From the IMG/VR virus record IMGVR_UViG_3300020420_000861, positions 1 through 33,967 of that record: a DNA stretch of 33,967 nucleotides; one strand, 5' to 3'. Position 1 is the first letter of the stretch. Each line of letters begins with the position of its first letter. Position numbers and translations under genes: made by a program. The stretch comes from a virus. The notes beneath the pieces were generated by a model. It saw only the letters and a list, made by a program, of their open reading frames with translations. It was not told the DNA's origin and ran no database searches. Below are positions 1-33,967 of the stretch, one piece after another.

Positions 1-243
1 GTAGACGTTGGTGATTGGATGTGGGACAATAGAGATAGTTACAACGGACTTTCAGTGCTTCCATACAATGGGGGAACCTACACACAAGCGCCATTTGAGG
101 ACTGCTCTAAGGAAACATATGAAGCAATGCTTGGTTCTCTTACCAAAGTTGACCTATCCATGGTTAGGGAAGAGGAAGACAATACAGACCTTAAGGGCGA
201 AGTGGCCTGCGCAGGTGGTGCTTGCGAAGTTAAATTTATTTAA
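1..243 (+). CDS. nrdJ: Class II (B12-dependent) ribonucleotide reductase, C-terminal fragment
   Basis: The reading frame is open from the first base and ends at TAA, so this is the last 80 codons of a longer gene. Two signals point to adenosylcobalamin-dependent ribonucleotide reductase: a segment close to its conserved C-terminal region (GLSVLPYNGGTY followed by APFEDC) and a terminal redox pair CAGGAC, the Cys pair that re-reduces the active site in this family. The enzyme converts ribonucleotides to deoxyribonucleotides and needs no oxygen or separate radical subunit. It fits with ThyX, dUTPase and a glutaredoxin in the same window. The catalytic barrel lies upstream and cannot be checked. 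The identification is by recalled family pattern, quite sure for the family and less sure for the exact class II subtype. Confidence 0.8.
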   Translation, partial: VDVGDWMWDNRDSYNGLSVLPYNGGTYTQAPFEDCSKETYEAMLGSLTKVDLSMVREEEDNTDLKGEVACAGGACEVKFI

Positions 244-251
244 AAAAGTAC

Positions 252-280
252 TTGCATTAATTGATATAATTTAGTAATAT
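252..280 (+). promoter_or_regulatory. Sigma-70-like promoter
   Basis: TTGCAT (252-257), 17-base spacer, TAATAT (275-280). It lies just after the reductase stop and 27 bases before the next start codon at 307, which has its own AAGGAG ribosome site. It probably starts the transcript for the small protein, cochaperonin and thyX genes. Confidence 0.55.
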
Positions 281-306
281 TAATCTACCATTAAAAAGGA
301 GTTATT

Positions 307-582
307 ATGTTTGGTGATAAAGAAGAAGATCTATTGACAAAAGATGAACACATTGTAAATTTTATGAGAGCATTTGTGGCGATTGAAGAGGAAATGCAAC
401 CTTTGAAGGAGCACCTTAGAGATCTAAGAAGCAGTTATGCTGAGAATGATTGGTTAACTAAGGAGGATATGAGAATGGCAGTGAAGGTTTTTAGGATGCT
501 AAAATCTGGTGATGATCTTGAAATGATCACCGATTACTTTAATCATCTTAAGCATAATTTTGGAGGCGCTGATGTCGAATAG
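307..582 (+). CDS. Small charged helical protein, possibly GapR/DUF2312-like
   Basis: A 91-residue protein with AAGGAG seven bases before ATG. It is almost entirely helical and charged, with a long predicted coiled helix (residues 14-50) and a second basic stretch around KEDMRMAVKVFRMLK. The order of a long helix, a YAE segment and then a K/R-rich helix recalls the nucleoid protein GapR (DUF2312), which binds overtwisted AT-rich DNA. That resemblance is weak and by eye. It is the first gene after a promoter and overlaps the next gene by 11 bases. If not GapR-like it remains an unassigned phage early protein. Confidence 0.7.
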   Translation: MFGDKEEDLLTKDEHIVNFMRAFVAIEEEMQPLKEHLRDLRSSYAENDWLTKEDMRMAVKVFRMLKSGDDLEMITDYFNHLKHNFGGADVE

Positions 583-898
583 AGTAGAATATTTGAAACC
601 TTTAAATAGGTATGTTACAATAATCCCTCATTTTAACGAAAACAGAGCGGAGACGGGAGTGCTTTTGCCGGAGGACTTTAAACAAGAAGACTCTAGATTT
701 ATCAAAGCGACAATTGTACATGTTGCAACAGATTGTAAAGATGACCTAAAAAGAATGAAAAACACTTCTAGGTCTTCAACCGTAACTGCTGTTGTAGACC
801 GAGCAATGATTGAAGAGGTTGATCTTTCGGATAGAAAGCACTACGTTGTGCTAGAAAATTACATAGTCGGAATCTACAGAGGACCAAATGAGAGTTAG
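572..898 (+). CDS. GroES-like cochaperonin
   Basis: 108 residues from the ATG at 572, chosen because GGAGG sits at 562-566; a TTG four codons earlier would fall on top of that site. The protein follows the GroES pattern: an opening strand YLKPLNRYVTIIPH matching the GroES start, a probable mobile loop (residues 22-44) containing a hydrophobic tripeptide VLL where GroES has IVL, and a closing strand ENYIVGIYRG matching the GroES end. Like phage T4 gp31 it is diverged from bacterial GroES and may have a modified loop or cavity for phage capsid folding. The phage also carries a GroEL at 15192, far from this gene, so the two are under different promoters. The stop overlaps thyX by 11 bases. Fairly sure of the fold, less of the partner. 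Confidence 0.7.
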   Translation: MSNRVEYLKPLNRYVTIIPHFNENRAETGVLLPEDFKQEDSRFIKATIVHVATDCKDDLKRMKNTSRSSTVTAVVDRAMIEEVDLSDRKHYVVLENYIVGIYRGPNES

Positions 899-1592
899 TT
901 TGTTTGGAGATGATATTGGTGCGGTTGAATACGTTTCACATATGGGTTCAGATTTGTCGGTTGTTAATGCGGCCAGAGTATCTTTCGGAACAGAAAAAGA
1001 TACAGTTGACGAGAAAGACGTCAAGTTAATTAACTACCTTATGAAGCACAATCACACTTCTCCTTTTGAGCACTGTGTTCTTACTTGTAAGTTCACAGTG
1101 CCTTTGTTTATAAGGAGTCAGCACCATAGGCACCGTACTTGGGCGTACAATGAAATCTCAAGACGGTATACTTCTATAGATATGAAGTTTTATGAACCAG
1201 AGCAATTTAGAACGCAACATAAAAGTAATAGGCAAGCAAGCAACAACGAGTTAGTTAATCCAATTCTTGACTACAATAGGTCAGGTTTTCCTATATCTTC
1301 AGATGCCTCTCAACTTGTTAGATCTCATCATGTGGAATCTTTAAAGTTATTTGAAAAATTGCTAGATGCCGGAGTTTGCAGAGAACAGGCGCGGGGTATT
1401 TTACCACAAAACCTTTACACTCAATATTTTGGTACCGCAAATTTACATAACATGCTGAAGTTCATTTCGCTTCGTGTGCACGAAGGGGCACAATGGGAGA
1501 TACAAGAAGTTGCTAAAGCGTGCTTGCAAATTGCCAAGGAGCACTTTCCACATTCCGTGGAGTCTTTTATAAAGCATAAAATGGAGCACTGA
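888..1592 (+). CDS. thyX: Flavin-dependent thymidylate synthase ThyX
   Basis: ThyX makes dTMP from dUMP using methylenetetrahydrofolate, FAD and NADPH. The signature RHR-X7-S is at residues 81-91 (RHRTWAYNEIS) followed by RRY, and the substrate-binding region around residue 167 reads CREQARGILP. At 234 residues it is of normal length. The start at 888 lies inside the end of the cochaperonin gene, implying translational coupling. With dUTPase at 9776 and the reductase upstream it forms a thymidine-supply route typical of large phages. Its stop (TGA) overlaps the ATG of the lipoprotein gene by one base. Confidence 0.95.
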   Translation: MRVSLFGDDIGAVEYVSHMGSDLSVVNAARVSFGTEKDTVDEKDVKLINYLMKHNHTSPFEHCVLTCKFTVPLFIRSQHHRHRTWAYNEISRRYTSIDMKFYEPEQFRTQHKSNRQASNNELVNPILDYNRSGFPISSDASQLVRSHHVESLKLFEKLLDAGVCREQARGILPQNLYTQYFGTANLHNMLKFISLRVHEGAQWEIQEVAKACLQIAKEHFPHSVESFIKHKMEH

Positions 1593-3799
1593 TGAAAAAA
1601 TATTTGTTTTTATTTCTTATCTTGGGTTGTGCAGATACCCACAATACTGAGGAGTCTGCAGGTTCAGAGGATGAACCGAGGTTAATTCTTGGAGGTTCAG
1701 ACCTTGGAAGGGATGTACCGATAATTGATTGGCAACCACCTGAACCACAAGAACCGGACATGTCCGCCGAAGAAATTTGCGAATTGGTCTCAGTCGCAGA
1801 CGTTGAAGAATATTGCCTTTGCAATCAACAATGTTGCGACAGACAAAGATGGTATTGTCCACCTAACCCAAGTCAATCAATTGATGTGATGCAGGTTATT
1901 GTTGAGATATGTGATGAAAACAAAGTGCCCTGTACATATGGTCGAGATGAAGATTGCCCACCGCCACAAATTTTACACAGGAGTGATTGCTACACACAGT
2001 GGGACTGCCCCCCAGGTACAAGTGGAGAATTCATAGAGTGGTTCGAGTGCCAACTTGAGGATGGTACTCTAGGAAGACAGCAAGTACTCTGCAATAAAGG
2101 CAATCTTGTACACTTGCCCTGCCGGCCATGTAATCCAGAGCAATGCGACGGCGAAGACAATGACTGTGACGGCGGCATAGATGAGGGTCGGTTTGAATGT
2201 GAGAATGAGTGTGGCACAGGTTGGGGATTTTGTATTGATCAGCAAGTTGTAGATTGTAATGCAAATCAACCATCGGAAGAGAGGTGCAATTTTGAAGATG
2301 ATGACTGTGATGGTAATGTTGATGAAGGGCAAAGGAATGCTTGCGATAGGTGTGGACCCCTTATGGCAGATATTTGTGATGGCGACGACAACGACTGCGA
2401 CGGACTCACCGACGAAGAATTAGTCAGGGAGTGTGAGACAGATTGTGGGAGAGGGGTTGAGACATGTGAGTCTGGAAACTGGATCTCGTGCACTGCAAGA
2501 CAACCAAGCGAAGAAGAGTGTGACGGCGAAGACAACGATTGCGATGGACAAATTGATGAACAACTACAATGCCTCTGTACTATAGAGGATGTTGGCAACC
2601 TTGTGCCTTGCACAGAACCACCGCTGATCTGTGGTCAAGGTTTTAAAACTTGTGAGTGTATCGATGCTGAGTGCACGCAGACAAGAATGACTGAATGCGC
2701 CGCACTCTGCCAGTATGTTGCTATGCCTGGTCCGCCATGTGATCCTACATCTGGCATCGCTTTACAAATGGAAGAATGCAATAACTTTGATGAAGATTGT
2801 GATGCGTCTATAGATGAAGAACTAACTCAAGGTTGCTACACAGGTCCACCAGATACTTTCCTTGTGGGGGTTTGTAGACCTGGTGAGGTTTATTGTAGTA
2901 ATGGTGTATGGGGGAGCGATAAGAACAATAACTTCGAACCTGGACACTGTTCGGGTGAAGTTACTCCACAAGAAGAAATTTGTGATGGCGCAGACAATGA
3001 CTGCGATGGTGTTGTTGATTACGGTGAAGAAATAAGAGAGACTGATATATTGTTTATATTAGATTGGTCAGGTTCAATGGATGATGAGATTGCTGCAGTA
3101 AAGATTGCACTAAACAGGTTTGCTACTCACTTTGCAGCAGAGGAACCACTACAGTGGGGACTAGTGGTGGGACCAAAAGAGTTTCAAGAAGATGGAGATG
3201 AGTACTTGGTGAAAGTTTCAGACATATTGCCTTTCGATCAATTTCTTGCGAGTTTTGCAGCACTAGGAGATGAGGGGATGGATACTGGAAATGAAATGAT
3301 TCTTGACGCTGTTTACTTATCAGTACAGAACATATCAGGCAATGCCCCTGTTGATATTGCTGCTACAAAATGGTTTGCCGACACTGGATCAAGACCTGCT
3401 AAAGAAAATTTTTCTATAAACTGGCGTCCTAACTCGGAAAGAATTGTCATAATTTTCAGTGATGAAGTTGAGCAATCTTATCTGCAGTGGGCAGATCATG
3501 ATATCCAAGGGAGACCGATAACAAAAACAGTTGTAGAAAATGCAGTAAGGGCAGGTTTAGGTTTAAAGGTCTATGCTTTTTCAGGCGGCGGTTTCGCCGG
3601 CCGACCAGATTTTTGGACAGACATTAGTTTGGCAGGTAATGGTGGAAATTTTGATTTGACATCAAATGCTGTAAATATGTATAACGACCTGATGTCTATA
3701 ATTGATGAAGCGTGTTTGCCAAGAGAAGAGGAGCAGGATGAGTTTGAAAGAATATCGATGACTGCAACTTATGATGACCTTTTAGGTTTATGTTACTAG
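1592..3799 (+). CDS. Large lipoprotein with MopE-type Cys/Asp repeats and a von Willebrand A domain
   Basis: 735 residues. The start gives a short signal sequence ending in a lipobox, ILGC, with the lipidated Cys at 13; the +2 residue is Ala, so by the Lol rule it would go to the outer membrane of a Gram-negative cell. Residues 60-480 are very Cys-rich and hold six copies of a motif of the type CDGEDNDCDGxxDE (starting near residues 185, 232, 262, 310, 396 and 464), the putative metal-binding motif first noted in MopE and common in secreted proteins of Myxococcota and relatives. Residues 485-705 look like a vWA domain with a MIDAS motif DWSGSMD (491-497) and a later FSDE strand (622-625). Such proteins bind divalent ions and mediate adhesion. 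A phage copy could coat the infected cell to alter adsorption, or be part of a virion. It may be acquired from a bacterium. Domain calls are confident; the role is unknown. Confidence 0.85.
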   Translation: MKKYLFLFLILGCADTHNTEESAGSEDEPRLILGGSDLGRDVPIIDWQPPEPQEPDMSAEEICELVSVADVEEYCLCNQQCCDRQRWYCPPNPSQSIDVMQVIVEICDENKVPCTYGRDEDCPPPQILHRSDCYTQWDCPPGTSGEFIEWFECQLEDGTLGRQQVLCNKGNLVHLPCRPCNPEQCDGEDNDCDGGIDEGRFECENECGTGWGFCIDQQVVDCNANQPSEERCNFEDDDCDGNVDEGQRNACDRCGPLMADICDGDDNDCDGLTDEELVRECETDCGRGVETCESGNWISCTARQPSEEECDGEDNDCDGQIDEQLQCLCTIEDVGNLVPCTEPPLICGQGFKTCECIDAECTQTRMTECAALCQYVAMPGPPCDPTSGIALQMEECNNFDEDCDASIDEELTQGCYTGPPDTFLVGVCRPGEVYCSNGVWGSDKNNNFEPGHCSGEVTPQEEICDGADNDCDGVVDYGEEIRETDILFILDWSGSMDDEIAAVKIALNRFATHFAAEEPLQWGLVVGPKEFQEDGDEYLVKVSDILPFDQFLASFAALGDEGMDTGNEMILDAVYLSVQNISGNAPVDIAATKWFADTGSRPAKENFSINWRPNSERIVIIFSDEVEQSYLQWADHDIQGRPITKTVVENAVRAGLGLKVYAFSGGGFAGRPDFWTDISLAGNGGNFDLTSNAVNMYNDLMSIIDEACLPREEEQDEFERISMTATYDDLLGLCY
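2144..3022 (+). repeat. Six degenerate MopE-like coding repeats
   Basis: Six copies of a 14-residue unit with the pattern C-[DN]-x-x-D-[ND]-D-C-D-x-x-x-D-E lie in the lipoprotein. At DNA level they are diverged (GAC/GAT, TGC/TGT choices differ), and spacing is irregular (30 to 86 residues), so they are old protein repeats rather than a recent tandem duplication. Confidence 0.85.
3656..3685 (+). promoter_or_regulatory. Possible internal sigma-70 promoter
   Basis: TTGACA (3656-3661), 18-base spacer, TATAAC (3680-3685), within the end of the lipoprotein gene and about 105 bases before the start at 3790. It could give the two following genes their own transcription. Being inside coding DNA, it could also be chance. 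Confidence 0.3.
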
Positions 3800-4563
3800 A
3801 GTTTAGTAACATTGTAGTGGGGTCTTGTGTAAGTGCGCTTTTAAAATCCTACGTTAATAATTACCCGATAATTCTAGTAGATCAAAACATGCCAACCCCT
3901 GATGTTGAACTAGGGCAACTTGTCAGGGTGCAAAGTTTGCAGAGTAAAAGTGCTTTTGAGATATGGTCAATACTTAAATTTATCTTATCTATGAGGGGTA
4001 AAATAGTTAATACAGTTAGTTTGCCAAGTGTTAGAATTGAAGGGGATATTTTAACATTTCGTGATTCTAAAATTAAGTTTAATAAGTGTCATTTGTTCCA
4101 CGCACCTGTTGTCAGTTCTGACCTAGATATAAGCAGAGTAGACAGGAGAGATATGTATAAGACAGTAGATTTTTTAAGGTTAAAATTTTGTGACGCTACT
4201 AACTTAGGCAGCATATTTCCAAAAGATACATTTATTGACACAATTAAATCTATAGCAAAAAAAGATTTGATTGCTGTATCTTTCTTGGAGAAAGAAAACT
4301 TGAATTCTTTCGACTATTCTGATACAATTGTTAGAATGATTACGGAAAAACTTCTTTTAGATAGTGACAGAATAGTAAGACCATCGGTTGGTCGGCACAG
4401 TAGTTCTTTGCGCAAACCAAAATTGGAAGTGATAAAAAGAGATGTGTTCCCACTTGAAGAAGTAGTTTTCAAGAGCACCAAGAGGATAAAATATTATGAT
4501 GGGAAAAAGCGAATCAACATCATCAAGACATATTGCAGGAATAATCCCAGTATCCAAAGTTGA
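3790..4563 (+). CDS. Unknown protein with Rossmann-like N-terminus
   Basis: 257 residues, overlapping the end of the lipoprotein gene by 10 bases. I do not recognise the family with certainty. The N-terminus FSNIVVGSCVSALL followed by PIILVDQN has the strand, glycine turn, helix, strand and acid pattern of an FAD- or NAD-binding Rossmann fold. The rest is basic, with no catalytic motif I can name, and ends in a Lys/Arg-rich tail. The last 68 bases also encode the start of the next gene in another frame. It may act with that neighbour, which looks like a nucleotidyltransferase, but this is inference. Confidence 0.7.
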   Translation: MLLEFSNIVVGSCVSALLKSYVNNYPIILVDQNMPTPDVELGQLVRVQSLQSKSAFEIWSILKFILSMRGKIVNTVSLPSVRIEGDILTFRDSKIKFNKCHLFHAPVVSSDLDISRVDRRDMYKTVDFLRLKFCDATNLGSIFPKDTFIDTIKSIAKKDLIAVSFLEKENLNSFDYSDTIVRMITEKLLLDSDRIVRPSVGRHSSSLRKPKLEVIKRDVFPLEEVVFKSTKRIKYYDGKKRINIIKTYCRNNPSIQS

Positions 4564-5317
4564 ATCAGATATAGACCTAGTGTTGCATCCTAGTGCACTG
4601 CCAATAGCGAATAACTTCTATGCAATACAAAGGAGTATAGTAGAGTGTTCGTATATAGGATGCAAGACAATATGGGTTGTTTGTGATGAATCTGTAGCAC
4701 CGCTCTTGAAAAAAATATGTGGAGACTTTGTACTTAATCTAGATCAGCATGAGAGATCAAAATTTGCTAGGTACCCAAAGGAGCATAGAACATATACACC
4801 AGTTTTTTATGTTCCTACGTCTTACAAAAATATGAATAAAAATGGAATAGCAGTGTCAGTGATGGAAGGTGTTTACGCTAGTTATTCGATTAGTGATAAG
4901 TTAAGTAAATGGGTAGTGCCCTACAGATACTATGTTTCTATGCCATATGGTGTCTATTACCCGAGGGACGTAAACTTAAGATCAAAAATTAAAAGTAACG
5001 AATCAGTTTTTTTATCCCATCTAGGACAGAACGCTAGAGACAACAAGCACATAGGTTTTAGTTTTAGTGGCAGGCAGTTTAAACACTGCTCTTATTTGTT
5101 TAAAAGAATGAACGTGAAAGAGGATTATACACTTGACAAAGTATTTGATGATGTTATAATGAGTGAAAATAGTGAAACACATAACGTAGATTACTATTAC
5201 GATATATCTTCTTGGTCGGGTTATCAAAAGATGATGAGCGACCCTCTTACTGTAGACAGTGATTGGAGATATTGTTTTAATAATGCTTTTAAGAAAGATG
5301 AAAGGAATATAGTTTGA
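4496..5317 (+). CDS. Nucleotidyltransferase-like protein (GT-A-like N-terminus)
   Basis: 273 residues. The ATG at 4496 is preceded by AGAGGAT; it lies 68 bases inside the previous gene, an unusually long overlap. The first 90 residues look like the start of an NTP-transferase/GT-A fold: AGIIPV, then PSALPIANNFYAIQRSI and the strand TIWVVCDE, as in sugar-nucleotide transferases where PxAxP and an activation-type helix follow the nucleotide loop. The classic GxGTR loop is not seen, so activity is uncertain. The C-terminal half is Tyr-rich and unassigned. The stop TGA shares three bases with the TTG start of the polymerase gene. Confidence 0.7.
   Translation: MMGKSESTSSRHIAGIIPVSKVESDIDLVLHPSALPIANNFYAIQRSIVECSYIGCKTIWVVCDESVAPLLKKICGDFVLNLDQHERSKFARYPKEHRTYTPVFYVPTSYKNMNKNGIAVSVMEGVYASYSISDKLSKWVVPYRYYVSMPYGVYYPRDVNLRSKIKSNESVFLSHLGQNARDNKHIGFSFSGRQFKHCSYLFKRMNVKEDYTLDKVFDDVIMSENSETHNVDYYYDISSWSGYQKMMSDPLTVDSDWRYCFNNAFKKDERNIV
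5133..5160 (+). promoter_or_regulatory. Consensus sigma-70 promoter inside the upstream gene
   Basis: Perfect hexamers TTGACA (5133-5138) and TATAAT (5155-5160) with a 16-base spacer, 154 bases before the DNA polymerase start. It would let the polymerase and downstream nucleotide genes be transcribed separately from the lipoprotein genes. Confidence 0.5.
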
Positions 5318-8300
5318 GACAAGAATCAACAATACCCTTCGTGGGATTACATGCACATTCTGTGGCGGGTTCAATATTTGATGCGTTGGGGTACCCTCAG
5401 CAGCATATGGATTATGCATTTGAAAATGGCATGGATGCGCTTGCACTTACAGATCATGGTAATGCTAATGGTTTAGCATATCAAGTCTTGCATGCAAAAA
5501 AGATGAAGAGCGAGGGAAAAGATTTTAAACCAATCTTTGGTTGTGAAGCATATTTTGTGCCAAGTATTGCAAACTGGAAAGTTGATTACGAGAAGGCGAA
5601 AGAAGATTCTAAAAACGCAAAGGCGCTAGAGGACGTGCAATCAGGTGCAACTGTAGAAAATGAGGCGTCCAAAAAGAAGATGAAGTCTATTCTAAATAGG
5701 CGCAGTCACATGATACTATTAGCGATGAATCAGACAGGTCTTCAAAATATTTATAAGATGATATCAAAGTCTTATACTGGAGACCACTTCTATAGGTATC
5801 CAAGAATTGATTACGCCCTTTTGAAAAAGCATAACGAGGGAGTCATCGCCGCATCTGCCTGTTTAGGTGGTGTGTATGCTGGCAATTATTGGCAGAACAG
5901 AGATGAAGGCGAAGACGCTGTCCTCGATGCCATGCGGGAAACAACGCAGAAGATGCAATCCATATTTGGTGATCGATGGTATGGAGAACTGCAATGGAAT
6001 AACGTACCGGAGCAACATACTCTAAATCAGTTTATCATCCAGATGCACTATGAGTTTGGAATTGAACTTATATCGACAGCAGATTCACATTACTATTCTC
6101 CCGATGCCTGGAAAGATAGAGAACTTTACAAGAGATTAGGTTTCCTTGGCAGGAAAGTTGAATGGTTATCTGATGAGTTGCCAGTTGACGTTGATGATAT
6201 AGGGTATGAACTTTACCCCAAGAATGGCGATCAGATGTGGGAAAGTTATAAGAAATACTCTAAAGAATGCGGCGTAGAATATGATGATAATATTGTTTTG
6301 AATTCTATAAAGCGGACTTATGATATTGCGCACAATCGAATTGATGCATTTTTGCCAGATAATAAAGTTAGATTACCAGATTTTGTTGTACCTGACGGTA
6401 GCACAGCAGGGGAAACTCTTATTGCTTTGTCCGTAGCGGGAGCGAGAGACAAGGGTTTTGCTGATAATTCAATCTACATTGAACGATTAAAGCATGAGGT
6501 TAGGGTGATAGAAGAAAGGGGGTTCAGCAAGTACTTCCTTACTATGAAAAAGATTGCTGATGAGGCAACAAAGATGCAATTAGCAGGCGCAGGAAGAGGT
6601 TCTGCGGCGGGTTCTCTTGTTGCTTATGCCTTGGGTATTACCCAAATAGATCCTATCCGTTATGGACTGCAATTTGAAAGATTTTTAACCAAAGGTGGAT
6701 CAGGATATCCTGATATTGATTATGATGTGTCAGACCCTATGGTGCTCAAGGAACACCTCATAAGTGAATGGGGTGATGATGTTGTTGTTCCAATTACAAA
6801 TTGGAATACTTTACAACTAAGATCTCTAATAAAAGATATTTCAAAGTTTTATGGCATTGAGTTTTCTGAGGTCAATGCCGTAACCAATAAGATGGTTTTT
6901 GAGGCAACGCCACTAGCAAAGAAAGCGCACGGTATTACTGCAGGTGTTTACAATCCGACATTTGACGAACTTATGATGTACTCAGAATCTTTGCAAAAGT
7001 TTCTTGATAAGTATCCAGATGTAAAGACACACGTAAATGCACTTTATGGACAGACAAGGTCAGCGTCACGGCATGCTGGTGGCGTTGTGGTAGGCGAGAA
7101 TTTAAATCAATGGATGCCACTTATAAATTCAGGAGGAGTTAGGCAAACACCTTGGTCCGAAGGACAGAATGTCAGGCATCTTGAACCTATGGGTTTTATT
7201 AAATTTGATATTTTGGGACTTGCATCTTTACGAATGATAGAAGATGCGATTAGACATGTGCTCGTTAGATATGAGGGGGTTGAAGATCCGAACTTTGAAG
7301 ACATCAGGAACTTTTACGAAGATAAATTACATCCTGAAAAGATAGATTTAAATGACAGGGAGGTGTGGGAAAATGTATTTCATCAAGGAAAGTGGGCAGG
7401 TATATTCCAGTTTACAGAAGGTGGAGCACAATCTTTTTGTAAAAATGCTAAACCAAACAATATCACAGACCTTGCTGCCATTACTTCTATATATCGTCCT
7501 GGTCCATTATCTGCTGGGGTTGACAAAATGTATATCGGTGCAAAGGAAGAACCAGAAGAAGTAGACTATGTAAATGATTACGTCAGGGAAGTTACTGAAG
7601 AGACATACGGTTTCTTAATCTTCCAAGAACAGATTGCAATGCTTGCCCACAAGTTGGGTAAAGACTTGACACTAGATGAGGGTAACAAACTTAGAAAACT
7701 GCTCACGAAAAAAGGAACAGGATCTGCTGATGTAGAGAAGGATAAAATCTATGACAAGTTTCGTAGAGGTTGCATCGAAAAGGGGATGAAAGAATATGAA
7801 GCAAAACAGTTGTGGGAAAAGTTTGAGTATTTTTCAGGGTATGGTTTTAATAAGTCTCATGCTGTATCCTACTGTGTACTATCTTTTCAGTGTGCTTATT
7901 TACTTAATTATTATCCAGAATGCTGGTTGGCAGCATTTCTAGATAAAGAACCAGATAAGAGAAAAGAAAGAGCAATAAACATAGCAAAGTCTTATGGTTA
8001 CAATATTGAACCGTTGAACGTTAACACTTCAGGTGTCAGGTGGGAAATAAGTAAAGATGGCAAGACATTGATACAACCTCTATCTTCAATTAAGGGTCTT
8101 GGCATGACGGCGATTGAACAGATTATAGCGAACAGACCGTTCAACAAGATAGAAGACTTTTTATTTAATGAAAACATAGTTTACTCTAAACTTAACAAGA
8201 AGGCAGTCTCGGCGTTATGTTTAAGTCAAGCACTGAACTGCTTAATGGATGACAGATTTACAGGACTTAATCATTTCTGGTCTGCGGTTGCAGTAGAGAG

Positions 8301-8736
8301 ACCTCGTAAAGAAAAGAATCTTTTAGAGAATATTGAAAAGTTTCAGAATGAAGGCGACATGACGGAAGAGGAAAAACTACAGCACCTGGTTAACCTTACA
8401 GGTATTTTTCCAATCAGTTCTGTTGTCAATGAAAGTTTACAAAATTGGTTTGAAGAAAGAATGATTCCGCCAATATCTGAGTTCGATGCAGAACTCCAGG
8501 TTTGTTGGTTTATACCAAGACAAGTCTTGCAAAAGAAAACAAAAAATGGTAAACTGTTCTATGTAGTCAAGGTGATTGATGCTAATTCTGAAGAGAACAC
8601 TATAAAGTGTTGGGGAGTAGATCCAGAAAAAGACAGCATCTACATCAATAGACCTTACATGGCGAGGTTGGAATGGAATGCCCAGTGGGGATTCAGCACA
8701 AGATCCGTCAGAAGAAATTTTAAAATGTTAGCGTAG
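5314..8736 (+). CDS. dnaE: DNA polymerase III alpha subunit (DnaE type)
   Basis: 1140 residues, close to the usual length of DnaE. The TTG start at 5314 follows GAAAGGA and overlaps the previous stop. Domains in order: a PHP domain (residues 1-270) retaining metal ligands H13, H15, D47-H48 and D257/H259; the polymerase palm with GRGSAAGSLVAYALG (428-441) and catalytic Asp pair PDID (D467, D469); the fingers with YRPGPLSAGV and GYGFNKSHAVSY; a helix-hairpin-helix IKGLGMTAIEQII; and a C-terminal OB-like region. There is no proofreading exonuclease insertion, so it is DnaE- not PolC-like. A bacterial-type C-family polymerase as the phage replicase is less common than family A or B; no beta clamp is seen here, so it may borrow the host clamp or use one outside the window. 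Confidence 0.95.
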   Translation: MRQESTIPFVGLHAHSVAGSIFDALGYPQQHMDYAFENGMDALALTDHGNANGLAYQVLHAKKMKSEGKDFKPIFGCEAYFVPSIANWKVDYEKAKEDSKNAKALEDVQSGATVENEASKKKMKSILNRRSHMILLAMNQTGLQNIYKMISKSYTGDHFYRYPRIDYALLKKHNEGVIAASACLGGVYAGNYWQNRDEGEDAVLDAMRETTQKMQSIFGDRWYGELQWNNVPEQHTLNQFIIQMHYEFGIELISTADSHYYSPDAWKDRELYKRLGFLGRKVEWLSDELPVDVDDIGYELYPKNGDQMWESYKKYSKECGVEYDDNIVLNSIKRTYDIAHNRIDAFLPDNKVRLPDFVVPDGSTAGETLIALSVAGARDKGFADNSIYIERLKHEVRVIEERGFSKYFLTMKKIADEATKMQLAGAGRGSAAGSLVAYALGITQIDPIRYGLQFERFLTKGGSGYPDIDYDVSDPMVLKEHLISEWGDDVVVPITNWNTLQLRSLIKDISKFYGIEFSEVNAVTNKMVFEATPLAKKAHGITAGVYNPTFDELMMYSESLQKFLDKYPDVKTHVNALYGQTRSASRHAGGVVVGENLNQWMPLINSGGVRQTPWSEGQNVRHLEPMGFIKFDILGLASLRMIEDAIRHVLVRYEGVEDPNFEDIRNFYEDKLHPEKIDLNDREVWENVFHQGKWAGIFQFTEGGAQSFCKNAKPNNITDLAAITSIYRPGPLSAGVDKMYIGAKEEPEEVDYVNDYVREVTEETYGFLIFQEQIAMLAHKLGKDLTLDEGNKLRKLLTKKGTGSADVEKDKIYDKFRRGCIEKGMKEYEAKQLWEKFEYFSGYGFNKSHAVSYCVLSFQCAYLLNYYPECWLAAFLDKEPDKRKERAINIAKSYGYNIEPLNVNTSGVRWEISKDGKTLIQPLSSIKGLGMTAIEQIIANRPFNKIEDFLFNENIVYSKLNKKAVSALCLSQALNCLMDDRFTGLNHFWSAVAVERPRKEKNLLENIEKFQNEGDMTEEEKLQHLVNLTGIFPISSVVNESLQNWFEERMIPPISEFDAELQVCWFIPRQVLQKKTKNGKLFYVVKVIDANSEENTIKCWGVDPEKDSIYINRPYMARLEWNAQWGFSTRSVRRNFKMLA

Positions 8737-8748
8737 GAGGAAAATACA

Positions 8749-9399
8749 ATGGCTAGATTAAAAGGTTTTGCTGCCAAAATGATGGCAGATCAATATAAGC
8801 AAGCACTGGATAAGAAAGGGTATGCATTCTTTGAAAGTGGAGATTTAAATCTCAATATTATAGGAGTCCGGAACGATTCGGGAGACGCATCAAAGTTTGA
8901 TGATTCAATTAATGTGATATACAAGTTGAATGGAGACTGGGTGGTGGACGTTTATCCTGTTACAACAGAACCAGGTCCCAGCATACTTAGAAACCCTCTA
9001 AAAGAAGTTAGGCACAAAGGTACAGCGATACTTGTGCCAAATCAGTACAGATCAACTTACATTATAGGTTGGCATGGAAATAGAAAGAAAGGTCACACCG
9101 CTTTAATTCAGCGAGGTGGACAGGTTTCTGTTTGGAGAGATAACAACAGAGACACAACACCAGATTATCACGGACCTGAAGAAGAGGGGTGGTTTGGTAT
9201 TAACATACACAAGCACAGAGGATCTAACGCCAGGATTAACACAGGTGGCGCTTCAGCAGGATGTCAGGTGTTCCAGAGTAGCGTTGATTTTGCGGAGTTC
9301 ATGGAAACTTGTCAAGATGCTTCGGACAAGTATGGCAACAGTTTTACTTACACTCTACTGGACGAGCAAGATTTAAATGAAGGTGTTTGTAAAGCATGA
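8749..9399 (+). CDS. L,D-transpeptidase-like (YkuD-type) putative cell-wall protein
   Basis: 216 residues with a strong AGGAGG site. No signal peptide or membrane segment is visible. The C-terminal half has HKHRGSN (residues 154-160) and then GGASAGCQV, with Cys172. This spacing matches the His...S-x-G-C catalytic motif of the YkuD L,D-transpeptidase fold, which acts on peptidoglycan stem peptides. A second strand WHGNRKKGHTAL lies at 108-119. Phages carry relatives as wall-modifying or lytic proteins; without a signal it would need a holin or be virion-borne. Assignment rests on the motif only. Confidence 0.65.
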   Translation: MARLKGFAAKMMADQYKQALDKKGYAFFESGDLNLNIIGVRNDSGDASKFDDSINVIYKLNGDWVVDVYPVTTEPGPSILRNPLKEVRHKGTAILVPNQYRSTYIIGWHGNRKKGHTALIQRGGQVSVWRDNNRDTTPDYHGPEEEGWFGINIHKHRGSNARINTGGASAGCQVFQSSVDFAEFMETCQDASDKYGNSFTYTLLDEQDLNEGVCKA

Positions 9400-9776
9400 C
9401 AGTAAAAAATAGAACTATATTTTGCGACATTGATGGAACGATATTTAAATACAGGAAATTCGAAACGCTGAAAACAACGAAACCGGAGTTTACACCAGGT
9501 GCACTCTCTAAACTAAAAGAGTGGAAGAGGCAAAAGTGCATGATCGTCTTTACAACTGCTAGACCACAGGAATATAGAGACCACACAGTCAAAGAGTTGT
9601 TGATGATGGGTGTCCCGTGGGACAAACTTATAATGGGTATTGAGAGGGGTCCAAGATATTTAATCAACGACATGGACCCTGCAAAACCTGGACTAAGAGC
9701 AATTGCGTATAGTATTGAAAGAGATAAAGGACTTAAAAGAGTAGTGGTTGGTGCCACAGAGGAGATACACAGATAA
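9396..9776 (+). CDS. HAD-family phosphatase
   Basis: 126 residues; ATGA overlap with the previous stop. Motif I is FCDIDGTI (nucleophile D11, acid D13), motif II is VFTTARP near residue 52, and an acidic LINDMDP segment near residue 92 would be motif IV. This is a cap-less small HAD phosphatase like the 3'-phosphatase half of T4 polynucleotide kinase or small sugar-phosphate phosphatases. No kinase P-loop is fused. Together with the RNA ligase at 28858 it might heal cleaved tRNA ends, but a nucleotide or sugar phosphatase role is equally possible. Confidence 0.85.
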   Translation: MTVKNRTIFCDIDGTIFKYRKFETLKTTKPEFTPGALSKLKEWKRQKCMIVFTTARPQEYRDHTVKELLMMGVPWDKLIMGIERGPRYLINDMDPAKPGLRAIAYSIERDKGLKRVVVGATEEIHR

Positions 9777-10249
9777 TGTCAGAATTAGTGTCTAAAGTTT
9801 ACAAGTTAAGGGAAAATGCTATTTTACCGAGTCGTGCACATCATCAAGACGCAGGTGCAGATATATATTATTGCCCATCAGAAGTGGTCGCAGTAGAGGT
9901 TCAACCAGGCGAGACTGTGGTTCTAGAGACAGGGTTGAAGGTAGAAGTGCCGGCCGGTTACATGATGCAAGTGATGAACAAGTCAGGTATTGCTAGCAAG
10001 ACCCAGTTACTAGTCGGTGCATGTGTCGTTGACAGGGGTTACGACGGAGAAATATTTGTAAACTTGCATAACGTAGGTAAACAAGTTCAAAAAATTGAAC
10101 CTGCCCAAAAAATCGCCCAGGTAATTTTTGTCAGAATTGAAACACCGGATTTTTATGAAACTACAGAAGATAGCGTATATGTAATGACTACAGATAGGGG
10201 AGACGGTGGGTTTGGTTCAACAGGACTTGAAGCAGAGACTGAGGAATGA
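9776..10249 (+). CDS. dut: dUTP diphosphatase
   Basis: 157 residues; the start shares an A with the previous TAA. All five trimeric dUTPase motifs are present in order: DAGADI, NKSGIASK, GACVVDRGYDGEI, EPAQKIAQVIF and the C-terminal RGDGGFGSTG. It hydrolyses dUTP to dUMP and pyrophosphate, keeping uracil out of DNA and supplying the ThyX substrate. A short acidic tail follows the last motif. The downstream gene starts inside its stop codon. Confidence 0.95.
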   Translation: MSELVSKVYKLRENAILPSRAHHQDAGADIYYCPSEVVAVEVQPGETVVLETGLKVEVPAGYMMQVMNKSGIASKTQLLVGACVVDRGYDGEIFVNLHNVGKQVQKIEPAQKIAQVIFVRIETPDFYETTEDSVYVMTTDRGDGGFGSTGLEAETEE

Positions 10250-10521
10250 CAAAAGCAGCAAGAAAATTAAAGAGAATCAAGCAGAAGAAGCACAAAAAGG
10301 ATGTGAAGATTGCGCTAGGTTTGTTTGATAAAATACCAGATCACTGCTTGACTTGTCATGCTCCGTATGATAGAATGAATAAAGAACAAGTGATGTCTTG
10401 GAAAGTAGTTGTTAGGGAAAAACAAGAAAAGGTAAATCTGTATTGTCCTAATTGCTGGTCTAAGGCAACTAGTCTAATAAAAGAAATGGAAAGGGAATTA
10501 AATGAAAAGACAACTGAATAG
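10246..10521 (+). CDS. Small zinc-ribbon protein
   Basis: 91 residues; ATGA overlap with dut. The N-terminus is very basic (KLKRIKQKKHKK). Two Cys pairs, CLTC (34-37) and CPNC (67-70), flank a beta-rich segment, making a zinc ribbon. The combination of a basic tail and zinc ribbon suggests nucleic-acid binding. It lies between two nucleotide-metabolism genes and overlaps the next by 20 bases. No specific function is recognised. Confidence 0.8.
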   Translation: MTKAARKLKRIKQKKHKKDVKIALGLFDKIPDHCLTCHAPYDRMNKEQVMSWKVVVREKQEKVNLYCPNCWSKATSLIKEMERELNEKTTE

Positions 10522-11500
10522 TTTTGATGACGTTTTGCTAGTCCCTCAGTATAGTGACATTGAGTCTAGATCCGAGATAGATTTGTCTAGAAAACTAGGC
10601 AACAAGAGTTACACGATACCAGTAATTACAAGTCCTATGGATACAGTGACTGGACAAGAGATGGCCGCTGTATTTGGTGAATTGGGCGGTCTGGCAGTTA
10701 CTCACAGATACTGTACACCAGGAGAGCAAGCAGATATGACACCATGGAACGCTGCGGCAGCGGTTGGTGTCACAGGCGACTTTATGCAAAGAATTGATCT
10801 CCTTGCAGAAGATCGAAGCGTTGAGACCTTTTGCTTAGATGTCGCCCATGGGCACCATGCTTTAATGGAAAGAGCGATTAAGCAGATAAAGGATAAGTAT
10901 GGAGAAAAGTTGAATATTATTGCTGGTAACGTTGCAACACCTAGAGGGTATATGGCACTATCAGAGTGGGGTGCTGATGCTGTAAGGGTTGGAATTGGTG
11001 GAGGTTCAATATGTTCAACCAGGATACAAACTGGACATGGCGTGCCAACTTTTGAATCTGTTCTAACATGTAGTTATGAAGATGGCGCTACAATAATTGC
11101 AGATGGAGGTATCAAGACTGCAGGCGACATTGTTAAATCACTGGCGGCAGGGGCAGATTTTGTTATGCTTGGGTCCCTACTGGCAGGCACAGATCAAAGT
11201 CCCGGAAATATATTTCAAAGCAATGATGGTAAAAAATATAAGGTCTATAGGGGCATGGCATCTGTTGAGGCGCAAAAAGATTGGCGAGGTGAGGCGAGAT
11301 CTCTAGAAGGAATCTCTACAACCATACCGTATAAAGGATGTGTAGTTAACATAATGCAGGACCTAATGCAAAACGTCAGATCAGGACTTTCTTATACAGG
11401 TGCTAGAAACATAACTCAGTTACAAGCAAAGGCAGAATTCATAACTCAGACTGCAGCATCTCAAATTGAGAGTAGCACTCATATACTGAGGTCCAAATGA
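10502..11500 (+). CDS. IMP dehydrogenase / GMP reductase family enzyme without CBS domains
   Basis: 332 residues forming one TIM barrel. Visible motifs: [12 protein letters not shown] at the N-terminus, SPMDTV, the NAD(P) strand DVAHGHH, the phosphate loop with catalytic Cys [11 protein letters not shown] (C171), ADGGIK and the YRGM segment. IMPDH and GMP reductase share these. The absence of CBS domains and the short C-terminal part (EARSLEG then TIPYKG) favour GMP reductase (GMP to IMP), while YRGM and AHGH are more like IMPDH. Either would adjust purine pools during phage replication. I leave the symbol empty because the reaction direction cannot be settled by eye. Confidence 0.9.
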
Positions 11501-11832
11501 CCTACTATAGATACGGAAAGCAGGAAAAGAAAATTACTTTTGCTGATACAGATGGTCGGCATGCCGAACTAAGACTTAAATTAAGAAGGGACGGTATCAG
11601 TCAGGTAGAGTTTTTTAAAGCAATGATCACAGGTTACATTATGAATGACCCTAATGTCCTTATGTATATTACAAAAGTAAAAGGAGACAAGGGCACAATT
11701 GGCAAGAAGAAGATTGCCAAGCAGAACAGTGACGTTGAGAAAGGTAACCAAGTCTTGCAAGATCTTGGTCTTACAGAAAGGGATATTGATTTTGTTTTTG
11801 ATTTAATTGAAAGAGGAGATGATGACATTTAA
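11497..11832 (+). CDS. Small protein, possibly ribbon-helix-helix
   Basis: 111 residues; ATGA overlap with the previous gene. The segment RHAELRLKLRRDGISQVEFF and the following helix (MITGYIMNDP) have the strand-helix-helix order of ribbon-helix-helix DNA-binding proteins. The C-terminus (DLGLTERDIDFVFDLIE) is acidic and helical. It sits directly before a sigma region 4 protein, so it may be a second transcription factor of a regulatory pair. The fold is a guess. Confidence 0.7.
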   Translation: MTYYRYGKQEKKITFADTDGRHAELRLKLRRDGISQVEFFKAMITGYIMNDPNVLMYITKVKGDKGTIGKKKIAKQNSDVEKGNQVLQDLGLTERDIDFVFDLIERGDDDI

Positions 11833-12116
11833 TGAGTGTCTTACCAGAATGTGCAGAATTATGCAAAGAGAAGAAAGTCTCTTGCCCAAACAGTGACTGT
11901 AGAATGTGGATTGATTATGAGGATGAAAACAATTGCTGTCTCATTTCAATACGAGAAAAGCAGATTAAAACTGCTGGAAAGTCGCTCACTCTTCATGAGG
12001 TGGGGGAGAGATTAGATATTAATTATCTTAAGGTTAGGCAGATAGAATTATCTGCCCTAAGAAAACTATCGAATAAAACAGAGATTAAAGATTTAATTGA
12101 AGAGATTAAACAGTAA
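11832..12116 (+). CDS. Cys-rich mini-protein with a sigma-70 region 4 helix-turn-helix
   Basis: 94 residues; TAATG junction. The N-terminal half carries C7, C11, C18, C23, C35 and C36 in a compact zinc-site-like arrangement (CPNSDCRMWIDYE). The C-terminal half, SLTLHEVGERLDINYLKVRQ followed by IELSALRKL, matches sigma-70 region 4.2, where TLEEVG...RIRQIE...ALRKL contacts the -35 element and the beta flap. There are no regions 2 or 3, so it cannot open promoters alone; it could act as an anti-sigma, a co-activator like T4 gp33/AsiA, or half of a split sigma factor. It is last in the early-type gene run, just before a likely late promoter. Confidence 0.85.
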   Translation: MSVLPECAELCKEKKVSCPNSDCRMWIDYEDENNCCLISIREKQIKTAGKSLTLHEVGERLDINYLKVRQIELSALRKLSNKTEIKDLIEEIKQ

Positions 12117-12130
12117 ATTTAATATACTTT

Positions 12131-12148
12131 TAGGAAAAAATAATCCTA
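12131..12148 (+). terminator. Weak hairpin after the sigma-like gene
   Basis: A 5-bp inverted repeat TAGGA/TCCTA with an AT loop, followed by a T/A-rich run. It ends the run of overlapping genes, but the stem is short and it overlaps the CTATTTA motif, so it may be incidental. Confidence 0.25.
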
Positions 12149-12158
12149 TTTATTACTG
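12146..12158 (+). promoter_or_regulatory. Putative late-promoter motif (CTATTTATTACTG)
   Basis: The core CTATTTA recurs in four of the intergenic gaps that lack a sigma-70 promoter (here and at 16783, 19568, 23892). Here it is 50 bases before the start of the acidic protein at 12196. Confidence 0.4.
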
Positions 12159-12195
12159 TTAACACAAAACCTATTTTGTTAAAAAGGAGATTGAC

Positions 12196-12855
12196 ATGTC
12201 AGATAACAAAAAGAAAGCACTCTTAAATGAGACGACGACCAGAAGATTCTGGAAGTTGGCAGGACTAAAACCAATTCATGAGAAGGCATTTGTCTTTGAG
12301 GAAGAAGAAGAATTGGAAGAGATGGATCGTTCCAAGGAAGACGACGACGACGTTAAGGAAGAGGGCATGGACCGTGCCAAGGAAGACGACGACGTTAAAG
12401 AAGAGGGTATGGATCGCTCTTCAGAGGACGAGGAAGATACCAAGAAAGAAGGAATGGATCGCTCAAAGGAAGATGATGACGAACCAGTAAAGGAAGGTGA
12501 AATCGACGAAATGGGACTATCCATGGCAGACGAAGATGAACCTGACATGGATGCTGAGATGGGAGATGCCGAAGGTCCAGAGGACGGTCAAGACATTGAA
12601 GTTGACGTTCCAGAAGGCGATGTCGCATCGCTTAGAACTGCTAGGGATATCCTTGACCAGATTCTATCTGCTGTTGAAGGTGGCGAGGGCGAAGAAGATG
12701 ATGACCTTGGTGCCGAAGACGACCTTGGTGGTGAAGAAGAAGACGACCTTGGCGACGAACTTCAGGAAGTAGATCAAGAAGAACTTGAAGAAGTAGCAGA
12801 GCGCATTGCAGCGAGGGTTGCTAAGAGAATCCAAGAATCTTTTAAAAAGAAATAA
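12196..12855 (+). CDS. Acidic repeat protein with virion-type N-terminal motif
   Basis: 219 residues, AAGGAG before ATG. The N-terminus LLNETTTRRFWKLAGL resembles a motif (LLNE..IRRFMKLAG) that I recall in structural proteins of marine phages. Residues 43-105 contain four imperfect repeats around MDRSKEDDD..KEEG, followed by a very acidic region rich in Asp, Glu and Gly, and a C-terminal amphipathic helix (EEVAERIAARVAKRIQESF). This layout suits a scaffold or prohead-core-like protein, or a protein neutralising basic surfaces. The ClpP gene close downstream might be its protease. The role is inferred from layout only. Confidence 0.8.
   Translation: MSDNKKKALLNETTTRRFWKLAGLKPIHEKAFVFEEEEELEEMDRSKEDDDDVKEEGMDRAKEDDDVKEEGMDRSSEDEEDTKKEGMDRSKEDDDEPVKEGEIDEMGLSMADEDEPDMDAEMGDAEGPEDGQDIEVDVPEGDVASLRTARDILDQILSAVEGGEGEEDDDLGAEDDLGGEEEDDLGDELQEVDQEELEEVAERIAARVAKRIQESFKKK
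12322..12495 (+). repeat. Four imperfect tandem repeats in the acidic gene
   Basis: Units of about 14-15 codons, each starting with ATGGA[TC]CG and carrying AAGGAAGA(C/T)GA(C/T)GA. Copies begin near 12322, 12367, 12409 and 12454. Length differs by single GAC codons, as expected from slippage. Confidence 0.8.
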
Positions 12856-12895
12856 TTAACTTGACTCCATTGAAAGGATCTGTTAGTCTAATAAT

Positions 12896-13246
12896 ATGAG
12901 TACAGATTTGATATACGCACTATTCTGGTTTTCTATTGGAGCATTCCTACATCATGCGCTTTCGCTTCTTATAAACCGTAAGGAGCGAAGGCACTATTAC
13001 TATTCCCTTACTGTACAGTTGCTTACTCTATCAAGTATCTTTAGAGGGCAGATGGAGGAAGCGCTAGACCAAAGGAAAAGAATCCTCTCAGAAAGTAACA
13101 TGACTGAAGAAGAAATTGAAAAAGAGTGTTCCGCCGAAAATCAAATGATTCAAAATTGGGAACTAGTGTACACAGCGACGGTACTTGGTTCAATGCCAGA
13201 AGATATTGTCAAAACCTTCAAAACCGAATTAGAAAGGAAAAAATGA
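12896..13246 (+). CDS. Small membrane-anchored protein
   Basis: 116 residues. An N-terminal hydrophobic segment (LIYALFWFSIGAFLHHALSLL) is one membrane span, followed by a charged cytoplasmic helical domain. No family recognised. The ribosome site is poor: AAGGAT lies 17 bases from the ATG. A TTGACT at 12861-12866 and a TCTAAT just before the ATG suggest transcription may start very near the start codon, so the message could be nearly leaderless. Confidence 0.65.
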   Translation: MSTDLIYALFWFSIGAFLHHALSLLINRKERRHYYYSLTVQLLTLSSIFRGQMEEALDQRKRILSESNMTEEEIEKECSAENQMIQNWELVYTATVLGSMPEDIVKTFKTELERKK

Positions 13247-13543
13247 ATGATAAACCTTGTTGCCTGGAAAGAGGCGAAAAACGATGACGAAACTGTCTCT
13301 TGCAAGATACAATTAAATTTCAAAGACAAAAGAAGAGTAAAGACAGTACTGAAAGAACTTCAAGAATGGGAGACATCTGGTGAAGGTTACAATTCTAAGA
13401 GTAAACAAAATATACTGATACTTAGGAAGATATTCAAAGATGTTAACAACTGGAGGACTTTCCTCAAGAAGTTCCCTTATCGAATAGTGGAAAAAACACC
13501 AACAGGAAAAGAAAAGGTATATAATGCAAAGAAAACTATCTAA
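13247..13543 (+). CDS. Unknown small basic protein
   Basis: 98 residues, starting immediately after the previous stop, with AAGGAA upstream. Mixed charge, rich in Lys, with WRTFLKKFPYRIVEK near the end. No family recognised. It overlaps clpP by 20 bases and is probably cotranscribed with it. Confidence 0.65.
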   Translation: MINLVAWKEAKNDDETVSCKIQLNFKDKRRVKTVLKELQEWETSGEGYNSKSKQNILILRKIFKDVNNWRTFLKKFPYRIVEKTPTGKEKVYNAKKTI

Positions 13544-14213
13544 CCCCATCTATAAAATAGCACAGGAAGAGTTAATTGAAGAACTTGCGCAAGCAAACTT
13601 GGATGATGAAAAACAACCTATATATATTATCAACAATATGGGCGGTAAGTCTGATGATAAAGACGACATCAGGACCATTAACTGTTATGGCGATATAACA
13701 GAGAGAACTGCTGGTGATGTTGTGCAGGCGATGCTGTATTTCAACCACACAAGAACAGAGTCTGTGCAGGGCGCGGACGGCAAGGTTCATGAGGTCACTA
13801 GACCATTTAAACTTTATATATCTACTCATGGTGGTGTAGTTTCAGATATGTTTTCTATTCTTGATGTCATGGACTCTATTAAAGAGGATTGTCACATTGA
13901 AACAATTGGCATCGGTAAAGTTATGTCTGCTGGTGTCTTAATATTGGCCAATGGATCAAAGGGGAAAAGGAAGATCGGCAAAAATTGCAGGGTTATGTTA
14001 CATAGTGTTATAAGTGGACATCACGGATCGTTTCCAAATATAGAGAATGAGATGAGGGAGACTAAAGAGTTGCAGGAAATGTATTTTGACTTTTTGTGTA
14101 CACGTACAAAGTTGACCAGGAAGAAGATTAAAAAATTACTTTTAAACAATGTTGATGTCTATTTATCTGCAGAGGAAGCGATCAAGTACGGCATTGCAGA
14201 CGATTACCTATGA
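13524..14213 (+). CDS. clpP: ClpP-family serine protease
   Basis: 229 residues. The S14 fold is clear: ISTHGGVVSDMFSILD (oxyanion-side GG), nucleophile in GKVMSAGVLILANGSKGKR (S135), catalytic His in NCRVMLHSV (H160), and a probable Asp in NVDVYLSAEEAI (D211). It forms barrel-shaped proteases that need an unfoldase. The first 45 residues are longer than in bacterial ClpP. No ClpX or ClpA is visible, so it may use the host's unfoldase, or act alone as a prohead protease in the manner of S14 proteases in other phages. Position between an acidic virion-like gene and a gene of unknown role leaves both open. Confidence 0.9.
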   Translation: MQRKLSNPIYKIAQEELIEELAQANLDDEKQPIYIINNMGGKSDDKDDIRTINCYGDITERTAGDVVQAMLYFNHTRTESVQGADGKVHEVTRPFKLYISTHGGVVSDMFSILDVMDSIKEDCHIETIGIGKVMSAGVLILANGSKGKRKIGKNCRVMLHSVISGHHGSFPNIENEMRETKELQEMYFDFLCTRTKLTRKKIKKLLLNNVDVYLSAEEAIKYGIADDYL

Positions 14214-15133
14214 ATGATGTTAACTTAGATAGATTGGTTGAGATGTTTGTAGAGGCAGGGACACCAGTCAATGAAAGAAGAAATAAACCAGAACCAATAG
14301 TATATCAACCTATTACAATGGATACTAGGTGGTTTAACAATTTCGAAGACGCTACCTCTGATCAAAATAAGATTAGATTCGAATCAGCGATTGCCAATCT
14401 AGCGCCGGGTAGCATCATGCAATTAGATGTCTTTATCAGGGATATGAATTCTTTTTTGCAATCTGAACCAGATCTCGATGATCACGTTGCATCAATTGCC
14501 AGAATTGATATACTTAGAACCTTATTGAATTTAGTCACAGGGCCAAACGGCGGTGTGCAAGGTTATTACTTTGAGAATTTTATGGCAGGTCTGTTTAATG
14601 GTACCGTCATAACCGATACAAAGAATAATCTTGCAGACGTAGACTTTGATAGCGGCCGCGTATCTCTTAAATTAATTGATCCTAAAGATGGTAGGATATA
14701 TGGTTCCTGGGGTAATTTACAATTGGAGATGCTAAGGGACGGGCCCTTAACTTTCTACATTGGGTACAAATATCCTGAAGCGCAAAAGGTAATCTTTAAA
14801 AGATTTGTTATTACACCAGATGCGTATAGATTACTAGAACCAAAAATAAAAGACGGATCATTCGTTATCAACAAAACCATGCTAACCAAAAGAGAGTTCG
14901 AACTTCAGGAAGTAGGTAAATTAGATTTGTCTATGGCAGAGTCTAGAACCGAGCAACTTTTTGCAGGATTGGACAAAAAGTTTAATAGACTTTTTTCTAG
15001 TCTCCAAGAACTAAATGACGCCGCAAATAGGTTTAAGACTGAATCAGAGTCAATGGGTAAAGATAAATCTAAGTTAAAGAGCGCAACCACAAGAAAAGCA
15101 ACAAAGACCAAGAAAGCATCACAAAGTATATAA
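14210..15133 (+). CDS. Unknown protein with possible PD-(D/E)XK nuclease-like core
   Basis: 307 residues; ATGA overlap with clpP. Residues 115-155 contain a Glu-bearing helix (YYFENFMAGLF) followed by LADVDF and VSLKL, a helix-strand-strand pattern resembling restriction-endonuclease folds (E...D...xxK), although the canonical E/QxK is replaced by SLK. The C-terminus is a coiled region and then a Lys/Thr/Ser-rich basic tail, consistent with nucleic-acid contact. It is also compatible with a virion protein. The fold call is speculative. Confidence 0.75.
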   Translation: MNDVNLDRLVEMFVEAGTPVNERRNKPEPIVYQPITMDTRWFNNFEDATSDQNKIRFESAIANLAPGSIMQLDVFIRDMNSFLQSEPDLDDHVASIARIDILRTLLNLVTGPNGGVQGYYFENFMAGLFNGTVITDTKNNLADVDFDSGRVSLKLIDPKDGRIYGSWGNLQLEMLRDGPLTFYIGYKYPEAQKVIFKRFVITPDAYRLLEPKIKDGSFVINKTMLTKREFELQEVGKLDLSMAESRTEQLFAGLDKKFNRLFSSLQELNDAANRFKTESESMGKDKSKLKSATTRKATKTKKASQSI

Positions 15134-15139
15134 AAACAC

Positions 15140-15168
15140 TTGACACTTGGTGTATACTTGATTATAAT
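15140..15168 (+). promoter_or_regulatory. Perfect-consensus sigma-70 promoter for groEL
   Basis: TTGACA (15140-15145), 17-base spacer, TATAAT (15163-15168); the start codon is 24 bases beyond the -10 box. No CIRCE inverted repeat is present, so it is not under HrcA-type heat control. Confidence 0.85.
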
Positions 15169-15191
15169 ATAACCATACAAAGTGAGGTATA

Positions 15192-16775
15192 ATGAAACAA
15201 TATTCTGATGGTAAGAATTTGCACCAGTTGATGCTCGACGGTATTAATATTCTTGCCGACAATGTAGCGTCAACTTATGGACCAAAAGGTCGAAACGTAA
15301 TTTTAAGGAAAAAAGATGGGAGACCAATCATTACAAAAGACGGAGTTACTGTTGCGAGATTTGTCAATCTTGAAGACCCATTCCAGGACGCAGCAGTTGA
15401 AATCGTTAAGCAAGCATCGGAGAGAACTAACTCAGATGCTGGAGATGGAACAACTACGTCAACCATTCTAGCGAGAGCGATATTTTCCAAGTCTCTTGAC
15501 CTGATCGACAGAGGTTTAAGTCCTGTCGAAGTAAAAAGGGGACTTGACAAGGTCTGTAAACTAGTATGCGAAAAAATTGAAGAAAGATCTAAACCAATAT
15601 CATCAATTGAAGACATAGCGTTTGTAGCAAAAATTTCTGCTAATAACGATCAAGTTGTGGGAGACTTAGTTTCAACCGCAGTCGACAAAGTTGGTAAATG
15701 GGGTTCAGTAACTATTGAAGACGGAAGATCCACTGAAACAACCCTGGATTTAGTAGAGGGGTTTAGGTTTCAGTCTGGATATTTATCTAATTATTTTGTA
15801 ACGGATGAGAGAAGAAATGTTTGTAGATATGAGAATGCTCTACTTTTCTTGTGTGATGCCCAAATTGACCAAGTGCAAACCATATTGCCAGTGTTGGAGA
15901 TCGCAGCGAGAGAACAAAAACCAGTGGTATTAATCAGTGATGATATCGAGGGACAAGCACTAAGTGCTTTAGTTATGAACTCTGCTCGCGGATCCATGAA
16001 AGTCGCGGCAGTTAAATCACCAAAGTATGGAGAAGAAAGAAGGTCAGTAATGTCCGACCTTGCTATTTCAACAGGTGCCAAATACTTTAGAACTATGATG
16101 GGCGACCAGATAAGAGAAGTCAGTATAAATGATCTTGGTACTTGTCAAAGCATCGAGATATCAAAGTATGGTACAATAATTGTCGGTGGCGGTGGCGATT
16201 TTGAAGAATTGTCCTCAAGACTTGAGGATCTAAAACAACAAGTAAAAGATGCAGAAACGCTAGTTGACGCTGAACAGATACAGGAAAGAGTTACTCGTCT
16301 CTCCTCTGGTGTTGCGATTATTCGCGTCGGTGCTGCGACTGAAATTGAAATGATGGAGAAGAAGCATAGGATTGAAGATGCTCTGGAAGCAGTAAGATCA
16401 GCACAACAGGAAGGTGTAGTTGCTGGAGGTGGACTAACACTCTATAGAATATCTCAAACAATACTTGATGACATTAGAAATATAGAATTAACTGATGATC
16501 AAAAGTTTGCTGCAGAAATATTTTACGATGTTTTGAGATCTCCAATAGACACCATGTCTTGTAATGCCGGTTACGATTTTGAAACAGTAAATTCTGCGAT
16601 AGAAAATGAAAAAGATAGTGTTGGATATAATTTTTTGACCGGGGAAGTATCCGAAATGTTTGATAGTGGCATCATAGACCCAGCGAAGGTTACAAAGAAT
16701 GCTCTGGTTAACGCTGTCTCCGCTGCTGGCACTTTATTGACAACTAATTTTGCAATTATTGAAGAACAGCAGTGA
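15192..16775 (+). CDS. groEL: Phage GroEL chaperonin
   Basis: 527 residues with GTGAGG-type ribosome site. All nucleotide-binding landmarks of group I chaperonins are seen: YGPKGRNV (29-36), DGVTVA (50-55), DAGDGTTT (82-89), a hydrolysis Asp at D396 in EKKHRIEDAL, GGG near the hinge, and DPAKVTKNAL. Compared with bacterial GroEL it is about 20 residues shorter, and it ends in IIEEQQ with no GGM tail, which in bacteria lines the cavity floor. The apical domain is diverged. With the GroES-like protein at 572 it could make a phage-specific folding chamber. Its private strong promoter suggests high early expression. Confidence 0.95.
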   Translation: MKQYSDGKNLHQLMLDGINILADNVASTYGPKGRNVILRKKDGRPIITKDGVTVARFVNLEDPFQDAAVEIVKQASERTNSDAGDGTTTSTILARAIFSKSLDLIDRGLSPVEVKRGLDKVCKLVCEKIEERSKPISSIEDIAFVAKISANNDQVVGDLVSTAVDKVGKWGSVTIEDGRSTETTLDLVEGFRFQSGYLSNYFVTDERRNVCRYENALLFLCDAQIDQVQTILPVLEIAAREQKPVVLISDDIEGQALSALVMNSARGSMKVAAVKSPKYGEERRSVMSDLAISTGAKYFRTMMGDQIREVSINDLGTCQSIEISKYGTIIVGGGGDFEELSSRLEDLKQQVKDAETLVDAEQIQERVTRLSSGVAIIRVGAATEIEMMEKKHRIEDALEAVRSAQQEGVVAGGGLTLYRISQTILDDIRNIELTDDQKFAAEIFYDVLRSPIDTMSCNAGYDFETVNSAIENEKDSVGYNFLTGEVSEMFDSGIIDPAKVTKNALVNAVSAAGTLLTTNFAIIEEQQ

Positions 16776-16780
16776 TTAGA

Positions 16781-16797
16781 CACTATTTATACTAGTG
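16781..16797 (+). promoter_or_regulatory. Putative late-promoter motif within an inverted repeat
   Basis: CACTATTTATACTAGTG contains the recurrent CTATTTA core and is also a 5-bp inverted repeat (CACTA/TAGTG). It lies between the groEL stop and the holin-like gene, 35 bases (core to ATG) upstream. Confidence 0.4.
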
Positions 16798-16817
16798 ACG
16801 TTTCGGAGGGTGTTGTC

Positions 16818-17093
16818 ATGTCTGGAGATGGTATTTCACAGGAGTTTATTGTTGAGTTAACGAGAAAGATGGACAAACTTTGTTTGACTATTGAGCAAGT
16901 TAAAGAAAGACAAGATGAGATGCTAGATAATGTTGCCAAGATAAAGGAAGCAGTTTACAATCCAGATGAAGGACTGTACGCAAGAATTAGAGCACTTGAA
17001 GCATGGAAAGAGTCTTCATCAAAAATAATTTGGACCTTGTTTACAGCGGTCATAGGTTTGGCAAGTGCCCTAGTTTTGAAGATTTTTAATTGA
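16818..17093 (+). CDS. Holin-like (XhlA-type) membrane protein
   Basis: 91 residues; GGAGG eight bases before ATG. An N-terminal coiled region (residues 8-60) with Leu/Ile heptads leads into one C-terminal membrane span (IIWTLFTAVIGLASALVLKIF). This layout, with RIRALEAWKES just before the span, matches XhlA-type holin accessory proteins. It could be a lysis protein working with the transpeptidase-like protein, or a membrane anchor. The assignment rests on topology. Confidence 0.65.
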   Translation: MSGDGISQEFIVELTRKMDKLCLTIEQVKERQDEMLDNVAKIKEAVYNPDEGLYARIRALEAWKESSSKIIWTLFTAVIGLASALVLKIFN

Positions 17094-17106
17094 AAAGAAG
17101 GTAAAA

Positions 17107-17433
17107 TTGAAGGTTAAAGTTTCGTACACAGTTGATTTAGAAGAAATACCTAATGTCGTCAGGCAAATGGTCAATAGTACCCACGATATGCAGGATGAGA
17201 TTGCTGAATTGACAAGTCAATTATCAAGAGGCGATCTTGGTGTCACATCTCTTAAAAATTTAGATAGATTGAGGGAAATATCAGAGCAAATGTCCACTAA
17301 ATTTGAGGAGTGCCAGTCGATCCTAACTGGATTTTTAACGGCCGTTTTTAATCAAAACGAAGAAGACATAAACAAAATTGCTGAACAAGCAGCAAAACAA
17401 TCGGAGGATCTTGAAAATGATAGCAACATTTGA
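17107..17433 (+). CDS. Unknown coiled-coil protein
   Basis: 108 residues from TTG with AAGG upstream. Predominantly helical with heptad-like stretches (MQDEIAELTSQLS and INKIAEQAAKQSEDLE), acidic, no Cys motifs, no membrane span. No family recognised. Overlaps the next gene by 17 bases. Confidence 0.65.
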   Translation: MKVKVSYTVDLEEIPNVVRQMVNSTHDMQDEIAELTSQLSRGDLGVTSLKNLDRLREISEQMSTKFEECQSILTGFLTAVFNQNEEDINKIAEQAAKQSEDLENDSNI

Positions 17434-17698
17434 GCATGTAGTCCACACTTCCGTACCGCTAAGAAAGTATGAAAGCAGACCAATAAGCATAAACATATTA
17501 AATGTAGTCTCTATTGAACCTGCAGATCTACACAAGATAATTAAAGAGGTCAACGGCGAGCAAGTTCCACCGGGAAGATTAACAAAAATTGTCTTTTCTG
17601 CTGGTAGTGAAAGACAAAGCATAACTGTCTTGGGAAGTTATTCAGAGGTTGTCGACATAATACGAAATACAAAAAAAAGGGAACTGTTAAATGGATAA
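17417..17698 (+). CDS. Unknown small protein
   Basis: 93 residues from the ATG at 17417, chosen because GGAGG is nine bases upstream; an earlier TTG has no such site. Beta-rich (ISINILNVVSIEPADL and RLTKIVFSAG), suggesting a small folded domain. Family not recognised. It overlaps both neighbours, so translation is coupled to the glutaredoxin gene. Confidence 0.65.
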   Translation: MIATFEHVVHTSVPLRKYESRPISINILNVVSIEPADLHKIIKEVNGEQVPPGRLTKIVFSAGSERQSITVLGSYSEVVDIIRNTKKRELLNG

Positions 17699-17942
17699 TT
17701 ACAAATATATTGTTTACGGTCTAAATTCCTGTCCTTTTTGTGTTGAGGCAGTTTCGTCCCTTAAGGAAAGGAAACTTAATTATGTTTACGCAGAACTTAC
17801 AAAAACACCTGAGTTCTTAAGAGAAGTAAAAGAATTTTATGATCATTCCACAATACCAATTGTCTTGCGTATTGATTCAGAATCTGGTAAGGTAGAATTA
17901 ATCGGTGGTTGTGATGACCTGAAGGAGAGTTACGTTGATTGA
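17691..17942 (+). CDS. Glutaredoxin
   Basis: 83 residues. Active-site CPFC (C14, C17), cis-proline motif TIPIV near residue 55 and GGCDDL at the glutathione-binding C-terminus define the family. It transfers electrons from glutathione to targets; in phages a common client is ribonucleotide reductase, whose C-terminal Cys pair is seen at the window start. The gene starts within the previous one and ends within the next. Confidence 0.92.
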   Translation: MDNYKYIVYGLNSCPFCVEAVSSLKERKLNYVYAELTKTPEFLREVKEFYDHSTIPIVLRIDSESGKVELIGGCDDLKESYVD

Positions 17943-18330
17943 ATGTGATTTAGAAGAGATTCCAGAATTTGAGATGTTAAGTTCCAACTCTAAACTGAAG
18001 CGTGGTCGTTACCATGGTTCTATGTTTTGGAATGTTACTGGTTTTGGTAAGAGTAAATGGATTATTGCAGCAAGAATACTATTTGACGACAATGTGACGA
18101 AGAATATTACAGATGAGCAGATTATAGAGGGTTGCATGGAGTTTCTAAACACTCCGCCGCCTCGCAAAAAGTTCCAAAGAAGAATACTTAAACCAAAATA
18201 TGGCAAACTTGAATTACACAGCGGCAAGATTTTAACAAAAGATAATAAGTCTTTCATAAGTGCGTTGCTTATCACAGATAAGCGAAAGAGTAAACATTTT
18301 TGGGGTAAGGGAATTGTCACAACAAAATAA
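17935..18330 (+). CDS. Unknown protein
   Basis: 131 residues from TTG at 17935, with AAGGAGAG nine bases before. Basic, with GRYHGSMFWNV and PPPRKKFQRRIL segments. No membrane span or known motif. Overlaps the glutaredoxin by 8 bases. Confidence 0.65.
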   Translation: MIECDLEEIPEFEMLSSNSKLKRGRYHGSMFWNVTGFGKSKWIIAARILFDDNVTKNITDEQIIEGCMEFLNTPPPRKKFQRRILKPKYGKLELHSGKILTKDNKSFISALLITDKRKSKHFWGKGIVTTK

Positions 18331-18664
18331 AAAACTATCATACAAGTTTAAACCAGAAGATTTAAAAGAGTGGAAGACAATGTCTGCTAGATACCATGGC
18401 ATGACAAAGATGTTAATTGCACACTATATGTGCGGTGATGGTAAGTGCTCAGATCTTACTCTTAATGAAATACAGAAACTTTGTGTTAACTCTCATATTT
18501 TCCTTGATTATATAAAAGAGATGGAAAAAGTAATAGAGTTAGATGATCAAGGTTTCCTTGATATAAACGAAACAGAACTGGCGAACCTGTGGAAGTGCTT
18601 GATGGCACTAGCAGAGTCTCGCAAGTCCCTGCTCGTATCATCTATAAGTTTGAGCACACACTGA
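18314..18664 (+). CDS. Unknown helical protein
   Basis: 116 residues from the TTG at 18314, which follows AAGG closely; an upstream ATG at 18260 would overlap the previous gene by 71 bases and has no ribosome site. Mostly helical and Met/Lys-rich, with Cys residues at MCGDGKCSDLT. No family recognised. The start is uncertain; ATG at 18381 is an alternative. Confidence 0.6.
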   Translation: MSQQNKKLSYKFKPEDLKEWKTMSARYHGMTKMLIAHYMCGDGKCSDLTLNEIQKLCVNSHIFLDYIKEMEKVIELDDQGFLDINETELANLWKCLMALAESRKSLLVSSISLSTH

Positions 18665-19002
18665 TGAGTATGTTATGGGGCATAGTTTTAGTGTTCTTTG
18701 CACAGGTAATTGGATGGTTTCAGTTAAACGCGCAATATACCTCTGACTGGTGGAAAGATAAACCCATATACGCAGCGTTCCTTTTGGGAGTTCCTTGTTC
18801 AATATGTTTTTGGTATTCTTGGAAGTTTATTGTTGATGAAACTGGATCAGCGTGGACTGGCAGATTTATTGGTTCATCGATGGGGTATATTATTTTCCCT
18901 CTTTTAACTTGGTATTTTCTAGGTGAAAGCATGTTTACGGTGAAAACGATGATTTGCTTTGCTCTTGCACTTTTAATACTTTTTATTCAACTTTACTATT
19001 GA
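18664..19002 (+). CDS. Four-span membrane protein (DMT-like)
   Basis: 112 residues; ATG at 18664 overlaps the previous TGA by one base. Four hydrophobic segments (residues 3-20, 37-54, 67-85, 92-110) and a loop GRFIGSSMGYIIFPLLTWY resemble one half of a drug/metabolite-transporter fold (EmrE-like size). Such small four-span proteins work as dimers. Function unknown; a transporter or a membrane-remodelling role are both possible. Confidence 0.7.
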   Translation: MSMLWGIVLVFFAQVIGWFQLNAQYTSDWWKDKPIYAAFLLGVPCSICFWYSWKFIVDETGSAWTGRFIGSSMGYIIFPLLTWYFLGESMFTVKTMICFALALLILFIQLYY

Positions 19003-19027
19003 CAAATATATACATCGTGTTTATTAT
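18999..19027 (+). promoter_or_regulatory. Sigma-70 promoter for hsp20
   Basis: TTGACA (18999-19004), 17-base spacer, TATTAT (19022-19027). The -35 begins within the stop codon of the preceding gene. It gives an approximately 60-base leader before the Hsp20 start. Confidence 0.7.
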
Positions 19028-19096
19028 TAACATATGGTTAGATTGCTTCGGGATTTAACCATAAATTGCAACTTGCTTAATAAGGAGGAAACAAAA

Positions 19097-19525
19097 ATGA
19101 CAGACGCAATTGCTACATATCGACCTGGACTTCTAGGTCACAAGGTTATTAACGAGGTCTTTGATAATTTTTTCAACGACTTTCCCACTCATCTTAAGGC
19201 ATCTACACAGGGATACCCCGTTGCCGACATTTATCGAGACGATGATGGTTCCACTGTGCTAGAGTTTGCTTTGGCAGGGTTCAAGAAGAAAGAACTGACC
19301 ATTGACATTCAACCTGATAAGAGGAGTATCACAATCGCTGGACAAGTGGATGAAAGCAATCCAAAGAGACAGAGGATCGCACGCAGGAACTTTACCAGGA
19401 CCTATGTGAATTACGATGATAATCTTGACCTGACTAAAGTAGAGGCACAGTTCGAGAATGGTTTACTATCAGTTAGAGTACCACAAAGACCGGAAGTTAG
19501 TCCATTGAGGATTGACATTAAATAA
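19097..19525 (+). CDS. Small heat shock protein (Hsp20/alpha-crystallin)
   Basis: 142 residues from ATG at 19097, after a consensus AAGGAGG; an in-frame ATG 21 codons upstream has none. The alpha-crystallin domain spans about residues 40-135, with PVADIYRDDD at its start, FTRTYVNYDD in the middle and the hallmark A-x-x-x-N-G-L-L (AQFENGLL), followed by a C-terminal tail. It is an ATP-independent holdase, preventing aggregation and feeding GroEL-type machines. It stands alone between its own promoter and terminator. Confidence 0.95.
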   Translation: MTDAIATYRPGLLGHKVINEVFDNFFNDFPTHLKASTQGYPVADIYRDDDGSTVLEFALAGFKKKELTIDIQPDKRSITIAGQVDESNPKRQRIARRNFTRTYVNYDDNLDLTKVEAQFENGLLSVRVPQRPEVSPLRIDIK

Positions 19526-19529
19526 TATA

Positions 19530-19557
19530 AGGGGGCAAATCGCCCCCTCTTTTCTTA
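19530..19557 (+). terminator. Rho-independent terminator after hsp20
   Basis: A 7-bp GC stem AGGGGGC / GCCCCCT with a 5-base loop, followed by CTTTTCTT. It cleanly separates the Hsp20 unit from the next block. Confidence 0.9.
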
Positions 19558-19565
19558 ACACTTAT

Positions 19566-19580
19566 CACTATTTACTGTAC
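19566..19580 (+). promoter_or_regulatory. Putative late-promoter motif
   Basis: CACTATTTACTGTAC: third copy of the CTATTTA core, directly after a terminator and 31 bases (core to ATG) before the gene at 19599. Confidence 0.45.
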
Positions 19581-19598
19581 TAACAAAAGGCAATCACT

Positions 19599-19994
19599 AT
19601 GAGCAACGTTACGAAAGAAATCGATAATTATTTTAAATCAATAATATCAGAAAAAGATGAGCGGTCAAGACAATATGGTGTTTACCAGTTCTATCTCATG
19701 CTTGGATATAAAGCAGAATCAGCGGGAGAGTCTGGGTACAGAGGTCTTGAGGACATCGTTGCTGACATTCGTGCAATACCAAGTGTAACCGTTGTTACGA
19801 TTATGGTAAAAAATCAAAAAATATCTGAAACAGACTATATTGCCGGATTAAAAATAAAATTCATACCAAGTTTACCAGGGTCCATTAGATCACCGGAAGA
19901 CGCCAAATCATCTATTTTAAGGTTGATAAAATCAACTAGGGGTGTCAGGAAACTGTTCAAGGTATCACAAGGGTTTGAAAAGACAACAGTATGA
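19599..19994 (+). CDS. Unknown, possibly virion-associated protein
   Basis: 131 residues. The central part, YRGLEDIVADIRAIPSVTVV and the following IMVKNQKIS, looks like a small alpha/beta (ferredoxin-like) fold with a helix then strand, and ends in SSILRLIKSTRGVRKLFKV. I recall similar small proteins in marine phages but cannot assign a role. The preceding motif and terminator suggest a late transcript together with the next gene. Confidence 0.7.
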   Translation: MSNVTKEIDNYFKSIISEKDERSRQYGVYQFYLMLGYKAESAGESGYRGLEDIVADIRAIPSVTVVTIMVKNQKISETDYIAGLKIKFIPSLPGSIRSPEDAKSSILRLIKSTRGVRKLFKVSQGFEKTTV

Positions 19995-20548
19995 ACAAAG
20001 ATTTGTTATGTGAATATTTTGAAAAATACCTAATCGATAAATTTGTATTACAACTTATTTCGTATGAATTAAAAGAAGTGAAAGGGTCGTCAGATATAAG
20101 CATTAAGTTGCTTGAAAGTAGTGACTACATCACTATCGATGGGTCTGGGGTGGGTCTGGCAGATTCTGCTTTTGATGCTTTGCTTGGTAAGTATTCTAGT
20201 AGGTATGCATCTTTAACGACTATTGATTTGTCAGATCTGTACTTTCAAATTGATCACGGTGGCGATAGAAGTATGAATTTTAGATCCAAGACTGATATAA
20301 AAGTTGAGTTTTTAAATGCGGCAAACAGGAAGACATGCTTTAGTGAGAGAACAACATCGATAGGTTTTACAACGGTTAGCGTTTTAACAAAGGCAGTTGA
20401 ATTTTACATAAATTCTGAATTACTTTTTAAAAGAATTAAATACTTAATTGAAGACGCGAAAGACAGAGGAAGATCTGACATAGCAGCAGGACTCGTATAC
20501 GATTTATCAAAAGTCGTGGAGGTAACAAGTTATCAGGATATCACCTAA
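19991..20548 (+). CDS. Protein with LeuA-allosteric-domain-like core
   Basis: 185 residues; ATGA overlap. Residues 45-160 carry the order seen in the LeuA dimerisation/regulatory domain: TIDGSGVGLADSAFDALL (compare G-x-GPVDA), a strand YFQIDHGG, then SERTTSIGFTTVSVLTKAVE (compare G.G.S.DIV.AS..A). No catalytic TIM barrel is present, so it cannot be an isopropylmalate synthase; the fold may be reused for ligand binding or virion assembly. The similarity is by eye. Confidence 0.75.
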   Translation: MNKDLLCEYFEKYLIDKFVLQLISYELKEVKGSSDISIKLLESSDYITIDGSGVGLADSAFDALLGKYSSRYASLTTIDLSDLYFQIDHGGDRSMNFRSKTDIKVEFLNAANRKTCFSERTTSIGFTTVSVLTKAVEFYINSELLFKRIKYLIEDAKDRGRSDIAAGLVYDLSKVVEVTSYQDIT

Positions 20549-20684
20549 CAGGATAGAAAATCTATCTTTAATATTTTGGTCTTTGCTTTTTACACTAGTT
20601 ATATTTCTTTTAAAGTCTTATTCAGAAGAAAAAGAAAGGAGAGAAGAGCAACCACAACAGTACCAATGCGAATGTAGATACTAG
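20532..20684 (+). CDS. Possible tiny membrane protein with ATC start
   Basis: An open frame of 50 codons runs from ATC at 20532 to TAG at 20684. It would encode one strongly hydrophobic segment (LSLIFWSLLFTLVIFLLK) followed by a charged tail ending in CECRY, as in other tiny membrane proteins here. GGAGG lies nine bases before the ATC. No ATG or GTG occurs in frame; TTG at 20583 would cut the membrane segment. ATC is a rare start, so this is uncertain. Confidence 0.4.
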   Translation: MRISPNRIENLSLIFWSLLFTLVIFLLKSYSEEKERREEQPQQYQCECRY

Positions 20685-20691
20685 TTACTTT

Positions 20692-21003
20692 ATGAGCAAG
20701 GTCAATCTTGGTAGACCTGTCGTTGGTGATCTAGTTAATCACTATGCGTTCAGCAGGTTGTCATGGTTAGGTTTAGTGTTGAAGATTACTTTTGCCGAAA
20801 ATGATAAGGATGATAGAGCATTTGTTAAGATGATACCTGGAACTAAGCATGAAAACTTTTTTCACGGTGGAAATGGTGGTTGGGTTTATCGAAAGTGGCT
20901 TTGGGTTTATAAAGGAGAAATATCTTATGATGAAAAAACTAAAACCATTATTTATAGAGAACAGCAGGGTGCCAGTCTGGTTGTCCAAGGTAGCACCGAT
21001 TGA
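20692..21003 (+). CDS. Small SH3-like protein
   Basis: 103 residues. It has the pattern shared by about ten small proteins of this window: GDLV near the start, then GLVL..I, AFVKM and KWLWVYKGEI strands, suggesting a compact beta-barrel. No ribosome site better than weak AT-rich sequence is seen before the ATG. Overlaps the next gene by 77 bases. Confidence 0.7.
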   Translation: MSKVNLGRPVVGDLVNHYAFSRLSWLGLVLKITFAENDKDDRAFVKMIPGTKHENFFHGGNGGWVYRKWLWVYKGEISYDEKTKTIIYREQQGASLVVQGSTD

Positions 21004-21331
21004 AATTTATGCGTTATCTTTTGGTGTATTTGTTTGGTGTAGATTCCTCTTGTCTCCTACGACCAAGAGGCATGAAACCATACACTTTCAACAGCAACTG
21101 GAACTAGCGTTTGTAGGGCAGTGGATACTCTATGTTCTTTTCTGGTTAGTAGGATTTGTTATTTATCGTGGCGACGGACGTAAAGCATACTACGAATCGC
21201 CATTCGAAAGAGAGGCATATGCTAACGACCATGATAAGGAATATCTGGAAAATAGACCCAGGTATAACTGGGTTAGGTACATTATCAAGGGTTCACAAAA
21301 TGCGGAAGAAAAGACAAAAACTAAAGATTAG
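20927..21331 (+). CDS. Membrane HExxH metalloprotease-like protein
   Basis: 134 residues from ATG at 20927, with AAAGGAGAAA upstream; an earlier in-frame ATG at 20849 lacks such a site. The motif HETIH (49-53) lies in RHETIHFQQQLEL and is followed by a hydrophobic span (FVGQWILYVLFWLVGFVIY) and then SPFEREAYAND, whose Glu could be the third zinc ligand of a gluzincin. I recall a family of small bacterial membrane proteins with HEKIH...FEREAY. Activity and substrate are unknown. The long overlap with the previous gene is notable. Confidence 0.8.
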   Translation: MMKKLKPLFIENSRVPVWLSKVAPIEIYALSFGVFVWCRFLLSPTTKRHETIHFQQQLELAFVGQWILYVLFWLVGFVIYRGDGRKAYYESPFEREAYANDHDKEYLENRPRYNWVRYIIKGSQNAEEKTKTKD

Positions 21332-21440
21332 AAACCCCATTGCTGTTGCTTTACAAAAGCGTCACGGCGGTGGTGTGAAACCACACAAAAATAAAAAGAA
21401 ATATACTAGAAAATTAAAACACAAAACGCTTGACTTTTAA
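21300..21440 (+). CDS. Tiny highly basic protein
   Basis: 46 residues from ATG at 21300, overlapping the previous gene by 32 bases. About 40% Lys/Arg/His (RKKRQKLKIRNPIAVALQKR then KPHKNKKKYTRK). The segment RNPIAVAL resembles short basic proteins common in marine phages (RNPVAKAL). It probably binds nucleic acid. Confidence 0.6.
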   Translation: MRKKRQKLKIRNPIAVALQKRHGGGVKPHKNKKKYTRKLKHKTLDF

Positions 21441-21458
21441 ATAAATTTACATTATATT
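21430..21458 (+). promoter_or_regulatory. Sigma-70 promoter for the UV endonuclease
   Basis: TTGACT (21430-21435), 17-base spacer, TATATT (21453-21458). The -35 overlaps the end of the tiny basic gene. Transcription should start about 18 bases before the ATG at 21483. Confidence 0.65.
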
Positions 21459-21482
21459 AGTTAAATAATGAAAGGGATTAAC

Positions 21483-22442
21483 ATGAATCTTGGTTACGCA
21501 TGTATAAACATGACCTTGTCGAACAGACCAAAGAGCAAAAGGGTCACCACAAATCGTTCTATGATTAGAAGAACATTTCTTGAAAAGGGTTTACCTTATG
21601 CCTCAGAACTTGGACTTCAAAATGCAAAAGACCTTATTGAAATCTTAAGGTGGAATGAAAACAATGGTATCAAGTTTTTTAGAATGTCATCTGACATCTT
21701 CCCTTGGTCATCGGAGTATAATCTAAAAGACTTGCCAGACTACGAAGAAATTGCGTGGTATTTGGATAAAGCAGGACTGTATGCTTGGAAGCATGGCCAT
21801 CGCATTACGACACACCCAGGACCTTTTAATGTTCTTGGGTCGCCAAATGAGGACACAGTTAAAAAAACCATTAAAGAACTTGAAACTCACTCAGAGGTTT
21901 TTGACTTGATGAGATTACCTGATACCCCTTATGCCAAAATCAACATTCATGTTGGTGGAACGTATGGCGGAGATTTTTCTAATACTGCTGATAGGTGGAT
22001 TAGGAACTACATGAAGTTGTCCTCTAATTGCCAGAATAGACTAACCCTGGAAAACGACGATAAAGCAAGCATGTGGTCAGTTAAGCATTTGTATGACTAT
22101 ATTTACAGTGTCATCAGAGTGCCTATTGTTTTTGATTATCATCATTACAAGTTCTGTCAAGGGGGACAAACAGAGGAGGAGGCATTGAAGATGGCAGCGT
22201 CTACTTGGGAAGGTGTAACTCCCGTTGTTCACTTGTCAGAATCTAGAAGAAAAGAGCAAGCGGATAATAAGATTAAAGAACAGGCGCATTCAGATTATAT
22301 TTATGGTGCTGTAGATAACTATGGCGTTAACTATGATATGATGTTAGAGTGTAAGATGAAAGAGTTAGCGCTTTTGAAATACAGAGCGATATTGAATTTA
22401 GAAGAGTGTAGTGATGGTAAAGAAGAAAAGGCATGTTGCTAA
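21483..22442 (+). CDS. uvsE: UV damage endonuclease (UvdE/UvsE)
   Basis: 319 residues from ATG at 21483 (AAAGGGATT upstream; the ATG at 21468 lacks a ribosome site). UVDE family landmarks: LGYACINM at the N-terminus, RMSSDIFPW, TTHPGPF, NIHVGGTYG, LTLENDD, VFDYHHY and VVHLSES, the metal-ligand strands of its TIM-barrel. It nicks DNA 5' of UV photoproducts, giving the phage repair independent of host excision repair. The end overlaps the next gene by 29 bases; the C-terminal CC may be functionally neutral. Confidence 0.93.
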   Translation: MNLGYACINMTLSNRPKSKRVTTNRSMIRRTFLEKGLPYASELGLQNAKDLIEILRWNENNGIKFFRMSSDIFPWSSEYNLKDLPDYEEIAWYLDKAGLYAWKHGHRITTHPGPFNVLGSPNEDTVKKTIKELETHSEVFDLMRLPDTPYAKINIHVGGTYGGDFSNTADRWIRNYMKLSSNCQNRLTLENDDKASMWSVKHLYDYIYSVIRVPIVFDYHHYKFCQGGQTEEEALKMAASTWEGVTPVVHLSESRRKEQADNKIKEQAHSDYIYGAVDNYGVNYDMMLECKMKELALLKYRAILNLEECSDGKEEKACC

Positions 22443-22623
22443 GGCATTAACCTGGAGAGCAGTCGGAACAGTAGATTCATTTGGTTTGGCGTGGTTTTTA
22501 ACAGGCAGCGTAGAATTGGGCGCAGCGTTTAGTGCAATGGAGTTCGTAACTAAGACAATTTTATATTATGTGCATGAGCGTGTTTGGTACAAATTTAAGT
22601 GGGGCGTCAACGAAAAATCTTGA
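22414..22623 (+). CDS. DUF2061 membrane protein
   Basis: 69 residues from ATG at 22414. The pattern KALTWRAVGTVDSFGLAWFL, TGS, AFSAMEFVTKTILYYVHERVW is that of DUF2061, a predicted two-span membrane family of unknown function found in bacteria and phages. Starts inside the UV endonuclease gene. Confidence 0.85.
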   Translation: MVKKKRHVAKALTWRAVGTVDSFGLAWFLTGSVELGAAFSAMEFVTKTILYYVHERVWYKFKWGVNEKS

Positions 22624-22802
22624 AAGTGGGAGACTTAGTAGAGTATGCCCATTGGGAAAAGGTGGAATTACTTACTCCAGATGTTAGAGTAGGCGTGATA
22701 ATCATCGGACCTAACGAGGTTGGGAAAGTAAGAGTTATGTTTGGAGATCGCAAAATGTGGGTATGGACAGGCGACTTAAGGTTGTTGAGCAGTGTTAAGT
22801 AA
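22620..22802 (+). CDS. Small SH3-like protein (KVGDLV type)
   Basis: 60 residues from TTG at 22620, overlapping the previous TGA by four bases. The TTG is chosen over an in-frame GTG at 22599 because the product then begins KVGDLVEY like its paralogues. Strands VGVIIIGP, VRVMF and MWVWTGDLRLL complete the five-strand pattern. Confidence 0.7.
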   Translation: MKVGDLVEYAHWEKVELLTPDVRVGVIIIGPNEVGKVRVMFGDRKMWVWTGDLRLLSSVK

Positions 22803-23220
22803 CTTAAACAATGTCAAAAAGGGCGATGTTATTTTAACAGAGTTCGGTTCTGGAGTACTTATAAGAGAGACGCGTGCAAGGTGGTTCTATCTATTCAAAG
22901 GCAAGATTTTATCAATGTCTAAGTCAGTATTTTGGCATAGTATTGATATGGGTTACATGAAGGTTTCATATGTTGAGAGTAAAAAATATAGAACTAAACA
23001 AAAAAGATTTAGAACATTGGATCTAAGGCAAAAGACATTAGAAGATGCTGAGTTTATTTTTCACAAGTTTATTGATTTTGTGAAAACTCCCTTCAACATA
23101 GTGTTAAACTATGAAGAAGGATTAGATTTTCACAGTCTCACCAGTCAATTAGAAAAGTATGGTTATGCCTTTACTTGGGAAAAGATTGGTGATAGAACAA
23201 TTATAAAGGTTAAACAATGA
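22792..23220 (+). CDS. Protein with SH3-like N-terminus and unknown C-terminal domain
   Basis: 142 residues from GTG at 22792, overlapping the previous gene by 11 bases. Residues 8-60 follow the KKGDVIL..GSGVLI...WFYLF pattern of the window's SH3-like proteins. A C-terminal domain (80-142) with DAEFIFHKFIDFV and TIIKVKQ is added, so it is a fusion or a longer branch. No known family. Confidence 0.7.
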   Translation: MLSNLNNVKKGDVILTEFGSGVLIRETRARWFYLFKGKILSMSKSVFWHSIDMGYMKVSYVESKKYRTKQKRFRTLDLRQKTLEDAEFIFHKFIDFVKTPFNIVLNYEEGLDFHSLTSQLEKYGYAFTWEKIGDRTIIKVKQ

Positions 23221-23447
23221 AAAAAGAAAAAGTGAACCATCCAGATCATTACAACAAAGGCGAATTTGAAGTCATTGATGTTATCGAAGATTGGTTTGAT
23301 GGACTTGACTTTTGTGCAGGTAATGTGATAAAATATGTAGCAAGATATAAACACAAGGAGAAACCAATTGAAGACTTAAAAAAAGCAAAGTGGTACCTTA
23401 ATAGAATGATTGATCAGATAACCAGAAAAGGAGATAACAATGGGTAA
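23217..23447 (+). CDS. DUF3310 protein
   Basis: 76 residues; ATGA overlap. NHPDHYNKG, then EVIDVIEDW, GNVIKYVARYKHK and DLKKAKWYLNRMI match DUF3310, a widespread phage family often annotated as nucleotide-kinase-like although the function is unproven. Followed closely by the FKBP gene (8-base overlap). Confidence 0.9.
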   Translation: MKKEKVNHPDHYNKGEFEVIDVIEDWFDGLDFCAGNVIKYVARYKHKEKPIEDLKKAKWYLNRMIDQITRKGDNNG

Positions 23448-23877
23448 GAAAACAATCGCAAAGCAAGGAAGAAATGTAATGGTCCATTACAAGGGATCAT
23501 TTCGGGATGGAACTGTATTTGACAGTTCGTATGATAGGGGTGAACCTATTAACTTTACTGTTGGAACAGGGCAGATGATTCCCGGTTTTGATGAAGCAGT
23601 TTCAGGCATGAGGGTTGGCGAGACAAAAAATGTTACGCTCTCTCCCGATGAGGCGTATGGGTCTCACAATCCAGATGGTGTACAAGAAGTCAACAAGGAG
23701 CACTTCCCAGATGATTTCGAGTTTGAGACAGGTGTCGTGATCGAGGGACAAGTTGGAACTCAACCTGTCCGAGGCATCATAAATTCGATTAACGAGGAGA
23801 CAGTTACTGTTGACTTTAATCACCCTATGGCGGGAAAGGATCTTAATTTTGAAATTGAGTTAGTTCAAGTAGAGTAG
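23440..23877 (+). CDS. FKBP-type peptidyl-prolyl isomerase, SlyD-like
   Basis: 145 residues with AAAAGGAGATAACA before ATG. FKBP core motifs VMVHYKGSFRDGTVFDSSY, GTGQMIPGFDEAV and GMRVGETKNVTL are followed by an insert-in-flap domain (about residues 70-125) and the ending HPMAGKDLNFEIEL typical of SlyD. The His-rich nickel tail of SlyD is absent. It speeds proline isomerisation and holds unfolded chains. It adds to the phage's chaperone set. Confidence 0.93.
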   Translation: MGKKTIAKQGRNVMVHYKGSFRDGTVFDSSYDRGEPINFTVGTGQMIPGFDEAVSGMRVGETKNVTLSPDEAYGSHNPDGVQEVNKEHFPDDFEFETGVVIEGQVGTQPVRGIINSINEETVTVDFNHPMAGKDLNFEIELVQVE

Positions 23878-23890
23878 TTCTCTTTTAAAA

Positions 23891-23899
23891 ACTATTTAT
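23891..23899 (+). promoter_or_regulatory. Putative late-promoter motif close to the start codon
   Basis: ACTATTTAT: fourth copy of the CTATTTA core. The ATG at 23903 is only 11 bases from the core start, so transcription here would give a leaderless message or belong to another start. Confidence 0.3.
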
Positions 23900-23902
23900 T
23901 AT

Positions 23903-24166
23903 ATGGAAAGAGAGTTTGAGGTCGGGCAAAAGGTCTACCTGCGAGACTATCCTATGGGTAGACCTTTAAATATATTTGGCAAGGTCGTTGGATACAGCGG
24001 CAAACAATATATTAACGTCCTCTTGATGAATGGCATAAATGCAGAACAGATTAAACCGTACAAACAATGGGATTTGATGAGTGAAGAATGCGTATTGAGT
24101 CTAAGGAACAAAGAACAGGCAAAGGATATAGATGGCACACTAGAGAGTACGACAACAGTGGAATGA
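23903..24166 (+). CDS. Small SH3-like protein
   Basis: 87 residues. REFEVGQKVYLRDYP, then FGKVVGYSGKQYINVLLM, shows the shared beta-rich pattern (G-x-x-V at start, a second strand with GKV). No ribosome site precedes the ATG. Acidic C-terminal tail without family resemblance. Confidence 0.65.
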   Translation: MEREFEVGQKVYLRDYPMGRPLNIFGKVVGYSGKQYINVLLMNGINAEQIKPYKQWDLMSEECVLSLRNKEQAKDIDGTLESTTTVE

Positions 24167-24375
24167 TGATGTCGGAATACTCTGGGTACGCTATTGATAA
24201 CCTAGACACTAAAGATCTGGACGATGCAAATGGTGATTTTGAAAAGATATTTATCCATTCAAGAAACATACTGTCTGAGTATGAAAATCAAAGCGGCGCT
24301 CTTTCTGAAATAAGTTTAGATGTTTGCCACCACCTGGCAAGACAATTGTCTAGATATTTTGGAGAAAAAAGGTGA
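24163..24375 (+). CDS. Unknown small protein
   Basis: 70 residues from ATG at 24163, chosen because its ATGA overlaps the previous stop; an in-frame ATG at 24088 would add 25 residues and overlap by 79 bases. Acidic, helical (DFEKIFIHSRNILSEYE and DVCHHLARQLSRYF). No family recognised. Confidence 0.6.
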   Translation: MMMSEYSGYAIDNLDTKDLDDANGDFEKIFIHSRNILSEYENQSGALSEISLDVCHHLARQLSRYFGEKR

Positions 24376-24554
24376 AAAAAAGAAGTGAGATACTTAAAGG
24401 TTGCCTAGTCAAATTAAAACCAGGTAGGTGGTCTGACCATATTGATGAAACCCGTATGGGTATTGTGCTCGAAAGAGATAAAGTCGAAGCAAAGGTTTTG
24501 TTTTTTACTGGTCATATTGAAACTCACTGGACTAAAAGTTTACAGAGGATTTGA
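24372..24554 (+). CDS. Small SH3-like protein
   Basis: 60 residues from GTG with a GTGA overlap. KGCLVKLKPG, MGIVLERD, AKVLFF and THWTKSLQRI give the same strand order as the other short paralogues (cLV, GIVL, VLF, W..SL). Confidence 0.7.
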   Translation: MKKRSEILKGCLVKLKPGRWSDHIDETRMGIVLERDKVEAKVLFFTGHIETHWTKSLQRI

Positions 24555-24556
24555 CC

Positions 24557-24697
24557 ATGTGGTTTTGGAACTTAATTAAGTTTAACGCTTTTATTGACAT
24601 TGTTTGTCTGGTAACTATAGGAACCCTATTACTAAAAGTACACTCCCTAGAAAAAAGGTTAGAAGAATGGAAAATATCAAACAAGGAGAAGCAGTAA
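24557..24697 (+). CDS. Tiny single-span membrane protein
   Basis: 46 residues from ATG at 24557 (AGAGGAT upstream). One hydrophobic segment (FNAFIDIVCLVTIGTLLLKV) flanked by a short N-terminus and a charged tail (LEKRLEEWKISNKEKQ). Too short for standard gene finding, but ribosome site and tight spacing support it. Overlaps the next gene by 31 bases. Confidence 0.6.
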   Translation: MWFWNLIKFNAFIDIVCLVTIGTLLLKVHSLEKRLEEWKISNKEKQ

Positions 24698-24918
24698 TTT
24701 TTACTGCCACTTATGATCTCTTTGACACAGACGTTATGGGCATGGAAGGTATGTTTTACAAAAAGACATCGGAGGATAAATGCTTAGTGTACGTGCCCAG
24801 TGTCGATGAATGGGCGGAACCAAAAATCTCAATCGTTAAACAAAAAAAACCTGGACATGTACCAAGAAAGTATGCTAATCTATGTAAACACATTAGAGAA
24901 TTACAAATAACTGCGTAG
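24667..24918 (+). CDS. Small SH3-like protein
   Basis: 83 residues from ATG at 24667, inside the previous tiny gene. KQGEAVIFTATY, MEGMFYKK, CLVYVPSVDEW give a beta-rich pattern close to the GDLV family. C-terminal basic helix (KKPGHVPRKYANLCKHIREL). A TTG start further upstream is less likely. Confidence 0.65.
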   Translation: MENIKQGEAVIFTATYDLFDTDVMGMEGMFYKKTSEDKCLVYVPSVDEWAEPKISIVKQKKPGHVPRKYANLCKHIRELQITA

Positions 24919-24937
24919 TTGAAGTTGAGGTGGTAGT

Positions 24938-25165
24938 ATGAAAATGTTCTTGTTATTTTTCGTTTTTGTTTTGCAGGGTTGCTTAATTGTGGTCGACGAC
25001 TGCGATATAAACCATCCAGATTATGAATACACAGAGACAGACTGCTACTATACGATTGACACAGTTAGAGTGTGTAACAGGCACTATTGTTGGAATGAAA
25101 CAAGAGATGTGCATGTTTGTGAAGAGTATCACGTTTGCAGAGAAGGCGTGTGGGTTGTGAGATGA
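24938..25165 (+). CDS. Small Cys-rich lipoprotein
   Basis: 75 residues; GAGGTGG before ATG. A 14-residue signal ends in the lipobox LQGC (Cys15). The mature part holds eight further Cys in CxxxxxxxxxxxxC and HYCW...HVCEEYHVC patterns, so it is likely an outer-membrane-attached, disulfide-stabilised protein of an infected cell. No family recognised. It is the second lipoprotein of this window. Possible roles include superinfection exclusion, but this is inference. Confidence 0.75.
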   Translation: MKMFLLFFVFVLQGCLIVVDDCDINHPDYEYTETDCYYTIDTVRVCNRHYCWNETRDVHVCEEYHVCREGVWVVR

Positions 25166-25590
25166 GCAAATTGAAAGAAAGCAGGATCATAGAAAAAATA
25201 TCATATCTTTCAGACGGTACTAGGAAAAGTATTAATGCGACTAACAACGGCACCTTTAAGTTTCCTGTTGTTGAAGTCATAGAGGGACAGAGAAGGGTTA
25301 TGCGTAGGGAACTGACCGCAAAAGAATTTGTTCATCACCCTAGCATTGTAAACGCTGACCCCGTTGTAACTTTAAAAGATGGCACTAAGATCAGAGTTTT
25401 TAACGGAGGTGACCCTTCCTACTTGCCTGCAATGTCAGAGGGAATACTCAACAAAAATGATAAGTTTGAGACATTAAGAAGGAAGTTTACAGACCAGAAG
25501 AAAAAAAGAAGAGAAAAGAAGAAGGATGCTAATGATACAGACGAGTACGATAGTCCTTTTTCAGGTTGGAATTTTGATTATTATGATTAG
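25162..25590 (+). CDS. Unknown protein with charged tail
   Basis: 142 residues from ATG at 25162, with ATGA overlap. Beta-rich N-terminus (FKFPVVEVIEGQRRVMRRE, VVTLKDGTKIRVF) and a strongly basic stretch KKKRREKKKDAND near the C-terminus, ending in aromatic GWNFDYYD. No family recognised. Confidence 0.65.
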   Translation: MSKLKESRIIEKISYLSDGTRKSINATNNGTFKFPVVEVIEGQRRVMRRELTAKEFVHHPSIVNADPVVTLKDGTKIRVFNGGDPSYLPAMSEGILNKNDKFETLRRKFTDQKKKRREKKKDANDTDEYDSPFSGWNFDYYD

Positions 25591-25816
25591 GCAGGAGTTT
25601 GATATAGGCGATTTAGTTAAATTAGTTGGACCAATTGGTGCAGCGGGTGAGGTTGGTTTGGTTACTGCAAACAACAGGATACAAGAACTTCCGGAAAGGA
25701 GTGACTACCACTGGCACCGTGACGAATATCGCTGTTTAGTAAAATTAACCACTGGTGAGTGCGAGTGGGTTAGGGCGAAATTTCTTAGAATTATTTCTAG
25801 AGCAGGAGTGTTATGA
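25583..25816 (+). CDS. Small SH3-like protein
   Basis: 77 residues from ATG at 25583. FDIGDLVKLVGP, GEVGLVTANN, YRCLVKLTTGECEWV and RAKFLRIIS show the full family layout: GDLV, GLV, a central V.L strand, W-V, then a closing hydrophobic strand. It overlaps the previous gene by 8 bases. Confidence 0.75.
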   Translation: MIRQEFDIGDLVKLVGPIGAAGEVGLVTANNRIQELPERSDYHWHRDEYRCLVKLTTGECEWVRAKFLRIISRAGVL

Positions 25817-25817
25817 T

Positions 25818-25913
25818 ATGTTAGAAATTGTGGGTGAAGTTTTCATTCTTGCTGCTGCAATATTTGTTGGCAGTGTAGCATTTGATTGGTGGCGAAACAG
25901 GAGAAGATATTAA
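25818..25913 (+). CDS. Tiny membrane protein
   Basis: 31 residues. One hydrophobic segment (VGEVFILAAAIFVGSVAFDWW) and a short basic tail RNRRRY. AGGAG lies nine to ten bases upstream and the spacing to both neighbours is one to two bases. Confidence 0.55.
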   Translation: MLEIVGEVFILAAAIFVGSVAFDWWRNRRRY

Positions 25914-25914
25914 A

Positions 25915-25995
25915 ATGTTTTGGACGAACTTTTTTTCTTGCTTTGCCGCAATAATTTTGGTAGAATACATTAAATTGTTGTTGAAAGACACGTGA
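25915..25995 (+). CDS. Tiny membrane protein
   Basis: 26 residues (MFWTNFFSCFAAIILVEYIK then LLLKDT). A single hydrophobic segment. AGGAGAAG is 10 bases upstream of ATG. Supported only by ribosome site, hydrophobicity and position in the run of tiny membrane genes. Confidence 0.45.
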   Translation: MFWTNFFSCFAAIILVEYIKLLLKDT

Positions 25996-26020
25996 TTTAT
26001 TACAAACAATAGGAGGTAGT

Positions 26021-26206
26021 ATGAGAAGTAATAAAAATTTGTCAAATTTGTGTTTCCTGGCGTCGTTGGCATCGGTAGCATGCTCAATTTTGACGTGGGT
26101 GACAGTATCACCAGATGACCCAGCGCATGCTGAGAGGTTTGGTATTTTCATTGGTTTATGGGCACCGACACTTATGGGGTTGTCTGTTTACTTTAAGGAG
26201 GATTGA
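26021..26206 (+). CDS. Small two-span membrane protein
   Basis: 61 residues with an ideal AGGAGG site. Two hydrophobic segments (LCFLASLASVACSILTWVTV and FGIFIGLWAPTLMGLSVYF) joined by a short acidic loop DDPAHAERF. No family recognised. Confidence 0.7.
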   Translation: MRSNKNLSNLCFLASLASVACSILTWVTVSPDDPAHAERFGIFIGLWAPTLMGLSVYFKED

Positions 26207-26208
26207 CA

Positions 26209-26424
26209 TTGAGTCCTAACCTTGCAGAGTTTTTAAAAGTATTTACGATTGTATTTACTTTTTCCAGTATGATCTTAATCGGCCGACGCATGATGGTGGC
26301 AGATGTTGAGGAAGAAGAAGAGGAGCGTGATAACGTTGTTGATTTACCTGGTTATGTTGATAGCGTTGATTACGATGGAATGGGAAATTATGGGAGGTTC
26401 CCCTCTAAAAAGAGGAAGAGGTAA
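26209..26424 (+). CDS. Small membrane protein with acidic domain
   Basis: 71 residues from TTG at 26209, seven bases after AAGGAGG; the TTG at 26203 is too close to the site. One membrane span (FLKVFTIVFTFSSMILI) then VEEEEEERD and a basic end FPSKKRKR. Stop lies 10 bases before tRNA-Arg. Confidence 0.6.
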   Translation: MSPNLAEFLKVFTIVFTFSSMILIGRRMMVADVEEEEEERDNVVDLPGYVDSVDYDGMGNYGRFPSKKRKR

Positions 26425-26434
26425 GTGATTCAAA

Positions 26435-26511
<77 letters not shown>

Positions 26512-26524
26512 CTTTTACATCAAA

Positions 26525-27010
26525 ATGTTTAACAAATCAGAATATTTCAAAAAATGGGACCCTGCAATTGACTACAGGAGTAACCCAAAGTTATATAAAA
26601 TAGGAAGAGGTCAACAGGGTGTGTTGATCTGTGAACCCTATAAGTCAGAGATCTGTGCGCACTGGAGGTTTAAAACACTGGAAGAAGCACAACGCTCCAG
26701 CGAAAAGATATATCTTATGTTTGAAGAGTATCTTGATATTGGAGATTTTGTAGGTGCAGATATGGCGAAAAAGTTTCTACACATGGGTTTTACAAGGTCA
26801 AGAAGGTATGCAAACCACAGAGATGGCATAAAATACAGTTCTAGTGGTGACATACTGCCACAAGAACCAGATGCATTAACTTGCGAGAAGGCACAGTCTG
26901 CTGTAGTCTTTCGTGAAGTATGGAAACTTGCAAGAGAAAATAAAAAATATCTTGACTTAAAAAATAAACACCGTATAATAGAAAAATCAATGGAGGATAA
27001 TTATGTTTAA
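26525..27010 (+). CDS. DUF4385 protein
   Basis: 161 residues. Matches DUF4385 along its length as I recall it: WDPAIDYRSNPKLYKIGRG, QGVLICEPYKSEI, HWRFKT, GDFVGADMAKKFLHMGFTR and RRYANH. A basic, widespread protein of phages and bacteria with no known function. It carries a promoter for the next gene within its end and overlaps it by 8 bases. Confidence 0.9.
   Translation: MFNKSEYFKKWDPAIDYRSNPKLYKIGRGQQGVLICEPYKSEICAHWRFKTLEEAQRSSEKIYLMFEEYLDIGDFVGADMAKKFLHMGFTRSRRYANHRDGIKYSSSGDILPQEPDALTCEKAQSAVVFREVWKLARENKKYLDLKNKHRIIEKSMEDNYV
26952..26979 (+). promoter_or_regulatory. Sigma-70 promoter for the methylase/endonuclease/iscU genes
   Basis: TTGACT (26952-26957), 16-base spacer, TATAAT (26974-26979), ending 23 bases before the methylase ATG, which has GGAGG at 26992-26996. 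It lies inside the end of the DUF4385 gene. Confidence 0.65.
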
Positions 27011-27911
27011 GACACCGCTTAGATACCCTGGTGGTAAATCCAGAGCAACAGGCAGACTGAGTGCTGACTTCCCAAAAGGTTTCTCAGAATATAGGGAACC
27101 GTTTTTGGGTGGTGGATCCGTTGCGATTGCTGTTACTACCTCTAATCTTCGACCTATTGATGTTTGGGTCAATGATGCTTACTATAACCTTTATAATTTT
27201 TGGGTTCAACTAAGAGATCGCGGACAAGATCTGCAAGATGAATTAATAAGGATTAAAGAACCCATTAATTATGTTGCGAAACCATTGCGCAAAAATAAAA
27301 TTCATAAATCTCAGTGGGACAAGTCGATACTTGATAATATAGGAAAGCATCGTGACCTATTCAATAAGGCAAAGTCTGAGATTGGCAGCGTTGATAATTT
27401 TACAAAAGCAGTTTACTTTTGGATTCTAAACAAGTGCAGTTTCTCAGGATTGGGTGAGAGTAGTTCTTTCTCTGAACAGGCATCAGAGCAGAACTTTAAT
27501 CTTAGCGGTATGCATAAACTAACACAGTACACAAAAGCAATCAAAGATTGGAAGATCACTAATTTAGATTATGCCGATGTTATGAACGCACCTGGTGGTG
27601 ATGACTGTTTTGTCTTCCTTGATCCGCCTTACAATATTAAAGATAATCTTTACGGTAAGAACGGCGATATGCATTCTGGTTTTAACCATATGAAGTTTTA
27701 CGAAGATGTTGTTAAGTGTCCTCATGATTGGATGATAACTTATAATTCTAACGAAGTTTTGAAAAAAAGATTTTCAGATTATTATTTTAATGATTGGGAC
27801 TTGACATATACAATGCAATCTAGTAAAGTATATTCACAGTCGCAAAAAGATCGAAAAGAATTATTGATTACAAGTTATGAAAGGAATAACAATGATCAAC
27901 TTGAAAAATGA
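27003..27911 (+). CDS. dam: Dam-type DNA adenine methyltransferase
   Basis: 302 residues. N-terminal LRYPGGKS and EPFLGGGSVAI form the AdoMet site; FLDPPYNIK (D207-P-P-Y210) is the catalytic motif of N6-adenine methylases of the Dam class (order of motifs X, I... IV). A central target-recognition region (about 85-180) contains KCSFSGLG. Dam-like enzymes usually modify GATC, but sequence preference cannot be read here. Directly followed by, and overlapping by 20 bases, a probable endonuclease, so the pair may be a restriction-modification system. Otherwise it could protect phage DNA from host restriction. Confidence 0.93.
   Translation: MFKTPLRYPGGKSRATGRLSADFPKGFSEYREPFLGGGSVAIAVTTSNLRPIDVWVNDAYYNLYNFWVQLRDRGQDLQDELIRIKEPINYVAKPLRKNKIHKSQWDKSILDNIGKHRDLFNKAKSEIGSVDNFTKAVYFWILNKCSFSGLGESSSFSEQASEQNFNLSGMHKLTQYTKAIKDWKITNLDYADVMNAPGGDDCFVFLDPPYNIKDNLYGKNGDMHSGFNHMKFYEDVVKCPHDWMITYNSNEVLKKRFSDYYFNDWDLTYTMQSSKVYSQSQKDRKELLITSYERNNNDQLEK
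27801..27829 (+). promoter_or_regulatory. Possible promoter for the endonuclease
   Basis: TTGACA (27801-27806), 17-base spacer, TAAAGT (27824-27829), inside the end of the methylase gene and 63 bases before the endonuclease ATG. The -10 matches only 4 of 6 positions. Confidence 0.3.
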
Positions 27912-28419
27912 TGTAAACTGGAAAAAAGTGTTTGGAGTAATTAATTCAGTTAGCACCCTGACAAGGAATCAAACTAGACCACTGCGAACTGAGATTGTAG
28001 AGATGGCAATTGCCAAATACAGTGGTGGCAAGTTAAAGTATGTTGGTGACTCTGCTGATGGTATGGACTTTGAAGGTTCTGATGGTCTTCGCTATGAGTG
28101 TAAGATGCAGGGTACAATCTTTCAACCGACTACACCCCACAGTGCAAAGGTTATTTTGAAGAATCACTACTCTACTAAGAAGCATGATATCAAAAAAACA
28201 TTTGACAAGATGATTTTTATTGACACAAAGAAGAGAAAGGTTGGCGTAGTAGACTTTGAACAATTGTCGATAGAGAATAAGTCTGCTGATGTTAAGTGCT
28301 GGGTAAAAGACCAAAGTGTAGTGGACATCGTTGCTGACGGCGTGACTGCTGACAAGAGTTATGATGGGTTAAACATGGAGCAAGTTATATTTGAAGCGAT
28401 CCAAAAGAGTATGAAGTAA
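27892..28419 (+). CDS. Probable PD-(D/E)XK restriction endonuclease
   Basis: 175 residues from ATG at 27892, six bases after AAGG; an in-frame ATG at 27877 lacks one. The core shows the nuclease pattern: a helix with E34 (LRTEIVEMAIAKY), D57/D59 in SADGMDFEG, and YECKM with E69 and K71, i.e. D-(x)9-11-E-x-K. No helicase or methylase domain is fused, so it would be a small type II enzyme, partnered with the adjacent methylase. Overlap with the methylase gene by 20 bases would couple their dosage. It could alternatively be a phage nuclease for host DNA. Fold likely, cleavage unproven. Confidence 0.75.
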   Translation: MINLKNDVNWKKVFGVINSVSTLTRNQTRPLRTEIVEMAIAKYSGGKLKYVGDSADGMDFEGSDGLRYECKMQGTIFQPTTPHSAKVILKNHYSTKKHDIKKTFDKMIFIDTKKRKVGVVDFEQLSIENKSADVKCWVKDQSVVDIVADGVTADKSYDGLNMEQVIFEAIQKSMK

Positions 28420-28802
28420 TGGCGTATTCTAAGGAAGTTTTAGATCATTATGATAACCCAAGGAACGTGGGGTCGCTCAACAAAGATGACCAAGACGTTG
28501 GAACTGGTTTGGTAGGCGCACCTGCCTGCGGCGATGTCATGAAGTTACAAATTAAGGTTGGTAAAGATGGTGTCATAGAAGACGCAAAGTTTAAAACTTA
28601 CGGTTGTGGGTCTGCAATTGCGTCTTCGTCTTTGGTAACCGAGTGGATTAAAGGTAGAACGATTGATGAAGCATCAGATATAAAGAATACTGACATCGCA
28701 AGTCATCTATCTTTACCACCAGTTAAGATACATTGTTCGGTCTTGGCCGAAGATGCAATTCGTGCTGCAATCGAAGACTATAAAAATAAAAATAATTCTT
28801 GA
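28419..28802 (+). CDS. iscU: IscU-type Fe-S cluster scaffold
   Basis: 127 residues; the ATG shares a base with the previous TAA. Complete IscU: NPRNVGS, GAPACGDVM (C37, D39), TYGCGSAIASSS (C63), the HscA-binding LPPVKIHCS motif (C106, preceded by H105) and AEDAI. All three cluster Cys are intact. It closely follows the bacterial ISC type as I recall it, unlike the diverged phage proteins around, suggesting recent capture from a host. No IscS, IscA or ferredoxin is seen. It would act on host ISC machinery, perhaps to supply Fe-S enzymes during infection. Confidence 0.95.
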   Translation: MAYSKEVLDHYDNPRNVGSLNKDDQDVGTGLVGAPACGDVMKLQIKVGKDGVIEDAKFKTYGCGSAIASSSLVTEWIKGRTIDEASDIKNTDIASHLSLPPVKIHCSVLAEDAIRAAIEDYKNKNNS

Positions 28803-28827
28803 CAATTAAAATAAAAGTTTATATAAT
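28799..28827 (+). promoter_or_regulatory. Perfect-consensus sigma-70 promoter for the RNA ligase
   Basis: TTGACA (28799-28804), 17-base spacer, TATAAT (28822-28827). The -35 begins at the iscU stop codon. RNA ligase ATG follows 31 bases after the -10 box. Confidence 0.85.
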
Positions 28828-28857
28828 ACATTCACAACTTAAATGAAAGGACATAAT

Positions 28858-30000
28858 ATGTCGTTGCATCCTAATGTTCAGAAAATTGCTAAATTAATCA
28901 CTTCAGAGATTAGAACCATTGAGGACAAGAAGACCAAGTGGGCATCGTTTAAGAGAGAGAACGCTCAGAAATTCAAGGAACTATTGCACCTTGAGCACAC
29001 CGATATGAAAAACCCTGGAGAACTATTAGGGTTTGATATTGATGAAGAGCGTCAACTGATTCTGTTAAATTATACAGGTCAGGCACACAATGTATTACAT
29101 GAAGTAGATCGAGGTTGGTCACAACCCCTGCGCGACATGCGCGGTATGATCTACGACTTCAGTGTGGAGGAACCAGTTCTCGTTAGCAGAGGATTCGAGA
29201 AGTTCTTCAACTACAGTGAGTTGCCAGAAAATACGTATACGGAACTCACTCGAAAGTATGGAAACAGGACGTACCGCGCAAGAGAAAAAGCAGACGGTCA
29301 TATGATCGAATACTTTGTGCACAACGGTGAACTGTGTTCCTCCACGCGAGGTAAATTTGGAACAATAAGTGCGGAGATTGCAAGTAGTATGCTTTCTCTT
29401 TCGGACTTTCGACAAGTAGAGGAGACTATCGGTTGTAAATTAATGACATTGGTTGTAGAGTTAATTCATCCGTACACAAAAGTCTTCGTTGATTATGACA
29501 ATGCGGAAACGCTATACTTGTTGAACGCATACGATTCCGATGGCGAGTCCCTGTGTCTCGGAGATCTGGAGTATATTTGCGAGTCAATGCCGCACCTCTT
29601 TATCTGTCCTGATTCTCGTGTGATGACGTTGAACGAAATTGTTGATGAAGTCAGCAGTCGATCAGTGTCTAATCACGAGGGTTGGGTCATGAATTTTGAT
29701 GGACAACTTATAAAATTTAAATATATCAACTACATTGGCGAGATGGTTAAAAGTAAATTAAGTTACAAGTATATCATGAATTGCATGATCAAGGGTCGTC
29801 TTGATAAGATGATGCACATGTTGCCTGAAGAGATCAGGGAAGTAGCGTATAAGATGGTTGATGTTGTTAATGAGACTGCTAGTGAGGCACAGAACGTAGG
29901 TGATCATAAAATCCTCTACAACTTACATAATGACAATGAAGGTGGTGAGAATTACTTCAGGACTGTGTGCAGGAACTTTTACAGGTTCGTTACAGCGTAG
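28858..30000 (+). CDS. RNA ligase, T4 Rnl1 type
   Basis: 380 residues from ATG at 28858 (GAAAGGA upstream; an ATG at 28843 lacks it). Nucleotidyltransferase motifs: lysine KADG (K144-D146-G147), SRGFEKFFNY before it, STRGKFGT after, HEGWVM (motif IV) and LIKFKYINY (motif V). The layout and C-terminal helical region fit the T4 Rnl1 family, which repairs tRNA cut by host anticodon nucleases. The gene uses CGN Arg codons (CGC, CGA, CGT) more than its neighbours, which favour AGA/AGG, so it may be a recent acquisition. Its repair partners could be the tRNA cluster and the HAD phosphatase. Confidence 0.92.
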   Translation: MSLHPNVQKIAKLITSEIRTIEDKKTKWASFKRENAQKFKELLHLEHTDMKNPGELLGFDIDEERQLILLNYTGQAHNVLHEVDRGWSQPLRDMRGMIYDFSVEEPVLVSRGFEKFFNYSELPENTYTELTRKYGNRTYRAREKADGHMIEYFVHNGELCSSTRGKFGTISAEIASSMLSLSDFRQVEETIGCKLMTLVVELIHPYTKVFVDYDNAETLYLLNAYDSDGESLCLGDLEYICESMPHLFICPDSRVMTLNEIVDEVSSRSVSNHEGWVMNFDGQLIKFKYINYIGEMVKSKLSYKYIMNCMIKGRLDKMMHMLPEEIREVAYKMVDVVNETASEAQNVGDHKILYNLHNDNEGGENYFRTVCRNFYRFVTA

Positions 30001-30009
30001 GAGTTATAA

Positions 30010-30186
30010 ATGGACATAGGTGCTATACTTTTAGTTGCTTCTTATGCTTATCTACTATCTGCATTAGTTAGGTTTTTTGTGGCAAGGTCTTCTCCTTCGG
30101 TAGAAGAGGAAAGAAAAAAGAGGGTTGATAGTCTTTATGGTAGAGAAGAGACAGATAATCAAAAACATAACAGACTATCTCGTTAA
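30010..30186 (+). CDS. Small single-span membrane protein
   Basis: 58 residues; AGGAG six bases upstream. N-terminal hydrophobic segment (IGAILLVASYAYLLSALVRFF) and a charged C-terminal half (EEERKKRVDSLYGREE). Missed by length filters but well placed. Overlaps the following gene by 50 bases. Confidence 0.6.
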   Translation: MDIGAILLVASYAYLLSALVRFFVARSSPSVEEERKKRVDSLYGREETDNQKHNRLSR

Positions 30187-30652
30187 CGTAATCGAGGTAC
30201 CAAGACAAGAATTTTCAGGATTTGCCGTTTGTCCGTTTTCAAAATCTGAAAGGGTTAAGGGTAGACTGATGGTTGACGTGCTAGATCACTCTAGTGAATC
30301 ATTCTTAGATTGTATGAATAGAATGACTGAGAAGGGTTGCACTTCAGCAGTCTTGGCACTTTTTGATGGTGGTGTGCCTGTTGTGATGGACAAATCGGAA
30401 ACGGTTGGGTTTTCAAAGTTTCTGAATAGGATTATGAGAGACAATGGGATATTGGGTTATAAAAATATATGCACTAATCCCAGTGATGAGGTAGATGCAG
30501 ATGGATACAATCCAAGATCCCAGTCTCCATACTTCCTTATTGTAATATCAGAGACAGATGACCTTGATAAAAAAAGAAAGTCCTTGACAAAAACAAAATA
30601 CTACGATAAGATGTCTGACAAATATAAAAGATTTCTTAGTTTGGACCTGTAG
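30137..30652 (+). CDS. Unknown protein whose stop lies in tRNA-Met
   Basis: 171 residues from ATG at 30137 (GAGGG upstream, spacing loose; a TTG four codons earlier is too close). Alpha/beta protein with FAVCPFSKSERVKG and SAVLALFDGGVPVVM; CPF..K recalls a Cys motif of some thiol proteins but no family is assigned. Its last codons and stop overlap the first 10 bases of the following tRNA. Confidence 0.7.
   Translation: MVEKRQIIKNITDYLVNVIEVPRQEFSGFAVCPFSKSERVKGRLMVDVLDHSSESFLDCMNRMTEKGCTSAVLALFDGGVPVVMDKSETVGFSKFLNRIMRDNGILGYKNICTNPSDEVDADGYNPRSQSPYFLIVISETDDLDKKRKSLTKTKYYDKMSDKYKRFLSLDL
30584..30612 (+). promoter_or_regulatory. Promoter for the tRNA cluster
   Basis: TTGACA (30584-30589), 17-base spacer, TAAGAT (30607-30612), 30 bases before the first tRNA, within the end of the preceding gene. 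Confidence 0.5.
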
Positions 30653-30718
30653 TTCAGTGGTTAGAACACCCGGCTCATAACCGGTTGGTCCTCGGTTCAA
30701 ATCCGAGCGGGTCCACCA
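30643..30718 (+). tRNA. tRNA with CAT anticodon (Met or lysidine-modified Ile2; 30676-30678)
   Basis: 76 bases with encoded CCA. Acceptor GGACCTG / CGGGTCC, loop CTCATAA, T-arm CTCGG-TTCAAAT-CCGAG. G1-C72 pairing and lack of three GC pairs below the anticodon loop exclude the initiator. The D-loop and the C4-G69 pair resemble E. coli tRNA-Ile2, so it might read AUA after lysidine modification; elongator Met is the alternative. Confidence 0.95.
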
Positions 30719-30719
30719 A

Positions 30720-30792
30720 GGGTCGCTGGCGCAATTGGCAGCGCATCGGACTTTTAATCCGTTGGTTCTGGGTTCGAGTCCCAGGCGACCCA
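30720..30792 (+). tRNA. tRNA-Lys (anticodon TTT, 30753-30755)
   Basis: 73 bases, one base after the previous tRNA. Acceptor GGGTCGC / GCGACCC is perfectly paired, loop CTTTTAA, T-arm CTGGG-TTCGAGT-CCCAG. CCA is not encoded (ACAA follows). It reads AAA, the dominant Lys codon here. Confidence 0.95.
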
Positions 30793-30798
30793 CAATCT

Positions 30799-30872
30799 CC
30801 TCCTCGGCCGGATGGTGTTCGGGAGGCGTCTTATAAGCGTCTTGAAGCAGAGTTCAATTCTCTGGGGGAGGA
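30799..30872 (+). tRNA. Candidate degenerate tRNA-Ile (anticodon TAT, 30832-30834)
   Basis: Cloverleaf: acceptor CCTCCTC / GGGGAGG (one wobble), anticodon stem GGCGT / GCGTC with loop CTTATAA, T-arm CAGAG-TTCAATT-CTCTG fitting TTCRANY exactly, discriminator A. D-arm is weak and the usual U8 is a G; CTA stands in place of CCA. Anticodon UAU would read AUA. Ile identity elements C4-G69, C29-G41 and A73 fit. Could be a decaying or unusual tRNA. Confidence 0.55.
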
Positions 30873-30894
30873 CTACAATTTATTGGAGGTTAGT

Positions 30895-31116
30895 GTGAAA
30901 AGACTTATAATGGAAAATTTGCCAACATCACAGAAAAGGCAACATTTAGATACGCTAGTCAGTGGTATTTTTTGTGACTTACAGCAACTTGATGAGAATG
31001 TAGATTTACACAGTATATACAGGATTATTAAAGTGCTGCACGATGAACAAGACCTATTTATCTTTAGTGATGGTACGGTTGCAGCAACAAAGAAGGGACT
31101 TAATAAGTATGGATAG
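30895..31116 (+). CDS. Unknown small protein
   Basis: 73 residues from GTG at 30895, five bases after GGAGG; the open frame extends upstream through the tRNAs, which cannot be coding. Helical, acidic, with a C-terminal FIFSDGTVAATKKGLNKYG. No family recognised. Confidence 0.65.
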   Translation: MKRLIMENLPTSQKRQHLDTLVSGIFCDLQQLDENVDLHSIYRIIKVLHDEQDLFIFSDGTVAATKKGLNKYG

Positions 31117-31127
31117 GAGGATTGCTG

Positions 31128-31289
31128 ATGCGTTCGGACAAGTGGTGTTACTATTCAGACCCAGATTTAAAAACAGAGAAAATCCTCAAGGTGAACGTAC
31201 CAATATCTAAACGTCAAGCAATTTTTATTATAAAAAAAAGATTGCAAATTTCAAAAATTTATTATATTATTAGTTGTAAATCGAAATGA
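31128..31289 (+). CDS. Unknown tiny protein
   Basis: 53 residues; GGAGG seven bases upstream, ATG at 31128. KVNVPISKRQAIFIIKKRL and aromatic ISKIYYIISCKSK follow. It overlaps the promoter at 31242. Resembles nothing I recognise; support is ribosome site plus spacing. Confidence 0.5.
   Translation: MRSDKWCYYSDPDLKTEKILKVNVPISKRQAIFIIKKRLQISKIYYIISCKSK
31242..31270 (+). promoter_or_regulatory. Sigma-70-like promoter
   Basis: TTGCAA (31242-31247), 17-base spacer, TATTAT (31265-31270), 33 bases before the ATG at 31303. Confidence 0.55.
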
Positions 31290-31302
31290 ACGGAGGTCTT
31301 TC

Positions 31303-32001
31303 ATGATTAAGCGAATCGAAAAAGCAATTTATTCTGTTAAACTATCTTGTGCTGCTGGTGTTATAACCGAGACAACTACAAATAGATTTTCCGATTTTCT
31401 TAAATCAATTTTAAGGCAGGTAGAAAGTAACAGGACACTTTCAGGTGGTCAGGAAAAATACCTATCTGATATTGAAGAGGTATGTTCTAACAAGTCGATT
31501 GAAGAGTCTCTACAGTGGGCAGTCGACTATAATGATGACCTGAGAGAAGCGGCACTTATATGCGCTCAGTACTACCAGGCACTAGATGATTCGAATCAGG
31601 GCAACTACTTTTCCAAGCAAAGGGAAATTGTCCTCAATGATCCTTCGGGTCATGTATTGAGTAAAAAGCAGTTCAAAGGCATGTGTGGCAATAAGTTTGC
31701 TGTTAAAGTTTTACAAGAGATGAAAAGAGAACCTAAGTTTTCTGTTGGGCAAATGGTCTTACTAAGGTCAACCAATAGACTTGACATGGCACCCATTGCC
31801 AATAGAGGGGCAGCAAGATTTGCCTACAACTTACACCGCGCCGCCGTCAGGGGTGAAAAAGTTATGGCACTTGTAACGTCTGTTGACCCCATACCAATTT
31901 ACAGGGCGTCTAAAGGTGGTAGAGTGTACAGTATTTTACCAGTGGGTTCACAGAATATGCTGTATTCATCCGAGAAAGACCTAAAGAGCGTTAGAACCTA
32001 A
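31303..32001 (+). CDS. Unknown protein with C-terminal SH3-like domain
   Basis: 232 residues; ACGGAGG before ATG. The first half is helical (residues 1-145, with SGGQEKYLSDIEEV and QYYQALDDSN). The second half opens with FSVGQMVLLRST and has MALVTSVDP and YSILPVGSQNMLY, ending in EKDLKSV, the layout of the window's short SH3-like proteins. So the short proteins may derive from, or be recruited alongside, this longer one. It has its own promoter. Confidence 0.75.
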   Translation: MIKRIEKAIYSVKLSCAAGVITETTTNRFSDFLKSILRQVESNRTLSGGQEKYLSDIEEVCSNKSIEESLQWAVDYNDDLREAALICAQYYQALDDSNQGNYFSKQREIVLNDPSGHVLSKKQFKGMCGNKFAVKVLQEMKREPKFSVGQMVLLRSTNRLDMAPIANRGAARFAYNLHRAAVRGEKVMALVTSVDPIPIYRASKGGRVYSILPVGSQNMLYSSEKDLKSVRT

Positions 32002-32201
32002 TGGAGGTTGGTACTCTTGTACAACTTTTTACACGCTCTGTCTTGAGAAGCGAAGAAATTAATATCGGAATCATACTGAAGGGTCCAGAGTGGAGGGGAG
32101 GATTCATAGAGTCTTACTATGTTAAGTGGGCAAATGAACAGGACTTGCTTGATAACCCAGGATGGATGCCTGCAACACACCTAAAGCGTTTTGAAAAATA
32201 A
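32001..32201 (+). CDS. Small SH3-like protein
   Basis: 66 residues; TAATG junction. MEVGTLVQLF, IGIILKGP, SYYVKW and PATHLKRF follow the family pattern: G-x-L-V, GIIL, V-W, a closing L-K-R. The last 15 bases precede a promoter. Confidence 0.75.
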   Translation: MEVGTLVQLFTRSVLRSEEINIGIILKGPEWRGGFIESYYVKWANEQDLLDNPGWMPATHLKRFEK

Positions 32202-32202
32202 T

Positions 32203-32231
32203 TTGACAAACAAAACAAATTTTGAAATAAT
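32203..32231 (+). promoter_or_regulatory. Sigma-70-like promoter
   Basis: TTGACA (32203-32208), 17-base spacer, AATAAT (32226-32231), 33 bases before the ATG at 32264. Confidence 0.55.
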
Positions 32232-32263
32232 ACATTTATATTAAATCTAAAAGGGTTCGATAA

Positions 32264-32494
32264 ATGATTCGATCAAAGAATGAAATGGAACAGCAAAAGT
32301 TGGAGATTGACTTAACTGGTCCTGAAGGCAACGCATACGTATTAATGGGTTATGCTAGAACGTGGGGTAGGCAACTTGGTTGGTCGCAGAACAAAATAAA
32401 TGCTCTAATCAAGGTCATGATGTCTAGCAATTATGAAGTTTTGGTGCAAGTGTTTGACAATCATTTTGGTGACTACGTTACTTTGTGGAGGTGA
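32264..32494 (+). CDS. Small unknown phage protein
   Basis: 76 residues; AAAAGGG upstream. The segment IDLTGPEGNAYVLMGYART and then YEVLVQVFDNHFGD resembles a short family common in phages, near DNA-metabolism genes, of unknown function. Followed at once by the next gene. Confidence 0.75.
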   Translation: MIRSKNEMEQQKLEIDLTGPEGNAYVLMGYARTWGRQLGWSQNKINALIKVMMSSNYEVLVQVFDNHFGDYVTLWR

Positions 32495-32495
32495 T

Positions 32496-32702
32496 ATGAA
32501 TCTGGATTTTATTAACCTAATGGAAGAAGTGATGACTTCAACTATAGCAATGTATTCAGAGTCTGTCTTAAATAGACAGATAAGTTTTGACCGCGCTGTT
32601 AAGGAAATACACTTTGCTACGAAAGCAGACGAATACTTGATTGAAGACGCTCTGTCTGAACATATACTAAAGGTATGTCCACTGAGGGATCAAACAACAT
32701 GA
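32496..32702 (+). CDS. Unknown small helical protein
   Basis: 68 residues from ATG at 32496, after GGAGG; an upstream in-frame ATG at 32433 would create a false signal-like segment. Acidic helical protein (NLMEEVMTSTIAMYSESV). No family recognised. Confidence 0.65.
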   Translation: MNLDFINLMEEVMTSTIAMYSESVLNRQISFDRAVKEIHFATKADEYLIEDALSEHILKVCPLRDQTT

Positions 32703-32806
32703 AAGAGTTTCTTTGGGTCGCTCTTGGTTTTATTCTCGGTTCTGCTATTGGAGTTCATGGTCTTATGGAAATAGTAGATAAAGTATTGAAATTGTTTAAC
32801 TTTTGA
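32699..32806 (+). CDS. Tiny membrane protein
   Basis: 35 residues; ATGA overlap with the previous gene, GAGGG upstream. One hydrophobic segment with Gly (FLWVALGFILGSAIGVHGLM) and a short amphipathic tail. Confidence 0.6.
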   Translation: MKEFLWVALGFILGSAIGVHGLMEIVDKVLKLFNF

Positions 32807-32813
32807 TTTTTAT

Positions 32814-32842
32814 TTGCATTTTTAATTATTTTATGATCTAAT
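32814..32842 (+). promoter_or_regulatory. Sigma-70-like promoter giving a possible leaderless message
   Basis: TTGCAT (32814-32819), 17-base spacer, TCTAAT (32837-32842). The ATG at 32849 lies six bases after the -10 box, so transcription would start at or near the start codon. Confidence 0.45.
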
Positions 32843-32848
32843 ACAAAC

Positions 32849-32923
32849 ATGGAAGCGATAATCATAACAGCAGTATTCTTTACGTCATCGTACTTAATTG
32901 GATACTTGGTTTACGGTGGGTAA
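32849..32923 (+). CDS. Tiny membrane protein, possibly leaderless
   Basis: 24 residues. Nearly all hydrophobic (MEAIIITAVFFTSSYLIGYL then VYGG). No ribosome site is present. Its existence rests on the promoter at the start codon and the neighbouring tiny membrane genes. Confidence 0.4.
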   Translation: MEAIIITAVFFTSSYLIGYLVYGG

Positions 32924-32924
32924 T

Positions 32925-33059
32925 ATGGATGGTTCTTTGTTGGAGTTTCAGTTAGCAGAAATATCTGACTCTATTTGGTCGGTGTTCTGTGCTTTGTTGT
33001 TTGTATCTGGTCTTGGTTTGTGGATCCACGCAACATTTTTCATGGAGGGTGACAAATGA
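32925..33059 (+). CDS. Tiny membrane protein
   Basis: 44 residues. One hydrophobic segment (WSVFCALLFVSGLGLWIHAT) with acidic N-terminus. The previous ORF ends two bases upstream and the next begins with ATGA. Confidence 0.5.
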   Translation: MDGSLLEFQLAEISDSIWSVFCALLFVSGLGLWIHATFFMEGDK

Positions 33060-33238
33060 GAGTGGGTAATTTAGTTCGAGTGAGGAACAGACCTGATTTA
33101 ATTGGGATGATTTTAGAGAGGCATAAGTTCCAATTTATTACGAGGAACTACGTCATATGGAATCACCGTGGTGATATTGTTAACGATGTTGCTGCTGATC
33201 TCTGGTTTAACGATGAAGATTTGGAGTTGGTGCGGTGA
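33056..33238 (+). CDS. Small SH3-like protein
   Basis: 60 residues; GGAGGG upstream. RVGNLVRVRNRPDLIGMILE, NYVIWNHRGD and DLWFNDEDLELV give the paralogue pattern almost without other sequence. Confidence 0.8.
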   Translation: MRVGNLVRVRNRPDLIGMILERHKFQFITRNYVIWNHRGDIVNDVAADLWFNDEDLELVR

Positions 33239-33423
33239 ATATGAATATCTTATATATAGTCGGTCCTTTGTTTGCGATTTTTGCAATGCTGATGATGATT
33301 GCGTTACCACTATCGACAGACCCTTATGATGAAGTCCACTGTGATGACTGCCCAAGCGTAGAATGTCAATGCATACAAGATGTTAAAGGCAACTGGATGC
33401 TAAGTCCAGAAGTGGGCGAGTGA
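33235..33423 (+). CDS. Small membrane-anchored Cys-rich protein
   Basis: 62 residues from GTG at 33235. N-terminal membrane anchor (ILYIVGPLFAIFAMLMMIAL) and an acidic Cys-rich part CDDCPSVECQC. GTGA overlap with the previous gene. It could sit in the periplasm or outer face. Confidence 0.65.
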   Translation: MNMNILYIVGPLFAIFAMLMMIALPLSTDPYDEVHCDDCPSVECQCIQDVKGNWMLSPEVGE

Positions 33424-33614
33424 TGAAAGCAGGCGATTTGGTAATGTGGAAGTACAACGGTGTGTTAAACCCTGATAAGATGGGCATCATCGTCTCGGAC
33501 TATACACAGTCAAGAGGAAAAGATGGTTTTATCCTTAAAAATATCTACTGGATGGATATGCAATGGGTCAGACCGATTGAGCAGCAATACTTGGAGGTTG
33601 TCAGTGGCACTTGA
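33423..33614 (+). CDS. Small SH3-like protein
   Basis: 63 residues from ATG at 33423, with TGATG overlap. KAGDLVMWKYNG, MGIIVSDY, NIYWMDMQWV and EQQYLEVV reproduce the GDLV / GII / W / closing strand layout. Confidence 0.8.
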   Translation: MKAGDLVMWKYNGVLNPDKMGIIVSDYTQSRGKDGFILKNIYWMDMQWVRPIEQQYLEVVSGT

Positions 33615-33795
33615 AACAAAATGCTTGACACCAGACGCAAACTTTACTACAATAATATCTGGAAATAAAGTAGAGTCAAAAGTTATTTTACCATTTCAGA
33701 TTGAACTCAATGAAGAGCAAGCAGAGATTTTAGAAAAACTGATTCATAACCAAATGGAACTTGTACTCAGGTGTTACTTCAATGAAAGTCGGTGA
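33604..33795 (+). CDS. Unknown small protein
   Basis: 63 residues from GTG at 33604, six bases after GGAGG. Beta-rich start then helical ELNEEQAEILEKLIHNQM. Overlaps both neighbours by 11-14 bases. No family recognised. Confidence 0.6.
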   Translation: MALETKCLTPDANFTTIISGNKVESKVILPFQIELNEEQAEILEKLIHNQMELVLRCYFNESR

Positions 33796-33967
33796 TTTAG
33801 TCAAAGGCACTTATGATACGAACAAGTATCGCACAGGAATTATACTTCGTATGGTATCAGATAAGTCATGGGGTGAAGTCGCTCACGTAATTTGGAACTC
33901 AACACCCGTAGGTTTATCACAAACTGGGGCCGTTTGGGTGAAAACCTTGGAGATTATAAGTGAAAGT
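33782..33967 (+). CDS. Small SH3-like protein, 3' end outside window
   Basis: 62 codons visible, running off the window. MKVGDLVKGTYDTNKYRTGI, IILRM, HVIWN and AVWVKTLEIIS match the other family members closely. Starts inside the previous gene. Confidence 0.75.
   Translation, partial: MKVGDLVKGTYDTNKYRTGIILRMVSDKSWGEVAHVIWNSTPVGLSQTGAVWVKTLEIISES

Follow-up and report, generated by a model that had tools for sequence, protein, structure and literature searches.

A predicted lipoprotein joining MopE-type repeats to a vWA domain, encoded in the replication operon of uncultivated phages

The 33,967-nucleotide stretch of viral DNA analysed here (IMG/VR record IMGVR_UViG_3300020420_000861, hereafter the window) raises the question of what a phage gains from a 735-residue protein that combines a lipobox, MopE-type repeats and a von Willebrand factor A (vWA) domain, and that is encoded among genes for nucleotide metabolism and replication. 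An initial annotation had judged this gene unexpected in such a block, and had proposed that its product may remodel the surface of the infected cell. As shown below, the gene is a genuine phage gene; it is no oddity of a single phage, being fixed in an uncultivated lineage and found in other large phages.

The gene, its operon and the architecture of its product

The open reading frame at 1592–3799 (+) is open from an ATG and lies, as first proposed, within a replication and nucleotide operon, with thyX upstream and DNA polymerase III alpha downstream. The ATG shares 1 nt with the stop codon of thyX, and the gene order thyX – lipoprotein – p3 – p4 – polymerase is common to the window and its closer relatives. 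Pfam gave no match in p3 or p4. The features are as follows.

888–1592, +: thyX, the upstream neighbour (Pfam Thy1, E 1.7e-47)
1583–1586, +: ribosome-binding site GGAG of the lipoprotein gene (sequence)
1592–3799, +: MopE–vWA lipoprotein gene, 735 aa (ORF, Pfam, alignment, model)
1592–1630, +: signal peptide and lipobox ILGC, predicted lipidation at Cys13 (Cys invariant in 23 aligned proteins)
1631–1762, +: disordered acidic linker, residues 14–57, Asp at +3 conserved (pLDDT <50)
1763–2137, +: Cys-rich N-terminal domain, residues 58–182, group I only (alignment; 10 invariant Cys in group I)
2144–2185, +: MopE-type repeat 1, from residue 185 (Pfam, motif scan)
2285–2326, +: MopE-type repeat 2, degenerate, from residue 232 (motif scan)
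2375–2416, +: MopE-type repeat 3, from residue 262 (motif scan)
2519–2560, +: MopE-type repeat 4, from residue 310 (motif scan)
2777–2818, +: MopE-type repeat 5, degenerate, from residue 396 (motif scan)
2981–3022, +: MopE-type repeat 6, from residue 464 (Pfam, motif scan)
3032–3718, +: vWA domain, with DWSGS at 3062–3076 and SDE at 3458–3466 (alignment, Pfam in relatives, model, Foldseek)
3790–4563, +: p3, overlapping the lipoprotein gene by 10 nt (locus comparison)
4496–5317, +: p4, adjoining p3 and the polymerase gene in relatives (locus comparison)
5314–8736, +: DNA polymerase III alpha, the bait for relatives (Pfam and PHROG matches)

The 10-nt overlap with p3 is reproduced exactly in 74 of 99 loci, and dN/dS is ~0.05–0.14 for pairs with estimable dS, indicating purifying selection; the lipoprotein gene is therefore an established member of the operon. 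An assembly chimera, which would have undone the original claim, was rejected because dozens of independent contigs show the same junctions and the same gene order. Recent capture from a host was likewise rejected, as the gene has long been part of the clade and its GC3 (0.338) is similar to that of the adjoining phage genes. Elsewhere in the window, a perfect TTGACA-16-TATAAT promoter-like site with an extended −10 (5133–5160) lies shortly upstream of the polymerase gene. The genes between 9396 and 30000 include those for a HAD-like protein, dUTPase, IMPDH, a ClpP-like protease, GroEL, HSP20, UvdE, a D12 methyltransferase and a T4-type RNA ligase, and tRNAs are found at 26435 and 30643–30873.

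The N-terminus, MKKYLFLFLILGC, carries a short signal peptide and the lipobox-like ILGC, with the Cys at residue 13. A lipobox was recognised by rule in 69 of 86 distinct full-length proteins, which form the protein set used throughout, and is visible in most of the others; export and lipidation are thus predicted from sequence, and at that level the assignment as a lipoprotein stands. The protein would be expected in the outer membrane, where it could face the periplasm instead of the cell surface. Counted from the lipidation Cys, position +3 (1634–1636) is Asp in 58 of 69 proteins, while the rest of the linker is unconserved. This residue is possibly a sorting signal, and there is a partial resemblance to the lipoprotein export signal of Bacteroidetes (PMC5080379). 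The corresponding fraction was 0.06 among 35 Myxococcota-type bacterial lipoprotein candidates, and the Bacteroidota sample consisted of one candidate, too few to point to a host.

Beyond the linker and the Cys-rich domain, all six repeats of the original description are present, but the consensus C-D-x-x-D-N-D-C-D-G is literal in only four of them, those at residues 232 (CNFEDDDCDG) and 396 (CNNFDEDCDA) being degenerate. None of 10,000 shuffled sequences of the same composition reached five strict repeat matches, the highest count being 2. Pfam PF11617 matched the window protein at E 7.5e-12 (45.7 bits versus a cut-off of 27) and 23 of 23 relatives, and between 3 and 7 repeats occur per protein among the 86 homologues. 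The initial annotation had noted that MopE-like repeats are known from secreted bacterial metal-binding proteins. In MopE itself the copper site consists of His132, His203 and kynurenine 130, an oxidised Trp (PMC3423442), whereas no His column is conserved at ≥80% in the lipoprotein alignment; a search of the PDB gave no match to MopE. With the MopE copper ligands absent, copper binding was rejected, and the name MopE is no sign of copper or metal uptake. Binding of calcium by the repeats appears likelier than copper, because DxDxDGxxDE is similar to a calcium loop and MopE is protected from proteolysis by calcium (PMC3423442). Disulfides are also predicted in the protein.

For the C-terminal domain, Pfam made no vWA call on the window protein alone, and PF00092 was matched by 11 of 23 relatives. 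The structural model of the domain is confident (pLDDT 90.9, pTM 0.90), and its Foldseek matches are integrin headpieces, integrin I domains and von Willebrand factor A domains, the best being an integrin headpiece (E 2.2e-7), with target TM up to 0.68 for single A domains. The claim that MopE repeats and a vWA domain are joined in one protein is thus borne out by Pfam and by the model. As for the metal ion-dependent adhesion site (MIDAS), previously described as intact, the core survives scrutiny: D491, S493, S495 and D624-E625 are invariant in the alignment, and DxSGS(M/V) with the later Asp-Glu is kept in 86 of 86 proteins. The Thr position is not conserved, however, reading TGNE in the window and Gly-Gly in several relatives, with Glu568 invariant instead. 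The domain may bind a ligand via its metal site.

Distribution in relatives and exchange of alleles at a fixed site

Relatives were collected by way of the neighbouring DNA polymerase, which yielded 539 viral contigs, and the best 80 of these were inspected. Of the relatives whose polymerase is ≥72% identical and whose contig spans the site, all 34 carry a homologue there; some near-identical contigs are included in this count. In 37 relatives among the same 80, with polymerase identity ≤69%, the slot lacked the lipoprotein; one record at this distance (L079, 190 kb) carries a copy ~30 kb or more from the slot. At least 181 viral loci matched the vWA profile; among the best 80 of these, 61 shared one or more neighbouring genes with the main locus, whereas the other 19 lay in different contexts, in records that reach 280 kb. 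A second subgroup, represented by 27 loci, lacks the N-terminal Cys-rich domain. In a single 145-kb phage record, two MopE–vWA lipoproteins, one of each subgroup, stand in tandem (L172:4525–9151).

No meaningful match to the lipoprotein was found among cultured phages or in PHROG, no PADLOC family matched it, and a literature search found no phage MopE or vWA lipoprotein. No cultured phage has a polymerase that reaches 60% identity to the one in the window (~30% among the best matches listed), and the lineage is therefore uncultivated; from the sources of the contigs, we take it to be marine.

The position upstream of p3 is a slot for accessory genes. Of 143 loci, 32 have a gene for a secreted SLT transglycosylase immediately upstream of the lipoprotein gene, and it is adjacent whenever present (Pfam E 4e-17 for that of L005; examples at L005:6005–6481, L007:5659–6141, L020:5402–5884 and others), while five outgroup loci (among them L047, L055 and L073) hold the SLT without the lipoprotein. 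In other contexts, secreted HExxH proteins and further small lipoproteins adjoin the lipoprotein gene. One such family, secreted or lipoprotein-like and weakly SprT-like, adjoins it in other giant phages:

L236:6183–6791, L226:6942–7547, L225:6969–7505 and L172:9107–9706 (−): HELVH/HELTH–DPDHEG proteins

A small Cys-containing lipoprotein of 95–98 aa is encoded immediately upstream at L207:4401–4697 and L234:4411–4698. These envelope-active neighbours suggest an envelope role; in the window itself, neither an SLT nor any other envelope gene stands beside the lipoprotein gene. A separate observation concerns L171:8407–9396, where the polymerase ORF starts ~770 bp later than that of L164 with a similar p4 end, possibly through a frameshift, an insertion or an intein.

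The history of the lipoprotein gene departs from that of its surroundings. Its tree rejects the polymerase clade of the window (11 phages; lnL difference 1851, AU p 8.7e-79), thyX rejects this clade weakly (lnL difference 59, p 0.002), p4 keeps it with support 100, and the reverse constraint, which groups the window with the phages nearest to it in lipoprotein sequence, is rejected by the polymerase data (p 2e-52); these were quick trees under one model, with recombination inside the gene, so that the p values are not to be taken literally, but the conflict itself is plain. The pair L004 and L202 gives a direct example. Their polymerases are 99.8% and their p4 proteins 100% identical and p3 is nearly so, whereas the lipoproteins are 92.9% identical (dS 0.33, versus 0.04 for the polymerase) and thyX differs too, which is a recent replacement. 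In L038:5953–8190, the N-terminus of the second subgroup is joined to the remainder of the first, and recombination therefore occurs within the gene too. Taken together, lipoprotein alleles have been exchanged between phages by recombination at a fixed site.

Bacterial kin and known phage systems

The search of bacterial and phage proteomes for the same architecture, advised at the outset, found it conserved in uncultured phages and found bacterial proteins with the opposite order. In a scan of genome collections, MopE-type repeats occurred, among the matches listed, mostly in Myxococcota and 'Deltaproteobacteria' metagenome-assembled genomes (MAGs), and the full lipoprotein profile aligned in five such genomes through its repeat part only, again among the matches listed. 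The vWA profile (E ≤1e-5) matched in 55 of 379 Myxococcota genomes, compared with 2 of 395 genomes from the phylum to which a Saprospiraceae MAG belongs. The bacterial relatives inspected are exported proteins with the same vWA subtype motifs. Several Myxococcota vWA proteins (L276, L280, L283), some with a lipobox, share the DNSGSM, GxxExxLxA and SDE motifs and matched the phage profile at E down to 2e-8, but they are without MopE repeats and their vWA domains align in part. Secreted Myxococcota proteins such as L284 and L098 unite both domain types in one exported chain, as the phage protein does; they differ in being bacterial, in placing vWA first and in having no close full-length match to it. 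Among the best 80 bacterial loci, 11 proteins held vWA with MopE repeats; in 10 of them vWA came first or preceded the repeats, and in none of the 11 were the repeats followed by a C-terminal vWA domain as in the phages. The combination is thus not foreign to bacteria, although there it was met in the opposite order. Since the bacterial proteins that join the two put vWA first, the phage architecture is a rearrangement of components that are common in Myxococcota-type bacteria. As to Myxococcota being the hosts, the phage G+C of ~39% gives no support. With the vWA profile, no related phage contig turned up in 284 and 379 genomes from the phyla to which two MopE-bearing MAGs belong, nor in 395 genomes from that of the Saprospiraceae MAG.

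Among characterised systems, MopE of Methylococcus capsulatus (PF11617) shares the Asp-rich Cys repeat motif, while the phage protein lacks the copper-site His and has an added vWA domain and lipobox. Jumbo-phage MoxR–vWA pairs and TerF vWA proteins (PMC7824862) also place a vWA domain in large phages, but their descriptions mention neither a signal peptide nor a lipobox nor MopE repeats; beside the window gene there is no MoxR ATPase, and its product has a signal peptide, unlike a MoxR–vWA co-chaperone. Llp of T5 and Cor of T1 and phi80 are, like the protein studied here, phage-encoded lipoproteins made in the infected cell. Both are small and without vWA domain or repeats, in contrast to a protein of 735 aa encoded between thyX and p3, and the T5 Llp gene adjoins the receptor-binding gene, as the window gene does not. 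The lipoprotein is accordingly not assigned to the Llp/Cor family, from which it differs in size, domains and gene position.

A proposed role at the envelope of the infected cell

We tentatively favour an envelope-anchored binding protein on the infected cell, most plausibly one that acts in superinfection exclusion. The lipoprotein would be produced alongside the replication proteins in the course of infection, exported from the cytoplasm by its signal peptide and lipidated at Cys13. On the flexible acidic linker, the MopE-type repeats would form a disulfide-rich rod, which calcium probably stabilises and which would hold the integrin-like vWA domain off the membrane. This domain, whose fold is predicted, may bind a ligand at its metal site, and the displayed protein could thereby bind or mask a surface component and alter phage adsorption; exchange of alleles is as expected of a specificity factor at a contested surface. 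Exclusion is ranked first because this is a phage lipoprotein encoded with replication genes, because its alleles are exchanged, and because small phage lipoproteins such as T5 Llp are known exclusion factors that block receptors (PMC9586334). Lipobox (in nearly all), rod repeats and vWA core are conserved across the 86 proteins, consistent with such a role, and allele exchange together with the envelope-active neighbours in relatives favours a surface or envelope function. Against exclusion stand the small size of the known exclusion lipoproteins, the position of T5 Llp beside a receptor-binding gene and the lack of an adjacent envelope gene in the window. Allele exchange alone could, moreover, reflect recombination hot spots, with thyX weakly affected too. 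A more ambitious version, that these proteins form an undescribed family of lipid-anchored, integrin-like phage factors whose exchanged alleles decide which phages or cells attach to the infected bacterium, is possible but doubtful.

Adhesion or aggregation is the nearest rival to superinfection exclusion, though an unlikely one: the vWA head would stick infected cells to other cells or particles and so bring progeny into contact with more hosts, or would mimic a host surface protein. A MIDAS-bearing vWA domain on rod-like repeats is an adhesin architecture, the fold matches the pilus adhesin SpaC as well as integrin headpieces, and this vWA subtype is common in Myxococcota; there is, however, no direct tie to adhesion, and the bacterial relatives are themselves uncharacterised. 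Somewhat less probable again is that an outer-membrane lipoprotein helps a transglycosylase or protease to open the envelope late in infection. The always-adjacent SLT and the secreted HExxH–DPDHEG proteins speak for this, but most loci, including the window, have no SLT beside the gene, the five outgroup loci have the SLT alone, and the gene sits in a replication operon. Nor was a T4-type late promoter, TATAAATA, seen upstream among 32 starts, and in size, composition and neighbours the protein is unlike a small proline-rich outer-membrane spanin.

A periplasmic or envelope metal-dependent factor, handling calcium or copper or serving as a folding cofactor for secreted phage proteins, is suggested by the Pfam name of the repeat (Cu-binding_MopE), and the missing copper ligands and the PDB result described above make it very improbable. 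The least likely reading is a virion component acting in adsorption through the lipoprotein or its vWA domain, for although the vWA-like folds from a viral structure search include a virion structural protein, and the alleles are exchanged, as is frequent in receptor-binding genes, this gene lies among replication genes with no structural gene adjacent at the main locus, and its signal peptide and lipobox are conserved.

Because neither PHROG families nor cultured phages match it, the lipoprotein is invisible to current annotation, and its carriers are widespread, large, uncultured phages. That an exported lipoprotein of some 700 residues is fixed in a replication operon suggests that these phages devote considerable resources to altering the infected cell's envelope. 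Should the protein serve in exclusion or adhesion, the vWA head would represent a binding module of a kind new among phage-encoded ones, and the exchange of its alleles would allow competition between phages to be read from metagenomes.

Follow-up and report, generated by a model that had tools for sequence, protein, structure and literature searches.

The window analyzed here is a 33,967-nt virus fragment from IMG/VR (IMGVR_UViG_3300020420_000861:1-33967), in which short SH3-like genes lie among tiny membrane and lipoprotein genes in two blocks, block 1 (24372–26424) and block 2 (from about 32000). The SH3-like genes were recognized with a profile (the array profile) whose 271 non-redundant array proteins all came from other phages. 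Eight ORFs of the window matched it with E values of 4e-4 or lower, and the reversed window ORFs, used as a control, gave none below E 2.4. The features are as follows:

20692..21003, + strand: SH3-like family gene, 103 aa, outside the array (array profile E 4e-4; homologues in 16 loci)
22599..22802, + strand: SH3-like family gene, 67 aa, at a conserved locus (array profile E 7e-8; 36–64% identity in relatives)
24372..24554, + strand: SH3-like family gene, 60 aa, fast-evolving (array profile E 4e-5; 25–41% identity, same place in relatives)
24551..24697, + strand: single-span membrane gene, for which the ATG at 24557 is the likelier start (54–58% identity and dN/dS 0.03–0.39 in five relatives)
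24667..24918, + strand: soluble gene, 83 aa (59–73% identity in seven relatives)
24938..25165, + strand: Cys-rich lipoprotein gene, lipobox ..LQGC (lipobox and other cysteines conserved; dN/dS 0.02–0.28 in close relatives)
25162..25590, + strand: soluble gene, 142 aa (40–58% identity in eight relatives)
25583..25816, + strand: SH3-like family gene, 77 aa, the best-conserved SH3 gene of block 1 (array profile E 1e-5)
25818..25913, + strand: single-span membrane gene, 31 aa (in most relatives, L016 among them, it follows the homologue of 25583)
25915..25995, + strand: membrane ORF, 26 aa (homologue in L015 only)
26021..26206, + strand: two-span membrane gene, phrog_23295 (PHROG E 1.7e-10; homologues differently placed in other phages)
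26203..26424, + strand: membrane gene with an acidic tail (homologues in L002 and L015)
32001..32201, + strand: SH3-like family gene where the variable region begins (array profile E 2.5e-5; no close relative)
32699..32806, + strand: conserved membrane gene, 35 aa (46–85% identity in L008, L011, L014, L015, L016 and others)
32814..32842, + strand: predicted sigma-70-like promoter TTGCAT-N17-TCTAAT (the sole exact match in the window)
32849..32923, + strand: ORF, 24 aa (no homologue, no ribosome site; begins at the expected +1 of the 32814..32842 promoter)
32925..33059, + strand: membrane gene (one homologue, L043:4192-4314, likewise just upstream of an SH3 gene)
33056..33238, + strand: SH3-like array gene (array profile E 1.8e-6; no close relative)
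33235..33423, + strand: membrane gene within the array (homologues in L005/L014 and L015, with other neighbors)
33423..33614, + strand: SH3-like array cassette (array profile E 2e-12; 48–70% homologues in L011, L138, L043 and L014)
33591..33606, + strand: 5' half of a junction, TTGGAGGTTGTCAGTG, carrying, within the end of 33423..33614, a ribosome site and a GTG start for the next gene (sequence compared with the consensus)
33604..33795, + strand: non-SH3 gene in the array, ending ..NESR (60–65% homologues in L027 and L042 and 43% in L031, with other neighbors)
33782..33795, + strand: 14-nt overlap, ATGAAAGTCGGTGA, holding the previous gene's stop and the next SH3 gene's start (read from the sequence)
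33782..33967, + strand: SH3-like array cassette, cut by the contig end (array profile E 1.7e-12; 65% homologue in L011)
33947..33967, + strand: next array junction, TTGGAGATTATAAGTGAAAGT, with the contig end inside it (19/21 bases as in the junction consensus)

The ORFs lie where the original prediction had placed them, and many overlap by 4 nt or by other short lengths. Its SH3-like calls held in both blocks for 24372, 25583, 33056 and 33423 (profile E 4e-5 to 2e-12) and failed for 24667..24918, which showed no profile link to the family and an hhalign probability of 0.4%. The SH3 gene at 33782..33967 was absent from its list. A coding pattern of substitution was found for the membrane ORFs 24551, 25818 and 32699 and for the lipoprotein 24938, with dN/dS mostly well below 1, although the ratios of these small genes are approximate because synonymous sites were saturated in many pairs. 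The tiny membrane and lipoprotein genes thus appear to be real genes, as had been proposed, with the exception of 32849..32923, which is probably not a gene.

No close relative of the window was found among cultured phages, where a DNA search with the block matched a tRNA only; a scan with the protein of 22599 gave no matches. The window DnaE is ~30% identical to its best cultured matches, and it is common to all 26 of the 26 large IMG/VR records (102 to 284 kb), at 39–86% identity. From such matches, the region would belong to a single lineage of large phages, of which the collection searched contains no cultured relative. Relatives of the window were fetched via the FKBP and RNA ligase genes. 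Seven distinct related contigs, with about 70–75% nucleotide identity, keep much of the gene order from 23903 to 25913, and an eighth, L016, has part of it.

Could the soluble SH3-like genes and the small membrane and lipoprotein genes be fixed pairs whose members work jointly at the envelope of the host, as they might in superinfection exclusion? The conservation of block 1 favors such pairs, as its small genes show purifying selection and a kept order across seven or eight contigs of relatives; strong conservation is also seen for the lipoprotein, and 25583 and 25818 adjoin in most near-clade relatives (not in L003). On the other hand, the proposed alternation of soluble and membrane genes was not above chance when the class labels, set by hand from profile hits and hydropathy, were shuffled (p 0.08–0.53). 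Over 20692–33967, p was 0.15 with the profile-confirmed labels and 0.08 with those of the original prediction, and each block taken by itself gave 0.53. The order SH3, membrane, SH3, lipoprotein, SH3 also omits the conserved 142-aa soluble gene at 25162..25590, which lies between the lipoprotein and the SH3 gene. Pairs other than 25583/25818 are interrupted by extra genes: in four relatives a further small soluble gene sits between 24372 and 24551, with the membrane gene missing or replaced in two others (24551 adjoins the SH3 gene in L015 only and is absent from L020 and L008), and 24667 and the lipoprotein are separated by an extra membrane gene in at least three relatives. Even for 25583, the distant homologues in L162 and L163 have no membrane gene beside them.

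Furthermore, the conservation of order that holds for block 1 in seven relatives fails in block 2, where 32001 and 33056 lack close relatives and the homologues of 33235, 33423, 33604 and 33782 are flanked elsewhere by other genes. The neighbors of the block 2 genes thus vary by phage, and in the arrays of relatives SH3 genes are mostly preceded by SH3 genes. We therefore consider fixed envelope pairs quite unlikely, and no observation here points to action at the envelope. The conserved order of block 1 does not seem to imply pairing, since most soluble/membrane neighbors change between relatives, and the membrane genes would be other small accessory genes of the same regions and not obligate partners. 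Block 1 itself appears to be a stable part of the repertoire; the SH3 genes outside the array (20692, 22599, 24372 and 25583) are likewise stable and may have other roles. A spanin pair made of a membrane gene and the lipoprotein was ruled out by size and by the lack of adjacency.

What unites the SH3-like genes is the predicted fold. The AlphaFold2 model of the 25583 product (pLDDT 79) is a five-stranded SH3-like barrel that matches the Spt5 KOW domain (4zn3; VIA Z 9.9, 61 residues, rmsd 1.7) as well as NusG KOW barrels, and hhalign links this gene to the array family with 95.6% probability (E 1e-8). The 33423 product is likewise modeled as a five-stranded SH3-like barrel (AlphaFold2, pLDDT 90), with a best match of Z 7.6 over 55 residues (rmsd 2.6), in the same range of barrels as the 25583 model. 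Taken alone, the matches of the 33423 model would point to a common arrangement, yet they agree with those of 25583. A relationship of the 33423 product to the type II DHFR R67 was rejected, as its Z of 7.6 ties with many other barrels. The models thus predict an SH3-like small barrel of ~60 residues and five strands. Small barrels of the KOW/Tudor/SH3-like group (the NusG C-terminal domain, Spt5 KOW, PsaE and PetP) are among the best structural matches for both models and share this predicted architecture; the difference is that sequence-profile matches to the array family are weak or absent. Pfam, PHROG, NCBIfam and PADLOC offered no usable family for the SH3 genes. Among 62 members, no Pfam or NCBIfam family was matched by more than one, the Pfam matches up to E 0.01 included no KOW, and the PADLOC models gave two weak matches, with one candidate family (best E 0.0019). 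The single PHROG matches (phrog_9237, 9469 and 5639) have no function attached, and a PDB profile search with the family was weak (best E 0.043, NusG).

The organization of these genes is most visible in the relatives, where the counterpart of block 2 is a tandem row of SH3-like genes of ~60 aa with the pattern MKVGDLV...LEVISESR. Each cassette of ~180 nt is one gene, and neighboring genes overlap by 14 nt within a junction of ~33 nt, TTGGAGGTNNTCAGTGAAAGTCGGTGATTTGGT. In one frame, the junction encodes the end of the upstream protein, LEVISESR, and its stop; in a second frame, it holds the ribosome site of the downstream gene, its GTG or ATG start and its first residues, MKVGDLV. Conservation spans about −12 to +20 around the start codon. 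The residue before ESR tracks the start codon of the next gene (Ser with GTG, 349 cases; Asn with ATG, 150 cases): the tail of the upstream protein is a read-through of the start region of the next gene.

How specific is this junction? Its exact pattern occurs in at least 120 stretches of IMG/VR, on at least 107 contigs, and in four contigs, all from metagenome bins, among 84,980 prokaryote genomes. Among the matches listed, all 189 of 189 exact ones have a GTG that opens an ORF of the MKVGDLV type, and 171 of the 176 complete ORFs of at least 30 aa at exact matches belong to the SH3 family. Junctions were present in 24 of the 26 large records, on a single strand within each record, and the reversed pattern, used as a control, had zero matches in these 26 records. 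With up to three mismatches allowed, L014 has eight matches and its shuffles have none. Among cultured phages, no match was found for the junction DNA, for a single cassette or for a concatenation of cassettes (tblastn). After the removal of duplicates, the set comprises 1080 distinct genes at 122 loci, with a median length of 63 aa and up to 20 cassettes in a row. The overlap is exactly 14 nt in 523 of 688 non-duplicate adjacent pairs, a frequency inflated because most loci were collected by the junction; the unbiased figure, from loci not chosen by it, is 15 of 26 pairs. A gene for a MoxR-type ATPase is present in 23 of the 26 large records, roughly 1–15 kb from the array junctions in most of those compared.

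The window itself carries one full 14-nt junction overlap, one half junction and one junction cut by the contig end; a pattern search of the window with up to three mismatches found none. Because its junctions are so few, the array is mostly read from the relatives. Block 2 appears to be the truncated beginning of a larger tandem array, and the contig end within a junction is probably an assembly break at the repeat.

Do the cassettes move one by one? We compared cassettes whose bodies are at least 75% identical between loci and found that, in 60 of 81 non-duplicate comparisons, both neighbors were unrelated. Eleven of these 60 comparisons were at 95% identity or more, and one example pair, in L065 and L036, is 100% identical. 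When cassettes were aligned by start and stop, identity was ~0.85 within the cassette and ~0.3 beyond it, and the drop lay at the junction. Across 137 pairs, pN/pS was 0.28, indicating purifying selection. These comparisons indicate that the cassettes shuffle as single genes, with similarity that ends at the junction.

Local tandem duplication followed by divergence would also be expected to produce a row of copies with an identical overlap, the overlap being copied with the gene and kept by selection for coupled translation, while neighbors would come to differ through loss and duplication within each phage and not through exchange between phages. The similarity of junctions was nearly equal between loci and within loci (0.724 and 0.734, respectively), as such constraint predicts; local homogenization of the junctions was rejected on the same figures. 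However, similar copies within a locus are rare, with only three pairs at 75% or more, which argues against simple recent tandem duplication, and cassettes that are 95–100% identical occur in different phages with unrelated neighbors on both sides and similarity that stops at the junction. We therefore regard duplication within each phage as an unlikely source of the arrays. As a pattern, the single circulation of cassettes through tolerated recombination at the junction has strong support.

Such circulation would follow from the architecture. If every cassette starts and ends in the same junction, a single gene can be gained, lost or swapped without breaking the frame, stop or translation of its neighbors, and any cassette can follow any other, so that recombination at the junction would be tolerated and single genes would circulate. 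The route of exchange would be ordinary homologous recombination. Could a dedicated enzyme, integrase-like or homing, recognize the junction and move the cassettes in the manner of an integron? In integrons, the attC site of a gene cassette folds as a hairpin and is acted upon by the integron integrase. One shared boundary sequence, single-gene units and rows of up to 20 cassettes would fit such an enzyme, but the junction consensus has no obvious inverted repeat, the two reading frames and the ribosome site that it carries suffice to account for its bases, and an unsystematic look beside the arrays identified no recombinase, nor was one linked to the junction. Thus, a dedicated enzyme is highly improbable in our judgment, and the junction need not be a dedicated exchange signal, since its conservation is explainable by its overlapping coding and ribosome-site functions. 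Were single genes exchanged at the junction across the lineage, the logic might be comparable to that of integron arrays, but the point of exchange would be the translation junction.

The explanation that we favor as a whole, and in which we have fair confidence, is that the small-gene region belongs to an accessory repertoire made up of exchangeable SH3-like small-barrel proteins, with block 1 as a stable part and block 2 as the start of a tandem array. More tentatively, the ~33-nt stop/start junction might serve across the lineage as the exchange site for genes of one fold, so that each phage samples a shared pool of host-directed genes and expresses its sample early. Within the arrays, the genes are probably translationally coupled. 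A 10/12 match to the sigma-70 promoter was found for 23.5% of the genes that are first in a run, compared with 1.2% of the inner genes and 0% of shuffles, and in L014 a one-mismatch copy of the 32814..32842 promoter occupies the same position after the 32699 homologue. Early expression from sigma-70-like promoters is suggested by these promoters, which head runs after a gap. A shared barrel core with a variable surface, early-type promoters and rapid turnover fit a host-directed accessory role, and it is a nearly even prospect that the proteins bind host targets, for takeover of the cell or for counter-defense.

Neither the peptide MKVGDLV nor searches by topic retrieved anything from the literature, and we did not find the array described in the open-access literature searched. 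In T4-type phages, modules are shuffled at PeSLs, intergenic motifs made up of a promoter and a stem-loop (Arbiol et al. 2010; Comeau et al. 2014; both as cited in PMC4503421). As far as that account describes them, the PeSL regions are similar to the arrays: in variable parts of the genome, small early genes whose function is unknown are shuffled among related phages, and the shuffling takes place at a regulatory sequence that is repeated. Here too, exchange takes place between related phages, with breakpoints at the repeat and both neighbors different in the 60 of 81 comparisons. The arrays differ from the PeSLs so described in that their repeat is embedded in the coding overlap of two genes, where it comprises the ribosome site, the start and the previous stop, and the unit is one gene, most units being of one fold; the boundary between modules is this coding overlap and not a promoter with a stem-loop, and promoters only head some runs.

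Cluster K mycobacteriophages carry the SAS/ESAS, a 13-bp repeat in 11–19 copies before genes of many families (PMC3203893). Like the junction, it is a conserved ribosome-site repeat at the start of many non-structural genes, sometimes with the upstream stop codon, whereas it does not reach into coding sequence that belongs to a shared family, and no boundary of single-gene exchange is reported there (PMC3203893). The 13-bp sequence before the start codon, GGGATAGGAGCCC, differs from the junction, which extends past the start to about +20. The ORFanage of the marine cyanophage S-PM2 is a large cluster of small genes that is absent in close relatives (PMC4503421). It resembles the arrays as a small-gene cluster whose synteny is rarely conserved in metagenomes, and it differs in that neither a repeated junction nor a fold common to its genes is reported and its loss is one large deletion (PMC4503421). 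The nearest known systems are therefore T4 PeSL shuffling and the mycobacteriophage SAS, neither of which combines a coding-overlap boundary, single-gene units and one fold.

For the reading of phage genomes, two cautions follow: the adjacency of genes in such arrays should not be taken as functional pairing, and contig ends within them are unreliable, as in the window, whose contig ends inside a repeat. The junction can also serve as a tag for retrieving more such genes from metagenomes, and because the proteins are small and probably soluble, screening them in bulk for host targets would be feasible. Large phages are full of small genes without known function, whose gain and retention are poorly understood. 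In these arrays, sequence shows what the unit is, where its boundary lies and that it is exchanged, in 1080 distinct genes at 122 loci that belong to one family and mostly share one junction.

The two-span membrane gene of family phrog_23295 occupies differing positions in other phages and, for this reason, also seems to be mobile. It is listed here with the other features considered.

Window 1592-3799: lipobox-bearing protein of 735 aa that also has MopE-like motifs plus a vWA-like segment (read from sequence alone)
Window 26021-26206: two-span membrane gene, phrog_23295
Window 26435-26511 and 30643-30873: tRNA genes for Arg, Met, Lys and Ile, four in total
L005:13369-13917 and L008:4263-4811: gene for a lipoprotein of 182 aa, with the conserved block on one side and the Dam methylase on the other
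L014:17529-19867: MoxR-type ATPase gene, then a VWA/peptidase-like gene; counterparts in other records

The window lacks the 182-aa lipoprotein gene that its relatives L005 and L008 carry. Within positions 20000-33967 of the window, only the tRNA Lys gene matched cultured-phage DNA. The ATPase gene and its downstream neighbor lie close to the arrays of SH3-like genes in most of the large records sharing the window's DnaE. The 735-aa product contains repeated CDGEDNDCDGxIDE-type (MopE-like) motifs and the vWA-like segment ILFILDWSGSMDDE. Judged from sequence, its makeup is unusual for a phage and is suggestive of a surface protein.

The contig stops within an array junction repeat (33947-33967), and therefore this repeat may be a common break point of assemblies.
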